The position numbers and the translations under genes were made by a program. From Leadbettera azotonutricia ZAS-9 (GTDB lineage Bacteria > Spirochaetota > Spirochaetia > Treponematales > Breznakiellaceae), in NCBI RefSeq assembly GCF_000214355.1, contig NC_015577.1, positions 1,349,121-1,413,120 of the forward strand: DNA of 64,000 nt. Reading direction: 5' to 3'. Shown here in pieces: positions 1-64,000 of this stretch. Under the pieces are notes generated by a model. The model was not told the origin of the DNA, made no database searches, and saw only the letters and a program-made list of their open reading frames with translations. Position 1 is the stretch's first letter. Every line of letters begins with the position of its first letter.

Positions 1-453
1 CTCAATTCCATCGTGATAGGCCTCGTCACTGTCGTTAAGCATGCTGTCGGAGATGATTTTGGTGAATTGCTGAATCAGGGTCAGCAATATCCGCTTGCGT
101 TCGAAATCGTCAACGGCATTTTTAAACTGATCCATATCCAGAAAGGCCGGCACAAATTGAGGGTTTGCCACCGCATGGCTAAAGGCCGTTTGGATAAAGC
201 CCCAGTTTTTGATCCCCGCCCCAACCAGGCGTATCCTGTCGTGGGGGGTAAAGGTGTTGCTGGACTTTGCCACCAGGCCCATGGCCTCGGTTAAGCTGGC
301 AGCAATCTTTTCCACCGTTTCGGTGCTGATCGCACCCTTTGACGTTTTTCTGCTGTTGGTTACTTCAAGGTCCGATGTTTTTTCGGTTCCCTTGAGATCC
401 GTCTTGATCCCGGCGGGGTTGCCCGCCATTTCTGCAACTAATTTTGTTGACAA
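1..453 (-). CDS. Hypothetical protein, 3' end cut by window edge
   Basis: A minus-strand frame stays open from a TTG codon at 453 to the window edge (151 codons). The TTG has a good Shine-Dalgarno sequence (AAGGA, 8 nt upstream); an ATG at 429 is the alternative start but has no such site. The visible protein begins LSTKLVAEMAGNPAG, has a polar N-terminal stretch rich in Lys/Thr/Ser, then a mainly helical part with the phrase IRLVGAGIKNWGFIQ. There is no signal peptide or membrane segment. I do not recognise the family. It is divergent from the repeat protein that starts at 681, so the two share the AT-rich 454-680 spacer. Confidence 0.6.
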   Translation of the reverse strand, partial: MSTKLVAEMAGNPAGIKTDLKGTEKTSDLEVTNSRKTSKGAISTETVEKIAASLTEAMGLVAKSSNTFTPHDRIRLVGAGIKNWGFIQTAFSHAVANPQFVPAFLDMDQFKNAVDDFERKRILLTLIQQFTKIISDSMLNDSDEAYHDGIE

Positions 454-680
454 GATGTTTGTCCTTTTGCTTTCCGGGCCCGGATAGCATACATATAATA
501 TAATAATTTTTTATCCCATCGGAAATACTTTTTTGAAAAAAAATACAAAAAAGCAAAAAAATTTACGCTATTGATAATGAATGGGAGGCAAAAGTTGCCT
601 TTTTTCAAAAGAAAAATTTGCTAGTTTCAAATGAAATGCTTATATTTAATTCATCATGTGTATTTACAATAGGAGCATCT

Positions 681-2564
681 ATGAAAAAAAATCTTTTTAG
701 AACTATCCTGTCGGTAAGCGTTATGGCGCTAGTGTTTCTTATGACCCTCGCAGTATGCGGTGGGAACAGTCCCTCTGATCTGCCATTAACTCCTGATGTA
801 TATGTGGCAGGGCATGAAACCAGCGGCGACTTTGGAGCTAAAGTATGGAAAAACGGCATGGTAACAAACCTTACCGATGGCACAAACGCTGCCTGGGCTA
901 ACTCGATTTACGTATCGGATGGCGATGTGTATGCGGCAGGAAGGGAAAACAACGGCAGGAGTATGTCAATAGCCAAAGTATGGAAAAACGGCGTAGCGAC
1001 AAACCTTACCGACGGCGCGAGCTATGCCAATGCCTCTTCGGTTTACGTGTCCGGCAACGATGTATATGCGTCAGGATACGATGACACTATAGCCACAATA
1101 TGGAAAAACGGCGTAGCGACAAGCATTACCGATGGCGCAAGCTATGCCAATGCCGCTTCGATTTACGTGTCCGGCAGCGATGTATATGCGGCAGGATACG
1201 ATGGCAAAATAGCCACAGTATGGAAAAACGGAGTGGCAACAGACCTTACCGATGGCATAAATTCCGCTGAGGCCTCTTCGATTTACGTGTCCGGCGACGA
1301 TGTATATGCGGCAGGATATGATGGCAAAATAGCCACAATATGGAAAAACGGAATAGCGACAAGCCTTACCGACGGCGCAGGCTATGCCAATGCCGCTTCG
1401 ATTTACGTGTCCGGCAGCGATGTATATGCAACAGGAGTTGAATCCAACGGCAACACTCACATAGCCAAAGTATGGAAAAACAACGGAGCAATAAACCTTA
1501 CCACCGGTACAAGCTATGTTGAGGTCTACTCGGTATACGTATCGGGCGAAGATGTATATGTGGCAGGAAGCGAATACAGCGACAGCGGCATGCCAGTAGC
1601 CACAGTATGGAAAAACGGCCTGCCAACAAGCCTTAGCGCAACCCCTGCTGATGCGTATTCGGTATACGTGGAAGGCGGCGATGTATATGTGGCAGGAAAT
1701 TATCGGGGCAGCAATTCTGCGGCCAAGATATGGAAAAACGGCACAGTAATAAACCTTACCGATGGCGCAAATGAGGCTAATGCCAACTCGGTATACGTGT
1801 CCGGCAACGATGTATATGCGGCAGGACATGATAGCAAGGTAGCCAAAGTATGGAAAAACGGCGTAGCGACACGCCTTACCGACGGCACAAAATATGCTAA
1901 TGCCGCTTCAGTTTACGTGTCCGGCAGCGATGTATATGCGGCAGGATACGATGGCAATACAGCCAAAGTATGGAGGAACGGAGTAGCAACAAACCTTACC
2001 AGCGGCACAGTTGATGCCGAGGCCGTTTCAATTTACGTATCCGGCGGCGATGTGTATGCGTCAGGATACGATGGCAATACAGCCAAAGTATGGAAAAACG
2101 GCACAGCGACAAGCCTTACAGATGGCACAAGCTATGCTCAAGCCAACTCGGTTTATGTATCGGGCAGCGATGTCTATGCGGCAGGAGCTGAATACAACGG
2201 CAGCGTTTACGTAGCCAAGGTATGGAAAAACGGCGTCCCAACAAACCTTACAAATGGCACAGACGATGCCTGGGTTAACTCGGTTTATGTATCGGGCGAC
2301 GATGTATATGCGGCAGGAGTTGAATCAGACGGCATCACGTACATAGCCACAGTATGGAAAAACGGCGAAGCGACAAGCCTTGCCGACAGCCCACATGGCG
2401 CTGAGGCCAACTCGGTTTATGTATTGGACGGCGATGTATATGTGACGGGATATGAATTCGGCGACAATGGCACACCGGTAGCCAAAGTATGGAAAAACAG
2501 CGCAGCGACAAACCTTACATACAGTCCAAATCATGGAAAAGGTTTTTCGATATTTGTGAAATAA
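681..2564 (+). CDS. Secreted or lipid-anchored 14-repeat WKNG protein
   Basis: The start at 681 is chosen because AGGAG lies 5 nt upstream and the protein then opens with a signal sequence (MKKNLFRTILSVSV...) ending in LAVC, a loose spirochaete-type lipobox. An in-frame ATG at 618 has no such support. After a short linker, about 14 units of 40-48 residues follow. Each has a strand pair VYVSG.DVYAAG followed by A.VWKNG.ATNLTDG and a variable turn; some units carry a longer loop (for example VESNGNTHIA). The last unit ends in SIFVK, which looks like a closing strand. This pattern suggests an extracytoplasmic beta-propeller-like or beta-solenoid fold. No catalytic residues are evident. Function is unknown; a surface or periplasmic binding role is an inference. 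The protein is 627 aa. Confidence 0.88.
   Translation: MKKNLFRTILSVSVMALVFLMTLAVCGGNSPSDLPLTPDVYVAGHETSGDFGAKVWKNGMVTNLTDGTNAAWANSIYVSDGDVYAAGRENNGRSMSIAKVWKNGVATNLTDGASYANASSVYVSGNDVYASGYDDTIATIWKNGVATSITDGASYANAASIYVSGSDVYAAGYDGKIATVWKNGVATDLTDGINSAEASSIYVSGDDVYAAGYDGKIATIWKNGIATSLTDGAGYANAASIYVSGSDVYATGVESNGNTHIAKVWKNNGAINLTTGTSYVEVYSVYVSGEDVYVAGSEYSDSGMPVATVWKNGLPTSLSATPADAYSVYVEGGDVYVAGNYRGSNSAAKIWKNGTVINLTDGANEANANSVYVSGNDVYAAGHDSKVAKVWKNGVATRLTDGTKYANAASVYVSGSDVYAAGYDGNTAKVWRNGVATNLTSGTVDAEAVSIYVSGGDVYASGYDGNTAKVWKNGTATSLTDGTSYAQANSVYVSGSDVYAAGAEYNGSVYVAKVWKNGVPTNLTNGTDDAWVNSVYVSGDDVYAAGVESDGITYIATVWKNGEATSLADSPHGAEANSVYVLDGDVYVTGYEFGDNGTPVAKVWKNSAATNLTYSPNHGKGFSIFVK
795..2546 (+). repeat. 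Tandem protein-coding repeats (about 120-150 bp units)
   Basis: About 14 imperfect tandem units encode the WKNG repeats. The phrases gatgtatatgcggcagga and gtatggaaaaacggc recur nearly unchanged, while the codons for the turn vary. The near identity at DNA level between neighbouring units (for example around 1080-1420 and 1920-2100) suggests recent expansion or gene conversion. The repeats also create long antisense open frames that are not genes. Confidence 0.9.
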
Positions 2565-2569
2565 GCGTC

Positions 2570-3811
2570 CTATGTCCCGCTCGGCGTTTTAACCTCTTCC
2601 TTCTCCACATTGATCGTGGCCGCGTAAACGCTGTTCAGCAGTCCCAAAAACGCCGAGAGTGAGAAGAGCACTTCAATCCCCGTGACCTTCCATATCCATC
2701 CTCCCATAAGGGCGATGAATATGCTTATCACGTGGTTGACCGAGATACCTGTGGAGAGGGTGGCGGTGATTTCCTCCTGGCTCGAAGCTATGCGCTGCAC
2801 GTAAATGTTGCTTGCCATGCTGGCCATGGAAATTATCGAATCCAATATATAATTGACGCATACCACTATGAATGCGATATGCGGCGGAAAGAGACGGTGG
2901 GAAAATCCGTAAAGGAGGCAGACAACGATAAGGATGAGGGTGTCGCAGACCATGACCACTTTGTAGCCCAGCCTGTCGATGATGCGGCCTACCAGGGGGT
3001 TCAGGAAGAAGCCGAAAACAGCGCAGATGCCCAGGAGCATGGCGATGATGGAAGTATCGGCGCCGTATTGGAGAATCAGCACATAAGGCGCAAAGGTAAT
3101 AAAGATCTGTTTCCGGGCGCCGTAGAAAACTTCGAGCATGTAGAATTTGGTGAATTTTTTTGCGAAGTAGAAACGGCGCCTTTGGGATTTTAAAGTGGTT
3201 TCCTGCAAGGCCAATGACACCAATACTGCGGCAGTCATAAGGGCTGTGGCAGCGGCAAAAATTATCCTGAACTGCATAATATCATTGCGCTTAAATCCGA
3301 TGCGGGACATGATATAAAAAAGGCCTGTTACGATCACATAGCCGGCGATATTCCCCAGCTGGCCAATGGCGCCCGAGAGGCCCAGAGCCGCGCCTGATTT
3401 TTCCCGTTTTGCAAGGTCCAGGGTAAGGGTGGTTTTCACAGGCATGATGATGTGCTCGCCCGAGCTGAAAACCACCATGAAGATCACCACTACAAACTTG
3501 ACGCCCACAAAGTTGACGCTGGAAAGGAGGAGCCCCACGAGGCCCGCCGCCATGAGGGCGGAGCCTATCTTGAAAATGCGGCTGTCGGAAAAACGGTACA
3601 TCAGGGCCAGGATTATCACCACCAGGAGTCCCGGGATTTCCCTGAAGAATTCCACAATGCCCCGTTCAAAAGGGCTGATATGGACAATTTCCGCAAGATA
3701 GTTATCCTGAATGCCCCTGTACAAGCCATAAGCTATCCCCGAGAGCACAAGGACACTCAGAAACCTGGCCACCTTTGCATCAGGCCGGTAGATGTCATTA
3801 AAGAATTTCAT
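2570..3811 (-). CDS. MFS-family transporter
   Basis: This is a membrane protein of about 413 aa with roughly 12 hydrophobic segments in two bundles (LSVLVLSGIAYGLYRG, LLVVIILALMYRF, and so on) and a charged central loop around residues 200-215 (QETTLKSQRRRFYF), which is the usual MFS layout. Substrate is not predictable. I prefer the ATG at 3811 (MKFFNDIYRPD...) because the hydrophobic region begins soon after it. An upstream ATG at 3856 would add 15 residues and overlap the control region of the divergent gene; neither start has a clear ribosome site. The gene converges with the repeat-protein gene, leaving 5 nt between them. Confidence 0.8.
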   Translation of the reverse strand: MKFFNDIYRPDAKVARFLSVLVLSGIAYGLYRGIQDNYLAEIVHISPFERGIVEFFREIPGLLVVIILALMYRFSDSRIFKIGSALMAAGLVGLLLSSVNFVGVKFVVVIFMVVFSSGEHIIMPVKTTLTLDLAKREKSGAALGLSGAIGQLGNIAGYVIVTGLFYIMSRIGFKRNDIMQFRIIFAAATALMTAAVLVSLALQETTLKSQRRRFYFAKKFTKFYMLEVFYGARKQIFITFAPYVLILQYGADTSIIAMLLGICAVFGFFLNPLVGRIIDRLGYKVVMVCDTLILIVVCLLYGFSHRLFPPHIAFIVVCVNYILDSIISMASMASNIYVQRIASSQEEITATLSTGISVNHVISIFIALMGGWIWKVTGIEVLFSLSAFLGLLNSVYAATINVEKEEVKTPSGT

Positions 3812-3891
3812 ATATATGAAATGATGTACAATTCCAGCCCTTTTGCATAGCCCCATAAAAAGATATAATACGGTTGTTGCAAGGGGGATTT

Positions 3892-4749
3892 ATGCAAAAC
3901 AGAATGCTTTGCGGAATACTTTTCGGCGCCATGGCTTCGGGCGTTTTTGGCGCTGAAGGCGATGCGGTTTTTTCCTATAAAGTCGGAGCTTTCGATGTGT
4001 ATATGCTGGTGGAGAACCGGGGGCAGGGGAGACCGGGCATACTCATAGATGCCGATAAGGCCGCCCTGGATAAATACCTTCCCGGCGGCGCCTATCAATC
4101 TGAAACCAACACCGTCCTTATAAGGGGGCAGGGCAAAAACGTGGTAATAGACACGGGCTTTGGCGGGGCCATCTTTGACTCCATGAAGAAGCTGGGAGTC
4201 GATCCCGGCCAGGTGGACGCGGTGCTTCTTACCCACATGCACGGGGATCACATCGGGGGCATGCAGAAAGACGGCAAGGCCCTTTTCCCCAGGGCGAAAG
4301 TGTACCTGGCCCAGCAGGAGCGGGATTTCTGGACCAAAACCAATGTGAACCAGGGGGCTGTTGCTGCCCTCGAAGCCTACAGCGGCAAGGTCGAGACCTT
4401 CCTTCCCCGCGAACTGGGGACCACCCTTGCTGAAATTCTCCCCGGTATTTCCGCCATGGCGGCCTTTGGGCATACCCCAGGGCATACGGCTTTCCTTATC
4501 GAGTCTTCGGGGAAAAAGCTCCTTATCTGGGGGGACCTCATGCACGTGCAGGGCATACAATTCCCCCTTCCGGACATTTCTGTGACCTATGACACTGATC
4601 CCAAAATGGCAGCGGAGGTCCGCAGGAAGATCCTGGATTATGTGGTCAAGAACAGTATCCCTATCGCGGGCATGCACCTGACCTATCCTGCCATAGGCAC
4701 GGTGAAGGCGGATGGTTCAGGCTACCGCTTTGTGCCTGAGGGCATTTAG
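3892..4749 (+). CDS. Secreted MBL-fold metallo-hydrolase
   Basis: The start at 3892 follows AAGGGGGA at the right spacing. The N-terminus (MQNRMLCGILFGAMASGVFG) is a signal peptide, so the enzyme acts in the periplasm. The metal motif LTHMHGDHIGG (HxHxDH) is intact, with downstream His in GHTPGHTAF and the Asp of WGDLMH, as expected for a dinuclear zinc site of the metallo-beta-lactamase fold. The length (285 aa) fits the general hydrolase/lactonase branch more than true beta-lactamases. Substrate is unknown. A TATAAT at 3864-3869 is a possible -10 element. It is divergent from the MFS gene. Confidence 0.87.
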   Translation: MQNRMLCGILFGAMASGVFGAEGDAVFSYKVGAFDVYMLVENRGQGRPGILIDADKAALDKYLPGGAYQSETNTVLIRGQGKNVVIDTGFGGAIFDSMKKLGVDPGQVDAVLLTHMHGDHIGGMQKDGKALFPRAKVYLAQQERDFWTKTNVNQGAVAALEAYSGKVETFLPRELGTTLAEILPGISAMAAFGHTPGHTAFLIESSGKKLLIWGDLMHVQGIQFPLPDISVTYDTDPKMAAEVRRKILDYVVKNSIPIAGMHLTYPAIGTVKADGSGYRFVPEGI

Positions 4750-4782
4750 GCAGGCGGCGGGATGTCTGCGCTGTCAGGTGTC

Positions 4783-4811
4783 TTGCCCTCTCATCAAATA
4801 ATGTCTATATT
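4783..4811 (+). promoter_or_regulatory. Promoter of FKBP genes, near-leaderless
   Basis: TTGCCC at 4783-4788, a 17-bp spacer and TATATT at 4806-4811 form a plausible sigma-70 type promoter. The ATG at 4818 is only 6 nt beyond the -10 box, so transcription would begin at or next to the start codon. The GAAAGG touching the ATG would then be mostly outside the mRNA. Confidence 0.5.
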
Positions 4812-4817
4812 GAAAGG

Positions 4818-5750
4818 ATGAAAACCAATAAATATGCCGCGCTGTTTTTATCCTTTTTTGCTTTTTTAGTACTCCTTGGAGGCTGCAAAAAAGAAGCCTC
4901 TGCTCAGGAGAATGTTTTAAAAATAGACAAAGACACGAGTTATGCCATAGGGATGTACCTTGCTTCCCAATTCACCCTTCCTAATGTGAGTTATGAGTAC
5001 AAGTCCTTTTCGGAAGGGTTTAAAGCAACTACCGAAAAGGAAGAGCCGAAATTTTCTTTGGACGAGGGCATATCAAAAATACAGGCTGTCATTGAGCAGA
5101 TCTCGGCTAGAGATGAGACCGGCGCCCAGGATGAAGTCGTAAAAATAGATGTGGATACGAGTTATGCAATAGGGATGTACCTTGCTTCCCAATTCACCAT
5201 TCCTGATGTGACTTATAATTATCCTTCTTTTTCAGAAGGGTTTAAGGCTTTTGTTGAAGCCAAAGAGACAAAATTTTCCATGGATGATGCTATACCAAAG
5301 ATACAGGCTGTCTTTGACCAGGTAACCGCCAGGGAAGAGGTCAAGAACCAGGAGCTGGGTGCCAAAAACCTTGACGAAGGCTTGGCTTTCCTTGCCGAGA
5401 ACGGCACGAAGCCCGGCATCGTTACTACTTCTACGGGCCTTCAATATGAGGTCATAACCGAAGGCTCCGGCGCTAAGCCTACGGCCCAGGACGAGGTGAG
5501 GGTGGACTACGAAGGCACCCTGCTGGACGGGACGGTCTTTGATTCTTCTTACGCCCGGGGCGAGCCCATTGAATTTCCCCTTAATGGGGTTATTCCCGGC
5601 TGGACAGAAGGTCTCCAGCTTATGGCTGAAGGTTCAACCTACCGCCTCTTCATCCCTTCGGATCTGGCTTACGGTTCTCAAGGGGGTGGGCCCATCCCTC
5701 CCAATTCTACCCTTATCTTCAAGGTCGAGCTTTTGGCGGTGGTTAAGTAA
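4818..5750 (+). CDS. FKBP-type peptidyl-prolyl isomerase lipoprotein, duplicated N-domain
   Basis: A lipoprotein signal ends in LLGGC with Cys23 as the lipidation site. Residues of about 36-100 and 108-172 are two copies of the helical FKBP_N dimerisation domain: TSYAIGMYLASQFT occurs twice, each followed by SFSEGFKA and SKIQAV or PKIQAV. The catalytic FKBP domain fills the C-terminal 110 residues (DEVRVDYEGTLLDGTVFDSS, then GVIPGWTEGLQLM and AYGSQGGGPIPPN), with the usual aromatic binding-pocket residues. Known relatives (FkpA/Mip type) have one N-domain and dimerise through it. The protein should help fold exported proteins at the outer face of a membrane. The next gene begins directly after the stop codon, so the two are co-transcribed. 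Confidence 0.9.
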   Translation: MKTNKYAALFLSFFAFLVLLGGCKKEASAQENVLKIDKDTSYAIGMYLASQFTLPNVSYEYKSFSEGFKATTEKEEPKFSLDEGISKIQAVIEQISARDETGAQDEVVKIDVDTSYAIGMYLASQFTIPDVTYNYPSFSEGFKAFVEAKETKFSMDDAIPKIQAVFDQVTAREEVKNQELGAKNLDEGLAFLAENGTKPGIVTTSTGLQYEVITEGSGAKPTAQDEVRVDYEGTLLDGTVFDSSYARGEPIEFPLNGVIPGWTEGLQLMAEGSTYRLFIPSDLAYGSQGGGPIPPNSTLIFKVELLAVVK

Positions 5751-6479
5751 ATGAAGAATCCAATTCGCGCCCTCCTGCTTTTGATGGCTGCCTTGCATAT
5801 TGCGGCGCTTGGCTCTGTTTATGCCGAAGGCATTGCCGACGAGGCTGCAAGGGGGACTGAAAAATCCGACATGAGTTATGCTTTCGGCATGGCCATTGGC
5901 TCTGACCTCAAGCAGGCAGGGTTGGATTTTAATTATGCCGCCTTTACCCGGGGTTTCAGGGAGATCATCGAAGGCCAGGAAACCCGCTTGACTCTGGACC
6001 AGGCTGTAGAAAAAGTGCAGACCGCCTTCAGGGCTGCCATGGCCAAACAAGCCGAGTACAACCGCGAGCAGGAAGTGCGTTTTTTTGCCGAGAATTCCAT
6101 AAAGCCCGGGGTCAAGACTACTGTGTCTGGCCTCCAATATGAAGTGCTTACAGAAGGTACAGGCGCCCAGCCGGAGCTGTCCGACTTTGTGCGCGTCCAC
6201 TACCGGGGCGCCCTCCTGGACGGGGTTATCTTTGATAGTTCCTATGACCGGGGCGAGCCTGTGGAATTCCCCCTGGACGGGGTCATCTCCGGCTGGAGCG
6301 AGGGCCTCCTCCTCATGAAAGAAGGGGGCAAAAGCCGCCTCTACATCCCTTCGCGCCTTGCGTATGGCGCCCAGGGCGCAGGCAGCGCCATCCCGCCCAA
6401 TGCGACCCTTATCTTCGAAGTTGAATTGCTGGAAATCATCCCCCCGCCGGAGGGGGACGATTTATATTACGATGAATAG
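5751..6479 (+). CDS. FKBP-type peptidyl-prolyl isomerase, secreted
   Basis: The ATG follows the TAA of the previous gene with no gap, which indicates translational coupling. A cleavable signal peptide (ALLLLMAALHIAALGSVYA) is followed by one FKBP_N domain (MSYAFGMAIGSDLKQAGLDF, about residues 40-110) and a catalytic FKBP domain (VRVHYRGALLDGVIFDSSYD, GVISGWSEGLLLMKEGGKSR, AYGAQGAGSAIPPNATLIFE). There is no lipobox Cys, so it should be soluble in the periplasm, unlike its lipid-anchored neighbour. The two proteins are clearly paralogues with the same domain order. A short acidic tail (EGDDLYYDE) ends the protein. Confidence 0.9.
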   Translation: MKNPIRALLLLMAALHIAALGSVYAEGIADEAARGTEKSDMSYAFGMAIGSDLKQAGLDFNYAAFTRGFREIIEGQETRLTLDQAVEKVQTAFRAAMAKQAEYNREQEVRFFAENSIKPGVKTTVSGLQYEVLTEGTGAQPELSDFVRVHYRGALLDGVIFDSSYDRGEPVEFPLDGVISGWSEGLLLMKEGGKSRLYIPSRLAYGAQGAGSAIPPNATLIFEVELLEIIPPPEGDDLYYDE

Positions 6480-6491
6480 CATGGTTGTATA

Positions 6492-6516
6492 AAGCCCAGG
6501 GGCTTATTTGTTTTTT
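6492..6516 (+). terminator. Possible weak terminator after FKBP operon
   Basis: AAGCCC and GGGCTT form a 6-bp stem with a 2-nt loop, followed after ATTTG by six T residues. The loop is shorter than ideal and the T-run is offset, so the call is weak. The site overlaps the stop codon of the convergent NDK-like gene. Confidence 0.3.
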
Positions 6517-7691
6517 AAATACGCTCCTATTATCTCCCCAAGGGGGTTTTGCTCCAGGCAGACGATTTTCTTTTCCCGTTCGTAGCTGTCCTGGGAGTCT
6601 GAGGCATGGGCGGTGTTGACCATTATGCTGGAGCCGAATTCGCGGCGTATAGTGCCGCCCGGCGCTTTGAGGGGATCTGTGGGGCCAAGGACATCCCGGA
6701 TTTTTGAAATGGCGTCTTCGCCTTCGTAGACCAGGATCATGCACATAACCGGTCCGCTTTTGTCTGCGTCTTCAGGGGGACAGACGCCGGGGCGGCAGCC
6801 GGACATAAATTCTATTATCTTTCTGAACTGATCCACTGCATATTCAATACCGAAACTTTCAGCCAGGGCATTTTCGACTTTTTTGTCCAGGGGAACCTGG
6901 AATTCTTTTTCCAGAATTTCCCTGGCCTTTTGGCCGAAAAGAGGGGCCAGTTTTTCTTTTAAGCCGCCCTCCACGGGTCCGTAAAATTCCAGGGCCTGGT
7001 GCATGGAAAAACGGTGCACTTTGATGCCCACTATGCGCAGGCCGGTTCTGGAAAACATATCGATAATGGTTCCGGGCTTGGATGAAGCATATTTCCAGTT
7101 GTCCGGCTTGAGAATCACCAGGGTGCGTTCAATCTTCGAAGGCTCCGGGTAATTCATATTCTTGATGATGTTTTCGTTGTTTTTGAGGAGATAACGGGAA
7201 AAGAGTTCCAGGTTTTCGTCGGCCAGCACCTGCTGCCTTGGAGTAAGGACCGCGGGTTCAAAATAGATGATTTCTTTCGGGTTATCCGGGGAAAAAATAA
7301 GGTCGGCATAGGTATCCCTGATGGTTTCGCCGTTGATGGATTCTATGCTGCGGTTTTCGGGGAAGAGGGCGCCGCAGATGTCCGAGAGCTTGCGGCAGGC
7401 GTTTTCGCCCCTGAAGATGAGGATCAGGGTACGGTGCCGCCTTCCGCCCGAAGGGCTTAAGCTTCTGATGATGTAATCGGATAAGAGATCCGCACCGCTG
7501 TTCAGGTTTTCCTGGTTCTGGCTTCGCAGGGAAGCTGCGTATTCCCGGGCAAATTCTGCATCCGGCGCAATCATCTGGGCGCCGACCAGTTCCAAATCCA
7601 AACGGGATAGGAGCCGGGATATAACGCCCCCTGTCCTGCTCTTGGCAATGGTATAAGGGGTCACCATCACATAAGAGAGGGTTTTTTCCAT
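6504..7691 (-). CDS. Tandem nucleoside diphosphate kinase-like protein
   Basis: The protein of 395 aa holds two NDK-like halves. The second half (about residues 186-380) opens with ERTLVILKPDNWKYA, the NDK entry strand, and contains NTAHASDS, which matches the active-site motif NxxHxSD with the phospho-accepting His at about residue 362. The first half (about 1-150) has the same order (YVMVTPYTIAKSRTGGVI, INGETIRDTYADLIFSP), but the His position reads DLIFSPDN, so it lacks the catalytic residue. Standard NDK is about 140-150 aa and single-domain. One active and one dead domain suggests a regulatory or altered role rather than housekeeping NTP supply. The start has AGGAGA 9 nt upstream. It is divergent from the EF-G gene. 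Confidence 0.82.
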   Translation of the reverse strand: MEKTLSYVMVTPYTIAKSRTGGVISRLLSRLDLELVGAQMIAPDAEFAREYAASLRSQNQENLNSGADLLSDYIIRSLSPSGGRRHRTLILIFRGENACRKLSDICGALFPENRSIESINGETIRDTYADLIFSPDNPKEIIYFEPAVLTPRQQVLADENLELFSRYLLKNNENIIKNMNYPEPSKIERTLVILKPDNWKYASSKPGTIIDMFSRTGLRIVGIKVHRFSMHQALEFYGPVEGGLKEKLAPLFGQKAREILEKEFQVPLDKKVENALAESFGIEYAVDQFRKIIEFMSGCRPGVCPPEDADKSGPVMCMILVYEGEDAISKIRDVLGPTDPLKAPGGTIRREFGSSIMVNTAHASDSQDSYEREKKIVCLEQNPLGEIIGAYLKNK

Positions 7692-7761
7692 TTATGTGTA
7701 TCTCCTGTTCTTGAATAAATTTAGCATGGGAAGCCCCCTTTTGTCCATGATAATTTATGTT

Positions 7762-7788
7762 TATAATGAAAAGCTGCTTAATAAGGAG
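7762..7788 (+). promoter_or_regulatory. Probable -10 element and Shine-Dalgarno of EF-G gene
   Basis: TATAAT at 7762-7767 is a perfect -10 hexamer in the NDK/EF-G divergent spacer. The -35 region is unclear (TTTTGT at 7739-7744 gives a 17-bp spacer but a poor match). AAGGAG at 7783-7788 is 7 nt from the ATG at 7796 and settles that start over an in-frame upstream codon at 7757. Confidence 0.45.
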
Positions 7789-7795
7789 TTTTTTA

Positions 7796-9871
7796 ATGCT
7801 TAAGACTATGCGGAACATCGGCATCATGGCTCATATTGATGCAGGGAAAACCACAACCACGGAACGTATCCTCTATTATACCGGGAAGAGCCACCGCATA
7901 GGCGAAGTGGACGATGGCGAAGCCATCATGGATTGGATGGAGCAGGAGCAGGAAAGGGGCATCACTATACAAAGCGCCGCCACCACTACCTATTGGAAAC
8001 GCCTGGGCATTAAAGGTGAAAATATCGATGCTGCAAAGCTGCCCCAATACCAGATCAATATTATCGATACCCCCGGCCATGTGGATTTTACCGCCGAGGT
8101 CGAGCGTTCCTTAAGGGTCCTCGACGGGGCCATCGCAATCTTCGACGCTGTCCATGGCGTGGAGCCTCAGACCGAAACCGTGTGGCGCCAGGCTGAGCAT
8201 TATAAAGTCCCCTGCATAGGCTATGTAAATAAAATGGACAGGGTGGGGGCCGATTTTTTCCCGGTCCTGGATGATATCAGGGCCAAGCTTGCAGCCAATC
8301 CTGTGGCTGTCCAGATCCCTCTGGGTAAAGAAAACAATTTTGAAGGCGTCATAGATCTCATCGAAATGAAGGAGATACGCTGGGATTCTGCTACGGATGG
8401 CGAAGAAATGGACATCACCCCCATTTCGGGAGAAAGGGAAGCCCTTGCCAAAGAGTGGCGGGAAAGGCTCATCGACGCCCTTTCGAGCGTTTCCGATGCG
8501 GTCACCGAAAAATACCTGGCCGGCGAGGAGCTTCCCTCCGAGCTGATACGCAGCGAATTGCGCAAAGCAGTTATTAGCCGCGCCGTGCTTCCCATATTTG
8601 CGGGGGCTTCCCGGAGGAACATGGGGGTCCAGCCCCTCATCGACGCGGTGGTGGATTATCTTCCTGCTCCTGACGAGACCGTGCCCGCTGTGGGCCATCA
8701 CCTTAAAAAAGATGAAGACATTACCATCCCCTGCGATCCCAATGCCATCCCCCTGGGCCTGGTTTTCAAGATCCAGAATGATCGCGAGGCGGGAAGCCTC
8801 TGTTATGCGCGCATGTATTCCGGCTCGATCAAGCCTGGCACCATGGTCTTCAATGTGGGCAAGAAAAAGCGGGAACGGGCAAACCGAATTCTCCGTATGC
8901 ACTCCAACAAGTCCGAGCCCATGGACTCACTCCAGGCAGGGGACATCGGGGTCATCATAGGCTTGAAGCTCGCCCAGACCGGGGACACCATAGGCAGCGA
9001 AGGCTGGCCCGTGCTGCTCGAAAAGATGCAGTTTCCCGAGCCTGTCATCTCTGTTTCCATGGAGCCGAAAAACCTTTCGGAACAGGAAAAGCTCAAGGAG
9101 ATACTTGCCCTCCTTTCCAAAGAAGATCCAACCTTCACCGCAAGGGAAGACGATGAAACAGGGCAGCTCATTATTTCGGGCATGGGTGAACTCCACCTGG
9201 ATGTCCTGGTAACCCGCATCATCAAGGAATACAGTGTAGGCGCCAGGGTGGGGAATCCCCAGGTTACTTACCGCGAGTCAATCAGTACTGCTGTTGAAAG
9301 AACCGAAACTTTCTCCAAGGTTGTGGCAGGCAAAGAAAACGCCGCTTCCCTTACCCTCAGAATTGAACCCCGGGAGCGGGGCCAGGGAAACAACTTTGCC
9401 TGGGCAGTAAAAAATTCCGCTATCCCCGACGAAATCAAGGATGCTGTGGAGAGGGGCGTCAACGGCGCGTTCCAGTCGGGCATAGCCCTGGGCTACCCCT
9501 GCATAGACATTGGTGTAACTGTTGTCAATGCCGTTTACTCTGAGCTTACCGGTACCGAGTTCGCCTTTGAAGCCTGCGCCAGCCTTGGTTTTGACGAGGC
9601 CTGCAGGAATGCCGCCCCCATACTCCTTGAACCCATCATGGCGGTGGATCTTGTCGCGCCCAAGGAATTTGTGGGGGATGTAATCAGCCTGGTTACCCAG
9701 AGGGGCGGCCAGGTATTGAGCATGGATTCCAAACCTGGGGGCGACGAAGTAAAGGCCCAGGCGCCCATGGCAAAGATGTTCGGTTTTATGACTTCACTCC
9801 GTTCGGTAAGCCAGGGACGCGCAACCTTTACCATGGAATTCTCCCACTTCGAAAAGAAGGCGGAGAGATAA
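7796..9871 (+). CDS. fusA: Elongation factor G (translocase GTPase)
   Basis: All five GTPase motifs are visible: AHIDAGKTTTTER (P-loop), RGITIQSA (switch I Thr), DTPGHVDF, NKMD, and FAGAS. Domains II-V follow (FKIQNDREAGSLCYARMYSG; GMGELHLDVL in the domain III/IV region; QVLSMDSKPGGDEVKAQAP and TSLRSVSQGRATFTMEF in domain V). At 691 aa it has normal length. Between switch I and DTPGH there is an extra stretch (WKRLGIKGENIDAAKLPQY), longer than in canonical EF-G. Many spirochaetes carry two EF-G paralogues, one for translocation and one for ribosome recycling; which of the two this is cannot be told here. No ribosomal protein genes or tuf are adjacent, so it is not in a classical str operon. 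Confidence 0.93.
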   Translation: MLKTMRNIGIMAHIDAGKTTTTERILYYTGKSHRIGEVDDGEAIMDWMEQEQERGITIQSAATTTYWKRLGIKGENIDAAKLPQYQINIIDTPGHVDFTAEVERSLRVLDGAIAIFDAVHGVEPQTETVWRQAEHYKVPCIGYVNKMDRVGADFFPVLDDIRAKLAANPVAVQIPLGKENNFEGVIDLIEMKEIRWDSATDGEEMDITPISGEREALAKEWRERLIDALSSVSDAVTEKYLAGEELPSELIRSELRKAVISRAVLPIFAGASRRNMGVQPLIDAVVDYLPAPDETVPAVGHHLKKDEDITIPCDPNAIPLGLVFKIQNDREAGSLCYARMYSGSIKPGTMVFNVGKKKRERANRILRMHSNKSEPMDSLQAGDIGVIIGLKLAQTGDTIGSEGWPVLLEKMQFPEPVISVSMEPKNLSEQEKLKEILALLSKEDPTFTAREDDETGQLIISGMGELHLDVLVTRIIKEYSVGARVGNPQVTYRESISTAVERTETFSKVVAGKENAASLTLRIEPRERGQGNNFAWAVKNSAIPDEIKDAVERGVNGAFQSGIALGYPCIDIGVTVVNAVYSELTGTEFAFEACASLGFDEACRNAAPILLEPIMAVDLVAPKEFVGDVISLVTQRGGQVLSMDSKPGGDEVKAQAPMAKMFGFMTSLRSVSQGRATFTMEFSHFEKKAER

Positions 9872-9886
9872 GCATTGCTATCAAGC

Positions 9887-10615
9887 TTACGCTTTTTTCC
9901 CTGTTATAGCGATGAGCCTGATGGGCGATCCTGAGCCGCCCTTGAATTTGTTGGGCAGTCCTATAACATAAAAGAAAACAGGCAGGACTTTAAGGTTTTT
10001 GATGTTTTCTATAATGGGTATGCCTTTGCCTAATAGCACATAATGGGCTTCGTCGGCGCTTCCAAAGGCGTCGATGGCAAGGCAGTCGCAGCCCGCAGCT
10101 TTGATTCCTTTTTCTGCCAAATATTCCGCGCAGCCTTTTGAAATTCCGGGCCAGTCTTTTAGATATTCAGCCGAATTGGGCTGTATGCGATATTTATCAT
10201 CCCAGCCAAAACGGAACATGACAATATCGCCTTTGTTGATTTCACCGTTTTTCTGCTCGAATGCCTTTACCGCGTTTTCATCGAAGAGCCCTCTTGCGGG
10301 CAGATTCAGGGCATCAATGCGCACGCCCCGGCCCATAACGGTTTTAACGGGAAGCTCGTCAATGGGACAGGCATGGGGAATAAAATGCTTTGGCGCATCG
10401 ATATGGGTGCCCGTATGCTCCGACATGACAATCATGGAGTGCAGTGCCGCATTCCCCGAATCGTAGCTTTCGTATACTACTGAACCGTAACGCGCCTGGG
10501 TGGGCCATGCGGGCATGCCTGATTCCAGGGTATATGAAAGGTCTACAATTTCGGCACTGTCCATGATTCCTGCCAAAATTTCAGGCAGGCTTTCCATTTC
10601 CCCGGCTTCCCCCAT
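9887..10615 (-). CDS. Cyclase-family / kynurenine formamidase-like metal hydrolase
   Basis: The motif EHTGTHIDAPKHF matches the HxGTHxDxPxHF signature of the cyclase family (the fold of bacterial arylformamidase KynB and related amide or ester hydrolases), with the His and Asp residues that bind the metal. Further family features are the early DLSYTLESGMPAWP segment and the C-terminal GNAAL/CDCLAIDAFGSADE region. It has 242 aa and no signal peptide, hence is cytosolic. No other tryptophan-degradation genes are nearby, so kynurenine formamidase activity is not implied. It is the last gene of a minus-strand run, 14 nt after the hybrid kinase. Confidence 0.85.
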   Translation of the reverse strand: MGEAGEMESLPEILAGIMDSAEIVDLSYTLESGMPAWPTQARYGSVVYESYDSGNAALHSMIVMSEHTGTHIDAPKHFIPHACPIDELPVKTVMGRGVRIDALNLPARGLFDENAVKAFEQKNGEINKGDIVMFRFGWDDKYRIQPNSAEYLKDWPGISKGCAEYLAEKGIKAAGCDCLAIDAFGSADEAHYVLLGKGIPIIENIKNLKVLPVFFYVIGLPNKFKGGSGSPIRLIAITGKKA

Positions 10616-10629
10616 ATTTTCCTTCCTGC

Positions 10630-13600
10630 TTATTTCAAGAGTTTAAAGGTAACTTCCAACAATTTATCCATTTCCAAAGGCTTGGCAAGGTGGGAGTTCA
10701 TTCCCGATGCAATGGCTTTGTCTATGTCTTCCTTAAAAGCATTCGCAGTCAAGGCTACGATAGCCACGCTTTTTGCATCTTCCCTGTCCAGCTTTCGTAT
10801 CGCCATGGAAGATTCGTAGCCGTTCATGTTGGGCATCTGCACATCCATGTAGATGATATCAAAATAATTCGGCGGCGAAGCTTTAAAAGCTTCCAGGGCT
10901 TCAATACCGTCTGCGGCTTCCTCAATTAATATTCCTGTATATTCGAGCATGTTTACTGCGATAAGCCTGTTGATATCAACATCGTCTACAATGAGGGCGC
11001 GCTTTTCTTTAAGTTTCCCTTCAATATCGGTAATGGCAATCTTTATTTCTTCTTCGGGTTTTGCCTCGGGAAGCCGGATTTCAAAGCTAAAGACGCTTCC
11101 TTCGCCGACTTTGCTTTCTACGGTAATGTTTCCGCCAAAGAGCTGGATTATGCTCTTCGAAATGGCAAGCCCAAGGCCTGTTCCGCCGTACCTTTGCGAA
11201 ATTTGATTGGAAGTCTGTTCAAAGGGCTTAAAGAGGTTTTTTATAGCTTCTTCGGATATTCCTATTCCTGTGTCCCTTACCGAAAAGGCCAGCAGCGCTT
11301 TGCCGTCTTTGCGTTCCTTTATAGAAACGTTGAATTCAATTCTGCCCATCTCGGGAGTGAACTTAACCGAGTTCCCCAAAAGATTTATAAGTACCTGCCG
11401 GAGCCTTAATGAATCGCCGATAAAGAAAGCGGGTTCTTCAATATCCGCATTAACTGTAAAGGTAATATTTTTATCATTGCACCGGGGTTTAATAATAGTA
11501 GTAACAGTGCTAATCAGTTTGGGGAGATCCAGAAGCTCGTCAGAAAGCTCTATTTTGCCTGCTTCAATTTTGGAAATATCCAATATGTCGTTAAGAAGGC
11601 CCAGAAGATGCTGGGACGAGGTTTCTATCTGGCCTATGTTTGCAAGTATCTCTATTGGGTTGGGTTCCGGTTCTGATATTTTCTTTTTAACAATGCCTGT
11701 CATGCCTATGATGGCATTCATGGGGGTGCGTATCTCGTGGCTCATCCTGGCGAGGAAATCGCCCTTATGTTCATTGGCCCTGTTGGCATCGGCCACGGCT
11801 TTTTCAAGCTCTTCCTGGGTATGGCGGAGTTCTTCTTCGATGAGTACCCTGGTAGAAACATCACGGCCGAATCCCAGTATGCCTGCCAGTACGCCGGTAT
11901 TATCAAAGACCGGTGTAAGGACAGTATCGAGAATTTCCTTATGCCCGTCCGCAAATACCAGGCGCTGCTCAATGTAGAAAGGTTTGCCTGTTTCCATAAC
12001 CTTTCTGTTGTTTTCCTGGAAAGCCTCAAGAAGAAGGCAGGGTACTATTTCTTTTTCATTCTTGCCCGCTATTTCGGTGGATGCTATGCCGCTTAACGAG
12101 GCATAACGGGGGTTGGCTGCCAACAGCTTGCCTTTGGTATCCTGGTACCAGATGAGATCGGGAGATGCCGAGAAGATGGATTCCAGAAGATTCTTTTGTT
12201 CTGCGGTTTGCTGCTGCTGTTGTATTAATTCAGTTACATCAGTAGTGGTAATAATGTAACCGATCTTTTTTCCTTCTTTATCGGTAAGGTAGGTAGCCTC
12301 GCCTTTATAGTAACAATTATGGGGAGCAAAAAAGATAATTTCCGATTCCCTGCTTCCCTCTAAGGCTGTTATAGGATCATATTCGGAATGAATAGGATAC
12401 ACAGAATAATCGTAATAGTACAGACCTACTACTTCTTCACGCTCTTTGCCCATAACAGCAAGACTTAACTCATTGACATAGATAATGACCAGATCCTTAT
12501 TGGTAATTACCAGAGGACCCCTGTCGGCTTCTACAAGACTGTCGGCCATTTCATCAAATGAGTCTGCCAGGGTGCCTATCTCATCTTTTACCGGCGCATG
12601 GAAACGGAATTGCCGCTCTCCCGAACGGAAGCGGGAAATCCCCCGGTTGAGGTTCGTAATACTCCCCGTCAAAGACGAGGCCATCCAGACAGCGATAAGA
12701 ACCACGAGAAGTATCATGAAACCAGCGGATATGACAAGCTTAATGGTTGTAGACAAGAGATTGGAAGAAATGGCCCTGGAGCTGTCGTTAGTGGCCCTTA
12801 AGAGTTCCTGGTTAGTCTCGGCGTTAACCCGGTCGAGTATGGCCTTGGTCTCCAGGGCAGGCCGCTGGAAATCTTCAAGCCCTGCGCCTATGGCTACAAA
12901 TCCGAAGCCCCGTTTCGTGTTTCCGTAATTGCCCGTATAATAGGGGATGGTAGCCGCAGTATTGGGCTTCCAGATTCCGCTCCAGAGTATAAGGAAAGAA
13001 CCCGAGCCTCCTTCGGCGGTTAGATCCATCCAGCCTGTGCACTGGGGAGCATTGTTGAGGTAGCGGCCGTCAAGGCCGACAAAACCTGCGGCGGTTAATT
13101 CAGGCGCAGGTTTTTTTGTTCTGGACTGCTCGTCGAAAATGGGCCAGTTGGTTCGTTCTACAAAGTCGTCCCATTTTTCTATGCCGCTGGCTTTCCATGC
13201 GTTGTAGATCTTGTCTTCCAGCCAGGGTACCTGGGGGTCCCCGGTTTCCGGATCAAACCCTACGATGGAATGATGGCGGGGATGGCAAATACTGCGGCAC
13301 TTATAATCCCAGATAAAGGCATAGTTGCCCTCGAAAGCGCTGGGCATTTCCACATAGCGTTCGTTCATTGGGGTAACATGATCCACAAATTCCATAATAT
13401 GATCGTGGTCGAGGGCGAGGGTAACGTAGCCGGAAATCCTGCCGTTACGCATTACCGGCGCAGCCCAGCGTACTATGCCCCTGAACCGTTTGCCGGTGGG
13501 GTTTTCCTGTCCCGCATAAGCTTCTTCCTCGGGCTGCCAGTTTAACTTTCTGGCCGCAACATTTTCAGGGTTATACATGCCTATGAGGTGAGATCCCACA

Positions 13601-14382
13601 TAGGCGCCTATCACATCGGAAACATAAATTTCGCCGGGTTTCAATTTTTTTAATTCTTCAAAATAATTTTCCGCTTTTACAAAAGTATTCTGCTTTATGG
13701 AGATGTTCTTTTTTGTTTTATCCATGAGGTTCGAAGTGGTAATTTTTATAATTTCATTTCCATTCAAATCAACGTAAGTCATTTCATGGTATAGAGGACT
13801 GTCTTTGGTTTCCCAAAGTATCCGGGGGGTGTTGCGATAGTTGGTATCGTTCTCGGTATTTGATGATGCAGAATAAGAACCTGTTTGCAGATCTTCCGCA
13901 GGAACCCAGGTTTTTTTGTCTTCCGAAAGCACCCATTCGCGCTGCTTCACCAGTACCCCAAGTTTATGATCCAGAAAATGACGGTATAAAGCGTCGTTTG
14001 GTTCAAGCCCTGCAGCATAGAGTATGTCGTCGTCCCTTGCGTAAAGAAAATCCGCAATCTGCCGCGCTAAATCGGTACTGGTGCGTTCTATCTGTTCAGT
14101 GGCCGAATTGTTTAGGGCAGCTACAGAGTCTTCAACCGCCAGATCCCCAAGGCGCACCAGGGCAATGTTGGCCTTTTCCTTTAATTCTTCAGCGCTGCGT
14201 TTCAGTTCATTTCCCAAATTCTGGGACTGTGTCCAGGCTATAATGGTGAGGGCTATCAAAGGTATTACTTTTATTACTAAAAATATCAGAATGAGTTTGG
14301 CCCGCATTCCGATACCCAAACCATTGATAAAAGATTCAACTGCGTATCTGATTTTGTGGATTAATTTTACGAAAAGATTCAT
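10630..14382 (-). CDS. Hybrid sensor histidine kinase with Cache, HAMP, two PAS and receiver domains
   Basis: The 1250-aa protein has a membrane segment near residues 28-48, a large extracytoplasmic Cache-like sensor (about 60-530), a second membrane segment near 545-570, and a HAMP linker (SITNLNRGISRFRSGER). Two PAS segments follow (LVEADRGPLVITNKDLVIIY; SPDLIWYQDTKGKLLAANPR). The kinase core has FLARMSHEIRTPMNAIIGM with the phospho-accepting His882, then N and G boxes (VLINLLGNSVKFTP, VRDTGIGIS, GTGLGLAI). A C-terminal receiver carries Asp1180 in YMDVQMPNMNGYES. No separate response regulator lies next to it, so the output partner is unknown. It follows the ParB-like gene by 16 nt and is probably in the same transcript as the PBP gene, which hints at cell-envelope sensing (inference). 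Confidence 0.92.
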   Translation of the reverse strand: MNLFVKLIHKIRYAVESFINGLGIGMRAKLILIFLVIKVIPLIALTIIAWTQSQNLGNELKRSAEELKEKANIALVRLGDLAVEDSVAALNNSATEQIERTSTDLARQIADFLYARDDDILYAAGLEPNDALYRHFLDHKLGVLVKQREWVLSEDKKTWVPAEDLQTGSYSASSNTENDTNYRNTPRILWETKDSPLYHEMTYVDLNGNEIIKITTSNLMDKTKKNISIKQNTFVKAENYFEELKKLKPGEIYVSDVIGAYVGSHLIGMYNPENVAARKLNWQPEEEAYAGQENPTGKRFRGIVRWAAPVMRNGRISGYVTLALDHDHIMEFVDHVTPMNERYVEMPSAFEGNYAFIWDYKCRSICHPRHHSIVGFDPETGDPQVPWLEDKIYNAWKASGIEKWDDFVERTNWPIFDEQSRTKKPAPELTAAGFVGLDGRYLNNAPQCTGWMDLTAEGGSGSFLILWSGIWKPNTAATIPYYTGNYGNTKRGFGFVAIGAGLEDFQRPALETKAILDRVNAETNQELLRATNDSSRAISSNLLSTTIKLVISAGFMILLVVLIAVWMASSLTGSITNLNRGISRFRSGERQFRFHAPVKDEIGTLADSFDEMADSLVEADRGPLVITNKDLVIIYVNELSLAVMGKEREEVVGLYYYDYSVYPIHSEYDPITALEGSRESEIIFFAPHNCYYKGEATYLTDKEGKKIGYIITTTDVTELIQQQQQTAEQKNLLESIFSASPDLIWYQDTKGKLLAANPRYASLSGIASTEIAGKNEKEIVPCLLLEAFQENNRKVMETGKPFYIEQRLVFADGHKEILDTVLTPVFDNTGVLAGILGFGRDVSTRVLIEEELRHTQEELEKAVADANRANEHKGDFLARMSHEIRTPMNAIIGMTGIVKKKISEPEPNPIEILANIGQIETSSQHLLGLLNDILDISKIEAGKIELSDELLDLPKLISTVTTIIKPRCNDKNITFTVNADIEEPAFFIGDSLRLRQVLINLLGNSVKFTPEMGRIEFNVSIKERKDGKALLAFSVRDTGIGISEEAIKNLFKPFEQTSNQISQRYGGTGLGLAISKSIIQLFGGNITVESKVGEGSVFSFEIRLPEAKPEEEIKIAITDIEGKLKEKRALIVDDVDINRLIAVNMLEYTGILIEEAADGIEALEAFKASPPNYFDIIYMDVQMPNMNGYESSMAIRKLDREDAKSVAIVALTANAFKEDIDKAIASGMNSHLAKPLEMDKLLEVTFKLLK

Positions 14383-14398
14383 TTTCTTGCCGACCTGC

Positions 14399-14791
14399 CT
14401 ACTTTCCTGCCCTGAAAAGGCGGGAGAAAAATCTTATGATTGCGTTGAGTATTCTGCGGAAAAAAGAAGGGTTTTTAAGGCGGTAAATACGCCGGGTAGC
14501 TTCGGCTATTTCTTCAGTGTTAAAATCCTGGCGCTGAATGTTTTCTTCAACTTCATATTCCAGCCTGGAAAGCTTGTCGGGGAATTCAGCCACTACCGCG
14601 TTGATGGTACGCCAGCCCAATGACTTGGCAGCTTCAAGCCTTCTTTCCCCTGCGATGAGGGCATTGTCATTGGTTATTACTATGGGATTGATCTGCCCGA
14701 AATGCTTGAGGCTGTCCGCCAGGGAAGCTATATCCCCCAGATCCTTGCGTATCCTCTTTTTCACCTTTATATCTTCTATGGAAACTTGCAT
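14399..14791 (-). CDS. Small ParB/Srx-fold nuclease-like protein
   Basis: The start at 14791 (MQVSIEDIKVKKRIRKDLGD) gives a 130-aa protein; a longer upstream frame lies wholly inside the PBP gene and looks like antiphase noise. Residues of about 1-95 match the ParB N-terminal fold: the strand NPIVITND, the box LIAGERRLEAAKSLG (normally GERRxRAA), and VEENIQRQDFN. There is no helix-turn-helix or ParB dimerisation domain. The tail is a basic amphipathic helix (RRILNAIIRFFSRLFRAGK) that could touch the membrane. It starts 10 nt after the PBP stop codon and is likely translated from the same mRNA. Chromosome partition is unlikely for so short a form. Confidence 0.82.
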   Translation of the reverse strand: MQVSIEDIKVKKRIRKDLGDIASLADSLKHFGQINPIVITNDNALIAGERRLEAAKSLGWRTINAVVAEFPDKLSRLEYEVEENIQRQDFNTEEIAEATRRIYRLKNPSFFRRILNAIIRFFSRLFRAGK

Positions 14792-14801
14792 TCTGGCTTG
14801 C

Positions 14802-17474
14802 CTAATCCAATAACGGGTTATAAGCCGGCAGTTCCAGGCCATTATTTGGGACCGGATCAGTCGGCATGGTCTGTGAATCAGTAGTATTACTGTTTCTGGA
14901 AGTACTGTTCCTGCCGGAAGCCGTGGAATTCCTGCTATTGGTTCTGGCAGAAGAATTTCTGTTGGTATTAGCGCTATTCCTGTTTGAAGTGCGCTCCTGG
15001 TATTCAGCGGGCAGGGTGGGCATGGTAAGGGTTTTAAGGAGATCCGCATCGTCAATGGTGAGGGTGTCGGATCTTAAACGTTCAAGATTCACTTCTACGG
15101 AACCTGTATTGCCGTGTATGTTGCAGTAGAGACTAGGCTGGGTTCCTTCGAGGAAGGGGAGGGTGACATCCCCCTGGTTGCAGGCGGCGGTTTTTAACAG
15201 CCCCGACTTAGCGCAGACCGTCACATCAATAATGCCCGAAGTGGGGCGCACAAAATCTTTAAAGGCAAGGCCCTGGTGAACCTCGCGCATAAAGTCTGCC
15301 CATACGGGGCCTGCCAAGGTAGAACCAGTGAGGTTGACGCCAAGGGAGTTGCCGGGTTTGTCAAAGCCGAACCAGATAGCGGTTGTGTAGTAAGCCGAGA
15401 ACCCAACAGTCCAGGCGTCAGACCAGTTCTGGGGAGTTCCGGTCTTGCCCGCCATGGGCATTCTGAAATTCTTGCCGTTTTCGTCTTTGAAGCTGAATTT
15501 ATAACTCCAGTTGTCCGCAGGGTTGAGGGAGGGACCCGCAAGAGTACCCTGTTCAACTGTTTTCTTGAGCATGCTGACCATAACGTACGCATTCTGGGGG
15601 CTGATGATCTGAATATCGTTTCCGAGGCGCCGCTGCCTGAGCCTCAAATCGCGCTCTATATCCAGCACCACTTTTCCGCTTCTGTCCTCTACGGAACGTA
15701 TGGCCATAGGTGTTACTTCCCGGCCCTGATTGGCAAAAGTTGCAAAAGCCTTTGCCATTCTTAAGGGGGATGTCGAGATAATGCCAAGACCCAGGGGGTA
15801 CACCCTGGGGAAAATGCGGCGTATGTCGTCGGGGCTGGTATAGCCCAGAAGGGCGGAGGCCCGGTTTATGGCGGCGTCAAATCCTATGGTGTCCAGGACC
15901 TTAAGGGAAGGAACATTCATGGACTGGGCCAAGGCGTCATAGAGCAGGACAGAGCCCTTCCACTCGCCCCTGAAATTGAGAGGCAGATAAGGGGTGCCGT
16001 CTTCGTTGTGGAATACTATGGGCACATCGTTGATAAGGGAAGTGGGGGTAAGCTTACGGCTGTCTATGGCTGCGGAATAGTAAAGGGGCTTGAAAGAACT
16101 TCCGGGCTGCAGGTTCCCCTGGGTAGCCCTGATGAGCTGGTTGGATTCGTCGTACTTGGAACCCCCGATAATTGCCGTAATGTAGCCTGTTTCGTTTTCT
16201 ATGGAAACAAGGGCGCCCTCTACCACGTTCTGTTCAGTATTGGTTTTAAGGGCGGCAAAACCCGTATTGGTCAAAGGTTTCAGATCCGAGATGCCGAAGG
16301 CCAGGGCTGCCAAATCTATTACCGGATTAATGACCTTGGTGTAACGGGCCATGGCCTTTGATTCGCTTTGCGTGCTGGAAGCATCGTGAATATCCTCGAT
16401 ATTAAAGTAGAGGGCCAGAAGATCCACTATGGGAATATAGGTGCGCTCCGCCTGGACATTGCTGGATCCGGAAGACCTTGTGTATTCCGCATTGGCCTTC
16501 GCAAGACCCTGGGCCATGAATTTTGCCGCCGCTTCCTGATGCTTGAGGTTCAGGGTGGTGTATACGGTATAGCCATCGCGGTAGTAATCCATGGTGCCGT
16601 ACATCATGCCGTCCAGTTCGCGGCGCACATATTCGGAGAACCAGGGCGCCTTGTCTTCGCGGTTATAGTAGGCCGCGATGGAAGCCCGGGTATAATCGTA
16701 ATTGTCCCAATACTCGCTAAAGGAAGCATCCGCTTCTTCCCGTGTGGTATAGCCGAATTCGATCATGCGGTCCAGGACAGCCTGCTGCCTGTCCATGGCG
16801 TCGTTGGGGTTGTTCAGGGGATTGTAGCGGGTGGGGCTTGAAAGCTGGATCACCAGGAGGGCCGATTCAGCCAGGCTGATTTCCCTTGCGCTGTGGCCGA
16901 AGAAATACTGGCTTGCGGTCTCTACCCCGTAAACCCCGGGGCCCATGATCATATAGTTGAGGTAGATTTCGAGGATCTCATTTTTTGTATAGCGCCTTTC
17001 CATCTGGAAGGCCCACCAGAGTTCGCGTATTTTACGGGTGATGGTGTACTCGCTCCGGTCGGTGTAGAGGGTACCCGCTACCTGCTGGGTGATGGTGGAG
17101 CCGCCGCCCCAGTTTTTGCCTATGAGCCTTCCAAAGGCGGCCCTGGCAATACCCCTGACACTGAAACCTTTGTGGTTGTAAAAATCCGGATCTTCCCTCG
17201 CCAGCACCGCGTAGATGAGGTGCCGGGGAAGGTCGTTGAGGGAGATCATTTCCCGCTTTTCGTCAGCTGAAAATTCAGTCACCAGGTTCCCGTTGATGTC
17301 CATTATTTTAGTCGGCAGTGCCGGCGCGAAGTCTATGAAGTTTTCCTGGTTCTTGATATTGGAAGTTTCAGCCAGGGACAGCCCCAGGGCTATCCCGATA
17401 ACCACCGCCGCAGCCACTGTAAGGGCTGCCAATGCGCGGATAAGGATAGCAAATAGTATGGAAGGACTTTGCAC
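14802..17474 (-). CDS. Class A penicillin-binding protein (transglycosylase/transpeptidase)
   Basis: The 890-aa protein makes and cross-links peptidoglycan. A membrane anchor lies at about residues 8-35. The GT51 transglycosylase domain shows AREDPDFYNHKGFS, GGGSTITQQVAGTLY and RKIRELWWAFQMERRY. The transpeptidase domain shows the SxxK motif GSSFK with catalytic Ser459, the SxN motif in AQSMNVPS, and KTGTPQNW. The tail is an unusual low-complexity Asn/Ser/Thr/Arg stretch (for example NRNSANTNRNSSARTNSRNS), outside the fold. The start is a GTG at 17474, since an in-frame stop lies just upstream. It has no clear Shine-Dalgarno sequence. TTGACA at 17512-17507 may be its -35 box, though the matching -10 is weak. 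It heads a run with the ParB-like, kinase and cyclase genes. Confidence 0.93.
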   Translation of the reverse strand: MQSPSILFAILIRALAALTVAAAVVIGIALGLSLAETSNIKNQENFIDFAPALPTKIMDINGNLVTEFSADEKREMISLNDLPRHLIYAVLAREDPDFYNHKGFSVRGIARAAFGRLIGKNWGGGSTITQQVAGTLYTDRSEYTITRKIRELWWAFQMERRYTKNEILEIYLNYMIMGPGVYGVETASQYFFGHSAREISLAESALLVIQLSSPTRYNPLNNPNDAMDRQQAVLDRMIEFGYTTREEADASFSEYWDNYDYTRASIAAYYNREDKAPWFSEYVRRELDGMMYGTMDYYRDGYTVYTTLNLKHQEAAAKFMAQGLAKANAEYTRSSGSSNVQAERTYIPIVDLLALYFNIEDIHDASSTQSESKAMARYTKVINPVIDLAALAFGISDLKPLTNTGFAALKTNTEQNVVEGALVSIENETGYITAIIGGSKYDESNQLIRATQGNLQPGSSFKPLYYSAAIDSRKLTPTSLINDVPIVFHNEDGTPYLPLNFRGEWKGSVLLYDALAQSMNVPSLKVLDTIGFDAAINRASALLGYTSPDDIRRIFPRVYPLGLGIISTSPLRMAKAFATFANQGREVTPMAIRSVEDRSGKVVLDIERDLRLRQRRLGNDIQIISPQNAYVMVSMLKKTVEQGTLAGPSLNPADNWSYKFSFKDENGKNFRMPMAGKTGTPQNWSDAWTVGFSAYYTTAIWFGFDKPGNSLGVNLTGSTLAGPVWADFMREVHQGLAFKDFVRPTSGIIDVTVCAKSGLLKTAACNQGDVTLPFLEGTQPSLYCNIHGNTGSVEVNLERLRSDTLTIDDADLLKTLTMPTLPAEYQERTSNRNSANTNRNSSARTNSRNSTASGRNSTSRNSNTTDSQTMPTDPVPNNGLELPAYNPLLD

Positions 17475-17556
17475 TATAATAAGAGCTTACGTAAAGGAAG
17501 GCTATTTGTCAAGGTTTTCCATGGAAGGCGCCCATTGAAAGGTACTGCATGGCTCT

Positions 17557-17590
17557 AAAAAAAGGCTGACCGCGGAAACCGCAGCCAGCC
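17557..17590 (-). terminator. Rho-independent terminator after PEGA gene
   Basis: Read on the minus strand, GGCTG and GCGG pair with CCGC and CAGCC around a short TTT loop (with a 3x3 internal mismatch), followed by seven T residues. It ends the ferredoxin - M23 - PEGA transcription unit and separates it from the PBP gene, which begins about 80 nt further on. Confidence 0.75.
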
Positions 17591-17704
17591 CTGCCCTTGA
17601 GGCAATCGGAAATATAGTGATTTGGGAGGGGAACTATAGTTCCGACATTTAAAATATCGGAGCAGACAGGCAAATTCTTAATAAAAAGCACAAAATCCGG
17701 GAAA

Positions 17705-18685
17705 TTAATCGTCTTCTGTGATGTCAACATCCACCGACAGGGCTATTTTGTAGGTTTTTCCCTTCTGCACCGTTACAGGGCGAATGATAGAATAGTCGCT
17801 CACCTGGAAACGGACCTCGTGGAATCCGGGTTCCACAGGATGGGGCAGCTGAGGATCTCTCACCAGCACATTATCCAGGAAAATTCGGGCATTTTCAGGA
17901 TATTCAAAGAGTATGAGGGGGGTAGGGTCCTGGAGTTCCACCTGGACATCGAGGACTTTTGCCCGTTCTACCACAAAACGGCGGCTTTCATTGCGGTAAT
18001 CTTCGGAAACCAGCACCAGGCTATGTTCCCCCTCTTTAAGGAGTAGTTCCTCATCCTGATTCTCCACCAATTTGTCATCAATGAGGATGGACACAGGCTG
18101 TTTCGGCAGCTGCTCGGGGTAATGCAGCACGAGTTTAACCGCCCCCTCATCGCTCAATATCGGCTTGGCCGCCAGGCGGAACACCATGTTCTCTATCTCC
18201 TCGCTTATCCCCTTGATAACCGGCATGAGCCTGAAAAGCAGGGGAAAGGTGGAGGGGGCTACAACGCCTGTGGGTATCATTATATACGGGGAAGCCCTGA
18301 GTCCATGGCCTTGCCTTAGGGGTATCTGCCAGGTGCTTTGGACTTTGCCGGGCATGGCCTCGATATGCAATTGCCTGGCTTCTATGTCAGCAACCCCCTG
18401 GGCCGGAAGGTTTGAGAGATTGTTGTAGAGCAGCACGCCGAGGCTTCCGCTGTAAGAAATCCAACGTTGGGGGGCGGTGAGTTCCAATTGCACTCCCCTG
18501 AAAAACCTGATGTCCCCGGAAAGCTGGATTGCCGCTGTGGAGGTATAGGTGAGGGGGAGGCTTGAGCCTTCAAGGTTATCCAGGGATATGACAATGATCC
18601 CTGCATTGAGTATGCGGAGAGGCTCCGCATAGAGCTTAAAGTTTGCGAGGCATAAACATACTAAAAGTACCCTGCGGAGCTTCAT
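17705..18685 (-). CDS. Periplasmic PEGA-domain protein
   Basis: A short signal peptide (RVLLVCLCLANFKLYA) is followed by a beta-rich protein of 326 aa. The C-terminal third contains two PEGA-like segments: one around residues 215-245 (KEGEHSLVLVSEDYRNES) and one at about 255-315 (PENARIFLDNVLV, then VEPGFHEVRFQVSDY). PEGA domains are surface or periplasmic beta-sandwich modules of unknown ligand, common in spirochaetes. The N-terminal part (ILNAGIIVISLDNLEGSSLP) has no family I can name. The start has AGGGAA upstream. It follows the M23 peptidase gene by 24 nt and ends at a strong terminator, so it probably works at the cell envelope with that peptidase. Confidence 0.8.
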   Translation of the reverse strand: MKLRRVLLVCLCLANFKLYAEPLRILNAGIIVISLDNLEGSSLPLTYTSTAAIQLSGDIRFFRGVQLELTAPQRWISYSGSLGVLLYNNLSNLPAQGVADIEARQLHIEAMPGKVQSTWQIPLRQGHGLRASPYIMIPTGVVAPSTFPLLFRLMPVIKGISEEIENMVFRLAAKPILSDEGAVKLVLHYPEQLPKQPVSILIDDKLVENQDEELLLKEGEHSLVLVSEDYRNESRRFVVERAKVLDVQVELQDPTPLILFEYPENARIFLDNVLVRDPQLPHPVEPGFHEVRFQVSDYSIIRPVTVQKGKTYKIALSVDVDITEDD

Positions 18686-18709
18686 TTTTCCCTGCTCTTA
18701 AAAAATCAG

Positions 18710-19660
18710 CTAGCGAAAGATCCCAAGCAGCCTGCCGGGGTCTCTGGCCCTGCCGTTCTGCCTGAGTTCGAAATGAAGGTGGGGCCCTGTGGACTGTCCT
18801 GTGGAACCTACCCTCCCTATAAGGTTACCTGATCGAAGCTCCTGGTTCAAGGTGGTTTCGATTTTTGAGAGGTGGCCGTAAAGGCTTACCCAGTTGTCCC
18901 CGTGGCTTATGATGATGTAATTCCCAAAGACGGGATCGTTGCCTTGCTCGTTCACCACCCCGTCCCTGGCAGCATAAACCTCGGCCCCCTCCGGGCTGGC
19001 AAGGTCCAGGCCCTGGTGCACCCCGGGACGGCCTGTAACCGGGTTGACCCTTGGCCCGTAAGGGCTTGAAACCTGGAAATTTTCCAAGGGATAGTGAAAA
19101 CCCTTGTTGAGGAAAAAGGCCCTTTCGGTGGGGCTTAAATCCTCACCCGGCAGGAAGCGAAACCGGGTTTTGGTCTTCCCTGCCCCGATGAAAAGCCACA
19201 CCCCCTCTTCCCTTTGGGAGGAGCCGAGGAGCCGTTCAAGATCGTTCCCCGGTTTTTCAGGTATGAACAATCCCGGGGAAGAGGGGAGGAGCAGAGGCTC
19301 CCCGTTTTTCAAGTCTTCGGGATGGGAAAGCCGGTTCAGGGTTGCCAGGGCCGCGTAGGGTATGTTGCAGCGGGCTGCAAGGCCCAAAATATCATCACTT
19401 TCCAAAGGTACATAGGCATAGACCGTGAGCGACTCCGCCATGGCTTCAGGGGGAATTTGGGCCAGGAAAAGCCGTTTCCTGGCCGTTTCCACATCAGAAA
19501 GGTATTGCTTAAAAATAGCATCCCGCGAATCAAGGCGCAAAATGAGGGGCAGGCTGAGGCTGCCGTTTTCACCAGCCCCCAGGAGGGGCAGAACAAACAA
19601 GAGGAAATAAAAAAAAGGCAAGGGTTTACCCTTGCCTTGGCTCGTCAAAAAGCCGCCCAC
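18710..19660 (-). CDS. LysM / M23 (LytM-type) peptidoglycan peptidase
   Basis: A hydrophobic export signal (LPFFYFLLFVLPLLG) precedes a LysM-like region around residues 78-128 (YAYVPLESDDILGLAARCNI...NGEPLLLPSSPG) and a C-terminal M23 domain. The zinc-site motifs are intact: VHQGLDLASPEG (HxxxD), the His in ISHGDNWVSLYGH, and GPHLHFELR (HxH). This predicts an endopeptidase that cleaves peptide cross-links, or an activator of amidases. The start is uncertain. A GTG at 19660 shares its first base with the ferredoxin stop codon (GAGGA 3 nt before it). A TTG at 19648 is an alternative, and only starts further in leave out the terminator hairpin that overlaps the first codons. Confidence 0.87.
   Translation of the reverse strand: MGGFLTSQGKGKPLPFFYFLLFVLPLLGAGENGSLSLPLILRLDSRDAIFKQYLSDVETARKRLFLAQIPPEAMAESLTVYAYVPLESDDILGLAARCNIPYAALATLNRLSHPEDLKNGEPLLLPSSPGLFIPEKPGNDLERLLGSSQREEGVWLFIGAGKTKTRFRFLPGEDLSPTERAFFLNKGFHYPLENFQVSSPYGPRVNPVTGRPGVHQGLDLASPEGAEVYAARDGVVNEQGNDPVFGNYIIISHGDNWVSLYGHLSKIETTLNQELRSGNLIGRVGSTGQSTGPHLHFELRQNGRARDPGRLLGIFR
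19608..19638 (-). terminator. Perfect hairpin terminator inside start of M23 gene
   Basis: On the minus strand AAGGCAAGGG and CCCTTGCCTT form a perfect 10-bp stem around a 4-nt loop, followed by a run of seven T residues. It should end most transcripts of the ferredoxin gene. It lies within the first codons of the M23 peptidase, so that gene depends on readthrough or has a later start. Confidence 0.8.
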
Positions 19661-19830
19661 TATTCCTCAGCAATTGCTTCGGTGGGGCAGACACCGGCGC
19701 ATGCGCCGCAGCTCACGCACTTTCCGGGATCGATCCAGCGCTTCCCGTCTTTTTCGGAAATTGCTTCCACGGCACATTCGCTGTCACAGGAACCGCAGTT
19801 AACGCACGCATCTCCAACCTTGTAAGCCAT
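19660..19830 (-). CDS. Small 2[4Fe-4S] ferredoxin
   Basis: This 56-aa gene starts at the ATG at 19830 (AGAGGTG upstream) and ends with TAG at 19660. It encodes two clostridial-type cluster motifs: CVNCGSCDSEC and CVSCGACAGVCP, each CxxCxxCxxxC followed by a Cys that completes the other cluster. It is a cytosolic low-potential electron carrier, as is usual for anaerobes using pyruvate:ferredoxin oxidoreductase or hydrogenase. One short insertion (KDGKRWIDPGK) separates the clusters. A promoter is visible 30 nt upstream, and a strong terminator follows the stop. Confidence 0.96.
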   Translation of the reverse strand: MAYKVGDACVNCGSCDSECAVEAISEKDGKRWIDPGKCVSCGACAGVCPTEAIAEE

Positions 19831-19861
19831 AATACACCTCTCTAACGGTAAATTTTCATCT

Positions 19862-19890
19862 ACGATACACTACCTGATCTTTTTTTTCAA
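19862..19890 (-). promoter_or_regulatory. Promoter of ferredoxin gene
   Basis: Minus strand: TTGAAA (19890-19885), 17-bp spacer, TATCGT (19867-19862). The expected transcript start is about 25 nt before the ATG, leaving room for the AGAGGTG ribosome site. The promoter overlaps the last codons of the TetR gene. Confidence 0.45.
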
Positions 19891-20559
19891 TACATGCCCT
19901 TTGGCTCCGGATTTGCGCCCGGCGCCAGCAGCGGGCTCAATACCCAGCGCGTTCCGGATCAGATCGTAAAAGCCTGAAAATATTGTATCTGAGTCATATT
20001 GATGGAGCATAGGGATATGGGCAAAGGGCGTGGTCTCGAATTCCAGATCGAAAATGAAGGACAGGGTAATATTCATCAGGATGGTAGCGGTAATATCCGG
20101 GTCTTTGAGGGGACGTATGCTCCCGTCGGCATTTCCCTTGCGCAGTATATCGGTAAGTATAGCCCTGAATCCGGAAAATTCCTGTTCCATGCCGGCATTA
20201 TTGCCGGGCTGTCCGGTGAGGGTCGGCAGCCTGAAGTAGAGCGCGATATTCGGATCCCTGCGGAGGGTTTCAAAAAAGAACAGAAAGGCTTCCATCTGTT
20301 CGGCGCCGGCAGCCTGTGCAGGTATGGCTTCCTGCATCTTGAGCTTAATGCGGTCCGTGTTTATGGAGATCAGCTCGGAAAGAATCTGGGCCTTGGTGCT
20401 GAAATGAGAATAGACCGTGCCGATGCTGACATCGGCTTTATTGGCTATCTCCCGGATGGTTGTTTCCCCGTATGAGTGTTCAGCGGCAAAAAGCTGTTTC
20501 GCGGCTGCAAGGATGCGCCCCTTGGCCTCTTTTTTCTTCCGATCAACCCGGGATTCCAT
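19870..20559 (-). CDS. TetR-family transcriptional repressor
   Basis: The N-terminal helix-turn-helix reads AKQLFAAEHSYGETTIREI followed by ANKADVSIGTVYSHFSTKAQ, a clear TetR signature (TT.REIA..A.VS.GTVY.HF..K). The ligand-binding part (about residues 65-200) is helical and not assignable. The start at 20559 (MESRVDRKKK) puts the usual 15 residues before the first helix; upstream in-frame ATGs at 20586 and 20595 would run through the apparent promoter. The C-terminus is very basic. The gene is divergent from a small membrane protein and an MFS transporter, the classic layout for a repressor of an efflux or uptake gene. A palindrome over its own start suggests autoregulation. Confidence 0.9.
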   Translation of the reverse strand: MESRVDRKKKEAKGRILAAAKQLFAAEHSYGETTIREIANKADVSIGTVYSHFSTKAQILSELISINTDRIKLKMQEAIPAQAAGAEQMEAFLFFFETLRRDPNIALYFRLPTLTGQPGNNAGMEQEFSGFRAILTDILRKGNADGSIRPLKDPDITATILMNITLSFIFDLEFETTPFAHIPMLHQYDSDTIFSGFYDLIRNALGIEPAAGAGRKSGAKGHVLKKKIR

Positions 20560-20578
20560 TGCATTATTGTAATGGAAT
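20553..20578. promoter_or_regulatory. Candidate TetR operator (26-bp palindrome)
   Basis: ATTCCATT at 20553-20560 and AATGGAAT at 20571-20578 flank a 10-bp centre that is itself partly symmetric, so 11 of 13 positions pair. The palindrome covers both the -10 box and the start codon of the TetR gene. Binding there would block transcription directly. Confidence 0.6.
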
Positions 20579-20594
20579 TGAAGCATGTTGTCCA
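20566..20594 (-). promoter_or_regulatory. Promoter of TetR gene, near-leaderless
   Basis: Minus strand: TGGACA (20594-20589), 17-bp spacer, TACAAT (20571-20566), each one base from consensus. The ATG at 20559 is 6 nt past the -10 box, so the mRNA should have almost no leader. This agrees with the lack of a Shine-Dalgarno sequence. Confidence 0.55.
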
Positions 20595-20614
20595 TAAAAT
20601 AAGTCTGTGGTATC

Positions 20615-21010
20615 ATGATCGCCATGGGATTAATCTTTTTAGGCATCCTGGCTGTAGGCATACTGGTCGTGATTGTGTACTTCTTTTTGTCCAAGAAGTC
20701 GTCGAAGACGTTGAAGCTGGCGGCTTTGGGGGCCTTGATCTTGAGCGGCATCGCACTGGCGGTTTGCGCTTTCTTTTTGTTTTCCGGCTCCGGGGTTAGC
20801 CCGGCTGGCCCCTATGATGCTCCAGCCCTGACCCAGGCAGCCCCGCCGGCAAAGAACACCAATATTACCGGCCTGGTTATTTTCCTTGCGCTGCTCCTGG
20901 CATTCTTCGGGTTTATTATTTACCTTGGCATGAAAGATCAGAAGAAGAAAATCCTGGACAATGCCATTGCCAATACCAAAGATTCAGATTTGGAAGAAGA
21001 TAGTTTTTAA
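20615..21010 (+). CDS. Small membrane protein, three predicted TM segments
   Basis: The 131-aa protein has hydrophobic segments at about residues 4-24 (GLIFLGILAVGILVVIVYFF), 35-57 (LAALGALILSGIALAVCAFF) and 83-104 (NITGLVIFLALLLAFFGFII), and a charged C-terminal tail (KDQKKKILDNAIANTKDSDL). I do not recognise a family. The start could be 20615 or the in-frame ATG at 20624; neither has a clear ribosome site. It ends 21 nt before the MFS gene start and is divergent from the TetR gene, so it is probably co-expressed with the transporter under TetR control (inference from layout). Confidence 0.7.
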   Translation: MIAMGLIFLGILAVGILVVIVYFFLSKKSSKTLKLAALGALILSGIALAVCAFFLFSGSGVSPAGPYDAPALTQAAPPAKNTNITGLVIFLALLLAFFGFIIYLGMKDQKKKILDNAIANTKDSDLEEDSF

Positions 21011-21031
21011 TCAATACCGGAGGATGCCGCG

Positions 21032-22219
21032 CTGTTAACGTACAAACACACCCGCTACGCCTGCTATATTGGCTATGTGGTTCAAGCCATAGTCAATAAT
21101 CTGGCGCCCTTGTTTTTCATCATATTTTCCGAAAGATACAATATCTCCTATGCGGGCCTTGGCTCCTTGGTTATGCTCAACTTCCTTATCCAGCTCATTG
21201 TGGATGCCTTCTGCATCAAGTTTGCGGCGCGCATCGGGTATAAGAAGCTTCTTGTCATAGCCCAGGCAGCCAGCGCCCTGGGGCTCATACTCCTCGGGGT
21301 GCTGCCCCTCTTCATCACGCCTATTTATACCGCCTTGATAATGGCAGTCGTGGTCTATGCTTTCGGAGGCGGGCTTTTGGAAGTGCTGGTAAGCCCTGTG
21401 GTGGACGCCATTCCGGGGGAGGCGGAACAGAAGCCCGCTGCCATGAGCCTGCTCCATTCTTTTTACTGCTGGGGCCAGATGGCAGTAATACTGGTGTCCA
21501 CATTTTTACTGTCGATTATCGGCCTTGATCGCTGGTATATACTTCCTGTACTGTGGTCTGTAATTCCCCTGGCAAACATGTTCCTTGTAGCCCAGGTGCC
21601 CATAGTGCCCGCCATAGCGGAAAAAGACGCCATGGGCCTCCGGGGCATGATGAAGGCGCCGGTGTTCTTTGTGTGCCTCCTCATGATGCTCTGCGCGGGC
21701 GCCAGCGAGCAAGCGGTAGCCCAGTGGGCCTCCCTCTTTGCGGAAAAAGCCCTGGGGGTTCCCAAGGTCATGGGCGATGTTTTTGGCCCTGCAATGTTTG
21801 CGCTTTTCATGGGCCTGGGCAGGGTCATCCATGGCCTCCGGGGCGGTAAGATGAACCTTTTCGCCTATATGTTCTTCTGCAGCATCCTTTGCATACTCTG
21901 CTACCTGGGCATCACCCTGGTGCCCCATCCTGTGGTGCAGCTCATAGCCTGCGCCCTGACCGGTTTCGCCGTGAGCATCATGTGGCCTGCCGCCTTCTCC
22001 CTTTCAAGCGCCCGCTTCCCCATGGGCGGCGCTGCCCTCTTTGCGGTGCTGGCCCTCATGGGCGACATGGGCTGTTCTTCCGGCCCCTGGATCGTGGGCC
22101 TTGTTACCGATGCTGTGGGCAGCATTCGGGCGGGCATACTGGTGTGCATAGTATTCCCCGTGCTCTTTTTGGTGACCCTGTTCTTTTTAAAGAAGCAGAC
22201 GAAAGAAATGAAGCAGTAA
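21032..22219 (+). CDS. MFS transporter, probable CTG start
   Basis: The transporter of about 396 aa has roughly 12 hydrophobic segments. The first segment clearly begins upstream of the first standard start codon (GTG at 21077): the in-frame peptide LTYKHTRYACYIGYVVQAIV is a typical MFS entry. The only start-like codon with a ribosome site is CTG at 21032, with CCGGAGGA 8 nt before it. An ATG at 21024 is out of frame and stops after four codons. No substrate can be assigned, though the architecture resembles sugar or drug symporters of the small MFS branch. It follows the membrane protein gene and is likely controlled by the divergent TetR regulator. Confidence 0.85.
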   Translation: MLTYKHTRYACYIGYVVQAIVNNLAPLFFIIFSERYNISYAGLGSLVMLNFLIQLIVDAFCIKFAARIGYKKLLVIAQAASALGLILLGVLPLFITPIYTALIMAVVVYAFGGGLLEVLVSPVVDAIPGEAEQKPAAMSLLHSFYCWGQMAVILVSTFLLSIIGLDRWYILPVLWSVIPLANMFLVAQVPIVPAIAEKDAMGLRGMMKAPVFFVCLLMMLCAGASEQAVAQWASLFAEKALGVPKVMGDVFGPAMFALFMGLGRVIHGLRGGKMNLFAYMFFCSILCILCYLGITLVPHPVVQLIACALTGFAVSIMWPAAFSLSSARFPMGGAALFAVLALMGDMGCSSGPWIVGLVTDAVGSIRAGILVCIVFPVLFLVTLFFLKKQTKEMKQ

Positions 22220-22224
22220 ACCCG

Positions 22225-23241
22225 CTACCTCTTTAGTTCAGCCAAAGCTTTTTCCCGGACATCGATGATGCGGTCGCACCAGGCGTCGAATTCGGGGTCT
22301 TCTTTTTGGCATTCCTTGTGGGACAGCATGTATTCGATGGTTTTCCGGGCGCCCTGGTCGAAGCGGATTATGGCAGTGAAACCCGGTACAAGGCTTTTGA
22401 GTTTGGCATTGTCGAAGACCGCGCAGTTGGCTTTGTCGCCTATGAGGCCGCCCTGGAAATCGTAAGGGCCTGCGGCGTGGAGGAATTCGCTGGAGATGTG
22501 GACGGGCTTGAGGGGGACACCCAGGATGGACGCCACGGTTCCGTATATTTGATTCCAGGTGAGGACTTCGTCGGAGGTGATCTGCACCATCTCGCCCAGG
22601 GCGTGGGCATTGCCCATAAGGCCAATGAAAGCCTCGGCGAAATCGCTCGAATGGGTCGTGGTCCAGAGGCTTGTGCCGTCGCCGTGGACGATCACCTGTT
22701 TGCCTTCGAGCATGCGCTTCAAGGTCTGCCAGCTTCCGTTTTTGCCGTGTATGCCCAGGGGCACGCTCCGCTCATCGTAGGTGTGGCTGGGGAGCACTAC
22801 AGTGATGGGGAAGCCTTCTTCCCGGTACTTATGGTAAAAGAATTCCTCGCAGGCTATTTTGTTCCGTGAATATTCCCAGAAGGGGTTGGAATGGGGGGTT
22901 CCCTCGGTAATGCGGTAGCTGGAAGGGGGCTTCTGATAGGCCGAGGCCGAGCTTATAAAGATATACTGCTTGGTCTTGCCTTTGAAAAGCCGGTAATCCC
23001 GCTCAGCCTGCTGGGGCGTCATGATGATAAAATCGGCAACCACATCGAAGCTCAGGGCTTTGATCTTCTCCGCTGCTTCCTCTTCGTTGTTGATGTCGCA
23101 GGTGATCTCGTTTACCCCGGCGGGGAGTATGCTGTGACGGTTCCCCCTGTTGAGGAGCCAGAGTTCCCAGCCCCGGTCAGCCAGTTTCCTGGTGATGGCG
23201 GTGCTGATGGTGCCTGTGCCGCCTACAAATAATGCTTTCAT
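22225..23241 (-). CDS. NAD-dependent epimerase/dehydratase-family protein (extended SDR)
   Basis: The N-terminal MKALFVGGTGTISTAI is a Rossmann GxxGxxG nucleotide motif. The catalytic pair appears as the Tyr and Lys in FWEYSRNKIACEE (YxxxK), preceded by ISSASAYQ. The C-terminal half (GKNGSWQTLKRMLEGKQVIV, HGDGTSLWTTTHSSDFAEAF) is the usual substrate-binding part of the extended SDR group that also includes RNA-binding chloroplast relatives. It is probably a cytosolic NAD(P)-linked sugar-nucleotide enzyme, but the substrate is unknown. The start at 23241 is preferred to the in-frame codon at 23259, which lies in the promoter -10 region. No Shine-Dalgarno sequence is present. Confidence 0.87.
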   Translation of the reverse strand: MKALFVGGTGTISTAITRKLADRGWELWLLNRGNRHSILPAGVNEITCDINNEEEAAEKIKALSFDVVADFIIMTPQQAERDYRLFKGKTKQYIFISSASAYQKPPSSYRITEGTPHSNPFWEYSRNKIACEEFFYHKYREEGFPITVVLPSHTYDERSVPLGIHGKNGSWQTLKRMLEGKQVIVHGDGTSLWTTTHSSDFAEAFIGLMGNAHALGEMVQITSDEVLTWNQIYGTVASILGVPLKPVHISSEFLHAAGPYDFQGGLIGDKANCAVFDNAKLKSLVPGFTAIIRFDQGARKTIEYMLSHKECQKEDPEFDAWCDRIIDVREKALAELKR

Positions 23242-23250
23242 GGTAAAATG

Positions 23251-23279
23251 ATTATACAACAGGGCATGGGAGATTTCAA
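23251..23279 (-). promoter_or_regulatory. Strong promoter of epimerase gene, near-leaderless
   Basis: Minus strand: TTGAAA (23279-23274), 17-bp spacer, perfect TATAAT (23256-23251). The ATG at 23241 follows the -10 box after 9 nt, so the leader would be two or three bases. The insertion sequence ends only 11 bp upstream of the -35 box and leaves the promoter intact. Confidence 0.65.
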
Positions 23280-23289
23280 TGCCTCGCGT

Positions 23290-23346
23290 TGCCTCATAAA
23301 TAATCTAACCCAAAACAGGGAATGCCTCATAATAAAATTCTAACCC
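23290..23346 (+). repeat. Left end of IS: two direct copies of the terminal repeat
   Basis: Copy 1 is 23290-23311 and copy 2 is 23323-23346. Both run TGCCTCATAA...TCTAACCC in the same direction. They match the inverse of the right-end copies. Two sites per end suggest paired transposase binding. Confidence 0.85.
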
Positions 23347-23391
23347 AAATTATGTAGCCTATATCCGGTAACAAGGGTACCGGAGGGCTCA

Positions 23392-24627
23392 ATGGGGTTA
23401 ACGATGAAAGAGAAACAGGCGCTTGCCAGAGAAATCAGCATGCGGTATCGCAAAGCCGGGAAAAAGGGCAAGACCGCTATCCTGGACGAGTTTGTCCAGA
23501 ACACAGGGTACAACCGGAAATACGCCCTGCACCTTTTGGCGAATTGGGGGAGAACGGAACTGGTCAGACTGGCCGGAAGGGTTGTTAAGCTCAAGGCCGA
23601 TGCGTTTAAAAAACGAAAAGCAGGGGGAGGGCGGAAGCCGGTCTACCAGGCGGCAACGATAAAAGCCCTCAAACTGATTTGGGAGTTCTTTGATTACATG
23701 TGCGGGAAAAGGCTTTCCCCCTTCCTCCGGGAACAGATGCCTTTCCTCAATCCCTGCAAGGAGTTTGGCATCACCAAGGAGGTAAAGGCGCAGCTGCTTG
23801 CCATAAGCCCCGCCACCATCGACCGGAAGCTCAAGCCTGAACGGAAGAAGCTGGAATTAAAAGGACGGAGCGCCACACGGCCCGGCGGCCTCCTCAAGCA
23901 CCAGATCCCCATCCGTGTCTTTTATGCCTGGGATGAGAGGAAACCGGGCTTTTTTGAGCTGGATACGGTGGTTCATGACGGCGGAAACGCCTCAGGCGAG
24001 TTCTGCTGTACCCTCAATGCCACCGATGTCTATTCAGGCTGGGTGGAGCTCCGCGCCCTCCTCAACAAGGCCCATCGCTGGGTTAAAGAGGAGGTGTCTC
24101 TCTTCCCCTCCCAGTTTCCCTTCCCCCTTTTGGGCATCGACAGCGATAACGGCGGGGAGTTCATTAATTACCAGCTCAAGGCATGGTGTGACGAACACCG
24201 CGTCCAGTTCACCCGCAGCCGTTCCTACCACAAGAACGACAACTGCTTCGTGGAGCAGAAAAACGACATGACCGTCCGCAGGACCGTGGGGTACTATCGC
24301 TATGACACCCTCCAGGCCAGAGACGCCCTGGCCGAGGTCTACCGCCATCTCTGTCCCCTGCTCAACTATTTTTACCCTTCAGAAAAAATAATCGCCAAGG
24401 AGCGGATAGGGGCCAGGGTCAAGAAGGTGTACGACAAACCCAAGTCGCCCTACAGGCGCCTCTTGGAATCCCCTGACCTTCCTGATATTTTTAAGAACGA
24501 GCTTCGACGCAGGGCTGCCCGTCTCAATCCGGTCAAGCAGAAACGCCTGGTCAACCATGCACTGATGGCTCTCTTCGAGCTTCAGAGCCAGAAGTCCCTT
24601 GCTGCTTCGGCTCTTGAAGATATTTAG
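23392..24627 (+). CDS. DDE (rve-type) transposase
   Basis: The 411-aa protein has an N-terminal helix-turn-helix half (YRKAGKKGKTAILDEFVQNT, GYNRKYALHLLANWG) and an integrase-core catalytic half. Candidate acidic triad residues are the Asp of FFELDTVVHDGG, the Asp of LGIDSDNGGEF and the Glu of DNCFVEQKN, spaced as in retroviral-type cores. The phrase FTRSRSYHKNDNCFVEQKN is typical of this transposase group. The ATG at 23392 has GGAGG at good spacing. No frameshift or stop is seen. The product should cut and join the terminal repeats of this element. Confidence 0.93.
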   Translation: MGLTMKEKQALAREISMRYRKAGKKGKTAILDEFVQNTGYNRKYALHLLANWGRTELVRLAGRVVKLKADAFKKRKAGGGRKPVYQAATIKALKLIWEFFDYMCGKRLSPFLREQMPFLNPCKEFGITKEVKAQLLAISPATIDRKLKPERKKLELKGRSATRPGGLLKHQIPIRVFYAWDERKPGFFELDTVVHDGGNASGEFCCTLNATDVYSGWVELRALLNKAHRWVKEEVSLFPSQFPFPLLGIDSDNGGEFINYQLKAWCDEHRVQFTRSRSYHKNDNCFVEQKNDMTVRRTVGYYRYDTLQARDALAEVYRHLCPLLNYFYPSEKIIAKERIGARVKKVYDKPKSPYRRLLESPDLPDIFKNELRRRAARLNPVKQKRLVNHALMALFELQSQKSLAASALEDI

Positions 24628-24631
24628 CTAC

Positions 24632-24688
24632 GGTTAGATTTTTATTGTGAGGCAGCCGTTCTTTTCGGTTAGATTTTATTTTGAGGCA
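24632..24688 (-). repeat. Right end of IS: two copies of the terminal repeat, inverted
   Basis: The copies at 24632-24654 and 24667-24688 read GGTTAGAT...TGAGGCA on the plus strand, the inverse of the left-end copies. The first begins 4 nt after the transposase stop codon. Confidence 0.85.
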
Positions 24689-24715
24689 TTACGTGCCTCG
24701 CCCGCCCGCGAAGGG

Positions 24716-24746
24716 TTGACTTAACGTTAACTTTAAGCCCTATAGT
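24716..24746 (+). promoter_or_regulatory. MerR-type promoter with 19-bp spacer and dyad
   Basis: TTGACT (24716-24721) and TATAGT (24741-24746) are separated by 19 bp rather than 17. An 18-bp dyad at 24720-24737 (CTTAACGTT / AACTTTAAG, 8 of 9 pairs) fills the spacer. This is the hallmark of promoters activated by MerR-family proteins, which twist the DNA to realign the boxes; NmlR/AdhR-type members use similar CTTA...TAAG dyads. No merR gene is nearby. It should control the aldo/keto reductase genes downstream. Confidence 0.65.
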
Positions 24747-24779
24747 AAATTCAATAATTTTTTCAGGAGAGGTGAAGGA

Positions 24780-25961
24780 ATGCAATACCGGAATTATGGG
24801 AAATTGGGCTATCAGGTTTCTGCTTTTGGCATGGGGTGCATGAGGCTTCCCAGGCTCATCAATGCCAAAAGCGAGGCAGAGGTAGATAAGGAAAAAGCTT
24901 TTGAGATGATACGCTATGCGGCGGATCACGGGGTTAATTATTTTGATACAGCTTACGGCTACCACAATAAAACATCCGAAGAGGTTCTTGGCGAAGCCCT
25001 TGAAGGGGGACGCCGCGAAAAGGTCAAGATTGCCACCAAGCAGCCCTTTGGGGTAATGGCGGATCTTAAGTCCGGGGGCGGGAAAAGCATACTCGAGAAT
25101 GCCCGGCGCAATCTGGAAAACACCCTCAAGAAACTCAGGACCAGCTACCTTGATGTGTACCTCATCCACAACATCGGGAAGTCCACCTGGGAAGATATCA
25201 AAAAAGAAAAGGTCATCGAAGAATATGAAAAGTTCCGTTCCGAGGGGCTTATCAAGGCAATAGGTTTTTCCTACCATGGTCAATTCCCCTGCTTTAAGGA
25301 AGTGCTGGAGTTTTACGACTGGGGAATGTGCCAGATCCAGCAGAATTTCATCGACATAAAGAACGAGGCAACCGAGGAAGGCATACGCATAGCAGGCAAA
25401 AAAGGCTGCGCCCTGGTGATCATGGAACCCTTGAGGGGAGGCCTCCTTGCTACCCCCCCTGATTCGGTAAAGGCCATTTACAATGAATACCCTGTTAAGC
25501 GTAACCCTGTGGAATGGGCGTTCCGCCATGTGTTGAATTACCCCGAGGTAAGCACGATTTTGAGCGGTGTTACAACCATGGAACAGCTCAAGGACAATAT
25601 CGAAATATTCGCCAAACCTGACGTGGTCCCCGGCTGCCTCACGAATGAAGAAAAAGAAATTCTCTCCAGGGTAAAATCAAAGTACGAATCCCTTACGGCT
25701 ATACCCTGCACTGGCTGCGAATACTGCCTTCCCTGCCCCCAGGGCGTGCAAATCCCGCAGGTCTTTGCCCGTTACAACGACGGCAAAATGTTCGGCAGCT
25801 TTGATCCGCCCAGGCGGAGCTATATGTTTCTGACCAAGGGGAATGGCGATGCTTCCCATTGTGTTGCCTGCGGTGCTTGCGAAAAGAAATGCCCTCAGCA
25901 TATCGCTATAATCGACGAGCTTAAAAAAGCCCATGAAGCTCTCAAGGGCTGGATTGAGTAA
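24780..25961 (+). CDS. Aldo/keto reductase with C-terminal [4Fe-4S] domain
   Basis: The 393-aa protein has an NADPH-dependent aldo/keto reductase barrel (about residues 1-290). YFDTAYGYHNKTSEEVLGEAL gives the catalytic Asp and Tyr; the Lys and His lie in KIATKQP and DVYLIHNIG. It also has a C-terminal ferredoxin-like part: CTGCEYCLPCPQGVQIP and CVACGACEKKCPQHI. This fused type is common in anaerobes and clostridia; the physiological substrate is usually unknown. Ribosome sites GGAGAGG and AAGGA precede the ATG. It is first in a three-gene unit under a MerR-type promoter, which fits a response to reactive aldehydes or similar electrophiles (inference). Confidence 0.92.
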   Translation: MQYRNYGKLGYQVSAFGMGCMRLPRLINAKSEAEVDKEKAFEMIRYAADHGVNYFDTAYGYHNKTSEEVLGEALEGGRREKVKIATKQPFGVMADLKSGGGKSILENARRNLENTLKKLRTSYLDVYLIHNIGKSTWEDIKKEKVIEEYEKFRSEGLIKAIGFSYHGQFPCFKEVLEFYDWGMCQIQQNFIDIKNEATEEGIRIAGKKGCALVIMEPLRGGLLATPPDSVKAIYNEYPVKRNPVEWAFRHVLNYPEVSTILSGVTTMEQLKDNIEIFAKPDVVPGCLTNEEKEILSRVKSKYESLTAIPCTGCEYCLPCPQGVQIPQVFARYNDGKMFGSFDPPRRSYMFLTKGNGDASHCVACGACEKKCPQHIAIIDELKKAHEALKGWIE

Positions 25962-26030
25962 GGGGCAGGCCATGGATTTAATTGACCAATACAGGCATAT
26001 TCATTAAACTTTACAACGAATGGAGGTTGT

Positions 26031-26894
26031 ATGGAAAAGCGAATTTTAGGTAAAACAGGGCTGGAAATCAGCGCTTTTGCGTTCGGCGGCATTGTGGTGA
26101 GGGACACCCCCCAGGCTGAAGCGGATCGCATAGTTATCGAAGCTATCGAACACGGGATTAATTATTTTGACGTTGCGCCCTCATACGGCAATGCCCAGAA
26201 CATTCTTGGGCCTGCCATTGCCCCCCACCGTTCCAGGATCTATCTGGCATGCAAAACCGAAAAGCGAACCAGGGACGAGGCCCAGGCTGCGCTGGAAGAA
26301 TCCTTCAAGCTTCTCCATACGGATTATTTTGATGTATACCAGCTTCACGGTGTTGAGCCAAATGATGTGGATACAATATTGGGGAAAAACGGCGCTCTTG
26401 AAGTGCTAGTGGATGCCAAGAAAAAAGGCCTCGTGAGGAACATAGGGCTTACCACCCATCACGATTCAGTGGCCCTTAAGCTGATGGCTACCGGCGTTTT
26501 CGATACCCTCCTTTTCCCCATCAATTGGGCCTGCTGGATAAAGAACGGCCTGGGCCAGGAAGCCCTTAAAGAAGCAGCCAGGCAGAACATGGGCAGGGTT
26601 GCCATCAAGGGCCTTGCAAAATGGGCCAAGGAGCCTAAAGAAGACGGCTTCCCCAAATGCTGGTACCGCCCCATCTTTGATGATCCCGAACTTGCGGAGC
26701 TTGCATTGCGCTTTACCATGACCCAAAATGTGCATACAGCAGTAAGCCCCGGGGATGTTCGCATGCTGAGGCTTGGCATCTCCATAGTGGAGAAATACAA
26801 CGGGACAGTCCCTGCCTTGAGCAAGGCGGAACTTGATGAACTTACCCGCCGGGCTCGCCTGGTGGAGCATACCGTCTTTGCTCCAGCCGCTTAG
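26031..26894 (+). CDS. Aldo/keto reductase
   Basis: The 287-aa protein is a single-domain aldo/keto reductase. The catalytic tetrad region is seen in NYFDVAPSYGNAQNI (Asp, Tyr), CKTEKRT (Lys) and DVYQLHGVE (His). NADPH-binding loops come near the C-terminus (FTMTQNVHTAVSPGDVRML). It lacks the Fe-S extension of its upstream neighbour and is clearly divergent from it. GGAGG lies 5 nt before the ATG. It lies 69 nt after the first reductase and should be co-transcribed with it. Confidence 0.9.
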   Translation: MEKRILGKTGLEISAFAFGGIVVRDTPQAEADRIVIEAIEHGINYFDVAPSYGNAQNILGPAIAPHRSRIYLACKTEKRTRDEAQAALEESFKLLHTDYFDVYQLHGVEPNDVDTILGKNGALEVLVDAKKKGLVRNIGLTTHHDSVALKLMATGVFDTLLFPINWACWIKNGLGQEALKEAARQNMGRVAIKGLAKWAKEPKEDGFPKCWYRPIFDDPELAELALRFTMTQNVHTAVSPGDVRMLRLGISIVEKYNGTVPALSKAELDELTRRARLVEHTVFAPAA

Positions 26895-26900
26895 GAAGCA

Positions 26901-27599
26901 ATGGACAATTCAGACAGGTTCCTTAAGGAGCTTGGGGAGTATCGCCTTCTCTGGGCGGGCTTCAAGGAACTCCACGCGAAATACGAAGAACGCAAAACCC
27001 GTCTGTGCCTCCTCCTCGAAGAGCTTGAAGGCTTAAGGCGCAGGACCCTTCGGGAACTTGGAAAGGCAGCCCGCTTCACCAAGCACCTGACCCCCTTTCA
27101 GCGCAATGAGCTTGGCCTATTGCCGGGAAAGGGGAATGTTTGGTTTGTTCCTCAAGGGCAGATGGCTTCTTCCCAAAAAAAGCAAAGAGAACTCCCCAGC
27201 CTCGATCCTGCTTCCCTGCCTGTTCCCAGCGACGCGTATTCAAACCGCAGGGAGCTTAAGGCAGGTACCTTGGGGCTTCTTTCTCAGATTGACGCACTTA
27301 AAAAGAGCCTGCTTCAGCTGAATCTCCTCGAATTGCGGGTGAGAGAGCTCCTCCTTTCGATTAATAAAGCCATGAAGGCCTATGCCCATGAATACCGGGT
27401 TGTTAGGAGGAGAATCTACCCCATATTTGTTTTGAGCGCTCTTGGCAAGTCCTGGAGGCGCCTTAAGGGCATGACTTATTTTACCCCCCGCGATATAATA
27501 GAGCTTACGGTACTGGGAGATATTGCCGTTAATATTGCAGGGATGACTGAATCGCCCGTCCTGTCAATTTCCAAAGATGAAATTCCCCAATTTTTTTAA
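26901..27599 (+). CDS. Hypothetical coiled-coil protein
   Basis: The 232-aa protein starts 6 nt after the preceding stop codon (GGAAGC ribosome site). It is rich in Leu, Arg, Lys and Glu. Helices at about residues 10-62 (LHAKYEERKTRLCLLLEELE) and 120-165 (GLLSQIDALKKSLLQLNLLE) have heptad-like spacing, so a coiled coil is likely. No signal peptide, membrane span or catalytic motif is seen, and I do not recognise the family. Its last 36 bases overlap the 3' end of the convergent GTPase-associated gene. It is probably the third gene of the aldo/keto reductase unit, but its role is unknown. Confidence 0.75.
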   Translation: MDNSDRFLKELGEYRLLWAGFKELHAKYEERKTRLCLLLEELEGLRRRTLRELGKAARFTKHLTPFQRNELGLLPGKGNVWFVPQGQMASSQKKQRELPSLDPASLPVPSDAYSNRRELKAGTLGLLSQIDALKKSLLQLNLLELRVRELLLSINKAMKAYAHEYRVVRRRIYPIFVLSALGKSWRRLKGMTYFTPRDIIELTVLGDIAVNIAGMTESPVLSISKDEIPQFF

Positions 27600-30233
27600 C
27601 AGGGATCCATTATTTTCATATTCTTTCCGAGCAATAACCAGCATATTGGAAAATATTTTTTTTAGACCAGGTTGTTTATCTGTCAGCATTTGTAAATTTT
27701 CGTTTAGTTTATTCGAAAACACTTTGGAATATGATATTGGCAGCTGCGCCCTTATTTTGGTTTGAAGAGATAGAAAATATGTTTCGCCAATAGCTGAACA
27801 AATCTGATTCATTAATTCATCATTATCCAATTGTGGATTATAAGCAAGTAATTGTAGAATGCTTATAAAATTTGCAGGGGATTTAGAAACAATGTCCGTT
27901 ATTTTATCAAGGTATTTTTTTGCATATTCTTCAAAAGCATTTCCGGGGAATTTGAACACTGATAATAACATCGCATGCTGGGCATCAGTTTTTATTGCAG
28001 GGACAATTTTATCAATTAGTGTTTTGCAATAGATAGTTTCTGTAAAATCCAAATCAACGGATATTTTACTCCCCATGTTTTCTTTAAGGATGGCAGTTAA
28101 TTTATCCGGTTGTCCGCTATATTGTTGGAGGTTTGCCAATAATACCCCGCAGGCAGAACGGGAATAGTTTGTTTCCCCGGAGGCCAGGCTCATAAGTTTC
28201 CGCTCAACTGCATCCTCGGGGGATCTTGGCTTGATTATTAATGGAAGTTTTTTGTCAATTAGTTCATAAAGCTCAAGTTTGGCCTTTTCGTTCAGGTTTG
28301 ATGTTTCCAGACGATCAAGTATTGTTGAATAGTGCGAAATATCTGACCTGTTAATATATTCTTTAAAGAATGCCCTTCCATGTGGGTAGGGCAGGGGGTT
28401 TTTGTAAAGAGCATGGAATATTGCATAGAGATCGTCTGTTTTTGTGCCCTGCTGCATTTTTACGATCAGAATATATTCAACCCGCCCGGTAAACCCTTTT
28501 TCAAAAAGACTGTGGCAAAAAACGTCAATATCTTTGATGGAAAATTTGTCTGTATATACATCGGTAACACAACCCCAGAAAAAACTGGATGTATTGGCAT
28601 CAGTGCGGTATTTTTCCCCCAGGGGCAAAATAAGTTTTATTGCCTTTGCAATAGTATCGATATAAGTTTCGATAATATGTTTGGAAATTTTATTATTCTT
28701 TAATTTAATCCCTTGATTCAACGCACTTATAAGAAGCTTATTCCAGTTTTCGTCTCCTGGCTGTTTAAGGGTTTGAAGGCACGAGGAATATATGAATAAT
28801 ATCTGTTCTATGGTGTCTGGATTAGCGGTGTCAAGTATCTTTCCGTATTGCACTGCATATTGTTCGTTAACAAGTTTCTTTATGGCTATAGGCGCAAAGG
28901 GCTGCTTTTTTAAATTTTCAAAGCTTTGCATTAATGACGGGGAGCCTTTGGCCAGTTTGCCTGTAAAAGCATTTAATGCGATACCGCACAATTCCTCTTC
29001 ATTGGCCTCTCCCATTTTATACATGCAATCAATAAGGCGGTATCCACTTGCCTCGTCTCTTTGCATTAAACGCCCTATATTGGAAACAAGCTTTTTGGAT
29101 AGCATGTTATTTGCTGATAAATTGTGGTCTTTTTCCAGCAGCAATTCAAGATATTCAACAAGGTTTTCGCAAACCCATGCACTGTCATCGGTATAAAAGA
29201 TATAATTATAGGCAGAATACAGTTTATATATATCGGGGGATATTCCAATATCACTAATCCCGGATAGAAAACCGCAAAATGATTTATGAACCTGATCAAA
29301 GCGGGTAATGGCGGTATAGTATTCGTTGTCAATGTCGGCATCGGCCTCAAATGAGAAGGTGTTCTGGGTGCCATCAAGCAGGCAATAGGGAGAAGCCGGC
29401 AGGACACGCATGGCATTGGCCGCGCTATCCCGTATATCAATGCCAATGATCATTGCCTTAAGCCGTTTTTGGGAATTTTGTTCTGTAAATGCGCAGGAAA
29501 GACCGTTGTTGCCTATGCTGTACCGGTTCCCTTTGGTGCCGCCTGTTGCGGCTGCATCAGACATCCTTGTAGCAAACGGGATTGTGCAGGCAATTTCAGG
29601 AGAAAAAGCATATTCAATAGCCGCAATCCAGAGTTCTATATTTTTGGTGGTGTCTTTAATTATAAGGTATTTTCTTTCCCCAGGGGGAAGGGCATACTGG
29701 CTGAAAAGAAACCATACGGCGGCTTTTAAAAGTTCAGTGCGTTCCTGGGAAATGAATTTTCCGGTTGTTTCAAAATTTATAGCCCCCGGCTGTAATGGTG
29801 TTTTTCTTTGGGGTAAAAACGGAGGCAGGTTTTCCCTGTATCCGTAATAGTAATCTTCGCTTTTATCCTTGGCATCCCAATCCCTGCTTCCGAAAGCTTC
29901 GCAGGGATAAGCGGCAAGATCCCCGGCGAAAATATGGGAAATGTAGTTACCGGATCTTCCTTTGGAATTGGGGATAGGGTGAAAATTCTGAAACAGGGGC
30001 TTGCCCTTTTCCGGAACAAAGTATAAATAAGCATCGTCAATAAAATCGGGTTCGGAAAATGGATGAGCTATACTGGCTGCATTCTTCAGGAATGGCAAAT
30101 CAGGGATTGATCCGTCATGAAACATTTCTTCGCTGCATGAATGGAATTTATACCCCTCATTGGAAATAGGGCCGCCTTTTTTAAGAATGTCCCTGCCTGT
30201 TCCGCATCTTGTATATATCAATTCATTCAACAT
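27564..30233 (-). CDS. GTPase-associated protein 1-like protein
   Basis: The 889-aa protein opens with ELIYTRCGTGRDILKKGG and SNEGYKFHSCSEE, followed by HPIPNSKGRSGNYISHIF. This resembles the N-terminal domain of the protein family I recall as GTPase-associated protein 1 (GAP1), which is linked to double-GTPase conflict systems in comparative genomics. The middle (about residues 200-420) and the long C-terminal part are helical and have no motif I can name. No signal peptide or membrane span is present. GGGAGG precedes the ATG. It is the last gene of the seven-gene operon, 26 nt after the small GTPase gene. A role as effector or adaptor of the GTPases is inferred from family context and not shown by the sequence. 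Confidence 0.75.
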   Translation of the reverse strand: MLNELIYTRCGTGRDILKKGGPISNEGYKFHSCSEEMFHDGSIPDLPFLKNAASIAHPFSEPDFIDDAYLYFVPEKGKPLFQNFHPIPNSKGRSGNYISHIFAGDLAAYPCEAFGSRDWDAKDKSEDYYYGYRENLPPFLPQRKTPLQPGAINFETTGKFISQERTELLKAAVWFLFSQYALPPGERKYLIIKDTTKNIELWIAAIEYAFSPEIACTIPFATRMSDAAATGGTKGNRYSIGNNGLSCAFTEQNSQKRLKAMIIGIDIRDSAANAMRVLPASPYCLLDGTQNTFSFEADADIDNEYYTAITRFDQVHKSFCGFLSGISDIGISPDIYKLYSAYNYIFYTDDSAWVCENLVEYLELLLEKDHNLSANNMLSKKLVSNIGRLMQRDEASGYRLIDCMYKMGEANEEELCGIALNAFTGKLAKGSPSLMQSFENLKKQPFAPIAIKKLVNEQYAVQYGKILDTANPDTIEQILFIYSSCLQTLKQPGDENWNKLLISALNQGIKLKNNKISKHIIETYIDTIAKAIKLILPLGEKYRTDANTSSFFWGCVTDVYTDKFSIKDIDVFCHSLFEKGFTGRVEYILIVKMQQGTKTDDLYAIFHALYKNPLPYPHGRAFFKEYINRSDISHYSTILDRLETSNLNEKAKLELYELIDKKLPLIIKPRSPEDAVERKLMSLASGETNYSRSACGVLLANLQQYSGQPDKLTAILKENMGSKISVDLDFTETIYCKTLIDKIVPAIKTDAQHAMLLSVFKFPGNAFEEYAKKYLDKITDIVSKSPANFISILQLLAYNPQLDNDELMNQICSAIGETYFLSLQTKIRAQLPISYSKVFSNKLNENLQMLTDKQPGLKKIFSNMLVIARKEYENNGSLLKKLGNFIFGN

Positions 30234-30259
30234 AGCTCGTTCCTCCCGGGATAATATTT

Positions 30260-31339
30260 TTATTTAGAATCTATAAACTTATTTTTGGCAAAAAGCCATA
30301 ATGCAGGATCCAAAACACGGTGTGGATGGATAGGACTTAATTGGTCAATTGAAACGGGGACTGCGCCGAAACTGGACACCCCAAAGAATACAAATTCGTT
30401 GAAATTTGCCTCCAAGCCATTGATAAACGCAGTTTCGCCTTTATCCTGCATCCAGCTTCGTATATCATTGTCTACTGCCCTGGAATCGCTTTCATGAAAA
30501 TAATCGATATGGGGGCTTGGCGAAGATACAGGCCGATTTCTGAATTCATGCATAAGGGCATCCATTTTTGTAAAAACCACCGCTACAGGCACATTTATCT
30601 TCTGATTAAACCTGAGGCCCCGGGAGCTTTTGATATAAGAAGCTATATTATGAACAACATCGCTCGAATCCTTATACATTGAAGCTCCTACTCCGGATAT
30701 GGATTTTTCATATACTTCTTTATCGAGCGAATTTCTTACGCTCTGAAGTATCATAGGATCAATAACAACCATAATGGCCTTTGAAACTGAGATATAACGG
30801 CATTCAGGCGAATTTTCGTCAATATTTTCATGATCCTCGCCGGCTCCGTCAAAAATACTGAAAGTATAGGTCTTAATGGTATTGAACGCCTGGCGGTTAA
30901 GATTTTGGATGCGCCAGATTTGCGGGGTAGGTTGGCCACTTCTGGTTGATCCGGGTTTTTTGTGTTCTTCGTAGATCAACTGCCGATTTGCACTATGGGT
31001 TTCACGGGTGTATTTGTTTTGCGGCGCTATAGATAATTGCAAATTTGCGGTCTTTCGAAGCTCTTCCAGCATTACGGTTATATAATTTGTTTTCCCTGCC
31101 CCTGACACCCCGACTATGCTGAAAAGCAGATTTGGTGTATAAATCATATCGCGCGGTAGTTCGCCTTCGCATTTCGGGCATAAAATTTTGAACGCCAATT
31201 TACCGCATTCTTTGCATGTTACTTTTTTAGTTGCCCTTTCTATAAGAGTTGGTTTTGAATTATGACCGCAAGATCCACATTGGTATAAGAGGTCATCCTT
31301 ATCAATGCTGCCAAAGCAGTAGGGGCAAATTATTTTCAT
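30260..31339 (-). CDS. Zinc-ribbon P-loop GTPase, soluble (double-GTPase type)
   Basis: Two zinc ribbons open the 359-aa protein: Cys5, 8, 21 and 24 (CPYC...CGSC), then CKEC...CPKC. The GTPase core has GVSGAGKT at residues 77-84 (P-loop Lys83), a switch II-like FDGAGED, the base-specificity motif VFTKMDAL (TKxD, a variant of NKxD) and VSSFG as a possible G5. This points to GTP rather than ATP. There is no membrane segment. CAGGAGGAG precedes the start. Its partner is the membrane-bound GTPase at the head of the same operon; the pair fits what I recall as double-GTPase systems. A sensing or switch role in a conflict pathway is inferred. Confidence 0.85.
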   Translation of the reverse strand: MKIICPYCFGSIDKDDLLYQCGSCGHNSKPTLIERATKKVTCKECGKLAFKILCPKCEGELPRDMIYTPNLLFSIVGVSGAGKTNYITVMLEELRKTANLQLSIAPQNKYTRETHSANRQLIYEEHKKPGSTRSGQPTPQIWRIQNLNRQAFNTIKTYTFSIFDGAGEDHENIDENSPECRYISVSKAIMVVIDPMILQSVRNSLDKEVYEKSISGVGASMYKDSSDVVHNIASYIKSSRGLRFNQKINVPVAVVFTKMDALMHEFRNRPVSSPSPHIDYFHESDSRAVDNDIRSWMQDKGETAFINGLEANFNEFVFFGVSSFGAVPVSIDQLSPIHPHRVLDPALWLFAKNKFIDSK

Positions 31340-31377
31340 ATCCAGTCTCCTCCTGTACTATTATAGTTCCGCAGATT

Positions 31378-34300
31378 TTAAATCTGGCCGGTAAACTTTT
31401 CGATAAAGCCTGTGCGGTATTCATCAACTGAATCCTCATTTCTTAAAAAAAGGCTTAAATAGGTTCCCTTTGGGATATTTTTATTCACTATATAATTGAG
31501 GGAAACCTGCTGCATTGGCTTATATTCAAGTTCCCCGGTAGCATATAGCTCAATAGCATGCGAATCCTTTGGCGAATGGAGCATGGAATTATTTGAGCTG
31601 TAGCAAAGGGCCAGCGGGGGCAATGTGGTAATGGAATTAGTTGCCCTGAATTCAATGATGAGTTCAACCTCCTGGGAAAAGAGCTTGCGCTTAACACCCC
31701 AATTGATGGCCGCTGGACGCTTGTTGCTGAAGCGTTTTTTTACCGGTTCCGCATATTGTATTTTATTCCCTGTCTCATATGCGGTGATAAATGTTATATA
31801 ATAATCCATATCTTCGGTAATTCCCGGAACCGCTATCTCGTTTGATTTCATGCAGGCTGCCACAGATATCCTTGTCATTTCGGGGATGTCCTTTATGCTG
31901 CCCCAGGGAACATTATTATCAGTCTTTCTTCTGGCGAAATAATATATGCAGGACATATTATCGGGCAATGGCGTATTAAGGGTAAAATACAGGATTGTAT
32001 TCTCCAAGTGGGGCTTTCCGGCCAATTCACAGGGTTTGCAACTGTTTATGAATACTGTATTGCTGGCAATCCCGCTGCTCCCGAAGGATGAAAAACACAC
32101 GACATTGAAAAAAGTCCCTTCTTTTACCTTAATGCTTGCAGAGCCATTTTCTGCCCGGCCTGTAATAATTACTTTCCCGGCAGAACGGATATCGTTGTCA
32201 CTGTATGTCTGGCCTTCCTGGATAACAGCATTCTCATTTAACATAACAAATCTAAGATCAAATCCCGGTTCTATAGGATCCCATGCCAGGCGGCTGTTTT
32301 CGCCATCTCTTTTAACGGAAAGCCTGATTGGTTTGGGCTTATGCTCGGGAAGGACTGTAAAAGTTAAGCCCGCAGACGGAATTGTTCCCGAATTATCTGA
32401 ATAAAGGGCCTGGAGCCGGTATCCGTAACGCTGTCCGCATATTAAATTTGCATCATTAAAACTGCGCTGGGCATTGTCGGATAATTTTTTAGCATTATCA
32501 TTAAGCGAAGGGACGCTGCCATCTTTCCGGGTAATGCGTACGCCGATGCAATTTTTGGGCAAATCCCAGGTCATGGAACAGGCGCGTTCTCCGGTCTCAA
32601 TTTTTAATGTTGCTATATCAATATCTTTGTATGATGCGGCTGTGGCACCGGTTCCTTTGGAGGTGATATCAAAACGTTTGGCAAATATTGAATAACCGTA
32701 TAAGATTCCAGGCTCAATGTTTTTATCCTGAAAATCCAGGGAAAATTGATCATCTAAAAGGATGGCGCCGTCATGAATATTGGCCGGGATGCCGCCTGTC
32801 TTGCGGACCAAGGAATATTTAACCGCCTCATCCGGGGATGGGGCCCATAAGATGGCGCAATTCCCGGTTGCCGGATCGGGCTTTGCGGTGAGCATAGGAG
32901 GGGGCGCCGGCGGAGTTGCTGCCAAAAATGCCCGGGCAGCTGCATAGTCGGCACAGTCATTTAGGATTTCAATGCAGATTTTGGCTTTTTGAACCGGGGT
33001 CATTGATGCAGTGGATGCAAACAGCTTGTTTGCCTTCTCAATCCGGGTTTTTACAGGCGCCTCAAAGGAAGATATATCCAATTTCGGCTGTTTTATGCGG
33101 AGGTCCGCAATTTTGAAAGCTGCAGCTTGCAGTTTTTTGCTGTCAATTAAGGCGCGAATTTCCTCCAGGGGCTTTTCATATTTTGCCAGGGCCTCTTTCA
33201 GGCTTTTTTCCAGGGAACCCAATCGGGGTTCCCTCGGATTGGCATTCCTGGCCTTTCCAAATTCCTTTTGCGCCTCAACAAGGTCAAAGCGTTCCAGGGC
33301 GTCAATTGCCGCGTCATAATACATCCCAAAGTTTTTGACCCCGGCTATAAAAAAGCTGCAATTTCCCTTTGGGCAATATTCAGTGCGGGTAGGAACAAAT
33401 TCGCCGCATTTGGGGCACGGAATGTAAAGAGCGGCTCCGCATGCGGGGCATTTGGCTTTTTTTGCGGTTTCAAAGCTGGTAAATGTGGAATCCGTGCCGC
33501 AGGTGCATGAAACATTTATTATGATTTGTTCCGGTTCATAGGGGTCTTCCAAAAGAAGGGCTTCTTTATTATAGATTGCAAGAGCCGCATCATAATTGGG
33601 GAAAACCTTTTGGATTTTCTTGATGCAGGATTCGGCGAATTCGGGTAGTCTTCGTGTTGTTTCGATTGTTTTTTTCAGTGTGTTGAACAAGTCCCGCAAA
33701 TTTTCGTAGAGCAGGGAATTCTGATATTTTTTCCGGTTGTCATCGCTGTTAAAGACCTGAGTGATGCCTGTCGAACAGAGGGTTGATAGAACATGGCCGA
33801 TATCATCGCTGCGCCGGGTATATTCCGGCGCCTTTACCTGTAGGGCGCTCTTTATATCTACCGTATTCATGGAAACATAGGATGAGCCTTTTGCTAAATT
33901 ATTTTCTATATAGGCAGTGAACCAAAACAAATCGCGGATTTGCGTTAAATCAGCGCCCTGGGGGTCCTTATGGGATTGCAAGGAAATAATATTCCTGTTT
34001 ATGGTATCCAGTGTAACGGATTCAAGAAGCTGAGGGAGGGTGCCTTTAGTTTCAATAATGGTGAAACCTTCACCCTGAAATATTTCTTCTACCGATTCCT
34101 TGCTCAGGCGATGGGTTTTCCGGTATGAATTAATCTTCCCCTTTGTAACGGTACGATTTCCAGTGCTTGCGGTTATCTCAATTATGCCTTTTAAGGAACT
34201 GACAGCTTTTTCCTTCATTTCTGCCGCTTCAGCCTTGTATTCCTCCGTGGCCGGGTTCATAACCTTGCACAGTGGACCGGGACTTTTCTCGTCCCCTATG

Positions 34301-34473
34301 AGTTTTTTTATTTCGTCAAGCTTTTTTCTTTCATTGGTATCCGTTTCCGCCTGAAGCCGGGCTTCTGTTTCTTTTCTTAAATTATTGATTTCTATTTCTA
34401 TCTTTTTTGCATTTTTTTCGGGAGGATCAAATATTATTCTAGGCAATAATTCAAAAAAGTTTTGCCTGGCCAT
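31378..34473 (-). CDS. Large zinc-ribbon and Fn3-repeat protein
   Basis: The 1031-aa protein has a charged helical N-terminal region (about 1-310; IEIEINNLRKETEARLQAET), a zinc-binding region (about 325-375: SCTCGTD, CPACGAALYIPCPKCGEF, CPKGNC), a helical stretch of TPR-like spacing (about 380-510), and then several Fn3-like beta modules to the C-terminus. These begin near PPPMLTAKPDPATGNCAILW and continue through VRITRKDGSVPSLND and PIRLSVKRDGENSRLAWDP. No enzyme motif is seen. It probably serves as a scaffold or recognition subunit in the chaperone-GTPase complex (inference). Its start codon lies 1 nt after the stop of the HSP70-vWA gene, with GGAGG 12 nt before it. Confidence 0.7.
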   Translation of the reverse strand: MARQNFFELLPRIIFDPPEKNAKKIEIEINNLRKETEARLQAETDTNERKKLDEIKKLIGDEKSPGPLCKVMNPATEEYKAEAAEMKEKAVSSLKGIIEITASTGNRTVTKGKINSYRKTHRLSKESVEEIFQGEGFTIIETKGTLPQLLESVTLDTINRNIISLQSHKDPQGADLTQIRDLFWFTAYIENNLAKGSSYVSMNTVDIKSALQVKAPEYTRRSDDIGHVLSTLCSTGITQVFNSDDNRKKYQNSLLYENLRDLFNTLKKTIETTRRLPEFAESCIKKIQKVFPNYDAALAIYNKEALLLEDPYEPEQIIINVSCTCGTDSTFTSFETAKKAKCPACGAALYIPCPKCGEFVPTRTEYCPKGNCSFFIAGVKNFGMYYDAAIDALERFDLVEAQKEFGKARNANPREPRLGSLEKSLKEALAKYEKPLEEIRALIDSKKLQAAAFKIADLRIKQPKLDISSFEAPVKTRIEKANKLFASTASMTPVQKAKICIEILNDCADYAAARAFLAATPPAPPPMLTAKPDPATGNCAILWAPSPDEAVKYSLVRKTGGIPANIHDGAILLDDQFSLDFQDKNIEPGILYGYSIFAKRFDITSKGTGATAASYKDIDIATLKIETGERACSMTWDLPKNCIGVRITRKDGSVPSLNDNAKKLSDNAQRSFNDANLICGQRYGYRLQALYSDNSGTIPSAGLTFTVLPEHKPKPIRLSVKRDGENSRLAWDPIEPGFDLRFVMLNENAVIQEGQTYSDNDIRSAGKVIITGRAENGSASIKVKEGTFFNVVCFSSFGSSGIASNTVFINSCKPCELAGKPHLENTILYFTLNTPLPDNMSCIYYFARRKTDNNVPWGSIKDIPEMTRISVAACMKSNEIAVPGITEDMDYYITFITAYETGNKIQYAEPVKKRFSNKRPAAINWGVKRKLFSQEVELIIEFRATNSITTLPPLALCYSSNNSMLHSPKDSHAIELYATGELEYKPMQQVSLNYIVNKNIPKGTYLSLFLRNEDSVDEYRTGFIEKFTGQI

Positions 34474-34474
34474 T

Positions 34475-36646
34475 TTAAATAGATTCCTCCCAGGTATCCG
34501 TATTCAGGGTATCTTTATCCCTCCCTTTAGCACCGGTACTATTTCCCATGCTTTGGGCGATTTTGCCGAAGGTTCTTGTCAATTCGGACTGGGATACGAA
34601 CAGGGCATTTGCGTTAGACGAAGAAATATTCTGCAGGAAACATTCGTCTGCAGCGCCAAACCCAATGGCCGCAACTTCAATATTTTCTGAGTGGCATTTT
34701 TTTGCCGCCGTGATCGCCTTATCCTGAGCATCCCATACACCGTCGGCCAGTATAATGGCAAAACGCCTGCCCCTCCGGCCGGACAGCTCATTCCTGATTT
34801 CCGTAAAAGGATGGGCAGAATTTCCATATCCTGTCTGGCCACAGCTAATGTGCCTGATGGCGGCGCTGCATTTTTTGGCGTCGGATGTGAGGTGTTGGAC
34901 AACTTCAGAATTATCCGATACGGCAACTACCCCAACCTGTGTTGCAGACATATCCATTTGACTGACAAAGGAGCACATAGCGTCCTGAGCGTCCTTTAAT
35001 GGCGCGCCGCTCATACTGCCAGAGACATCGACTGCCAGCATGACGAATGTTTCTTCTTTTGCCTTGAATTCCTCCGGGTCAAGGGGCCGCCCATACTTTG
35101 ACATATCATCGGGCACCGGTTCTTTGTGTATAGGCAAGTCAACGGTATCTTTATCCTGGCGGGCCTGGACATGTATTACCCCGTTCTGATCGTAGCTGTA
35201 CTGAACCCGCAGAATCGTCTGCCCGCCATTGACGTGGCGAATTCCCGAAACCACAAATTTATAGGGTATCACGCAATCCAGGGGCTTTTTGTCGCCCTGC
35301 AAAACATAGATTTCCAGCTCGTTTTCTTCCCTGGAACTTGTATAAAATTTGAAGGCCCGGGCAGATTTTACCGGTATGGAGTTATTGGCAGGTATAATCG
35401 TTTCGTTAATATACTCTGTCCCTTCCTGATTAATCGCGATAATGCCCATTGCATGGGTGGTAACATCGCTGACTTTAAGAAGGGTGATATTGGATATGCG
35501 CTTCTCCTGGCCAATGGCGGTATTAATGCCCGAAGGTTTTTTTGCCCTGCTGTTTGCCCCTGACGGGATGGCTGCAAGGGTTGTGTAAACAGGTTCTTTT
35601 AGGACAGTCTGAACTGCCGCGCCGAGAGCCACTGCCTCATCGGGGTTTACATGGGATATTGGTTTTTTCCCCGATAGGCCAAGAAGGTAATTTGATACCT
35701 GGGGCATCCTCGTTAAACCGCCGACCAGCAGGATGTCAGTTATATCCGGCCAGCGTACGCCTGCATCCTTCAGGACTGTTGTGCAAAGGGTCCCGGTCCT
35801 ATTCAATAAAGCCACAGTAAGGTTTTCAAATTCTTCGCGTTTAATTTCGATTGTGCATTGCCCGAACCCGGGGATACTCACGGGGATTTTAACGGATGCC
35901 TTTTGGGATAGCTGCTTTTTACAAGACTCAGCCAGCCTTGTTACCAGGGTGAGGGTTTCCTGATCCTCCCGTGGATCAATGCCGGTTTCGTCCAATACTT
36001 TTTCCGCCATAAGCTTGCCAAGCATGGCGTCCCAGTCCCTGCCGCCAAGGATATGATCCCCGGATGTCGCAATTGTGGAAAGATCGTTTTCGCGCTCCAT
36101 TGCCACAAGGGTAACATCGCAGGTGCCCCCGCCTAAATCGAAAACCAGTATTTTGGCATTGGTTCTCCAATGGTTAAGGCCATAGGCAATAGCGGCAGCA
36201 GTGGGCTCATTGATAATTTTGCGGACTTTTAAACCCGCCAGGCGGGCGGCCTTCATGGTGGCTTCCCGTTCTTTGGAATAAAAATAAGCCGGCACGGTTA
36301 TTACCGCTTCCTCAATCGGCTCTTTCATAACAAACTCGGCATCTTCTTTTAGATGGCGCAGAAGGATGGCAGAAAGATCCTCGGCAGTATAATCCTTGCC
36401 CCCTATGGTGCAGTAGGTTTTATCCAGGCCCATATTCCGCTTGAAGCTTGCCGCGCAATCGGCGACCCCGGCATCGAAAGCATCCTTCGCTTCCGAACCG
36501 AACACCAGGCCTTCATCAGTAAACTGAATAATAGACGGCGTAGTATTGCTGCCTTCCCTGTTGGGAATAATTTTTGGCAGCCCTGTATTGCTGTCTATAA
36601 GCGCTACTGCGGAAAATGTCGTGCCTAAATCTATACCCACCACCAT
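34475..36646 (-). CDS. HSP70 ATPase fused to a von Willebrand A domain
   Basis: Residues of about 1-350 form an HSP70 actin-like ATPase: MVVGIDLGTTFSAV, VFDLGGGTCDVTLV, LLVGGLTRMPQV. A shortened substrate-binding part follows to about 500. The usual alpha-helical lid is missing. In its place is a vWA domain (about 530-690) with an intact metal site, DVSGSMSG (Asp540), plus a Thr/Asp pair further on (LADGVWDAQD). vWA domains bind partner proteins through a metal ion. The fusion suggests that client or partner recognition is done by the vWA module. The gene follows the HSP70 gene by 3 nt. It is 723 aa, against about 640 for DnaK. Confidence 0.88.
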   Translation of the reverse strand: MVVGIDLGTTFSAVALIDSNTGLPKIIPNREGSNTTPSIIQFTDEGLVFGSEAKDAFDAGVADCAASFKRNMGLDKTYCTIGGKDYTAEDLSAILLRHLKEDAEFVMKEPIEEAVITVPAYFYSKEREATMKAARLAGLKVRKIINEPTAAAIAYGLNHWRTNAKILVFDLGGGTCDVTLVAMERENDLSTIATSGDHILGGRDWDAMLGKLMAEKVLDETGIDPREDQETLTLVTRLAESCKKQLSQKASVKIPVSIPGFGQCTIEIKREEFENLTVALLNRTGTLCTTVLKDAGVRWPDITDILLVGGLTRMPQVSNYLLGLSGKKPISHVNPDEAVALGAAVQTVLKEPVYTTLAAIPSGANSRAKKPSGINTAIGQEKRISNITLLKVSDVTTHAMGIIAINQEGTEYINETIIPANNSIPVKSARAFKFYTSSREENELEIYVLQGDKKPLDCVIPYKFVVSGIRHVNGGQTILRVQYSYDQNGVIHVQARQDKDTVDLPIHKEPVPDDMSKYGRPLDPEEFKAKEETFVMLAVDVSGSMSGAPLKDAQDAMCSFVSQMDMSATQVGVVAVSDNSEVVQHLTSDAKKCSAAIRHISCGQTGYGNSAHPFTEIRNELSGRRGRRFAIILADGVWDAQDKAITAAKKCHSENIEVAAIGFGAADECFLQNISSSNANALFVSQSELTRTFGKIAQSMGNSTGAKGRDKDTLNTDTWEESI

Positions 36647-36649
36647 GAT

Positions 36650-38293
36650 TTATGCTTCGCTCGTAGTTGTTATTGCAGCAAGGGCTGTGGTCGCTTTTTT
36701 CAGCTCTTCCTCAGTAAGGGTGTTATCCGAAATCAGCGAAGTTTCGACTGTATCCCCTGTCTTGCTGTTGACAGCCTTTACAAAGAGGCCGCTTGGGTCC
36801 AGTTTGAAGGTAACTTCTATCGGGGAATTCTTGGGTGTGTGAGTCGGCAGGCCGAGTGTCAATTCTCCAATCTTTTTCATTTTCAGCGCAGGATCGGTGT
36901 ATTGCTCATTGCCTTCGCTGTCTACGCATGGCACAAGCTGCCTGTTGTTTGGATCATCAGAAGAGTTTTCGAATACCCGTATGAGTATCTCTTGCTGATT
37001 ATCCGCCATAGTAGCGTAGTTCCCTGTAGCCTCAACAGGGGAATCTTCGCCTATCAATATCAGGTTGTCGACTTTGTATTCGTTGTCAAACATAACGCCG
37101 GGGCCGAAAGAACGAGGGGCTTTATCATTTACTTTCATGGGTTTTCCGATTAGGGGAAGAACCCCGCTCTTGTCCCCCGCACTGCCGGCATTTGGGTTTT
37201 CAGCCAAAAGCTGTTCATTTACCTTCATGGCCGCGTACAATGCCGCGCCTTTGGCAACTGCCAAATCCGGATCTTCCCTGCGGACCTTATTAGGGAACCG
37301 TTCACTGATGGTGTTAAAAACCATGGGCATGAATGTAGAACCGCCCACGAGCAAAACGATATCAATATCCTGTTCGCTAAGCTTTGACTTACCCAGTATG
37401 CTGTCTATAAAACCGGTTGTTTGAGCGACCAGGTCTTTGGTCATATCATTAAACTGTTCCTGGGTAACCTCAAGCTTTGTAGTATCCCCGTTATAACTTA
37501 TAGTTGCTTTTGTGGAAGCCAATTGGGAGAGCTTTTTCTTGATTCCCTCGACATTGCTCCGTATGGCTTGCTTAAGCCCCACATCGGAATCTTCCGGCGT
37601 GGTCCCATTCTCGTTGCAATAGGCAATCAATAGATGCTGAAAGAGCCTGTCGTCCCAGTCTTTGCCGCCCAGCCTGTCGTTGCCATCGGTAGCAATTATA
37701 TCAATATTCGCGGCATCATTGTTGTCAACACTCATTTTAAGAATTGAAACATCAAAGGTGCCGCCGCCCAGATCATATACCATTATGGTGCGATTTTCCT
37801 TAAACTCCCGGGCGCAATAATTCAAGGCTGCGGCAGTGGGTTCGTTTATGATGCTTAAAACATTAAAACCAGCTACTTCGCCTGCCTGCCTTGTGGCATT
37901 GCGCTCTTCAATGCCGAAATACGCAGGGCAGGTGATAACCACATCATGGACATCATGGCCCTGCTCTTTTGCATATTCGGAAAGGCGCTTGAGTATGAGG
38001 GAAGACAGGGTGATAGGGTTATACTTTATGCCGCCGAAATTAAACGTACGGCCATCCGCCTTGCCTATGTCGCGCTTGATGAATTGAATAACCCTGTCTC
38101 CTTCGAGTTCGGATGAATTTTTCGCTATGTCTCCGATAACAGGGGTGTCGCTCTCATCTGCAGGGAAATAAACCGCAGACGCAAGGGTTGGTTTTCCCTC
38201 AATCTGATTTTCAATGATAACAGGCTTGCCATTATCATCCAATGTAGAGATGGCAGAATAGGTCGTGCCAAGGTCTATGCCGTAAGTAGCCAT
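36650..38293 (-). CDS. HSP70 chaperone (DnaK paralogue, short C-terminus)
   Basis: The 547-aa protein has all phosphate and connect motifs of HSP70: ATYGIDLGTTYSAIS, VYDLGGGTFDVSIL, IINEPTAAALNYC, VLLVGGSTFMPMV. The substrate-binding beta domain is present (about 400-520; LTLGLPTHTPKNSPIEVTFK) but the lid is cut to a short helix (TEEELKKATTALAAITTTSE). It lacks the EEVD-like tail and is shorter than housekeeping DnaK. AAGGAGG precedes the start. It is flanked by the GrpE-like gene and the HSP70-vWA gene, and so is probably devoted to this operon rather than general folding. Confidence 0.9.
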   Translation of the reverse strand: MATYGIDLGTTYSAISTLDDNGKPVIIENQIEGKPTLASAVYFPADESDTPVIGDIAKNSSELEGDRVIQFIKRDIGKADGRTFNFGGIKYNPITLSSLILKRLSEYAKEQGHDVHDVVITCPAYFGIEERNATRQAGEVAGFNVLSIINEPTAAALNYCAREFKENRTIMVYDLGGGTFDVSILKMSVDNNDAANIDIIATDGNDRLGGKDWDDRLFQHLLIAYCNENGTTPEDSDVGLKQAIRSNVEGIKKKLSQLASTKATISYNGDTTKLEVTQEQFNDMTKDLVAQTTGFIDSILGKSKLSEQDIDIVLLVGGSTFMPMVFNTISERFPNKVRREDPDLAVAKGAALYAAMKVNEQLLAENPNAGSAGDKSGVLPLIGKPMKVNDKAPRSFGPGVMFDNEYKVDNLILIGEDSPVEATGNYATMADNQQEILIRVFENSSDDPNNRQLVPCVDSEGNEQYTDPALKMKKIGELTLGLPTHTPKNSPIEVTFKLDPSGLFVKAVNSKTGDTVETSLISDNTLTEEELKKATTALAAITTTSEA

Positions 38294-38294
38294 A

Positions 38295-38936
38295 TTATTC
38301 CTCCTTAGTTATGGTGCTGTCAAAAAAATATACATCCACAGCCTCAGGGACAAGAACCCGGGGGCCGATATGGAAACCGGTATTGTAACTTTTTACTACC
38401 GTGCCGTGCAGTTCCTTATCGGCTGTCGGAACTTTGCCGCGAATCCGGCTGTAGCGTTTTGAAACCTGCCCGCCTATAACACTTAAATAGCTTTCTACGC
38501 CATTTTCAGTTAATAGCTGTTCTATATCGCCGAACATATTGCCAAAATTCTTGCGCAGCTTTTGATCCTCAAGCCTTTCGAGATTATTGGCATAATCTGC
38601 ATAAATGCGGCTTATTGCCGACAAGACCGGATCAAGAAGCTGCCTGAACAGGCCGCTGCGGTGCTGTTCAAGTTCCGCCTGCATATTATCCTGAATCCGC
38701 ATAAATGCTGCAAAATCCCTGTGGATTTGGATCATGTCCTGATCATTTTTATCCTGGGCTGATGTGATCATAAGGATTTGGTTTTGTATTTCGTTCATCA
38801 GCCGGGCGCATTCTTCATAAGGGGCGCTATTCTGAGGGGCCTCCAATGCAGGTTCCGGGCTAAAATCCACAGGTTCAGGTTGAATCTCATCCGCAGGAAT
38901 ATCGCCTTCTTTTTTTCCCGGTAACTCTTCTTCCAT
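38295..38936 (-). CDS. grpE: GrpE-like nucleotide exchange factor
   Basis: The 213-aa protein has an acidic, low-complexity N-terminus (about 1-40), a long helix (about 45-110; EIQNQILMITSAQDKNDQDM), then a helical bundle and a C-terminal beta wing (ELHGTVVKSYNTGF, GPRVLVPEAVDVYF) in the order found in GrpE. It should dimerise and release ADP from the two HSP70s encoded next to it. It differs a lot from housekeeping GrpE, so it is likely dedicated. AAGGAGGAG precedes the ATG, and the stop is 1 nt before the HSP70 start. No DnaJ gene is in the operon. Confidence 0.78.
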   Translation of the reverse strand: MEEELPGKKEGDIPADEIQPEPVDFSPEPALEAPQNSAPYEECARLMNEIQNQILMITSAQDKNDQDMIQIHRDFAAFMRIQDNMQAELEQHRSGLFRQLLDPVLSAISRIYADYANNLERLEDQKLRKNFGNMFGDIEQLLTENGVESYLSVIGGQVSKRYSRIRGKVPTADKELHGTVVKSYNTGFHIGPRVLVPEAVDVYFFDSTITKEE

Positions 38937-38955
38937 AAAAGCGCTCCTCCTTATA

Positions 38956-40557
38956 TTATTTCAAAATCTCCGTAAGCTTCGCATCATATTGATTTATAAT
39001 CCACATAACAGGTTCCAAAACACCCCAGGGGTCATAGGAATCATTTTCGCTTTTTTCATGCCCCATGGCGCTGATTGGGAAATAATGAACATTGGTGAAT
39101 TGCGCCTTCAGGTTGTTCAACACACCGGACATCCCTATACTGTTCAGATACTCGCGGCAGATGGAATCCCGGGCTTCGTCCTTATTATTGTGATAGCGTT
39201 CAGCATTGTTTTTAAAATTTTCCAGGATTTTTGGCAGCCCAATCTGTTTTTTGATGATATCCACATCGGCCTTTGTTATTACCACTGAGACAGGAATATC
39301 ACTCATTTTTCCTGTCTTGGTATATTTTTTGGAAAACTCTTCTATGTAGCCTGTAATTACGTCGCCGATGTTTGAAGTGGAAAAGTTCATAGGCAGTGTT
39401 CCGCCATGAACGCTTTCGTACTGGGTTCGGACACCTGCCACACTGAAGGGGTCCACCATGAAAATAATGCCTTCGCAGTAGTGGTACTGGTGCTGCCCAA
39501 CTGCCGATTGGTTTTCAAATACTTCGCCGGCAATATCATATATTGAAAGTTGGTGGGATAAATCAGAATTCCTTCTTTTATAAACGATACTGTACATGTT
39601 GGCATTCATGTCATTTGTGGATTCGCTTTTACCGGTAGCAAACCATTTCTCCAATTCATTAAAACTATCCTGAGGGTATGCCTTGATCTCGATGCCATTA
39701 TTTTTCCTGAGGTTTTGAAGGTACAGATGCAAAAAGGATGTTAAAAAGGTTGTTTTCCCGGCGCTTACGCCCCCGACAAGCTGTATGCCGAACTGGCTTG
39801 CGCTGCTTGAAGCAAGCTCATGCCCGCAGTCCGGGCAAATGGCTTCCAGTTTGGATCGGCCATTCAGGAAAGTGCTGGGCAGCTTGCAGCCGCAGGAACA
39901 GGTTGTGGAAAAAATTCCATAAGGGCCGGGAACTAGGTTTGTATGCTTCGTACCGCAGGATGGGCACAGAAATGCAGGTATAGTGCTGCGTTCTTTACAA
40001 TCAGGGCAGCGGGCAGATATAGAATTGACAAGCAGGACAAGGCGGTCGGATATCCAGAGCAGCGTAAAAAGCGCGTATACGATGCACATAAAGGCAAAAA
40101 TAAAAACAAAATGCACCGCCGAAAAAACGGCAGTCCAAAGGCTGCCGAACACCCAAATGACAACTGAGAAAACAATAAAAAACAGCCAGGGAAACATTTT
40201 TATGTACCAAGGGGACCCAAGGCCATTTACCCAGCTCCTTACCTTGCCCCAGGTTTCAACGTTATTTGACCATGCGCCTTTAATGATGTTGCTGATCTGG
40301 TGATACCCAGGCCCAAAAAAATAACTACGCCGGGCCTCCTTAAATGGTTTTTTGGAAGAGGCATCAACATAGGTTGTATAGGGGTTTCTGTTTGCTACAC
40401 ATGATCTTACATAATTGATAAGGGAGACAAGAAAAGCGCTGACAACCCCGATACCGGCAGAGGCCGAAGCAATAATGGACACCAAAGGTATGATAACGTA
40501 TCTGATAAGGAGGTAGAGCAGATAAATAACGATGACAGCTAAAATAATATACCCCAT
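38956..40557 (-). CDS. Membrane-anchored zinc-ribbon P-loop GTPase (double-GTPase type)
   Basis: First gene of the operon, 533 aa. Two hydrophobic segments open it (about residues 2-22 and 24-48) and two more occur at about 122-165 (LFFIVFSVVIWVFGSLWTAV). Zinc ribbons follow at about 182-255 (CPDCKE, CPSCGTK, CSCGCK, CPDCGHE). The GTPase domain has GGVSAGKTTF with Lys268, the switch II-like YDIAGEVF, VITKADVD (TKxD) and a terminal PISAMG. It should sit in the inner membrane with its GTPase in the cytosol. It pairs with the soluble zinc-ribbon GTPase of the same operon. AAGGGGG precedes the ATG. Confidence 0.85.
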   Translation of the reverse strand: MGYIILAVIVIYLLYLLIRYVIIPLVSIIASASAGIGVVSAFLVSLINYVRSCVANRNPYTTYVDASSKKPFKEARRSYFFGPGYHQISNIIKGAWSNNVETWGKVRSWVNGLGSPWYIKMFPWLFFIVFSVVIWVFGSLWTAVFSAVHFVFIFAFMCIVYALFTLLWISDRLVLLVNSISARCPDCKERSTIPAFLCPSCGTKHTNLVPGPYGIFSTTCSCGCKLPSTFLNGRSKLEAICPDCGHELASSSASQFGIQLVGGVSAGKTTFLTSFLHLYLQNLRKNNGIEIKAYPQDSFNELEKWFATGKSESTNDMNANMYSIVYKRRNSDLSHQLSIYDIAGEVFENQSAVGQHQYHYCEGIIFMVDPFSVAGVRTQYESVHGGTLPMNFSTSNIGDVITGYIEEFSKKYTKTGKMSDIPVSVVITKADVDIIKKQIGLPKILENFKNNAERYHNNKDEARDSICREYLNSIGMSGVLNNLKAQFTNVHYFPISAMGHEKSENDSYDPWGVLEPVMWIINQYDAKLTEILK

Positions 40558-40624
40558 AACATGCCCCCTTATTAACCGCTTGAATATATTATTGCCACTG
40601 CTTTTTTGTCTAAATTATCAATTC

Positions 40625-40654
40625 ATAATATTCTATGTATCTGGAAGCTGTCAA
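40625..40654 (-). promoter_or_regulatory. Promoter of the seven-gene GTPase/HSP70 operon
   Basis: Minus strand: perfect TTGACA (40654-40649), 18-bp spacer, TATTAT (40630-40625). The expected leader is about 60 nt, ending with the AAGGGGG ribosome site of the first gene. No heat-shock CIRCE element (TTAGCACTC-N9-GAGTGCTAA) is visible, so HrcA control is not supported. No other good promoter was seen between the seven genes. Confidence 0.6.
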
Positions 40655-40705
40655 GATACCGCCAATAGCGATGAAATCACGTAATTCATTATATTATAAG
40701 TAGTG

Positions 40706-40743
40706 AAAAATGACCTTTGTGAAATATGCAAATGGTCATTTTT
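40706..40743. repeat. 10-bp inverted repeat upstream of integrase
   Basis: AAAAATGACC (40706-40715) and GGTCATTTTT (40734-40743) are perfect inverse copies around an 18-nt centre. It contains the 15-bp word ACCTTTGTGAAATAT (40713-40727) that recurs upstream of the excisionase-like gene. It may be an integrase arm site, an operator or the left attachment region. Confidence 0.5.
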
Positions 40744-40806
40744 AGGTAAATCCTTGTCAGACAAAGAAATAAATCGGCTATGAATGGCGGTTTAAATCTT
40801 AGTTTG

Positions 40807-40839
40807 GCGGGTGTATGCAGGTATGTCTGCAACACCCGC
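40807..40839 (+). promoter_or_regulatory. Hairpin in the integrase leader
   Basis: GCGGGTGT and TGCAG pair with CTGCA and ACACCCGC with one bulged A and a 6-nt loop. The stem ends just before the AAGGGG ribosome site (40841-40846) of the integrase. It has no T-run, so termination is unlikely; translational control or a recombination site is possible. Confidence 0.5.
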
Positions 40840-40853
40840 AAAGGGGTTTAACC

Positions 40854-42269
40854 ATGCGAGTAAGGGAATCTTATTCACTGTACCAGCGGAAGACACCGGC
40901 GGGGGTGGTCTTTTATTATCAGGTGTATGATGAGAACGGGAAACGGCTGTGCGGTCATTCCACGGGGAAAACGACCAAAACGGCGGCAAGGGAGTTTTGC
41001 AACCAGCTTTTGAAGGCCGGAAAGCTGATGCCGGAAAAAGAGAAAAAACCGACCTTTGGGGAGTTTGCCCAAGGGTGGTGGGATTTTGAGACTTGCCGAT
41101 ATACCAAGAGCCGAAACGCCCGGAACGCACTTACCCAGCGATACCTTGATACTGCCAACTACACCCTGAAACAGTATATTTTGCCTTACTTTGAAAAGGC
41201 TCGTGTTGACCTGATTACCGATACCATGATCGATAACTGGCTCATTTCCTTGCTGGACAAGGGCTTTAAAAAAAATACTGCCAATACTGCTTTCAACATT
41301 TTTAGGACTATGTTTACTTACGCTCACCGGAAGTTACGGCTTATTCCGTCCAACCCTTTTGATGTGGTACAAAAGCTCGGCTCGGCCAAAAAAGAAGATG
41401 AGGATGAAGATGATACAGAGGAGCAGGAAGCAATGACCATCCTTACCCCGGAAGAGGTGAAGCTGCTATTTCCTGAAAACTGGGAAGATGTGTGGACTAA
41501 AAAATTTTACTATGTGCTGAACAAGCTGGCGGCTTGTACGGGTATGCGGCTGGGGGAAATGCTGGGGCTGAAAGCCAAGTATGTGTGTGACGGCTATGTG
41601 TATGTCAGAAAACAATTTGATAATTATGGCTACCGGAATGTTAAGACAAAAAAGCCCCGGTATATTCCTATCCCCAAGGGGGTCGAAGATGACCTGCGGG
41701 AGCTTATTGCGAAGAACGGGGACGGGTTTGTTTTTGTTTGGAGACCTAATGCTCCTAAGCCGGTATCGCGGGCTTGTGTAACTATTGAGTACCACCGGGC
41801 ACTTGAAAAGATAGGGATTGCCCGTGATGTACAAACAAAACGGGGGCTGCATATGCACAGTTGGCGGCATTTCTTCAACACCTTCCTCCTGATGGCAAAT
41901 ATATCTGATGACAAGGTAATGGCACTGACGGGGCATACTACTCAAGCTATGAGAAAGCATTACACCCATTTTGATGGCTCTAAGTTTACGGATGTGAAAG
42001 CCTTGCAGGAAAAGATGATGGACCAAAACCCGGCAACCCTTGAACCTGCTCCTACTCCGGCGCAGATACCGGAACCGCTTTCAGCGCCGGGCGGGGCGGT
42101 AAATATCCAGATGCTTAATGTGGTGGTGCCTTCGTCTGAAACGGGCGATCCTATGGCCTGGCTTGAACGGGTGGACTTCTCGATTATTGCGGATGTGGTA
42201 AACGGGAAAAGGCGGGAGCGTGATGTAACGGAGAATAGCGCCGCCATCCATACCCCTGGCGCTGTCTAG
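40854..42269 (+). CDS. Tyrosine recombinase (phage-type integrase)
   Basis: The ATG at 40854 has AAGGGG 7 nt upstream and opens MRVRESYSLYQRKTPAG, a small N-terminal arm-binding beta domain. A core-binding helical domain follows (about 70-170). The catalytic domain has Arg in CTGMRLGEMLGL, HSWRHFF (HxxR), and GHTTQAMRKHYTHF with the nucleophilic Tyr. The total is 471 aa, with a Pro-rich tail of about 80 residues beyond the catalytic core (LEPAPTPAQIPEPLSAPG). It should insert and excise the element. A terminator follows. The divergent neighbour is the GTPase/HSP70 operon promoter, about 200 bp away. Confidence 0.93.
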   Translation: MRVRESYSLYQRKTPAGVVFYYQVYDENGKRLCGHSTGKTTKTAAREFCNQLLKAGKLMPEKEKKPTFGEFAQGWWDFETCRYTKSRNARNALTQRYLDTANYTLKQYILPYFEKARVDLITDTMIDNWLISLLDKGFKKNTANTAFNIFRTMFTYAHRKLRLIPSNPFDVVQKLGSAKKEDEDEDDTEEQEAMTILTPEEVKLLFPENWEDVWTKKFYYVLNKLAACTGMRLGEMLGLKAKYVCDGYVYVRKQFDNYGYRNVKTKKPRYIPIPKGVEDDLRELIAKNGDGFVFVWRPNAPKPVSRACVTIEYHRALEKIGIARDVQTKRGLHMHSWRHFFNTFLLMANISDDKVMALTGHTTQAMRKHYTHFDGSKFTDVKALQEKMMDQNPATLEPAPTPAQIPEPLSAPGGAVNIQMLNVVVPSSETGDPMAWLERVDFSIIADVVNGKRRERDVTENSAAIHTPGAV

Positions 42270-42290
42270 GATTTATAAAAAAGAACTGTG

Positions 42291-42325
42291 AGCCGTCCTT
42301 GGGAAACCGGGGGCGGCTTTTTTTT
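42291..42325 (+). terminator. Terminator after integrase gene
   Basis: AGCCGTCC pairs with GGGCGGCT across an imperfect loop (42291-42318), followed by a run of eight T residues. It lies about 22 nt after the integrase stop codon and should insulate the excisionase and packaging genes from integrase transcription. Confidence 0.7.
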
Positions 42326-42355
42326 GCCTTGGCGTTAAAAAGTCGTCAAAATATT

Positions 42356-42370
42356 ACCTTTGTGAAATAT
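42356..42370 (+). repeat. Second copy of the 15-bp word ACCTTTGTGAAATAT
   Basis: This is an exact copy of 40713-40727 in the same orientation. It lies 32 nt before the excisionase-like gene. The two copies bracket the integrase gene. Shared binding of an element-encoded regulator or Xis/Int is a reasonable guess. Confidence 0.6.
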
Positions 42371-42402
42371 CCAGTTTTTTAATTCCGCGCGAAAGTAGGG
42401 AC

Positions 42403-42678
42403 ATGGAAACAACAAAAACAGTTTGGGCGGAAAAGATAATCGTCATCGAGGACTTGATGACGATTCAGGACGTGGCCCGGATTACCCAATTCAAGGTTTG
42501 CACGATCCGCAAGTTTGTGTTGAAGGACACGATCCCCTATATCAAGGTGGGGGGCGGCTTGCGGTTCCGGCCTTCGGAGATTGCGGCGTGGATTAACGGG
42601 TCTGCGAAAGGCGGCAATTCTGCGGGTTCCCCGTCCGGGCAGGCAGGTATGGGGGCGGATGATGACGGACATAAATAA
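42403..42678 (+). CDS. Excisionase-like helix-turn-helix protein
   Basis: The 91-aa protein is a MerR-like winged helix of the excisionase (HTH_17) type: LMTIQDVARITQFKVCTIRK is the helix-turn-helix, and IPYIKVGGGLRFRPSEIAAW is the wing with the family Arg/Phe/Arg positions. The tail is Gly/Ser-rich. It probably directs excision, or acts as an activator of the packaging genes as AlpA-type proteins do in satellites. Its last codons overlap the start of the next gene by 20 bases, showing translational coupling. Confidence 0.82.
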   Translation: METTKTVWAEKIIVIEDLMTIQDVARITQFKVCTIRKFVLKDTIPYIKVGGGLRFRPSEIAAWINGSAKGGNSAGSPSGQAGMGADDDGHK

Positions 42679-43267
42679 GGTCATCGAGGAAGTCTGGCAT
42701 CAAGATGCCTTGGCGGCGGCTATGCCTTTTGAGAGCTGGGAACGGCTGACCGGGGAAAGTGCGGCGGCGTTTGCGGCGTTCTGCGCTTTCCGTGATTACG
42801 GGCCGGAACGGAATATCCGCAAGGCGGTTGAGGGGCAATTCCGCAAGGCAGAATTGCCTACGGAGTTTTCGCCAGAAGCGAAAACTCCACCCTGCAATTA
42901 TAACGCGCTTATCGCAAAGAAATACCGGGTTTGGCGGGGCTGGGCGGCGGCCTTCAAGTGGCGGGAACGGGCGGCGGATTATGACGGCTATGTAGACAAA
43001 CTGAAACAGGCGGAGCTGCGGAAAACCATTGAGGAACAGGGGAAGGTTCACCGGGCGATTACGGGAAAAATGCTGCGGGTGGTTGAAAAGAAACTTGACC
43101 TGATGGATCCGGCGGAGCTGGGACAGGGGGCGGTAACGGAGTGGGTTTCTACGGCGATACGGGCGGAGCGGGAAGCGGCGGGACTAACTACCGGGAAAGA
43201 GAAGCCGGAGGGACAGGTCGATAAGAACGGGCAGATTACGTTTCTGCCGGATTTTGAGGGGCTTTGA
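42659..43267 (+). CDS. Probable phage terminase small subunit
   Basis: The start is the first ATG of the pair ATGATG at 42659-42664, within the previous gene. The 202-aa protein has no close signature I can name. It is basic and helical, with a segment CNYNALIAKKYRVWRGWAAA that could be a DNA-binding region, and charged helices (about 125-160; LRKTIEEQGKVHRAITGKML). Position immediately upstream of the terminase large subunit, with stop and start 2 nt apart, is the main reason for the call. The small subunit recognises the packaging site on DNA. An alternative is an unrelated packaging accessory protein. Confidence 0.55.
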   Translation: MMTDINKVIEEVWHQDALAAAMPFESWERLTGESAAAFAAFCAFRDYGPERNIRKAVEGQFRKAELPTEFSPEAKTPPCNYNALIAKKYRVWRGWAAAFKWRERAADYDGYVDKLKQAELRKTIEEQGKVHRAITGKMLRVVEKKLDLMDPAELGQGAVTEWVSTAIRAEREAAGLTTGKEKPEGQVDKNGQITFLPDFEGL

Positions 43268-43269
43268 TT

Positions 43270-44493
43270 ATGACGGTGTTTAAGCCCACTACGGTACAAC
43301 GGCAAGCATTACGCCTAGTTAAAAGCGGCGCGAAACATATCTTGCTGTTTGGCGGTTCCCGGAGCGGCAAGACTACGGTGCTGGTGATGGTGATCATCTA
43401 CCGGGCGATCCGTTTTGCGGGTTCCCGGCATTTGATTTGCCGTTACCGGGCCAAGGATGCCCGGAGTTCCGTTCTGCGGGAAACGCTTTTGCCGGCGCTT
43501 ACCAATACCATTGGGACTAACCGTTACAACTATCTGGCCCATGAAAGCATGATTACCCTTTTTAACGGGTCGGAGATTTGGATTGGCGGTCTGGGGGATC
43601 GGGAACAGGCTGACAAGATTTTAGGGCATGAGTACAACACGATCTATTTTAACGAGATTTCGCAGCTTAGTTATATTTCGGTTACTACGGCCTATTCCCG
43701 GCTGGCTATGCGGGTGCCGGGGTGCCGGAATTTGTTTCTGTACGACTGCAATCCGGGCAGCCCTTTACATTGGGCGTATAGGATTTTCATTCGCAAGCAG
43801 CAGTTTCTAAACGGGGAACCGCTGGTAAAACCGGAACTGTACGCCTCGATGATACTTAACCCGGCTGATAATGCGGAGCATTTGCCGGAGGACTATATCT
43901 CCGATGTGCTGGGGGCCATGCCGGAAAAACAGAAAGCACGGTTCCGGGATGGCTCCTGGGTTAAGGCGGAAGGGGTTATCTACGAACTGTTCGATGAATC
44001 CATGATTTTGAAAGCGGCGGATATGCCCAAGGACTATGACCGGATTTGTGCAGGGCAGGATTTCGGACTGAATATTACGAATGTAAAAATCGGCTGGGTG
44101 CATGAGGTTATTTATGTGATTGCCGACTACGGCGCTTTCAACATGACCACTAAATCATTTAACGAGGAATTGGCCGCCCGGCATTGGTTTGATCTGGGGC
44201 CTGATAATTTCAGTTTTCCGGTGTACTGCGATCCGGCTGGCGGGGAGCGGATACAGGAAATTACCGGGGGCGTTAAGGCAAATAATAGCGTTGAAAGCGG
44301 GATCGATTTTATCAATGCGAAGATAGAACGGGGACAATTTTTTGTCGCCGATGGCTGTACTGGTGTCCTTTCGGAGGTATGGGATTACTGCCGGGATGAG
44401 GCGGGGGAAATAATCAAGGTCAATGACCACTACTTAGACGCTCTGCGGTATGCGGTGTTCTCCGATGTGCAACAGGGGGTAATAGCGCAATGA
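43270..44493 (+). CDS. Phage terminase large subunit
   Basis: The start at 43270 has GAGGGG 8 nt upstream. The N-terminal ATPase has Walker A GGSRSGKT (Lys34) and a Walker B-like TIYFNEIS. The C-terminal RNase H-like nuclease begins at GQDFGLNI and includes VYCDPAGGERI and the late DHYLDALRYA, so the acidic metal ligands are present. It cuts and pumps DNA into empty heads. At 407 aa it is slightly short for the family but complete. It overlaps the portal gene by 4 nt (ATGA). Confidence 0.92.
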   Translation: MTVFKPTTVQRQALRLVKSGAKHILLFGGSRSGKTTVLVMVIIYRAIRFAGSRHLICRYRAKDARSSVLRETLLPALTNTIGTNRYNYLAHESMITLFNGSEIWIGGLGDREQADKILGHEYNTIYFNEISQLSYISVTTAYSRLAMRVPGCRNLFLYDCNPGSPLHWAYRIFIRKQQFLNGEPLVKPELYASMILNPADNAEHLPEDYISDVLGAMPEKQKARFRDGSWVKAEGVIYELFDESMILKAADMPKDYDRICAGQDFGLNITNVKIGWVHEVIYVIADYGAFNMTTKSFNEELAARHWFDLGPDNFSFPVYCDPAGGERIQEITGGVKANNSVESGIDFINAKIERGQFFVADGCTGVLSEVWDYCRDEAGEIIKVNDHYLDALRYAVFSDVQQGVIAQ

Positions 44494-45746
44494 AACTATT
44501 TACCCCGCTTATCAATGGAATAAAAACCTTAAAATTGCAAACGAAAGCAGACAGGCCGGATTATCCGATGGATGACGAATTTCAAAATAATTTACCAATT
44601 TTGTCTGAAAGTGGTGCATACTTATATTCAGCCTGGGTAAACATTGCGGTGGGTATTTTGATCCGCAATATTGCCCGTGCGGAATTTGGTTTGATCCGAG
44701 GGGGTAATGATGTAACAAGTGGGCCGCTCTTTGAATTGTTCCGAAGGCCGAACCGCCTGATGTCCGGTTATGACCTTTGGAAGGAAACGGCGGCTTGGTG
44801 GTATCTGGAAGGTGAAGCGTTCTGGTGGTTTGGGCCGGATTACGATGGCGGGTTACCGCATGAAATTTACATTCTTGATCCGAGACGGGTACGGCATGAA
44901 AGTGTTACGGCGGGGGGCGTACATGATCCATTTAACCAACTAAAGAAGCGGTGGTTTTATCAGACTGATACCGATCTGATACCTATTCTGACCGATGAAT
45001 TGATCCAGTTCCGGGATTGGAACCCCTGGAATCCGATACGGGGCGTTAATCCGCTTGCGGCGTTAGCCCTGGAGCTGGAACAAGATTATTATGCAAATAA
45101 AGCAAACAGCCAATTACTAAAAAATAACGCTATCCCGATGGGGATACTGAAAACTGACCAGACTATAAGGCCGGAGGAAGCTGACGCTTTAGAGCGGCGC
45201 TGGGAAAGCAAATACGGGGCGGTAAAGGCTAACCGGAAAATTGCGGTGCTGGGCAAGGGAACCAGTTTTGAACCGCTATCCTTTACCCCGGAAGTGGTCA
45301 AGTTATTTGAGCTTAAACGCTGGAATCTCTACACTATTTTAGCAAAGTACGGCATCCCTCCACGGGTTGCCAATATAAACGATAAATCAAGCAATCTTTC
45401 CGGGAAGGATACGGCGGAACAGCATAGCGCCTTCTGGCAATATACGCTTATCCCTACCCTGCGACAATTTGAAAACATTCTGGAAACTCAATTTTTTATT
45501 TGCTTTGGATTGCGTGAAACCGGAAAATTCAATCTGGGCGATATACCGGAATTGCAGGAGAGTGAGGACGCTCAAAGTAACCGGGATATTGCGGAAATTA
45601 ACGCCGGATTAAAAACGATTAACGATGTTCTGAAAGAGCGGGGAAAGGAAACTAAGCCCTGGGGAGATAAATGGTACCGGCCCAAGAATCTTGTTCCGGT
45701 AAACGTGCAGTCCGGTGATACGTCCGGGGAAGGACATGGCGAATAA
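44490..45746 (+). CDS. Phage portal protein (HK97 type)
   Basis: The 418-aa protein overlaps the terminase stop by four bases. It has the order of HK97-type portals: a helical N-terminal part (YLYSAWVNIAVGILIRNIAR), a clip/wing region with LDPRRVRHESV and LIQFRDWNPWNPIRGVNPL, a long crown helix region (EADALERRWESKYGAVKANR) and a conserved KYGIPPRVANINDKSSN box near residue 290. It forms the dodecameric DNA entry channel of the head. Its last 11 bases overlap the regulator gene. Confidence 0.9.
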   Translation: MKLFTPLINGIKTLKLQTKADRPDYPMDDEFQNNLPILSESGAYLYSAWVNIAVGILIRNIARAEFGLIRGGNDVTSGPLFELFRRPNRLMSGYDLWKETAAWWYLEGEAFWWFGPDYDGGLPHEIYILDPRRVRHESVTAGGVHDPFNQLKKRWFYQTDTDLIPILTDELIQFRDWNPWNPIRGVNPLAALALELEQDYYANKANSQLLKNNAIPMGILKTDQTIRPEEADALERRWESKYGAVKANRKIAVLGKGTSFEPLSFTPEVVKLFELKRWNLYTILAKYGIPPRVANINDKSSNLSGKDTAEQHSAFWQYTLIPTLRQFENILETQFFICFGLRETGKFNLGDIPELQESEDAQSNRDIAEINAGLKTINDVLKERGKETKPWGDKWYRPKNLVPVNVQSGDTSGEGHGE

Positions 45747-46458
45747 TATTATTGTGGCGAGCACTTCGGTGCCGTTTGCAGAATATGTACGCAAAAATGT
45801 TGAACAGCTTACCCGTATGGAACCGATAGTGCTTGCTTCTGATTTGGAGGACTTGAAGGAAAAGATTAAACGGTATCAAGCCCGGCTGGTGTTTCTTGAA
45901 TCGAATTTTGTAGATATTGCTACGCCTTATATGATGGCGGTTTTGAAGGGGAAAAATAAGAAGGTGCGCTTTGCAATCTTTAGTTTTGAAAAGGTGGTAA
46001 GTGAGGAAGTGGAGCGTTTTTACAATCTGGGGGCGGCGGGATATTTGAATTACCGGGATGGTCTTGAATCCTGTTTGAAAGGATACCGCAAACTGCTTGA
46101 GGGGAAGGATTACTTTCCTGATGAACTGGAAGAAACCGGGGCTTCCTGCCATTTTGCGGATTACCGTCTGGGTGAGCTTAAACAGCAGGAATTGACCATG
46201 CAGGACCGGGAATTGATTTGTTTAATGAGCCGTGGAAAATCGGCTGAGGAGATTAGCGGGCTTTTACATTTGACCTATGAAACGGTGAAGAATTACAAGA
46301 GCCGTATTTACAAGAAGTGCGGGATAAAGAATTCTGTCCATCTTTTACTGTTTGCGTTGTATATGGGCCTTATAAGCTCGGAAGAAATTTTGAAGGCCGC
46401 CTTCGGAGAAGGCGGGGAACTTATGACAAAGGGGGTCTATGGTGATTCTGAGGAATAA
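45736..46458 (+). CDS. LuxR/NarL-type regulator with pseudo-receiver domain
   Basis: The ATG at 45736 follows GGGGAAGGA. The N-terminal half (about 1-120) looks like a receiver fold: NNIIVASTSVPFAEYVRKNV, the core strand RLVFLESNF, and GAAGYLNYRDG at the end. The phospho-acceptor Asp is replaced by Glu in FLES, a mimic of the active state, so control by phosphorylation is unlikely. The C-terminal half is a LuxR-type helix-turn-helix: MQDRELICLMSRGKSAEEIS and YETVKNYKSRIYKKCG. It is unusual to find such a gene between portal and protease, overlapping both by 11 and 20 bases. It could regulate late genes or reprogram the host (inference). The protein is 240 aa. Confidence 0.85.
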   Translation: MANNIIVASTSVPFAEYVRKNVEQLTRMEPIVLASDLEDLKEKIKRYQARLVFLESNFVDIATPYMMAVLKGKNKKVRFAIFSFEKVVSEEVERFYNLGAAGYLNYRDGLESCLKGYRKLLEGKDYFPDELEETGASCHFADYRLGELKQQELTMQDRELICLMSRGKSAEEISGLLHLTYETVKNYKSRIYKKCGIKNSVHLLLFALYMGLISSEEILKAAFGEGGELMTKGVYGDSEE

Positions 46459-47113
46459 GAGCGGGGAATTTCAGGTGCAGAACCGGGCGGGGCTGCTGGA
46501 TTTCCTGCGGGGTGAAGCGGGAATGAGGAATGGGGAGGGAGGAGTTACGGAGCTTGCGGGGCTGGAATGTATCTGCTCGGTTCCGTTTGCGGTAGCAACT
46601 GCGGCTTCCGTGCAGGACGGGGAAAACAGTAATGCTATTGCCTGGACTTTTTCTACCTTTGACCTTGACCGTTATGATGAGCGGATTGATCCCTCTGGCT
46701 GGGATTTCAAGCGGTACTTACAAAATCCGGTTATCCAGTGGGCGCATTGTTTTGACATTCCGGCTATCGGGAAGGCTGACGGGGTGTTCGCCGATGAAAA
46801 GGGTTTGCATGGTTCCATTGTCTTTAATGGCAAGGACTATGATCCTTTCGGCTGGGGTATTGGGGAGCGGGTCAAGAATGGCGTGATCCGGGCCGGGTCG
46901 GTGGGGTTCCGGGTTCTGGAAATTGAACTGCCCTCAAAAGAGGACAGTAAGGACGGTACTACGCTTATATTCAGGAAACAGGAGCTTCTTGAATTTAGTG
47001 TGTGCAATGTTCCGGCTAATCCTTGGGCTCTGGCAAAGGGAATGACGGAAAAGAAACAGGAAACCAGTTTCCCTGACTTTTGGGGAAACATCATTCAAAA
47101 CCATAAGGAGTAA
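46439..47113 (+). CDS. Prohead protease (HK97 / U35 family)
   Basis: The ATG at 46439 has AAAGGGGG upstream and overlaps the regulator gene. The protein of 224 aa carries the expected catalytic sites: His in VIQWAHCFDIPAIGKA and Ser in AGSVGFRV, with LLEFSVCNVPANPWALA as the final conserved strand. It cleaves scaffold and the capsid N-terminus during head maturation. The unusual N-terminal extension (about 1-40) includes Gly/Glu-rich residues. It precedes the capsid gene by 4 nt. Confidence 0.88.
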   Translation: MVILRNKSGEFQVQNRAGLLDFLRGEAGMRNGEGGVTELAGLECICSVPFAVATAASVQDGENSNAIAWTFSTFDLDRYDERIDPSGWDFKRYLQNPVIQWAHCFDIPAIGKADGVFADEKGLHGSIVFNGKDYDPFGWGIGERVKNGVIRAGSVGFRVLEIELPSKEDSKDGTTLIFRKQELLEFSVCNVPANPWALAKGMTEKKQETSFPDFWGNIIQNHKE

Positions 47114-47117
47114 AACT

Positions 47118-48425
47118 ATGGGCAATGAAGAATTGGAAGCGGTTAAAAAGGCATTAGCCGCTATGAAGAAAATTGAGTTGACGGGGTTTACCAACACGGA
47201 AACCGCAACGGCTTACTTCAAGGAAAAGGAAATGATCCTTGAGGGGATAGTCAAAACTATGGAGACTATCACGGTGCAGGAATCATCGGAAATGGAAGCC
47301 TTGAAAGCCACGGTCAAGAGTCTGCGGGATGAACTGAAGGGACGGGCGGCTAATCCCCGTGAACTGACCCGGAAGGAATTACAATACCGCCTTGGTAAGG
47401 CGTTGGCGGCGGCGTGGACGGGGAATCATGGGGCCTTGGCGGAACTGTCCTTTACGCCGAACCTGAAAGCGGATAACTGGACTAATCCCCGTGATGTTAG
47501 TTGGGGGGAAAAGGGTTGGAATGTCAATGAGAAGGCGGCTCTCGGCTCACCGATGGGGAACCTCTCTACCAATGATCAATACCTCATCAATCCGATTTAC
47601 GAAACGGAAATCATGCAGGACGCTGCCAAAAAATCGGTAATGATGCCTCTGGTGCGTCATCGTCCGATGATGGGGCCTTCTATCTTCCTGCCTACGAGGG
47701 ACCGGGGCGGGGTTCAGCTTCACTGGCTTACCGCTTACGGGCAGCAGATCACCGGGAGCAAGCCCCAGGGGGCGCAACGGGTAGAGCTTAAAGCGTACAC
47801 CCTTGCCGGGTATATCCCCTGGTATGATGAATTCGAGGAGGATGTTTTTATCGACCTGGGGGCAATGTTCATAGACGAATTTACGGAGGTCTACGGACAG
47901 GAGTTCGACCGTCAATGTCTGTTGGCGGATGATGATCCCTTTACCGGGGCTATGGCGGTGGATGGGGCGGAGGAAGTTGAAATTGCCGGGGCGGATATAA
48001 ACGGCTTGACGTGGAAGGACTTCCGGGACGCTGTGTACCGGGTTCCTGCGGAGGAGCGCAAGGACTGCGCCTGGTTCTTGCATGAAACGGTATTAAACCA
48101 TATTGCCAACATTGAGGACGCTGACGGGCGGCCGATATGGAGGCGGCCCACGGAAGCTATGCCGGGCAAGCTCGACCTGTATCCGTATCACGAGGTTTCC
48201 ATCATGCCGCAGATCGGGGCGGTTGAAAATGATACCCCTTTTGCGATCTTTATGAACCCTAAAAGAATTCAACACGGGAACCGGAAGGGGATCGAGATCA
48301 AGAAATTTGACGGTACAACAGAAAGCATGGAATACGGGGAGTTGTTTCTCCGGTTCCGCAAGCGGGACGGGTTTTTGGTAACAAGACCATCGGGGAATAT
48401 GGTCATACTGAAAACAAAACCATAA
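47118..48425 (+). CDS. Major capsid protein (HK97 fold)
   Basis: The 435-aa protein has an N-terminal coiled delta region (about 1-85; LEAVKKALAAMKKIELTGFT) that the protease should remove, then the HK97 body: YLINPIYETEIMQDAAKKS, LTAYGQQITGSKPQG, the long spine helix region VFIDLGAMFIDEFTEVYGQE with FDRQCLLADDDP, and LFLRFRKRDGFLVTRPSGNM at the end. It forms the icosahedral shell. It is the last plus-strand gene of the head module and is followed by a strong terminator. No scaffold, head-tail connector or tail gene follows. Confidence 0.92.
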   Translation: MGNEELEAVKKALAAMKKIELTGFTNTETATAYFKEKEMILEGIVKTMETITVQESSEMEALKATVKSLRDELKGRAANPRELTRKELQYRLGKALAAAWTGNHGALAELSFTPNLKADNWTNPRDVSWGEKGWNVNEKAALGSPMGNLSTNDQYLINPIYETEIMQDAAKKSVMMPLVRHRPMMGPSIFLPTRDRGGVQLHWLTAYGQQITGSKPQGAQRVELKAYTLAGYIPWYDEFEEDVFIDLGAMFIDEFTEVYGQEFDRQCLLADDDPFTGAMAVDGAEEVEIAGADINGLTWKDFRDAVYRVPAEERKDCAWFLHETVLNHIANIEDADGRPIWRRPTEAMPGKLDLYPYHEVSIMPQIGAVENDTPFAIFMNPKRIQHGNRKGIEIKKFDGTTESMEYGELFLRFRKRDGFLVTRPSGNMVILKTKP

Positions 48426-48434
48426 AACGAAGGA

Positions 48435-48469
48435 AAGCCGACCGGCGTTAGCCGGGCGGCTTTTTTTTT
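48435..48469 (+). terminator. Strong terminator closing the head module
   Basis: AGCCGACCGGC and GCCGGGCGGCT form an 11-bp stem with one mismatch around a 5-nt GTTA-type loop, followed by nine T residues. It stands 10 nt after the capsid stop codon. It marks the end of the packaging operon and meets the convergent minus-strand gene. Confidence 0.85.
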
Positions 48470-48473
48470 CTGC

Positions 48474-48692
48474 TCATAAATAAATACTGATAGCGTTTTC
48501 CGTAAGTAACCCTGTTTTGTATTCCGGTTCCGGGAGCGTGTCTATATGCTCAATTTCCTTTCTGAATATCCGGGCATCATCCCCCTGCAAATAAGCATAG
48601 AATTTGTAGTTGCTATCATAAAGCAAATAATGTCCGGTTTCCGGTTCGTAAGAATAACTGTATTTCAACCCGCTGAAAACTGGTAGTAACAT
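48474..48692 (-). CDS. Small hypothetical element protein
   Basis: The 72-aa frame starts at the ATG at 48692, which has AAGGA 7 nt upstream; a TTG at 48707 is less likely. The protein is Tyr-rich (SGLKYSYSYEPETGHYLLYD) and has alternating beta-like character. No known domain is seen. It is the last gene of a minus-strand accessory set. Confidence 0.6.
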   Translation of the reverse strand: MLLPVFSGLKYSYSYEPETGHYLLYDSNYKFYAYLQGDDARIFRKEIEHIDTLPEPEYKTGLLTENAISIYL

Positions 48693-48746
48693 GATCAATT
48701 CCTTCAATGATGAGATTACCCCGGCGCAAGCCGGGGGAAATGTTTG

Positions 48747-49169
48747 TTATTCTTGCAATGATTTAGGCTTCTTAAAATAGTTAGGATTGCGCTTGTAAAG
48801 GGCTTCCTCGATGGTCTGTTCTTCAAACCAATAATCAATATTTAGCGGCGCAATACGGCAGATTTCGGAAACGCTGGTATAACCCCATTCTGAATTTTCA
48901 AGGTCATCATTCAAAATGGTATAGCCGAACATGGTATCTTCTTTGTCGTATTCGCAGATAAAAATATCGGTGCCGCCGTAGAAGTAATGGAAGATTGCGG
49001 GATGTTCGTCCTTGCCGTCTGTCTTGTAAAGTTTGGGACATTTTTCAAGCTGTTTCATAAGCCGTTCTATTGGCTCGGCGTAGGTTTCGGGATTGGCGGC
49101 GGTGATAAGTAACTGACTGCGGGGGATGATGATCGCCAATTCGTCGGCTATTTCAAATTCAATTTTCAT
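48747..49169 (-). CDS. DUF2958-like small element protein
   Basis: The 140-aa protein has AAGGAG at good distance. The central part HYFYGGTDIFICEYDKEDTM, FGYTILNDDLENSEWGYTS and SVSEICRIAP resembles DUF2958-type proteins that are common on plasmids and phages (pattern W/Y-x-V-x-E-x-D-x-x-D-x-x-F-G). The biochemical role of that family is unknown. It sits among other accessory genes on the minus strand, with about 50-nt spacers. No signal peptide. Confidence 0.6.
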   Translation of the reverse strand: MKIEFEIADELAIIIPRSQLLITAANPETYAEPIERLMKQLEKCPKLYKTDGKDEHPAIFHYFYGGTDIFICEYDKEDTMFGYTILNDDLENSEWGYTSVSEICRIAPLNIDYWFEEQTIEEALYKRNPNYFKKPKSLQE

Positions 49170-49218
49170 GGGGTTCTCCTTGGGGGAAATATCCCCCGCA
49201 CAGGCGGGGGCGGTTTAC

Positions 49219-49725
49219 TTACATGGCTAACTTATAGGCTTGTTTCTCTTTGTCCTTTTCCTCTTTTTCCCGGCTTACTTTCTGACTGCCCTTTTTAGCC
49301 CTGATTTCGTCAAGGGTTTCATGGCTGGAAATATTGCGCTTGGGGCGGCCTGAATAAATCCATGCCTTACGGTTGCCGGAGAACCAGAAGCCCAGGGCCT
49401 TTAGTTGTTCCCTGATTTCTTTTGAGTTAAAGCAGTAAATCCAGTAGCCTATGATTTCGATTTCACAATCAAGGTTTATGATTTTCTGTAAGATTTCCTG
49501 AAAGGGTGTAACCGCATCGGCGGCGGGTTTCCATTCCTTATCTGCATAGTACGAATTAAACGAATGGGACATAAAACCGTTTAGGAAACTATTAAACTGG
49601 TTTATTATTTCTACGGTGGCGGCTTCGCCTTCCTGCCCTGCGTGATCCGGGTGGTACTGCTTTAATAATTCCCGGTAGCGTTTTTTTGCTTCCTCTACGG
49701 ATTGGCATTTTTCAAAGTAGTTCAT
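49219..49725 (-). CDS. J-domain (DnaJ-like) protein of the mobile element
   Basis: The ATG at 49725 has AAAGGAG upstream. Residues of about 1-60 form a J-domain: QSVEEAKKRYRELLKQYHPD with the HPD tripeptide that stimulates HSP70 ATPases. The rest (about 85-168) has GYWIYCFNSKEIREQLKALG and GFWFSGNRKAWIYSGRPKR, a domain found in similar phage and plasmid DnaJ-like proteins, then a Lys/Glu-rich tail. It could recruit the host DnaK for element replication. It might also engage the dedicated HSP70s of the adjacent operon, which has no J-protein of its own (speculative). The protein is 168 aa. Confidence 0.8.
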   Translation of the reverse strand: MNYFEKCQSVEEAKKRYRELLKQYHPDHAGQEGEAATVEIINQFNSFLNGFMSHSFNSYYADKEWKPAADAVTPFQEILQKIINLDCEIEIIGYWIYCFNSKEIREQLKALGFWFSGNRKAWIYSGRPKRNISSHETLDEIRAKKGSQKVSREKEEKDKEKQAYKLAM

Positions 49726-49777
49726 TTTAACTGCTCCTTTTATGAAGTTTCCCCGCTCAAGCGGGGGATGGTTTGAG

Positions 49778-50032
49778 CTATAAGGCCGCCAGTAATGCGG
49801 CTTTTTCTTCCGGGGTGATGGCACTGCGGAAGGTGCAGCCCTGACATTTGGTATTGTCCCGGCAGGACAGGCAGACTTTTGACGGGTCCACTATGGAGGG
49901 CAAGAGCCTGACCATGAGATCCACGGCTACGGGCATGGGCTTACCCATAGCCCACGCAAGGCGGCGAACCGACACAGCAGCAAGGCCGGAAAACTGAGGC
50001 GAATAGTACCGCTTTTGATCTGCGTTGTTCAT
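49778..50032 (-). CDS. Small Cys-rich element protein
   Basis: The 84-aa frame has AGGAG 8 nt upstream of its ATG. It contains VCLSCRDNTKCQGCTF, a CxxC...CxxC pattern that could bind zinc. The C-terminal end EEKAALLAAL is helical. I do not recognise the family. It lies in a minus-strand accessory set with similarly spaced genes, which supports it being real. Confidence 0.55.
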   Translation of the reverse strand: MNNADQKRYYSPQFSGLAAVSVRRLAWAMGKPMPVAVDLMVRLLPSIVDPSKVCLSCRDNTKCQGCTFRSAITPEEKAALLAAL

Positions 50033-50089
50033 TCTGAAAACTCCTAGAAACGAAATAACCCCCGACAGCCAAGGCCGGGGGAAAAGTAC

Positions 50090-50359
50090 CTAAAACAAAG
50101 AAAGTTGACCATGTGAAAGAAAAGAAGCGGGGACGGTGCGGTTTGCATAAATGGTATGGAGATAAGAAACATAGCGGGCCGCTTCTTCTTCCGTTCTGAA
50201 AAAGCGGCGGCATTTGAGACCATGACCAAAGGGCAAGCCGGATAATACAAGATGAGCCGGGGCGGTTTGCTTTTTAATGCTGGTAGAGACCAGGGCCGGC
50301 CTGTGCAGATAAAAAGCAAACTGCGCTAAAACCTGATAGCAGGGCATTTGGCTAGACAT
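50090..50359 (-). CDS. Small hypothetical element protein
   Basis: The 89-aa frame begins MSSQMPCYQVLAQFAFYLHR and has the helix-like phrase FRTEEEAARYVSYLHTIY. GGGGTG lies upstream of its ATG at 50359. No known domain. The start and even the reality of the gene are less certain than for its neighbours, since two overlapping frames compete here. Confidence 0.4.
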   Translation of the reverse strand: MSSQMPCYQVLAQFAFYLHRPALVSTSIKKQTAPAHLVLSGLPFGHGLKCRRFFRTEEEAARYVSYLHTIYANRTVPASFLSHGQLSLF

Positions 50360-50563
50360 AACAACACCCCGAAGGGAAAGGGCAAACATAAACTGCCGTT
50401 GTTAGGCCCAGCCATACGGCCAGGTGGGGCAAGGGCAAAAATGCCCTTGCTGATATACGTTATAATAAAGATTATATACTATTTAATAAACATAGTCAAG
50501 TAAATAATAAAATATTTTTACTTTTTATTGACGGGTAAGGGCCTACTATGGTATTTTGAAAGT

Positions 50564-50779
50564 ATGGGAATGACGGAAAAAATACGGATTATGCTGGTAA
50601 AGCAAGGAAACATTTCAGAGGCCGAACTTGCAAGGCGGCTGGGACAGACCCCGGCAAATCTACACCATAAGATGAAGCGGGACAATTTTTCTGAAAAGGA
50701 ACTGCGGGAGATTGCGGAGGCGCTAGACTGCGGACTAAAAATAAACCTTGTTATGAATAAGACCGGGGAGGAAATTTGA
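50564..50779 (+). CDS. Small Cro/C1-type helix-turn-helix protein
   Basis: The protein of about 71 aa contains MLVKQGNISEAELARRLGQT and PANLHHKMKRDNFSEKELRE, a typical Cro/C1 helix-turn-helix with the turn at RLGQTPANLH. It probably binds an element operator. The start is either 50564 or 50570; GAAAG upstream is a weak ribosome site. It is divergent from the minus-strand accessory genes across a spacer of about 200 bp, the usual position of a regulator. Confidence 0.7.
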   Translation: MGMTEKIRIMLVKQGNISEAELARRLGQTPANLHHKMKRDNFSEKELREIAEALDCGLKINLVMNKTGEEI

Positions 50780-51278
50780 CTGTGCCGAATGAACTTCATA
50801 GCCGGACATACCGAATAAAGCCAATTTTTAGCAGAGAATTCCGGCGTAACCTCTTACCGGATACCGAAGCGGACGGTCCAGGTATTACCGGAGAGCCGCC
50901 GAATTGCCCCCCGCTTACTCGACCTTTCACCACTAATGGACAGACTGACAAACGGGACTAATACGGCACGGCAGGGCGCAATGCCGACAAAGCGGGTTCT
51001 TGCGGAGAAAGCGGCGCATGAATGGCCGGGCGCACTTACAAATAAAACCGCTGCTGTAATACCCCTTCACTGCTAATGGACAGGCTATGTTAACGGGCTG
51101 AACACTGACGGGAAAAAGTGTAATATACAATTATAAGAGAAATTCATACAATTTTGTAGGAAATATAGAACCATCGACAAAAACTGCCATTTTTCCATCC
51201 GTCTGTTCACCGCCTAGCCCGATCTACGAGTTTCTGATATACTATTTGAACAAACTTTTCTCTCATATGGTAAGGACA
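50780..51278. other. Gene-poor stretch with imperfect direct repeats
   Basis: No convincing gene lies here. A 61-codon frame at 50776-50961 follows the HTH gene but has no recognisable content. The word TAATGGACAG followed by A/G and CT occurs at 50935 and 51074, each before an AACGGG word (about 140 bp apart), suggesting a degraded repeated unit. Composition changes from GC-rich to AT-rich at about 51120. TATACT at 51238-51243 may be the -10 box of the methyltransferase gene. Confidence 0.45.
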
Positions 51279-53243
51279 ATGAAAGGTCTAACGGAAAAAG
51301 AACGAGAATTTATTATAGAACGGCTCCAAGCGGGTGAGACCATACCCGATGATTTCAAGGAGAAGCTGTTCCCCGTAACCCAGAAAGAGTATGAACTCCG
51401 TTATGCCGGCAAAATGCGGAAAGAGGACCTCTTGGCTGATAAGGATGGGACTTTTGCCGTGCCCCTGCAGGTTGAGAAAATTTATAATGGTAAGCGTAAA
51501 AAGTATAAAGACGATTGGCGTAACATGATCGTATTTGGGGATAACCTTCAATTCCTTAAGACTATCTACAAGAACGAAGATCCTCTGATTAAAGACAAAG
51601 TAAAAAGCAAGGTCAAACTGATTTACATAGATCCGCCATTTGCAACTGATTCTGATTTTGAAGGTATAGATGGTCAGAAAGCATATTCAGATAAAGCCAA
51701 GGATTCTGATTTTATTGAATATCTCAGAAAAAGGCTCATCCTTGCAAAAGAAATACTGGCTAACGATGGAAGTATTTATGTCCACCTTGATGCTAAAAAG
51801 AGTCACTATATAAAAGTGATACTGGATGAGATTTTCTCGGATTTTTTTTGCATAGAAATAATATGGGTATGTGGCTTAATGGGTTCCGGTAAAATTTTTC
51901 CAAAGGCGCATGAGACGATTTTTTGTTATAAAAAAGTAAACTCCATATTTAATCCCCCGCCCCGGATCGGATATTCAAAACGTATTACTAATGCTCTGGT
52001 TAAGGATAAAAATGGATGGTATTATACAAGGGGTAAAGAAAGCAGTGGGGGGTCTACATATTTAAAGACTTATATTTGTACAGATCCAACTCTTTCAAAA
52101 GAGGAAGCAATAAAAAGTGCTAATTCAAACAGGCCTCAAACCGCTTGGGATGTCTGGATGGGTAAAGAAGATTTAGCAAATGAATTTAATGATTTCCCCG
52201 TTGGGACATATGCTTATACTGAAATAGAGAATGTCGGTTATCCAACACAAAAGCCTGAATTCTTGCTAAAAAGAATAATTGAAGCATCATCAAACGAAGA
52301 TGATATTGTCCTAGACTTCTTTGCCGGAAGTGGGACTACTGCTGCAGTAGCCGAAAAGCTTAATCGTCGCTGGATAACCTGCGATATTGGCAAATTTAGC
52401 TTTTATACCGTCCAGAAGCGACTTTTAACAATACAGGACAGCAAAAACCTTGAAAATTCAAAAAAGAAATACAGTAAAGAGGCTAAAACTTTTGTAACTG
52501 TTAATACCGGGATGTATGATCTTGCAAAGATGAAGGAGTTAGACCGGGGGAAATACATTGAATTTGTCCTTGAATTATTTGAGGTTGCTCCTAAAAAATT
52601 AAAAAAGAAAGGATTTGAATTTCAAGGTGAGCGGAAAGATGGTTACCCCGTTCTTGTCTGGGAATATTCGTCTGAACATAATCTTGATGAAGAATTCCTG
52701 GAGAGCCTATATAAAGCTCTGGGAAAGAGTATCGGCAGCAGGGTTTATATCATTGCACCGATTAACGCGGTTGATTTTATTGGCGATTATCACCAGATAG
52801 AAAACACTAGGTTCTATTTCTTGAAAATACCCTACCAGGTAATACAAGAATTACACAATTCAAAATTTGAAAAGATACATCAGCCAAGAAGTAAGCGCAA
52901 CCTTAATGATTTAGAAAACGCGGTAGGTTTTCATTTTGGCCTGCCGCCTGAGGTTAAAAGTAGTTTTAAGAAGGGTGTGTTTGCCATCAAAGAATTTAAG
53001 TCTAATTTCAAGGATGAGGCCAAGGGTAACGATTTTGAGAATCTTGAAACATTAAGCATGGTTGTTATTGACAGCAACTATGACGGTACGGATTTCAAGA
53101 TGACCGATTGTTATTTTAGCGATGAATTTACCAATATAGATGGGGTATTGACCAAGAAGATTGAAAATTCAGGTAAATCAGTATTTGTTATTTATATTGA
53201 CATTTTTGGTAATGAAGCAAAGGAAGTGTTCAATATAAAATGA
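51279..53243 (+). CDS. mod: Type III restriction-modification DNA methyltransferase (Mod)
   Basis: The protein of about 654 aa has the motifs of a beta-class amino-methyltransferase: KLIYIDPPFATDSDF (motif IV, DPPF) before DDIVLDFFAGSGTTAAVAEK (motif I, FxGSGT), with YIDPPF typical of type III Mod. A target-recognition region lies between (about 200-330). The C-terminal part is specific to the type III group. The start at 51279 (AAGGA just upstream) is the most likely; ATG at 51267 and a TTG at 51246 are in frame. It methylates and confers specificity, and overlaps the restriction gene by 4 nt. The gene is much more AT-rich than the phage head genes. Confidence 0.9.
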   Translation: MKGLTEKEREFIIERLQAGETIPDDFKEKLFPVTQKEYELRYAGKMRKEDLLADKDGTFAVPLQVEKIYNGKRKKYKDDWRNMIVFGDNLQFLKTIYKNEDPLIKDKVKSKVKLIYIDPPFATDSDFEGIDGQKAYSDKAKDSDFIEYLRKRLILAKEILANDGSIYVHLDAKKSHYIKVILDEIFSDFFCIEIIWVCGLMGSGKIFPKAHETIFCYKKVNSIFNPPPRIGYSKRITNALVKDKNGWYYTRGKESSGGSTYLKTYICTDPTLSKEEAIKSANSNRPQTAWDVWMGKEDLANEFNDFPVGTYAYTEIENVGYPTQKPEFLLKRIIEASSNEDDIVLDFFAGSGTTAAVAEKLNRRWITCDIGKFSFYTVQKRLLTIQDSKNLENSKKKYSKEAKTFVTVNTGMYDLAKMKELDRGKYIEFVLELFEVAPKKLKKKGFEFQGERKDGYPVLVWEYSSEHNLDEEFLESLYKALGKSIGSRVYIIAPINAVDFIGDYHQIENTRFYFLKIPYQVIQELHNSKFEKIHQPRSKRNLNDLENAVGFHFGLPPEVKSSFKKGVFAIKEFKSNFKDEAKGNDFENLETLSMVVIDSNYDGTDFKMTDCYFSDEFTNIDGVLTKKIENSGKSVFVIYIDIFGNEAKEVFNIK

Positions 53244-55810
53244 CTGGAAAAAAACAATTTAATACACAAGAGCTTGTATTAAAAATAAGTTCTAAAAATT
53301 ATGATCCCAGAAAATATCCTATCAACGATTGGGATAGGTATTTAGATGTTCTTTGTCAAAATAGAAATTTCCAGAAAGAAGCAATAAAAACAATCCTTTA
53401 TTATTTGGTTTCTGATAATTATAAATCCATAGAAGATTTAGTAAATGAAAATTATCGGGATAATTTATCTTTGCAGGAAAAATATAGAACTATCGAAGAT
53501 TATCATGCAAGACTGCAACTTCCGAAAAAACTTTCCGGAAGTATTGATTTAGCTACTGGGACAGGGAAAAGCTATGTAATGTATGGGATAGCGCAGATCG
53601 CATTAGGTATCGGATTAGTTGATAAAGTTCTTGTTTTAGGGCCGCCCAGTCTAACCATTGAAAGAGAATTAACTAATAAATTCGTTGGACTTTCATCAAA
53701 CAAAATTTTATTAAATGCAATACCTCAAAGTTCAAAATGTTCTAACCCTTCAATTATCCATGCCAATGAAACGATAAAAGATTATTCCATTTGTATTGAA
53801 AATGTAAACGCTATTTACACGAATAACAGCTCATCAATAATGGATAGCCTTAGTTTTGGAAGGGGGGAACGGTGCCTTGTATTAAATGATGAAGTGCATC
53901 ATGCATATAATAAGACAAGTGGTAATGGTACTGATAATAGGAGCATCAAAAAATGGAAAGAATTCTTACTCGATAGTGCTTACTCTTTTAAATACATTAT
54001 TGGATTTACAGGGACAGCATACATTGATAATGATTATTTTAATGATTGTCTGTATCGGTATTCTTTAAGAAGCGGTATAGAAAATAAATTTATAAAAAAA
54101 ATTGATTATATAGTTGAAAATATAGACCAAAATGAATATGAAAAATTTCAAAAAATATTGTTCAATCACAAAAGGAATAAACAACTTTATCCTGAAATAA
54201 AACCTCTTACTATATTGATTACGAAGGACATAAAAGAAGCAAAGCAACTTCAAACAAGGCTGGTAGAATTTTTGGCTTCCCGAAAAGAGGGGACGGAGGA
54301 AGAACTGTATAAAGGAAAAGTTCTTATTGTTACATCTCATAAGGATCATAGACAAAATATTCCGCTTTTATCATATGTTGACAGTAAAGATAACAATACT
54401 GAATGGATAATATCTGTAGCAATGTTGACAGAAGGTTGGGATGTAAAAAATGTTTATCAAATTGTACCTATGGAAGAGAAAGCATTTAATTCAAAACTGC
54501 TTATCGCCCAGGTTTTAGGAAGAGGCTTACGTATTCCAAAGGAATATCCTACTATTTCTGAAGTTATTGTATATAACCATGATAAGTGGAGTAGTAGAAT
54601 AAAAGAACTTGTGGCTGAAATACTTGAGATGGAAACGAAAATTTCTAATGGTATATTAAAAAAAAGTGATCGTGCGAAATATCATTTTTCGGTCTATAAC
54701 ATAAAATATATAAAAAATACTAAAGAAACACCTAACAAGGATACAGAAAAATTTATTTACAAGGATTATGCAAATTTAATTTCTCATGAGGATGTTTATT
54801 CTGATGATGCTAAATATACTGATATTGACGGAAAAGAGTTGAAGATAAATTATCAAATTGAAAGAGAACAATTTTTAATAACAGATATTGTAAATCAAGT
54901 TTATAATGATTTTCAAAAACGGAGACTTGAAGGTATAATTCTCGATTTGGGCAAAAATGAATACACAAGTGATAATCTCCCTGAAAAATCTGACATTGAG
55001 AGTTATATCAGACGTTCTATGAAAGAAGTGGGATTAAAAGGGAATTCTTTAAGCAGTCAAAACAAGCAAATAATATTTTCCACATTCGGGACACTTTTAA
55101 GAAAAAAGCCAAAAAGCCTGAGAATTTCCAGAGATTTTGAAAAGCTGGAAGAAATTAAGACGTTTTCCAAAGATGTTGAAAATGTTTCCGTATTGGGTTT
55201 GAAGGGTGGTTCTACCATTTTCTATACAAATAATTATCGTGATGAAATAATATCAGAAGACAGCTTGATAGCGTTTAATGAGATAATTACCGACCTTTCT
55301 TTACCACGAAGTGCATTTATTGAAGTGGATAATTCATATAATTTAAAAACGCCTGTTGATTTAGTATTTACCTTTAAAAAGCCTGAAAGGGAATTTGTTC
55401 AAGAACTTATAAAACAAGAAAATGCCGAAAAGGTTAGCAATTGGATTAAATCTTCAAATATGGGTTTTTATTCTATAGAGTATTCTTTTACAAAGGGCAC
55501 TCATACAAACTCCCATCCATTTAATCCTGATTTTTTTATTTTATTAAAAGAAAATAAATCGGAATATATTTCTGTTGTTGAGATAAAATCTGATGGCGAT
55601 GATACAGAAGAAAATAAGCAAAAGTATAAATATGCGCTGGATCACTTTAAATTGCTTAACGAAACATTAAAGAAAGATGGTATTAACCAAAAATACTTTT
55701 TTAACTTTTTATCACCGGAAAATTATCCTGATTATTTTTCATGGTTACGGGATGGAAAGTTGATTAAAGGTCTGTTCAAAAGCGCATTAGACAGAGAATT
55801 GGAGGAATAA
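53240..55810 (+). CDS. res: Type III restriction enzyme helicase-nuclease subunit (Res)
   Basis: The 856-aa protein is an SF2 helicase with GSIDLATGTGKSYVM (Walker A), VLNDEVHHAYNK (DExH-like), GFTGTAYID (motif III), SVAMLTEGWDVKNVYQI and AQVLGRGLRIPKEY (motifs V and VI). The C-terminal end has HPFNPDFFILL and SVVEIKSDGDD, a PD-(D/E)xK nuclease site. It translocates or slides on DNA and cuts it with Mod. It overlaps Mod by ATGA and is 2 nt before the DUF262 gene, so all three are one transcript. The genes are strongly AT-rich, suggesting transfer from another source. Confidence 0.92.
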   Translation: MTGKKQFNTQELVLKISSKNYDPRKYPINDWDRYLDVLCQNRNFQKEAIKTILYYLVSDNYKSIEDLVNENYRDNLSLQEKYRTIEDYHARLQLPKKLSGSIDLATGTGKSYVMYGIAQIALGIGLVDKVLVLGPPSLTIERELTNKFVGLSSNKILLNAIPQSSKCSNPSIIHANETIKDYSICIENVNAIYTNNSSSIMDSLSFGRGERCLVLNDEVHHAYNKTSGNGTDNRSIKKWKEFLLDSAYSFKYIIGFTGTAYIDNDYFNDCLYRYSLRSGIENKFIKKIDYIVENIDQNEYEKFQKILFNHKRNKQLYPEIKPLTILITKDIKEAKQLQTRLVEFLASRKEGTEEELYKGKVLIVTSHKDHRQNIPLLSYVDSKDNNTEWIISVAMLTEGWDVKNVYQIVPMEEKAFNSKLLIAQVLGRGLRIPKEYPTISEVIVYNHDKWSSRIKELVAEILEMETKISNGILKKSDRAKYHFSVYNIKYIKNTKETPNKDTEKFIYKDYANLISHEDVYSDDAKYTDIDGKELKINYQIEREQFLITDIVNQVYNDFQKRRLEGIILDLGKNEYTSDNLPEKSDIESYIRRSMKEVGLKGNSLSSQNKQIIFSTFGTLLRKKPKSLRISRDFEKLEEIKTFSKDVENVSVLGLKGGSTIFYTNNYRDEIISEDSLIAFNEIITDLSLPRSAFIEVDNSYNLKTPVDLVFTFKKPEREFVQELIKQENAEKVSNWIKSSNMGFYSIEYSFTKGTHTNSHPFNPDFFILLKENKSEYISVVEIKSDGDDTEENKQKYKYALDHFKLLNETLKKDGINQKYFFNFLSPENYPDYFSWLRDGKLIKGLFKSALDRELEE

Positions 55811-55812
55811 AA

Positions 55813-57864
55813 GTGGTTGCCAATGCATCAAAAATATCAGATTTTCTTTCTCAAAACAAAACGCAATTCATTATTCCTGTATATCAAAGAAATTATGATT
55901 GGAAAATTGAACAATGCAAACAATTATTAGATGATTTAATGACAATAGGTAATAATAATGATATTCATTTTATTGGGAGTATTGTATATCTTCACGATAG
56001 TATTTATACAGCTACAGACATAAAAGAACTTGTTATTATTGACGGGCAACAGCGCTTAACGACAATAATGCTTATATATGTGGCATTATATAGACTTGCA
56101 AAATTCCTTAATAAGAATTCTCTTTTTGATGAAATAAATGAAACATACTTAATAAATAAATATTCTTCTTCATCAGAAAAATTAAAACTTAGAAATACTG
56201 AAAATAATGATAGGGCTTTTCGTTTTTTATTAGAAGATAATCAATCAACTGATTACAATGAATATTCAAATATTATACGAAATTTTGATTATATCAAGGA
56301 CCGAATAAATGAAAATAATTACGAAGTTGTTCTTGCCGGATTATCAAAATTAAGTTATGTTGAAATATCTCTTGAGAGGGGAAAAGACGATCCGCAAAAA
56401 ATATTTGAAAGTATTAATTCTACAGGATTAGAATTATCCCAAGCTGATTTAATACGAAATTATATATTAATGGGACTTAAATATGATGAACAGAAGTATA
56501 TTTATAATACCTATTGGCGATATATCGAAGATCATACTAAATATATAGCGAAAAACGAGAATAAACTCTCGGATTTTATAAGGGATTTTCTTACACTCGA
56601 AAACAAAAGAATCCCTAATAAAGATACGGTATATATTGAATTTAAGAAAAAATATGATGTTTCTACATTTACCGAATTAGAAAAAAACTTGCAAAATATA
56701 AAAAATATGTCTACCTTCTATAACAAGGTAATAAATCCGCAGTTTGAAAAAGATAAAGATATTCAAGAAGAATTAAAATATATTAATCAGCTTGAAAGTG
56801 AAGTAACTTATCCATTCATTCTTTCCGTTTACAAAGATTATGATGCTGAAATAATTAATAAAGTAACATTCATTAATGTATTAGAGTTAATTCAGTCCTT
56901 CGTGTGGAGACGATTTATTACAGGATTACCGCCTAATGCATTGAACAAGATTTTTATGAATTTGTATGAGAAAATAAATAAAAGTGAATATGTTAATTCA
57001 CTTCAAATATCACTATTGCAAAAATCAGGGGATCAAAAATTTCCAACCAACGATGAAATAATCGAAGCCTTGCATGGCAAAGATATTTATAGCATTAAAT
57101 CAAAAAAAATACATTATCTATTTGAAAAACTAGAAAACTTTGAGAACAAAGAAAAAGTATTAATCCAAGGTAATGCCGATATTACTATAGAACATATTTT
57201 CCCACAAAACCCTGATATTAGTTGGAGAAATGATTTAAGTGGGGAAGAATATGATACAATTAAAGAAAAATATTTACATACAATCTCAAATCTAACACTA
57301 TCTGGTAATAACGGGCAACTTGGAAATATGTCATTTTTAAAAAAGAAAAATTATCCGAAAAATGGATATAGTGATAGTCGATTGTGGCTTAATAAATTTC
57401 TTTCTTCAATCAATGAGTGGAATATCAAACAGCTTGAATCAAGGTTTGAATTAACAATAAAACGGTTTCTAAAAATATGGAAATATCCAGATGTTGATAT
57501 TTCAAAAGTTCTGTCTATAGGGGAAGTAAATATATTTCAGGCAGATGAGCCGACCAGTAAGAAACTTGATTACTATATACTTCTCGACGAAAAAAAGACA
57601 ATGAGTTCAATCCTTGAAATGTACGCTGACGTTGTTCGTCAATTACTGGATAAAAATATGAGTATGTTTTTCACTACTGTCTTAGCAGAGGATATTGATT
57701 TAACCAAAAAAGAAAATAAAAATAACTTGCGAAGCCCATTGCAGGTAAATGAAAACTGGTACATTGAAGGTAATTTAAGCCATATAGATAAATTCAAAAG
57801 AATAAAAGAAATTTTAACTACTTTTGATTTGGAAGATGAACTAACTATTAAGTATGCAGAATAA
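55813..57864 (+). CDS. DUF262/DUF1524 (GmrSD-like) nuclease protein
   Basis: The start is GTG at 55813 with GGAGG upstream. The N-terminal DUF262 domain has FIIPVYQRNYDW and VIIDGQQRLTTIML, a ParB-like nucleotidase fold. The C-terminal DUF1524 has DITIEHIFPQNPDIS, the His-rich HNH-type nuclease core. This is the single-chain form of the GmrS-GmrD type IV restriction enzymes, which cut glucosylated or otherwise modified phage DNA. An extra C-terminal segment (about 580-683) follows. Position right after a type III system suggests a layered defence: unmodified DNA is cut by Res, and modified DNA by this protein (inference). Confidence 0.85.
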   Translation: MVANASKISDFLSQNKTQFIIPVYQRNYDWKIEQCKQLLDDLMTIGNNNDIHFIGSIVYLHDSIYTATDIKELVIIDGQQRLTTIMLIYVALYRLAKFLNKNSLFDEINETYLINKYSSSSEKLKLRNTENNDRAFRFLLEDNQSTDYNEYSNIIRNFDYIKDRINENNYEVVLAGLSKLSYVEISLERGKDDPQKIFESINSTGLELSQADLIRNYILMGLKYDEQKYIYNTYWRYIEDHTKYIAKNENKLSDFIRDFLTLENKRIPNKDTVYIEFKKKYDVSTFTELEKNLQNIKNMSTFYNKVINPQFEKDKDIQEELKYINQLESEVTYPFILSVYKDYDAEIINKVTFINVLELIQSFVWRRFITGLPPNALNKIFMNLYEKINKSEYVNSLQISLLQKSGDQKFPTNDEIIEALHGKDIYSIKSKKIHYLFEKLENFENKEKVLIQGNADITIEHIFPQNPDISWRNDLSGEEYDTIKEKYLHTISNLTLSGNNGQLGNMSFLKKKNYPKNGYSDSRLWLNKFLSSINEWNIKQLESRFELTIKRFLKIWKYPDVDISKVLSIGEVNIFQADEPTSKKLDYYILLDEKKTMSSILEMYADVVRQLLDKNMSMFFTTVLAEDIDLTKKENKNNLRSPLQVNENWYIEGNLSHIDKFKRIKEILTTFDLEDELTIKYAE

Positions 57865-57944
57865 ATTGAGTATTACTGTGGGATTTTTTTATATATTGAA
57901 AAATATTTTTTATCAAACATATAATCATAAAAATATTAATTTTG

Positions 57945-58313
57945 TCATAGTGTAATCCGCATTTCCCGCAGAAAGTCATTGAACTTGATACACCGAATGC
58001 CATATCTATCGGGATTGCTGTCATCCTGGGCCTGGACGGTGCGGATTATTTTATAGGGTTTTATAGACTCGTGGATATGGATAGAGGAAGTGGGTACTGT
58101 AAAAGGACGTTCCATCGGCTTTTCCGGCCCATTGTAAGGACGGGTCTATATGGGGATTATGGGCATAGGGTGTTTCCGAATAAGTGGCCATATCATCGGC
58201 GGCATAGCCGACCGGGGGGATATTCTTGCGCTGGTATTCTTCTTCATTTTCGTATGTGTATGCGTCTATTTGGCGCTGGTTGCTTTGGGAGTGGCGGATT
58301 TCTTTTTAGCCAT
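57945..58313 (-). pseudogene. Frameshifted remnant, possibly of a type III-like DNA methyltransferase N-terminus
   Basis: On the minus strand three fragments join end to end in different frames. MAKKKSATPKATSAK starts at 58313 and stops at once. QRQIDAYTYENEEEYQRKNI...PPVGYAADDM...IDPSLQWAGKADGTSF follows in another frame. VPTSSIHIHESIKPYKIIRT...NDFLREMRITL then ends at a stop at 57945. Joining them needs two frameshifts. The joined text has the flavour of the N-terminal region of some DNA methyltransferase/helicase proteins (RKNIP, then IDP.L.W.GK), but that identification rests on memory only. The rest of the gene is gone. It overlaps the last bases of the membrane-protein gene. Confidence 0.5.
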
Positions 58314-59076
58314 TTGAGGGCTCCTTTCTTTGCCTTTTTTTATTGGCAAGATTAGTTGGATAAATAACCCACATGGGAATATGTAATTTTGTGGTAATTC
58401 CCACAAAAAAAATTTCCAGAATAGAAATTATTAATAGGAATATATGATAATTTGGAATATGAGTTAAAGCGAGGAAAACTACTAGTATAGGATAAACTGT
58501 AGGCGGCCAAGAATAAAAAGGCAATGGTGAGGATAGAGATTTCTTTATTCCTTTCTTTACTCCAATTATTCTAGCACGTAAAATCCAATTTGGTTTTCTA
58601 ATTTTACTTGTGTAAATTATTCTTATTTTAAATCCATCATCCTTTTCAAATGCCTCATCATTATTTAGTGCTATTTGAATTTTTTCATTTATAATATCCA
58701 TCGAGAGGTCTAATTCTTGACGACTTTTTAATATTATATCCGCTTGCAATATTTGTAAGTCTTCTACTTCTTCTGAATATTCAGCGATAATATAAGAATC
58801 TGATGAAATATCACTTTTTAATATGGGGATTTTACCCTTATTAAAAAATGAAATTTCAATGCTTCTGGCATTAACAATTTCTTTTTCTTTCCAAAATATA
58901 TGCAAGTCATTGTAGGATTGACTGCGTGAGGCTAATATAACTTCTTCGGACAGATAGAACATTGGTTTTTTTGCTTTATTAGTGATGAAAGGCATTATTA
59001 AAGCAATTACTATCCCTGCAATGGCCAGCCAAGTGGCTAAATCAAGAGATTTTAAGAAATTCAATAAAGATGGCAT
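58306..59076 (-). CDS. Hypothetical membrane protein
   Basis: The protein of about 256 aa has one N-terminal hydrophobic segment (WLAIAGIVIALIMPFI), a soluble charged middle (about 35-180; YLSEEVILASRSQSYNDLHI) and two C-terminal segments (YPILVVFLALTHI, IFLLIISILEIFFVGI). GGAG lies upstream of the start; a GTG one codon earlier (59079) is an alternative. The gene is AT-rich like the defence block. I do not recognise it. A membrane effector in a defence module is possible but not shown. Confidence 0.7.
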   Translation of the reverse strand: MPSLLNFLKSLDLATWLAIAGIVIALIMPFITNKAKKPMFYLSEEVILASRSQSYNDLHIFWKEKEIVNARSIEISFFNKGKIPILKSDISSDSYIIAEYSEEVEDLQILQADIILKSRQELDLSMDIINEKIQIALNNDEAFEKDDGFKIRIIYTSKIRKPNWILRARIIGVKKGIKKSLSSPLPFYSWPPTVYPILVVFLALTHIPNYHIFLLIISILEIFFVGITTKLHIPMWVIYPTNLANKKRQRKEPSNG

Positions 59077-59212
59077 CACCTACTTCTCCGGTTTAGACCC
59101 AAAAAAGGAAAAGACAAGCCACATTAATACGGCTAAGATATCTTTTGGTTGGGTCTAGTACGGGAACCTCCTTCATTAATGTTCATAATATATCATCAAA
59201 CGATAAAAACGG

Positions 59213-59605
59213 CTATGCACTCGCCTTATAGACATAGGGGGCTTGCGGGGCCTCATCCTCTACGGGTTCACCACCAAAATCCGGGGTTTCGTCATAAACC
59301 AGGGTGAACTTGCCCACGGATAGTTTCTCATTTTGGCAGAATTCAAGGGTATAGCCGGGGCCTACAAAACAACTTAACCCCTCATAGGGATGGCTGGAGG
59401 TTTCAATGGTTCCATTGTCTTCCTGACTGACAAGACGGTCGGGGTGCATTTGGGCGTAAAGGTCAATTTTCCGGTATGTTTCGGTGGAAGCAAGTACGAT
59501 ATTGGGATATACACGATGTTTATTATAGAATGCGGTGGCTTTTTGGTGAAAAACATCGTCCCATAGGGAAAAATCGGTAATAGTGCCGGATATTTTGAAA
59601 ACCAT
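59213..59605 (-). CDS. Hypothetical element protein
   Basis: The 130-aa protein starts with GAGGACA upstream (14 nt before the repressor stop). It has a compact alpha/beta look: HRVYPNIVLASTETYRKIDL, YEGLSCFVGPGYTLEFC, then an acidic C-terminus (PDFGGEPVEDEAPQAPYVYK). No domain is recognised. It is transcribed with the S24 repressor gene and so could be controlled by the same operator, or it could be an anti-repressor or accessory gene (inference). Confidence 0.65.
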   Translation of the reverse strand: MVFKISGTITDFSLWDDVFHQKATAFYNKHRVYPNIVLASTETYRKIDLYAQMHPDRLVSQEDNGTIETSSHPYEGLSCFVGPGYTLEFCQNEKLSVGKFTLVYDETPDFGGEPVEDEAPQAPYVYKASA

Positions 59606-59618
59606 ATTTTATTGTCCT

Positions 59619-60242
59619 CTAAAATTTATGTACGCAAGTAACCACACGCCCCGCTATCCGCAAATTTTCCAGTTCTGACCCCGCGATTTGCCGGGGAGGA
59701 TAGGCGGGGTTGGCGCTGATGAGGGAAATGGACCGGGGCAGGTCGTCAAAGGATACCCGCTTAACCAATAGGGCGGTATCCAGAGACAGGACATAGATAC
59801 CGTTCCCCTCGGTAAGGCCGGGGTGGAAAACAACCGCATCGCCATTGTAGATGTGTTCACCTATCATGGAATCCCCGGCGACATAGACGGCCTGTAGATT
59901 TTCCGGGCGGTAGGGGCTGATAAGGGATCGGGGGAGCTTGAGGGTCTCCACCTCGGCGTAGTCCTCTATCTCCCGGCCCCGGCCGGCGGCGGCTTCCTGA
60001 TGAAGCAACCTTATAGCGGCTTTTTCGGTTTCAAAAAGGGAGCCTTCCCCCAGAAGGAACCAGTTTAAATTGACGTTATATACGGAGGACAATTTGTCCA
60101 GGATTTCGCGGGAGGCGTGGTAAATGCCTTTTGAGAGGGAGTACCCCCGCTCTTTTGATACCCCCAGGCTTCGGGCAAACTCCAATTTTGATAAACCGGA
60201 GCGTTTTTGAAGAAAATTATAGCGTTCTTCCTCGGTTTCCAT
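59619..60242 (-). CDS. S24 peptidase-type phage repressor (LexA/CI-like)
   Basis: The ATG at 60242 has GAGGG 5 nt upstream. The N-terminal helix-turn-helix is SGLSKLEFARSLGVSKERGY. A linker holds EAAAGRGRE, a likely Ala-Gly autocleavage site. The S24 domain has VAGDSMIGEHI (catalytic Ser) and TALLVKRVSF (catalytic Lys). RecA filaments at damaged DNA should trigger self-cleavage, freeing the divergent genes. The operator is probably the perfect palindrome at 60281-60297. The neighbour across this spacer is a mutagenesis cassette, which makes control by DNA damage reasonable. The protein is 207 aa. Confidence 0.9.
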   Translation of the reverse strand: METEEERYNFLQKRSGLSKLEFARSLGVSKERGYSLSKGIYHASREILDKLSSVYNVNLNWFLLGEGSLFETEKAAIRLLHQEAAAGRGREIEDYAEVETLKLPRSLISPYRPENLQAVYVAGDSMIGEHIYNGDAVVFHPGLTEGNGIYVLSLDTALLVKRVSFDDLPRSISLISANPAYPPRQIAGSELENLRIAGRVVTCVHKF

Positions 60243-60280
60243 TGACACCCTCTATTGCCCTGATCTACAGTTAAAATCGA

Positions 60281-60297
60281 GTGATTATTTTAATCAC
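60281..60297. promoter_or_regulatory. Perfect 17-bp palindromic operator candidate
   Basis: GTGATTATTTTAATCAC is a perfect dyad (6-5-6) in the spacer between the S24 repressor and the DUF72 - ImuB-like - DnaE2 genes. A further related half-site (AGTGAATT) occurs at 60302. Dyads of this size are typical of repressors with a Cro/C1-type helix-turn-helix. Binding would repress both directions. Confidence 0.65.
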
Positions 60298-60354
60298 CAT
60301 GAGTGAATTTTATAGGCAATATGCCGATTTGTAAAGGGGTTTGTAGGGCTGGGT

Positions 60355-61188
60355 ATGGCAAAAATTATGGTAGGAACCTGCGGCTTTTATTATACCGACT
60401 GGCTGGGATCGGTATACCCGGAGGGGACGGCGAAAAAGGACTATCTATCCCTCTATGCGGAGCGGTTTAGCACGGTGGAACTGGATTATACCTATTACTC
60501 CATGCCCAAGGCGGAAAATCTGGCAAAAATGCTGGTTGATGGGGGGCCTAACCTGACCTTTTCCGCAAAGGCTCATCAAAGTCTGACCCACAAAATTGAT
60601 CCGGGCCACTGGAAGGGGGAAGCGGAAACATACCGGGGGGCTATAGACCCGCTTTTGAAGGCGGGGCGGCTGGAAGCGGTTTTGTTTCAATTTCCGTATT
60701 CGTTCCATTATACCGCTGATAATCGGCGGTATTTGGGGGATGTGCTTTCATGCTTTCAGGGTGTGCCGCTGGCGGTGGAGTTCCGGGTAGCGGAATGGTA
60801 TCACGCCAAGGTGATTGAGGGTATGCGGAAACAGGGGGCGGCGCTGGTGTCGCTGGATATGCCGGATTTGGCGAAACTGCCCCCGGCTATGGATGTGGTT
60901 ACGGCTCCCTTTGCGTATATCAGGCTCCACGGGCGGAACGCCGGGGCATGGTGGGGGTCTGACGAGGTGGCTCGGTATGACTACCTTTACAATGACCGGG
61001 AGCTTGAAGCCTGGGTTGACCGGATTAAACGGATCGAAGTACAGGCGGATAAGATACTGGTGTACTTTAATAACCACGCACGGGGACAGGCGGCCAAGAA
61101 TGGGCAATCGTTGATAGAGATTTTGAAACGGGCGGGAGGAAAGGACATGGAACATGGGGAACATAAGCCGGGCGGTATGCCATCTTAA
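60355..61188 (+). CDS. DUF72 (YecE-family) protein
   Basis: The 277-aa protein has the family signature IMVGTCGFYYTDWLGSVYPE, FSTVELDYTYYSMP, LFQFPYSFHY, PLAVEFRVAEWYH and FAYIRLHGRN. It should form a TIM-barrel with conserved Glu and Arg residues at the mouth, of unknown activity. YecE-like proteins are often found near SOS or nucleotide genes; here it leads into an ImuB-like gene, overlapping it by 35 bases. It is likely the first gene of the damage-inducible cassette. Confidence 0.88.
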   Translation: MAKIMVGTCGFYYTDWLGSVYPEGTAKKDYLSLYAERFSTVELDYTYYSMPKAENLAKMLVDGGPNLTFSAKAHQSLTHKIDPGHWKGEAETYRGAIDPLLKAGRLEAVLFQFPYSFHYTADNRRYLGDVLSCFQGVPLAVEFRVAEWYHAKVIEGMRKQGAALVSLDMPDLAKLPPAMDVVTAPFAYIRLHGRNAGAWWGSDEVARYDYLYNDRELEAWVDRIKRIEVQADKILVYFNNHARGQAAKNGQSLIEILKRAGGKDMEHGEHKPGGMPS

Positions 61189-62371
61189 TATCATCGGGTT
61201 CCGGGCGGCGGTGGCGGCTCAAAGGGATACCAGTCTACGGGGGCAGCCCTTTGTGATTGCGGGGGCCACGGGCGGGAGGGCGTTAGTTCTTGACTTGTCC
61301 CCTGAAGCAATGAAAGAAGGGATTAGCCCCGGCATGGCATTAGGGGTTGCGGAACGGCGGGTACGGGATTTGACGGTATTGGCTCCTGATCCTCCGGCAT
61401 ATTTGACTATGAACAGGGAATTGGAAAAAATCGCCGCTTTGTATGCCCCGGTGTATGAGAACGATCAATTTGGTAATTTGTATTTGGACTTGACCGGGAC
61501 GGCGGGGCTTTTTGGTCCAGCGGCGGATTGTGCAAGCCGCATACTGCGGGAAATGCTGGAACAGGTCAGCATACGCCCTGCGGCGGCGGTGGCGGGTAAT
61601 AAACTGATCTGCAAGATTGCAACCCGGACTATTAGGCCCACGGGTCTTATACAGGTGCAAGCCGGGGCGGAAGCGGATTTTTTGGTTCATCAGGATTTGC
61701 GCTTGCTCCCCGGCATGGGGCCGGGGCTCTTGCGGACTGCGGCGGTTACGGGGCTACGGGAAATTGGGGAACTGGCGGCCTTGTCCGATGGGGAGGCGGT
61801 TTCCCTTTTCGGGAAGCATGGGCGGCATCTCCGGGACACGGCACGGGGCATTGACGATAGTCCGGTGGAAACTGTTTCCCTGGGGGAAAAGCGGATCGAA
61901 AAACATTTGGACTTTGCCGAGGATACGCTGGATTTTGACGTTATTCGGGGCGGCCTTATGCTTCTGGCGGAAACGGGCGGTATTGAAATGCGGGGGCAAA
62001 AATGGGGAACTGCGGCGGTGCTGCTGCATATCGTTTACGCCGATGGGGTCCGGGCTGAAGGACAGGAGAAGCAACGGCGGCTTTGTATTACCGACCGGGA
62101 CATTGCGGCGGCGGCAGAGCGGGTTTACTTAAAAGCGGTAGTCCGGCGGCTGAGGATACGGAGCATTACGCTGACCCTGGGGGATCTGCGGCCCTTGGGG
62201 TGGTCCCCTGATTTATTTGAGATAGCGGAAGATACGAAACAGCGGAAACTACAGGAAGCGGCGGACAAGGTACGGAATAAATACGGGCCTGGTATGCTGA
62301 CCACGGCGGCGGTGTATGCGGCTTCACGCAAGGAGCCTGTACTGTCATTGCCGAGTGTTTCAAATGCGTGA
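61154..62371 (+). CDS. imuB: ImuB-like inactive Y-family DNA polymerase
   Basis: The 405-aa protein has the Y-family fold: a palm-like start AVCHLNIIGFRAAVAAQRD, LEKIAALYAPVYENDQFGNL, YLDLTG, helix-hairpin-helix region LLPGMGPGLLRTAAVTGL and a little-finger-like C-terminus. Active DinB has HVDMDAF and SIDEAYLD. Here these positions read HLNIIGF and QFGNLYLD, so the three catalytic acids are lost. Loss of these residues is the hallmark of ImuB, which acts as an adaptor that brings DnaE2 to the sliding clamp. The next gene is DnaE2-like, as expected. An ImuA-like gene is not seen. Its start overlaps the DUF72 gene. Confidence 0.82.
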   Translation: MGNISRAVCHLNIIGFRAAVAAQRDTSLRGQPFVIAGATGGRALVLDLSPEAMKEGISPGMALGVAERRVRDLTVLAPDPPAYLTMNRELEKIAALYAPVYENDQFGNLYLDLTGTAGLFGPAADCASRILREMLEQVSIRPAAAVAGNKLICKIATRTIRPTGLIQVQAGAEADFLVHQDLRLLPGMGPGLLRTAAVTGLREIGELAALSDGEAVSLFGKHGRHLRDTARGIDDSPVETVSLGEKRIEKHLDFAEDTLDFDVIRGGLMLLAETGGIEMRGQKWGTAAVLLHIVYADGVRAEGQEKQRRLCITDRDIAAAAERVYLKAVVRRLRIRSITLTLGDLRPLGWSPDLFEIAEDTKQRKLQEAADKVRNKYGPGMLTTAAVYAASRKEPVLSLPSVSNA

Positions 62372-64000
62372 ACGCCTGGGGCTTTGTTCGGCTTACTCGC
62401 TACTCTATGGGGTGCGGCGGCCGGAGGATATGATACAAGCCGCCAAAATCTGCGGAACCGATACCCTTAGTTTTACTGACCGGGATAATCTGTACGGTTT
62501 ACCTGTCATTCTGGAAAAATCTAAGGAAATGGGGATACGCCCTATTATCGGTGCTTGCCTGACGGTTCCGGGAAAGGGGGCGGTCTACTGCTTTGTTAAA
62601 GACCGGCAAGGGTACTCCCGGCTCTGTGAAATTTTAACTATGAGAAATCGGGATAAGGAAAATTACAAGCCTGTATCATTACTGCGGCAGGATGCTGCCG
62701 GGCTTATTTTGGCTTCTTCGGATGAGGTTATTTTGGAAGCGTTGGCGGGCCGCTCTCAATCTTTGTATGCGGCAATTAGCCCCGATTCCCTTGGGGCCAT
62801 AGGCCCCAGCCGTAGGCTTGGCGTTCCGCTGGCCTTTCTGGATACTGCCCTGTTTTTGGAAAAAGAAGATTATCCGATTCACCGGGTGCTGCGGGCTATT
62901 GATTTGGGTAAAACGGTCGGCAATTTGAGCGAAGGGGATACGGTAAAAAAGGATAGTCATTTGCTCCTTTCTGATTCGGTATTGGCGGGGCGGCTCTCAT
63001 CGTGGCCGGAAGCGGTGAAGGGAACGAAGGAAATTAGCGCGGCTTGCGTTTACCATGAACTATTTGAGGACTGGATTTTTCCGGGGTACACAACGGAAAC
63101 AACACCGGGGGATGAATTATACAAGCGGGTACTGGAAGGGGCGGCGGCCCGGTATGGGGAATTGGGGGATGCTGAATTAGGGCGTATTGATTACGAATTG
63201 GGGATCATCAACAGCAAGGGGTTTGCGCCGTATTTCCTCGTGATGGATGATATTGTCCGTATGGCTTCCCGAACCTGTGGGCGGGGGTCGGGAGCGGCTT
63301 CTATTGTGTCGTATTCATTAGGGATTACCAATGTTGACCCTTTGCGACACCATTTATATTTTGAGCGGTTCTTAAACCCTGCGAGACCTGACCCCCCGGA
63401 TATTGATGTTGATTTTGCATGGGATGAACGGGATGATCTGATTAAACGGGTGATAGAGCGGTTTGGAAAAGATCGCTGCGCCCGTGTTGCCAATCATAAT
63501 ATGTTCAGGCCCCGGTCGGCTTTTCGAGAAGCGGCAAAGGCGTATGGCTTTGGGGACGCTGAAATTTCGCAGATAGAAAAGCAATTGTTTCACTTTGGAG
63601 ATAAGTCGGGTGTGAGTGATCCGCTCTGGTTGGAAATTCTTGATATTGCGAAAAAAATTGAAGGGCTGCCCCGTGGCTTATCCATGCACTGCGGGGGGCT
63701 GGTGATTACCCCGGAACGGATAGACAGGTATGTACCGATAGAAAATTCTTTGGACGGATACCCGCTGTTAAGCTGGGAAAAAGACGGAACAGAAGCGTCC
63801 GGGTTTGTAAAAATTGATCTGCTGGGGAACCGTTCTCTCGCGGTGATCCGGGATGCTCTTTCCAACCTTGAGGAACAGGGGATTTCCATTGACCGGGATA
63901 CCTGGCGGCCTGTTGAGGATGGCCCTACGGTAGCGGCCCTGGCCCGTGGGGATAGCATGGGGGTGTTTTACATTGAGTCTCCGGCTATGCGGCAATTACA
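62364..64000 (+). CDS. dnaE2: Error-prone DNA polymerase III alpha (DnaE2/ImuC-like), 3' end cut by window
   Basis: The frame is open from the ATG at 62364 (8-base overlap with the ImuB-like gene) to the window end (545 codons). It has a PHP domain start whose metal residues are altered (LGLCSAYSLLYGVR in place of the usual HxHSxxS), CGRGSGAASIVSYSLGI, and the palm motif PPDIDVDFAWDERD with Asp346, 348 and 350 of the polymerase active site, then IEGLPRGLSMHCGG and IKIDLLGNRSL-like segments. The type III alpha core is thus intact so far. Together with ImuB it should do translesion, mutagenic DNA synthesis after damage. Whether it has the DnaE2-type C-terminal part is outside the window. Confidence 0.88.
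   Translation, partial: MRERLGLCSAYSLLYGVRRPEDMIQAAKICGTDTLSFTDRDNLYGLPVILEKSKEMGIRPIIGACLTVPGKGAVYCFVKDRQGYSRLCEILTMRNRDKENYKPVSLLRQDAAGLILASSDEVILEALAGRSQSLYAAISPDSLGAIGPSRRLGVPLAFLDTALFLEKEDYPIHRVLRAIDLGKTVGNLSEGDTVKKDSHLLLSDSVLAGRLSSWPEAVKGTKEISAACVYHELFEDWIFPGYTTETTPGDELYKRVLEGAAARYGELGDAELGRIDYELGIINSKGFAPYFLVMDDIVRMASRTCGRGSGAASIVSYSLGITNVDPLRHHLYFERFLNPARPDPPDIDVDFAWDERDDLIKRVIERFGKDRCARVANHNMFRPRSAFREAAKAYGFGDAEISQIEKQLFHFGDKSGVSDPLWLEILDIAKKIEGLPRGLSMHCGGLVITPERIDRYVPIENSLDGYPLLSWEKDGTEASGFVKIDLLGNRSLAVIRDALSNLEEQGISIDRDTWRPVEDGPTVAALARGDSMGVFYIESPAMRQL

Follow-up and report, generated by a model that had tools for sequence, protein, structure and literature searches.

A von Willebrand A domain at the lid position of an HSP70 encoded in a spirochaete DO-GTPase operon

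The operon and its genomic surroundings

The window analysed here is a 64,000-nucleotide stretch of the genome of Leadbettera azotonutricia ZAS-9 (3,855,671 bases in a single contig), a spirochaete that we take to be a termite-gut isolate; all positions given below are those of the window. It contains an operon of seven genes lying on one strand and separated by gaps of 1–38 bases, the fourth of which, at 34475–36646 (-), encodes an HSP70 fused to a von Willebrand A (vWA) domain, hereafter HSP70-vWA. In the order of the operon, the genes encode (i) a DO-GTPase with N-terminal hydrophobic (membrane) segments, read from the sequence, and a zinc ribbon (38956–40557 (-); Pfam DO-GTPase2, 35.0 bits for a cut-off of 27); (ii) a GrpE-like nucleotide exchange factor (38295–38936 (-); Pfam GrpE, 28.4 bits for a cut-off of 25.8); (iii) a lidless DnaK paralogue of 547 residues, which a comparison of the tails places as ending just past the substrate-binding β-sandwich, or SBD-β (36650–38293 (-); Pfam HSP70, E = 3.8e-81); (iv) HSP70-vWA; (v) an FnIII/zinc-ribbon protein of 1031 residues with an N-terminal helical module of about 320 residues (31378–34473 (-)); (vi) a zinc-ribbon DO-GTPase (30260–31339 (-); Pfam DO-GTPase2, 28.2 bits for a cut-off of 27); and (vii) a GAP1 protein of the GAP1-N2 type (27564–30233 (-)). 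A scan for the consensus alone places a candidate operon promoter, TTGACA-18-TATTAT with 11 of 12 matches, at 40625–40654 (-).

The identities of the fifth and seventh proteins were reached by bridging through their relatives at the related locus L017. The L017 orthologue of the FnIII protein matches the Pfam fn3 model at 25.6 bits (cut-off 25), and profile matches connect the window protein, through its own orthologues, to this family. The GAP1 protein of the window has no direct Pfam match itself; it aligns with the L017 protein at 33.6% identity over 140 residues (E = 1.6e-9; 4e-86 with an iterated profile), and the latter matches GAP1-N2 at 58.0 bits and GAP1-M at 46.6 bits. No Pfam match to a DnaJ domain was found in the FnIII protein of the window or in that of L017, and a profile comparison of its N-terminus with the J domains of the genome aligned 18 columns, at 39% probability and without an HPD motif. 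Among the seven operon proteins, Pfam showed no match to the AAA+ MoxR family, and the PADLOC models gave no convincing match to any of them.

The operon holds the set that characterizes GAP1-N2 DO-GTPase systems, namely two DO-GTPases (a TRAFAC-clade family) with zinc ribbons and, in one of them, membrane segments, a GAP1 protein and an FnIII protein (both bridged), together with the HSP70 and GrpE of their HSP70 theme. Judged from these matches, it belongs to the HSP70/GrpE theme of the GAP1-N2 DO-GTPase conflict systems predicted by Kaur, Burroughs, Iyer and Aravind (2020, PMC7159879), whose text places the same DO-GTPase pair, one of them of membrane type, in a single operon with GAP1, an FnIII/zinc-ribbon protein, HSP70 and GrpE. 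According to the same text, this theme occurs mainly in actinobacteria and firmicutes, so that the operon of the window extends it to spirochaetes, and the FnIII protein of the theme usually carries a fused DnaJ domain or TPR. The second HSP70 is described there as 'sans its peptide-binding domain', whereas the second HSP70 of the window keeps its SBD-β and carries a vWA domain in place of the lid, three of its relatives having a lectin-like module there.

To the right of the operon lie an integrase and a short module of head genes, followed by a methyltransferase/ResIII/GmrSD cluster. The first of these, an approximately 8-kb region divergent from the operon (40815–48425 (+)), encodes an integrase, a small DNA-binding protein, the small and large terminase subunits, a portal protein, a LuxR-like regulator, a head protease and a capsid protein; no tail genes were recognized among the proteins scanned in it, and a search for direct repeats gave nothing convincing as prophage boundaries. 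It may be what is left of a prophage, or else a satellite that encodes a capsid. The second (51246–57864 (+)) encodes a DNA methyltransferase, a ResIII-type enzyme and a GmrSD/Orf5 restriction-like protein, with a G+C content of 0.315, compared to 0.472 for the window, and is probably a recently acquired restriction cluster. At 49219–49824 (-), roughly 9 kb away from the HSP70 operon, lies a gene for a 201-residue protein whose DnaJ match, at 26.0 bits, falls below the cut-off of 27.8. Altogether, these surroundings resemble a mobile/defence region; this agrees with a defence role without proving it.

Domain architecture of HSP70-vWA

The open reading frame of HSP70-vWA begins with ATG on the reverse strand and encodes 723 residues, in agreement with the first-pass annotation of this DNA. 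Pfam assigns residues 2–351 to HSP70 (E = 4.6e-110), followed by a further HSP70 stretch, and residues 535–687 to VWA (E = 7.8e-18), both matches lying well over the respective cut-offs. The nucleotide-binding domain (NBD; residues 1–350, 35597–36646 (-)), delimited from Pfam, from the motifs of the orthologues and from a comparison with the genome's own DnaK, has intact phosphate and catalytic motifs (G4–S12, K69, E147, D170–D177 and G309–R313), and the ATP-handling motif residues are invariant in an alignment of 15 orthologues, which bears out the initial reading of HSP70 ATPase motifs up to about residue 350. Since the NCBIfam DnaK models match the protein at roughly half their cut-off (356.8 versus 648 bits), it is an HSP70 and not a standard DnaK; a canonical DnaK is encoded elsewhere in the same genome. 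Note that another weak HSP70 match in the genome, at L021, was dropped because inspection revealed no HSP70-like gene there.

HSP70s normally end in an α-helical lid (SBD-α) that clamps the cargo. The AlphaFold2 model of HSP70-vWA, built on the 15 orthologues (mean pLDDT 83), consists of the ATPase domain, β strands between residues 391 and 509, a low-confidence linker at residues 520–529 and a vWA fold at residues 533–701, and contains no lid helices. Residues 1–511 of the model superpose on residues 3–504 of ATP-state E. coli DnaK with a Z-score of 45.4 and an rmsd of 2.4 Å over 463 residues; therefore, the SBD-β (residues 391–511, 35114–35476 (-)) is complete. On this point the first-pass annotation, which had proposed a shortened substrate domain, has to be corrected: among the canonical DnaK/HSP70 features, the ATPase domain and the whole SBD-β are present, and the lid alone is absent. 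The residues of the peptide groove appear similar in kind to those of the genome's own DnaK. Where DnaK passes from the SBD-β directly into the lid, HSP70-vWA has a flexible linker of about 20 residues (512–531, 35054–35113 (-); pLDDT < 50 at 520–529) and then the vWA domain. The same annotation had suggested that a vWA domain replaces the lid and had named a structure prediction of the whole chain as a check; the sequence, the model, in which the C-terminal part adopts the vWA fold, and the orthologues all agree with the replacement.

The vWA domain (residues 532–701, 34544–35053 (-)) is modelled as an alternating β/α, Rossmann-like fold. In Foldseek/VIA searches with the full model, there were only HSP70s among the matches listed, the HSP70 part filling the list, so the vWA assignment rests on Pfam and on the topology of the model; when the vWA domain alone was compared with PDB sequences, one weak but plausible match was found, the vWA domain of TRAP (4f1j). 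The first motif of the predicted metal-binding (MIDAS) site is D540-V-S542-G-S544 (35015–35029 (-)), the DVSGSM stretch with Asp540 as its first residue that had been picked out at the outset, and a further element is Asp635 in the sequence LADG (34742–34744 (-)). D540, S542, S544 and D635 are invariant in the 15 orthologues wherever the alignment covers them. The third MIDAS element, which is normally a Thr, is Asn/Gly in the window protein and in most orthologues and Thr in two divergent members, so that metal binding may be altered. As far as its residues tell, the metal site is four-fifths canonical, and it is plausible that this predicted site binds a client or a partner.

Distribution of the fusion and exchange of the lid-slot module

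A count of HSP70-vWA fusions in genomes, another check named in the first-pass annotation, gave 18 distinct genes in matching loci, of which L035 (lying where a contig ends) and L046 are partial, from spirochaetes, Clostridia, Actinomycetota and other MAGs. A same-family search (150 genomes) matched the C-terminal part in seven genomes besides the window's own, six of which carry true fusions, the seventh (L019) encoding an HSP70 without vWA. When 84,980 species were scanned for the pattern, 15 loci emerged, from Spirochaetota, Clostridia, Lachnospiraceae, Eggerthellaceae, the isolate Bifidobacterium criceti and from MAGs classed as Holophagales, Balneolaceae and Methanomicrobium, and profile searches of further genome samples added three fusions and a partial one. 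Because these 18 genes (including the two partial ones) come from different genomes and share the architecture, an assembly or frameshift artefact was ruled out. The fusion is nevertheless rare, being present in 2 of 296 Spirochaetota genomes, in 2 of 299 genomes of one clostridial sample and in 3 of 291 of another, and overall in about 1% or less of the genomes sampled. The gene order GTPase–GrpE–DnaK–second HSP70–FnIII–GTPase–GAP1 is kept across phyla; at L048, an NBD-only HSP70, of the kind described in PMC7159879, lies beside HSP70-vWA. The proteins of L024 (a Holophagales MAG) and L016 (a Spirochaetaceae MAG) are 81% identical over the NBD and SBD, which points to horizontal transfer or to a binning error.

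Candidate phage relatives were discarded, the tblastn matches being confined to the generic DnaK part, and no relatives of the SBD–vWA part or of the lectin-like module described below were found on viral contigs; on plasmids, there were weak partial matches alone, to an archaeal VWA protein and to a Rhodococcus Hsp70 without vWA. A Rhodococcus plasmid carries the series Hsp70–TPR–GrpE–FtsK. Genes for TrwB/HerA/FtsK-type ATPases adjoin operons of the HSP70-vWA type at L015 (13892–16531), L028 (18432–21059), L047 (1–1947) and L036 (2328–4178), with a resembling gene at L031 (1224–3902); such an ATPase is a possible further component of the system. Separate vWA proteins with List_Bact_rpt (PF09479) repeats are encoded first in the HSP70-type GAP1 operons of L028 (2704–4698) and L033 (3553–5544), and kinase-like and vWA proteins resembling a TerY-type pair are encoded upstream of the operon in L035, a Methanomicrobium MAG (2–2005).

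HSP70-vWA is a real and conserved protein, a variant that is absent from the text searched and lies inside a known predicted system. The fusion is unmentioned in the text of PMC7159879, although the figures of that paper may show it, and our literature search found no paper that names it. The nearest likenesses are partial. CbbQ–CbbO, NorQ–NorD and the other MoxR AAA+/vWA pairs also combine an ATPase with a vWA domain, whose MIDAS recruits a client carboxylate in CbbO (PMC4660213), but their ATPase is an AAA+ ring, whereas in the window it is an HSP70, with the vWA domain fused in cis and no MoxR gene in the operon. CoCoNuT systems (PMC11090510) likewise bring together the Hsp70-like CnuD and a TerY-type vWA in predicted defence operons; there, however, the two are encoded by separate genes and fused to McrB/McrC homologues, and the nucleotide motifs are degenerate, unlike the single fusion with intact motifs described here. 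With canonical DnaK and with lid-deleted DnaK/Hsc70 constructs, HSP70-vWA shares the NBD plus SBD-β unit that superposes closely on ATP-state DnaK; these constructs are artificial, whereas HSP70-vWA is natural and has a new domain at the lid position.

At three related loci, L031, L033 and L034 (truncated), a gene in the same operon position encodes the same NBD and SBD followed, from the same junction, by a module of another kind, some 200 residues long. Between L031 and L033, the modules share 57–59% identity, and they do not align as vWA. The NBD of L031 is 79% identical to that of the vWA-bearing L015 and 45% identical to that of L033, and the tree places L031 among genes that carry vWA (support 80/96; by itself, the label test does not reach significance). 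Neither a Pfam relative of the module nor a convincing sequence relative in the PDB was found. Its model has a mean pLDDT of 53, with a core at 70–93, and matches concanavalin-A-like sandwiches with a best Z-score of 11.7, the structural matches being PL7 alginate lyases, GH16-type enzymes and galectins; this low-confidence model suggests that the lid-slot module of L031 and L033 is a concanavalin-like, and hence lectin-like, β-sandwich.

Both forms share their extreme C-terminus. HSP70-vWA ends in TDTWEESI (34478–34501 (-)), and a tail of this TW[ED] type (TWE, TWD, VWD or TWL) is common, within the window's clade, to the forms with vWA and to those with the lectin-like module, so that it also occurs in orthologues without vWA; it is absent from the deeper clade (L017, L018, L032, L036, L047 and L049) and was found on no other protein of the ten related loci scanned. 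A third arrangement is seen at L016, where the SBD-β of a DnaK paralogue is followed at once by the helical module known from the N-terminus of the FnIII protein. At this locus, four tandem proteins with the same N-terminal module and the DnaK–module fusion lie in one operon (604–16437 (-)). Since relatives have a lectin-like domain there, the place of the lid seems to serve as a slot into which domains for target recognition can be plugged, and the exchange of its module among close relatives is what would be expected of a recognition part under changing demands. Tentatively, and with somewhat more doubt than conviction, we suggest that it is an evolutionary plug-in slot, able to take a vWA domain, a lectin-like sandwich or, on DnaK, the FnIII helical module, and that it would make the protein a re-targetable, ATP-timed sensor for an immune or conflict complex.

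Possible roles of the lid-slot module

Everything beyond this anatomy, mechanism and defence role alike, is inferred. HSP70-vWA may be a lidless, ATP-switched HSP70 whose lid slot holds a recognition or adaptor (sensor) module and which reports to the GAP1/DO-GTPase core, a reading to which we give an even chance. ATP binding and hydrolysis would open and close a peptide groove of low affinity and fast exchange; the GrpE of the operon would reset this cycle, and the lidless DnaK would help it along, as would the helical module at the N-terminus of the FnIII protein. The tethered module, and not a lid, would supply specificity and dwell time, the vWA metal ion gripping a carboxylate on the surface of one particular protein, be it a partner or an invader, in much the same way as CbbO brings Rubisco to a MoxR ATPase, and the GAP1/DO-GTPase core would read the ATP cycle and then set the response. 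HSP70-vWA would thereby act as an assembly or sensing switch and not as a general folding chaperone.

Deletion of the DnaK lid is said to increase both the on- and off-rates of peptide, if the title of the 2001 work of Buczynski et al. is any guide. Lid-deleted Hsc70 retains its ATPase activity and co-chaperone binding and loses its folding activity (PMC3315512); in the light of these lid-deletion results in Hsc70 and DnaK, a naturally lidless HSP70 suits a fast, ATP-timed switch. The first-pass annotation had proposed that ATP hydrolysis may serve to assemble a specific complex and not to fold proteins, which is consistent with the behaviour of lid-deleted Hsc70 and with an operon that would be a GAP1-N2 DO-GTPase conflict system. 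In CbbQO, the vWA MIDAS of CbbO grips a carboxylate of the client and so recruits it to the ATPase (PMC4660213). The text of PMC7159879 describes a pattern of constant core and variable module for GAP1/DO-GTPase systems, whose conflict or defence role it presents as a genomic prediction, and the lid-slot exchange fits this pattern, which favours an adaptor or sensor on an HSP70 switch. Against this reading stand the unusual third MIDAS element, the lack of a convincing PADLOC match to the operon proteins, the failure to find relatives on viral contigs and the low confidence of the model behind the lectin-like fold.

We rank this reading above three others. The vWA domain might instead dock HSP70 on the FnIII/zinc-ribbon protein, GAP1 or a DO-GTPase, with no external client, the HSP70 pair being a built-in assembly factor for a membrane complex; if the operon's own proteins were its sole partners, the module may be a scaffold and not a sensor. 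The tightness of the operon and its conserved order, the L016 fusion of DnaK to the N-terminal module of the FnIII protein, and the C-terminal tail, whose retention across module types suggests a fixed partner, all speak for such a scaffold. A fixed internal dock, however, is not expected to be swapped for an unrelated fold in relatives as close as L031 and L015, and we regard this possibility as rather unlikely, if worth keeping in mind. That the vWA domain stands exactly where a lid would be, behind a complete SBD-β, would also suit a functional lid that folds back on the SBD-β and traps peptide in an otherwise ordinary chaperone, but the connection is predicted to be disordered, the neighbouring DnaK does without any lid and an unrelated fold is able to occupy the same place, which makes a lid substitute improbable. 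The last alternative is a common HSP70 paralogue to which a neutral domain was fused at the C-terminus in one strain, devoid of conserved function. The rarity of the fusion in the Spirochaetota and clostridial samples speaks for it; it is refuted by the 18 genes, the invariant MIDAS Asp/Ser/Ser/Asp residues and the conserved operon, and we consider it highly implausible.

In HSP70s, specificity usually comes from co-chaperones and grip from the lid. If the adaptor or sensor reading is true, a natural lidless HSP70 with exchangeable recognition domains would illustrate how evolution can turn a general chaperone into a dedicated and targetable switch, and the MIDAS residues and swappable modules offer a concrete handle on the putative role of the large GAP1/DO-GTPase systems.
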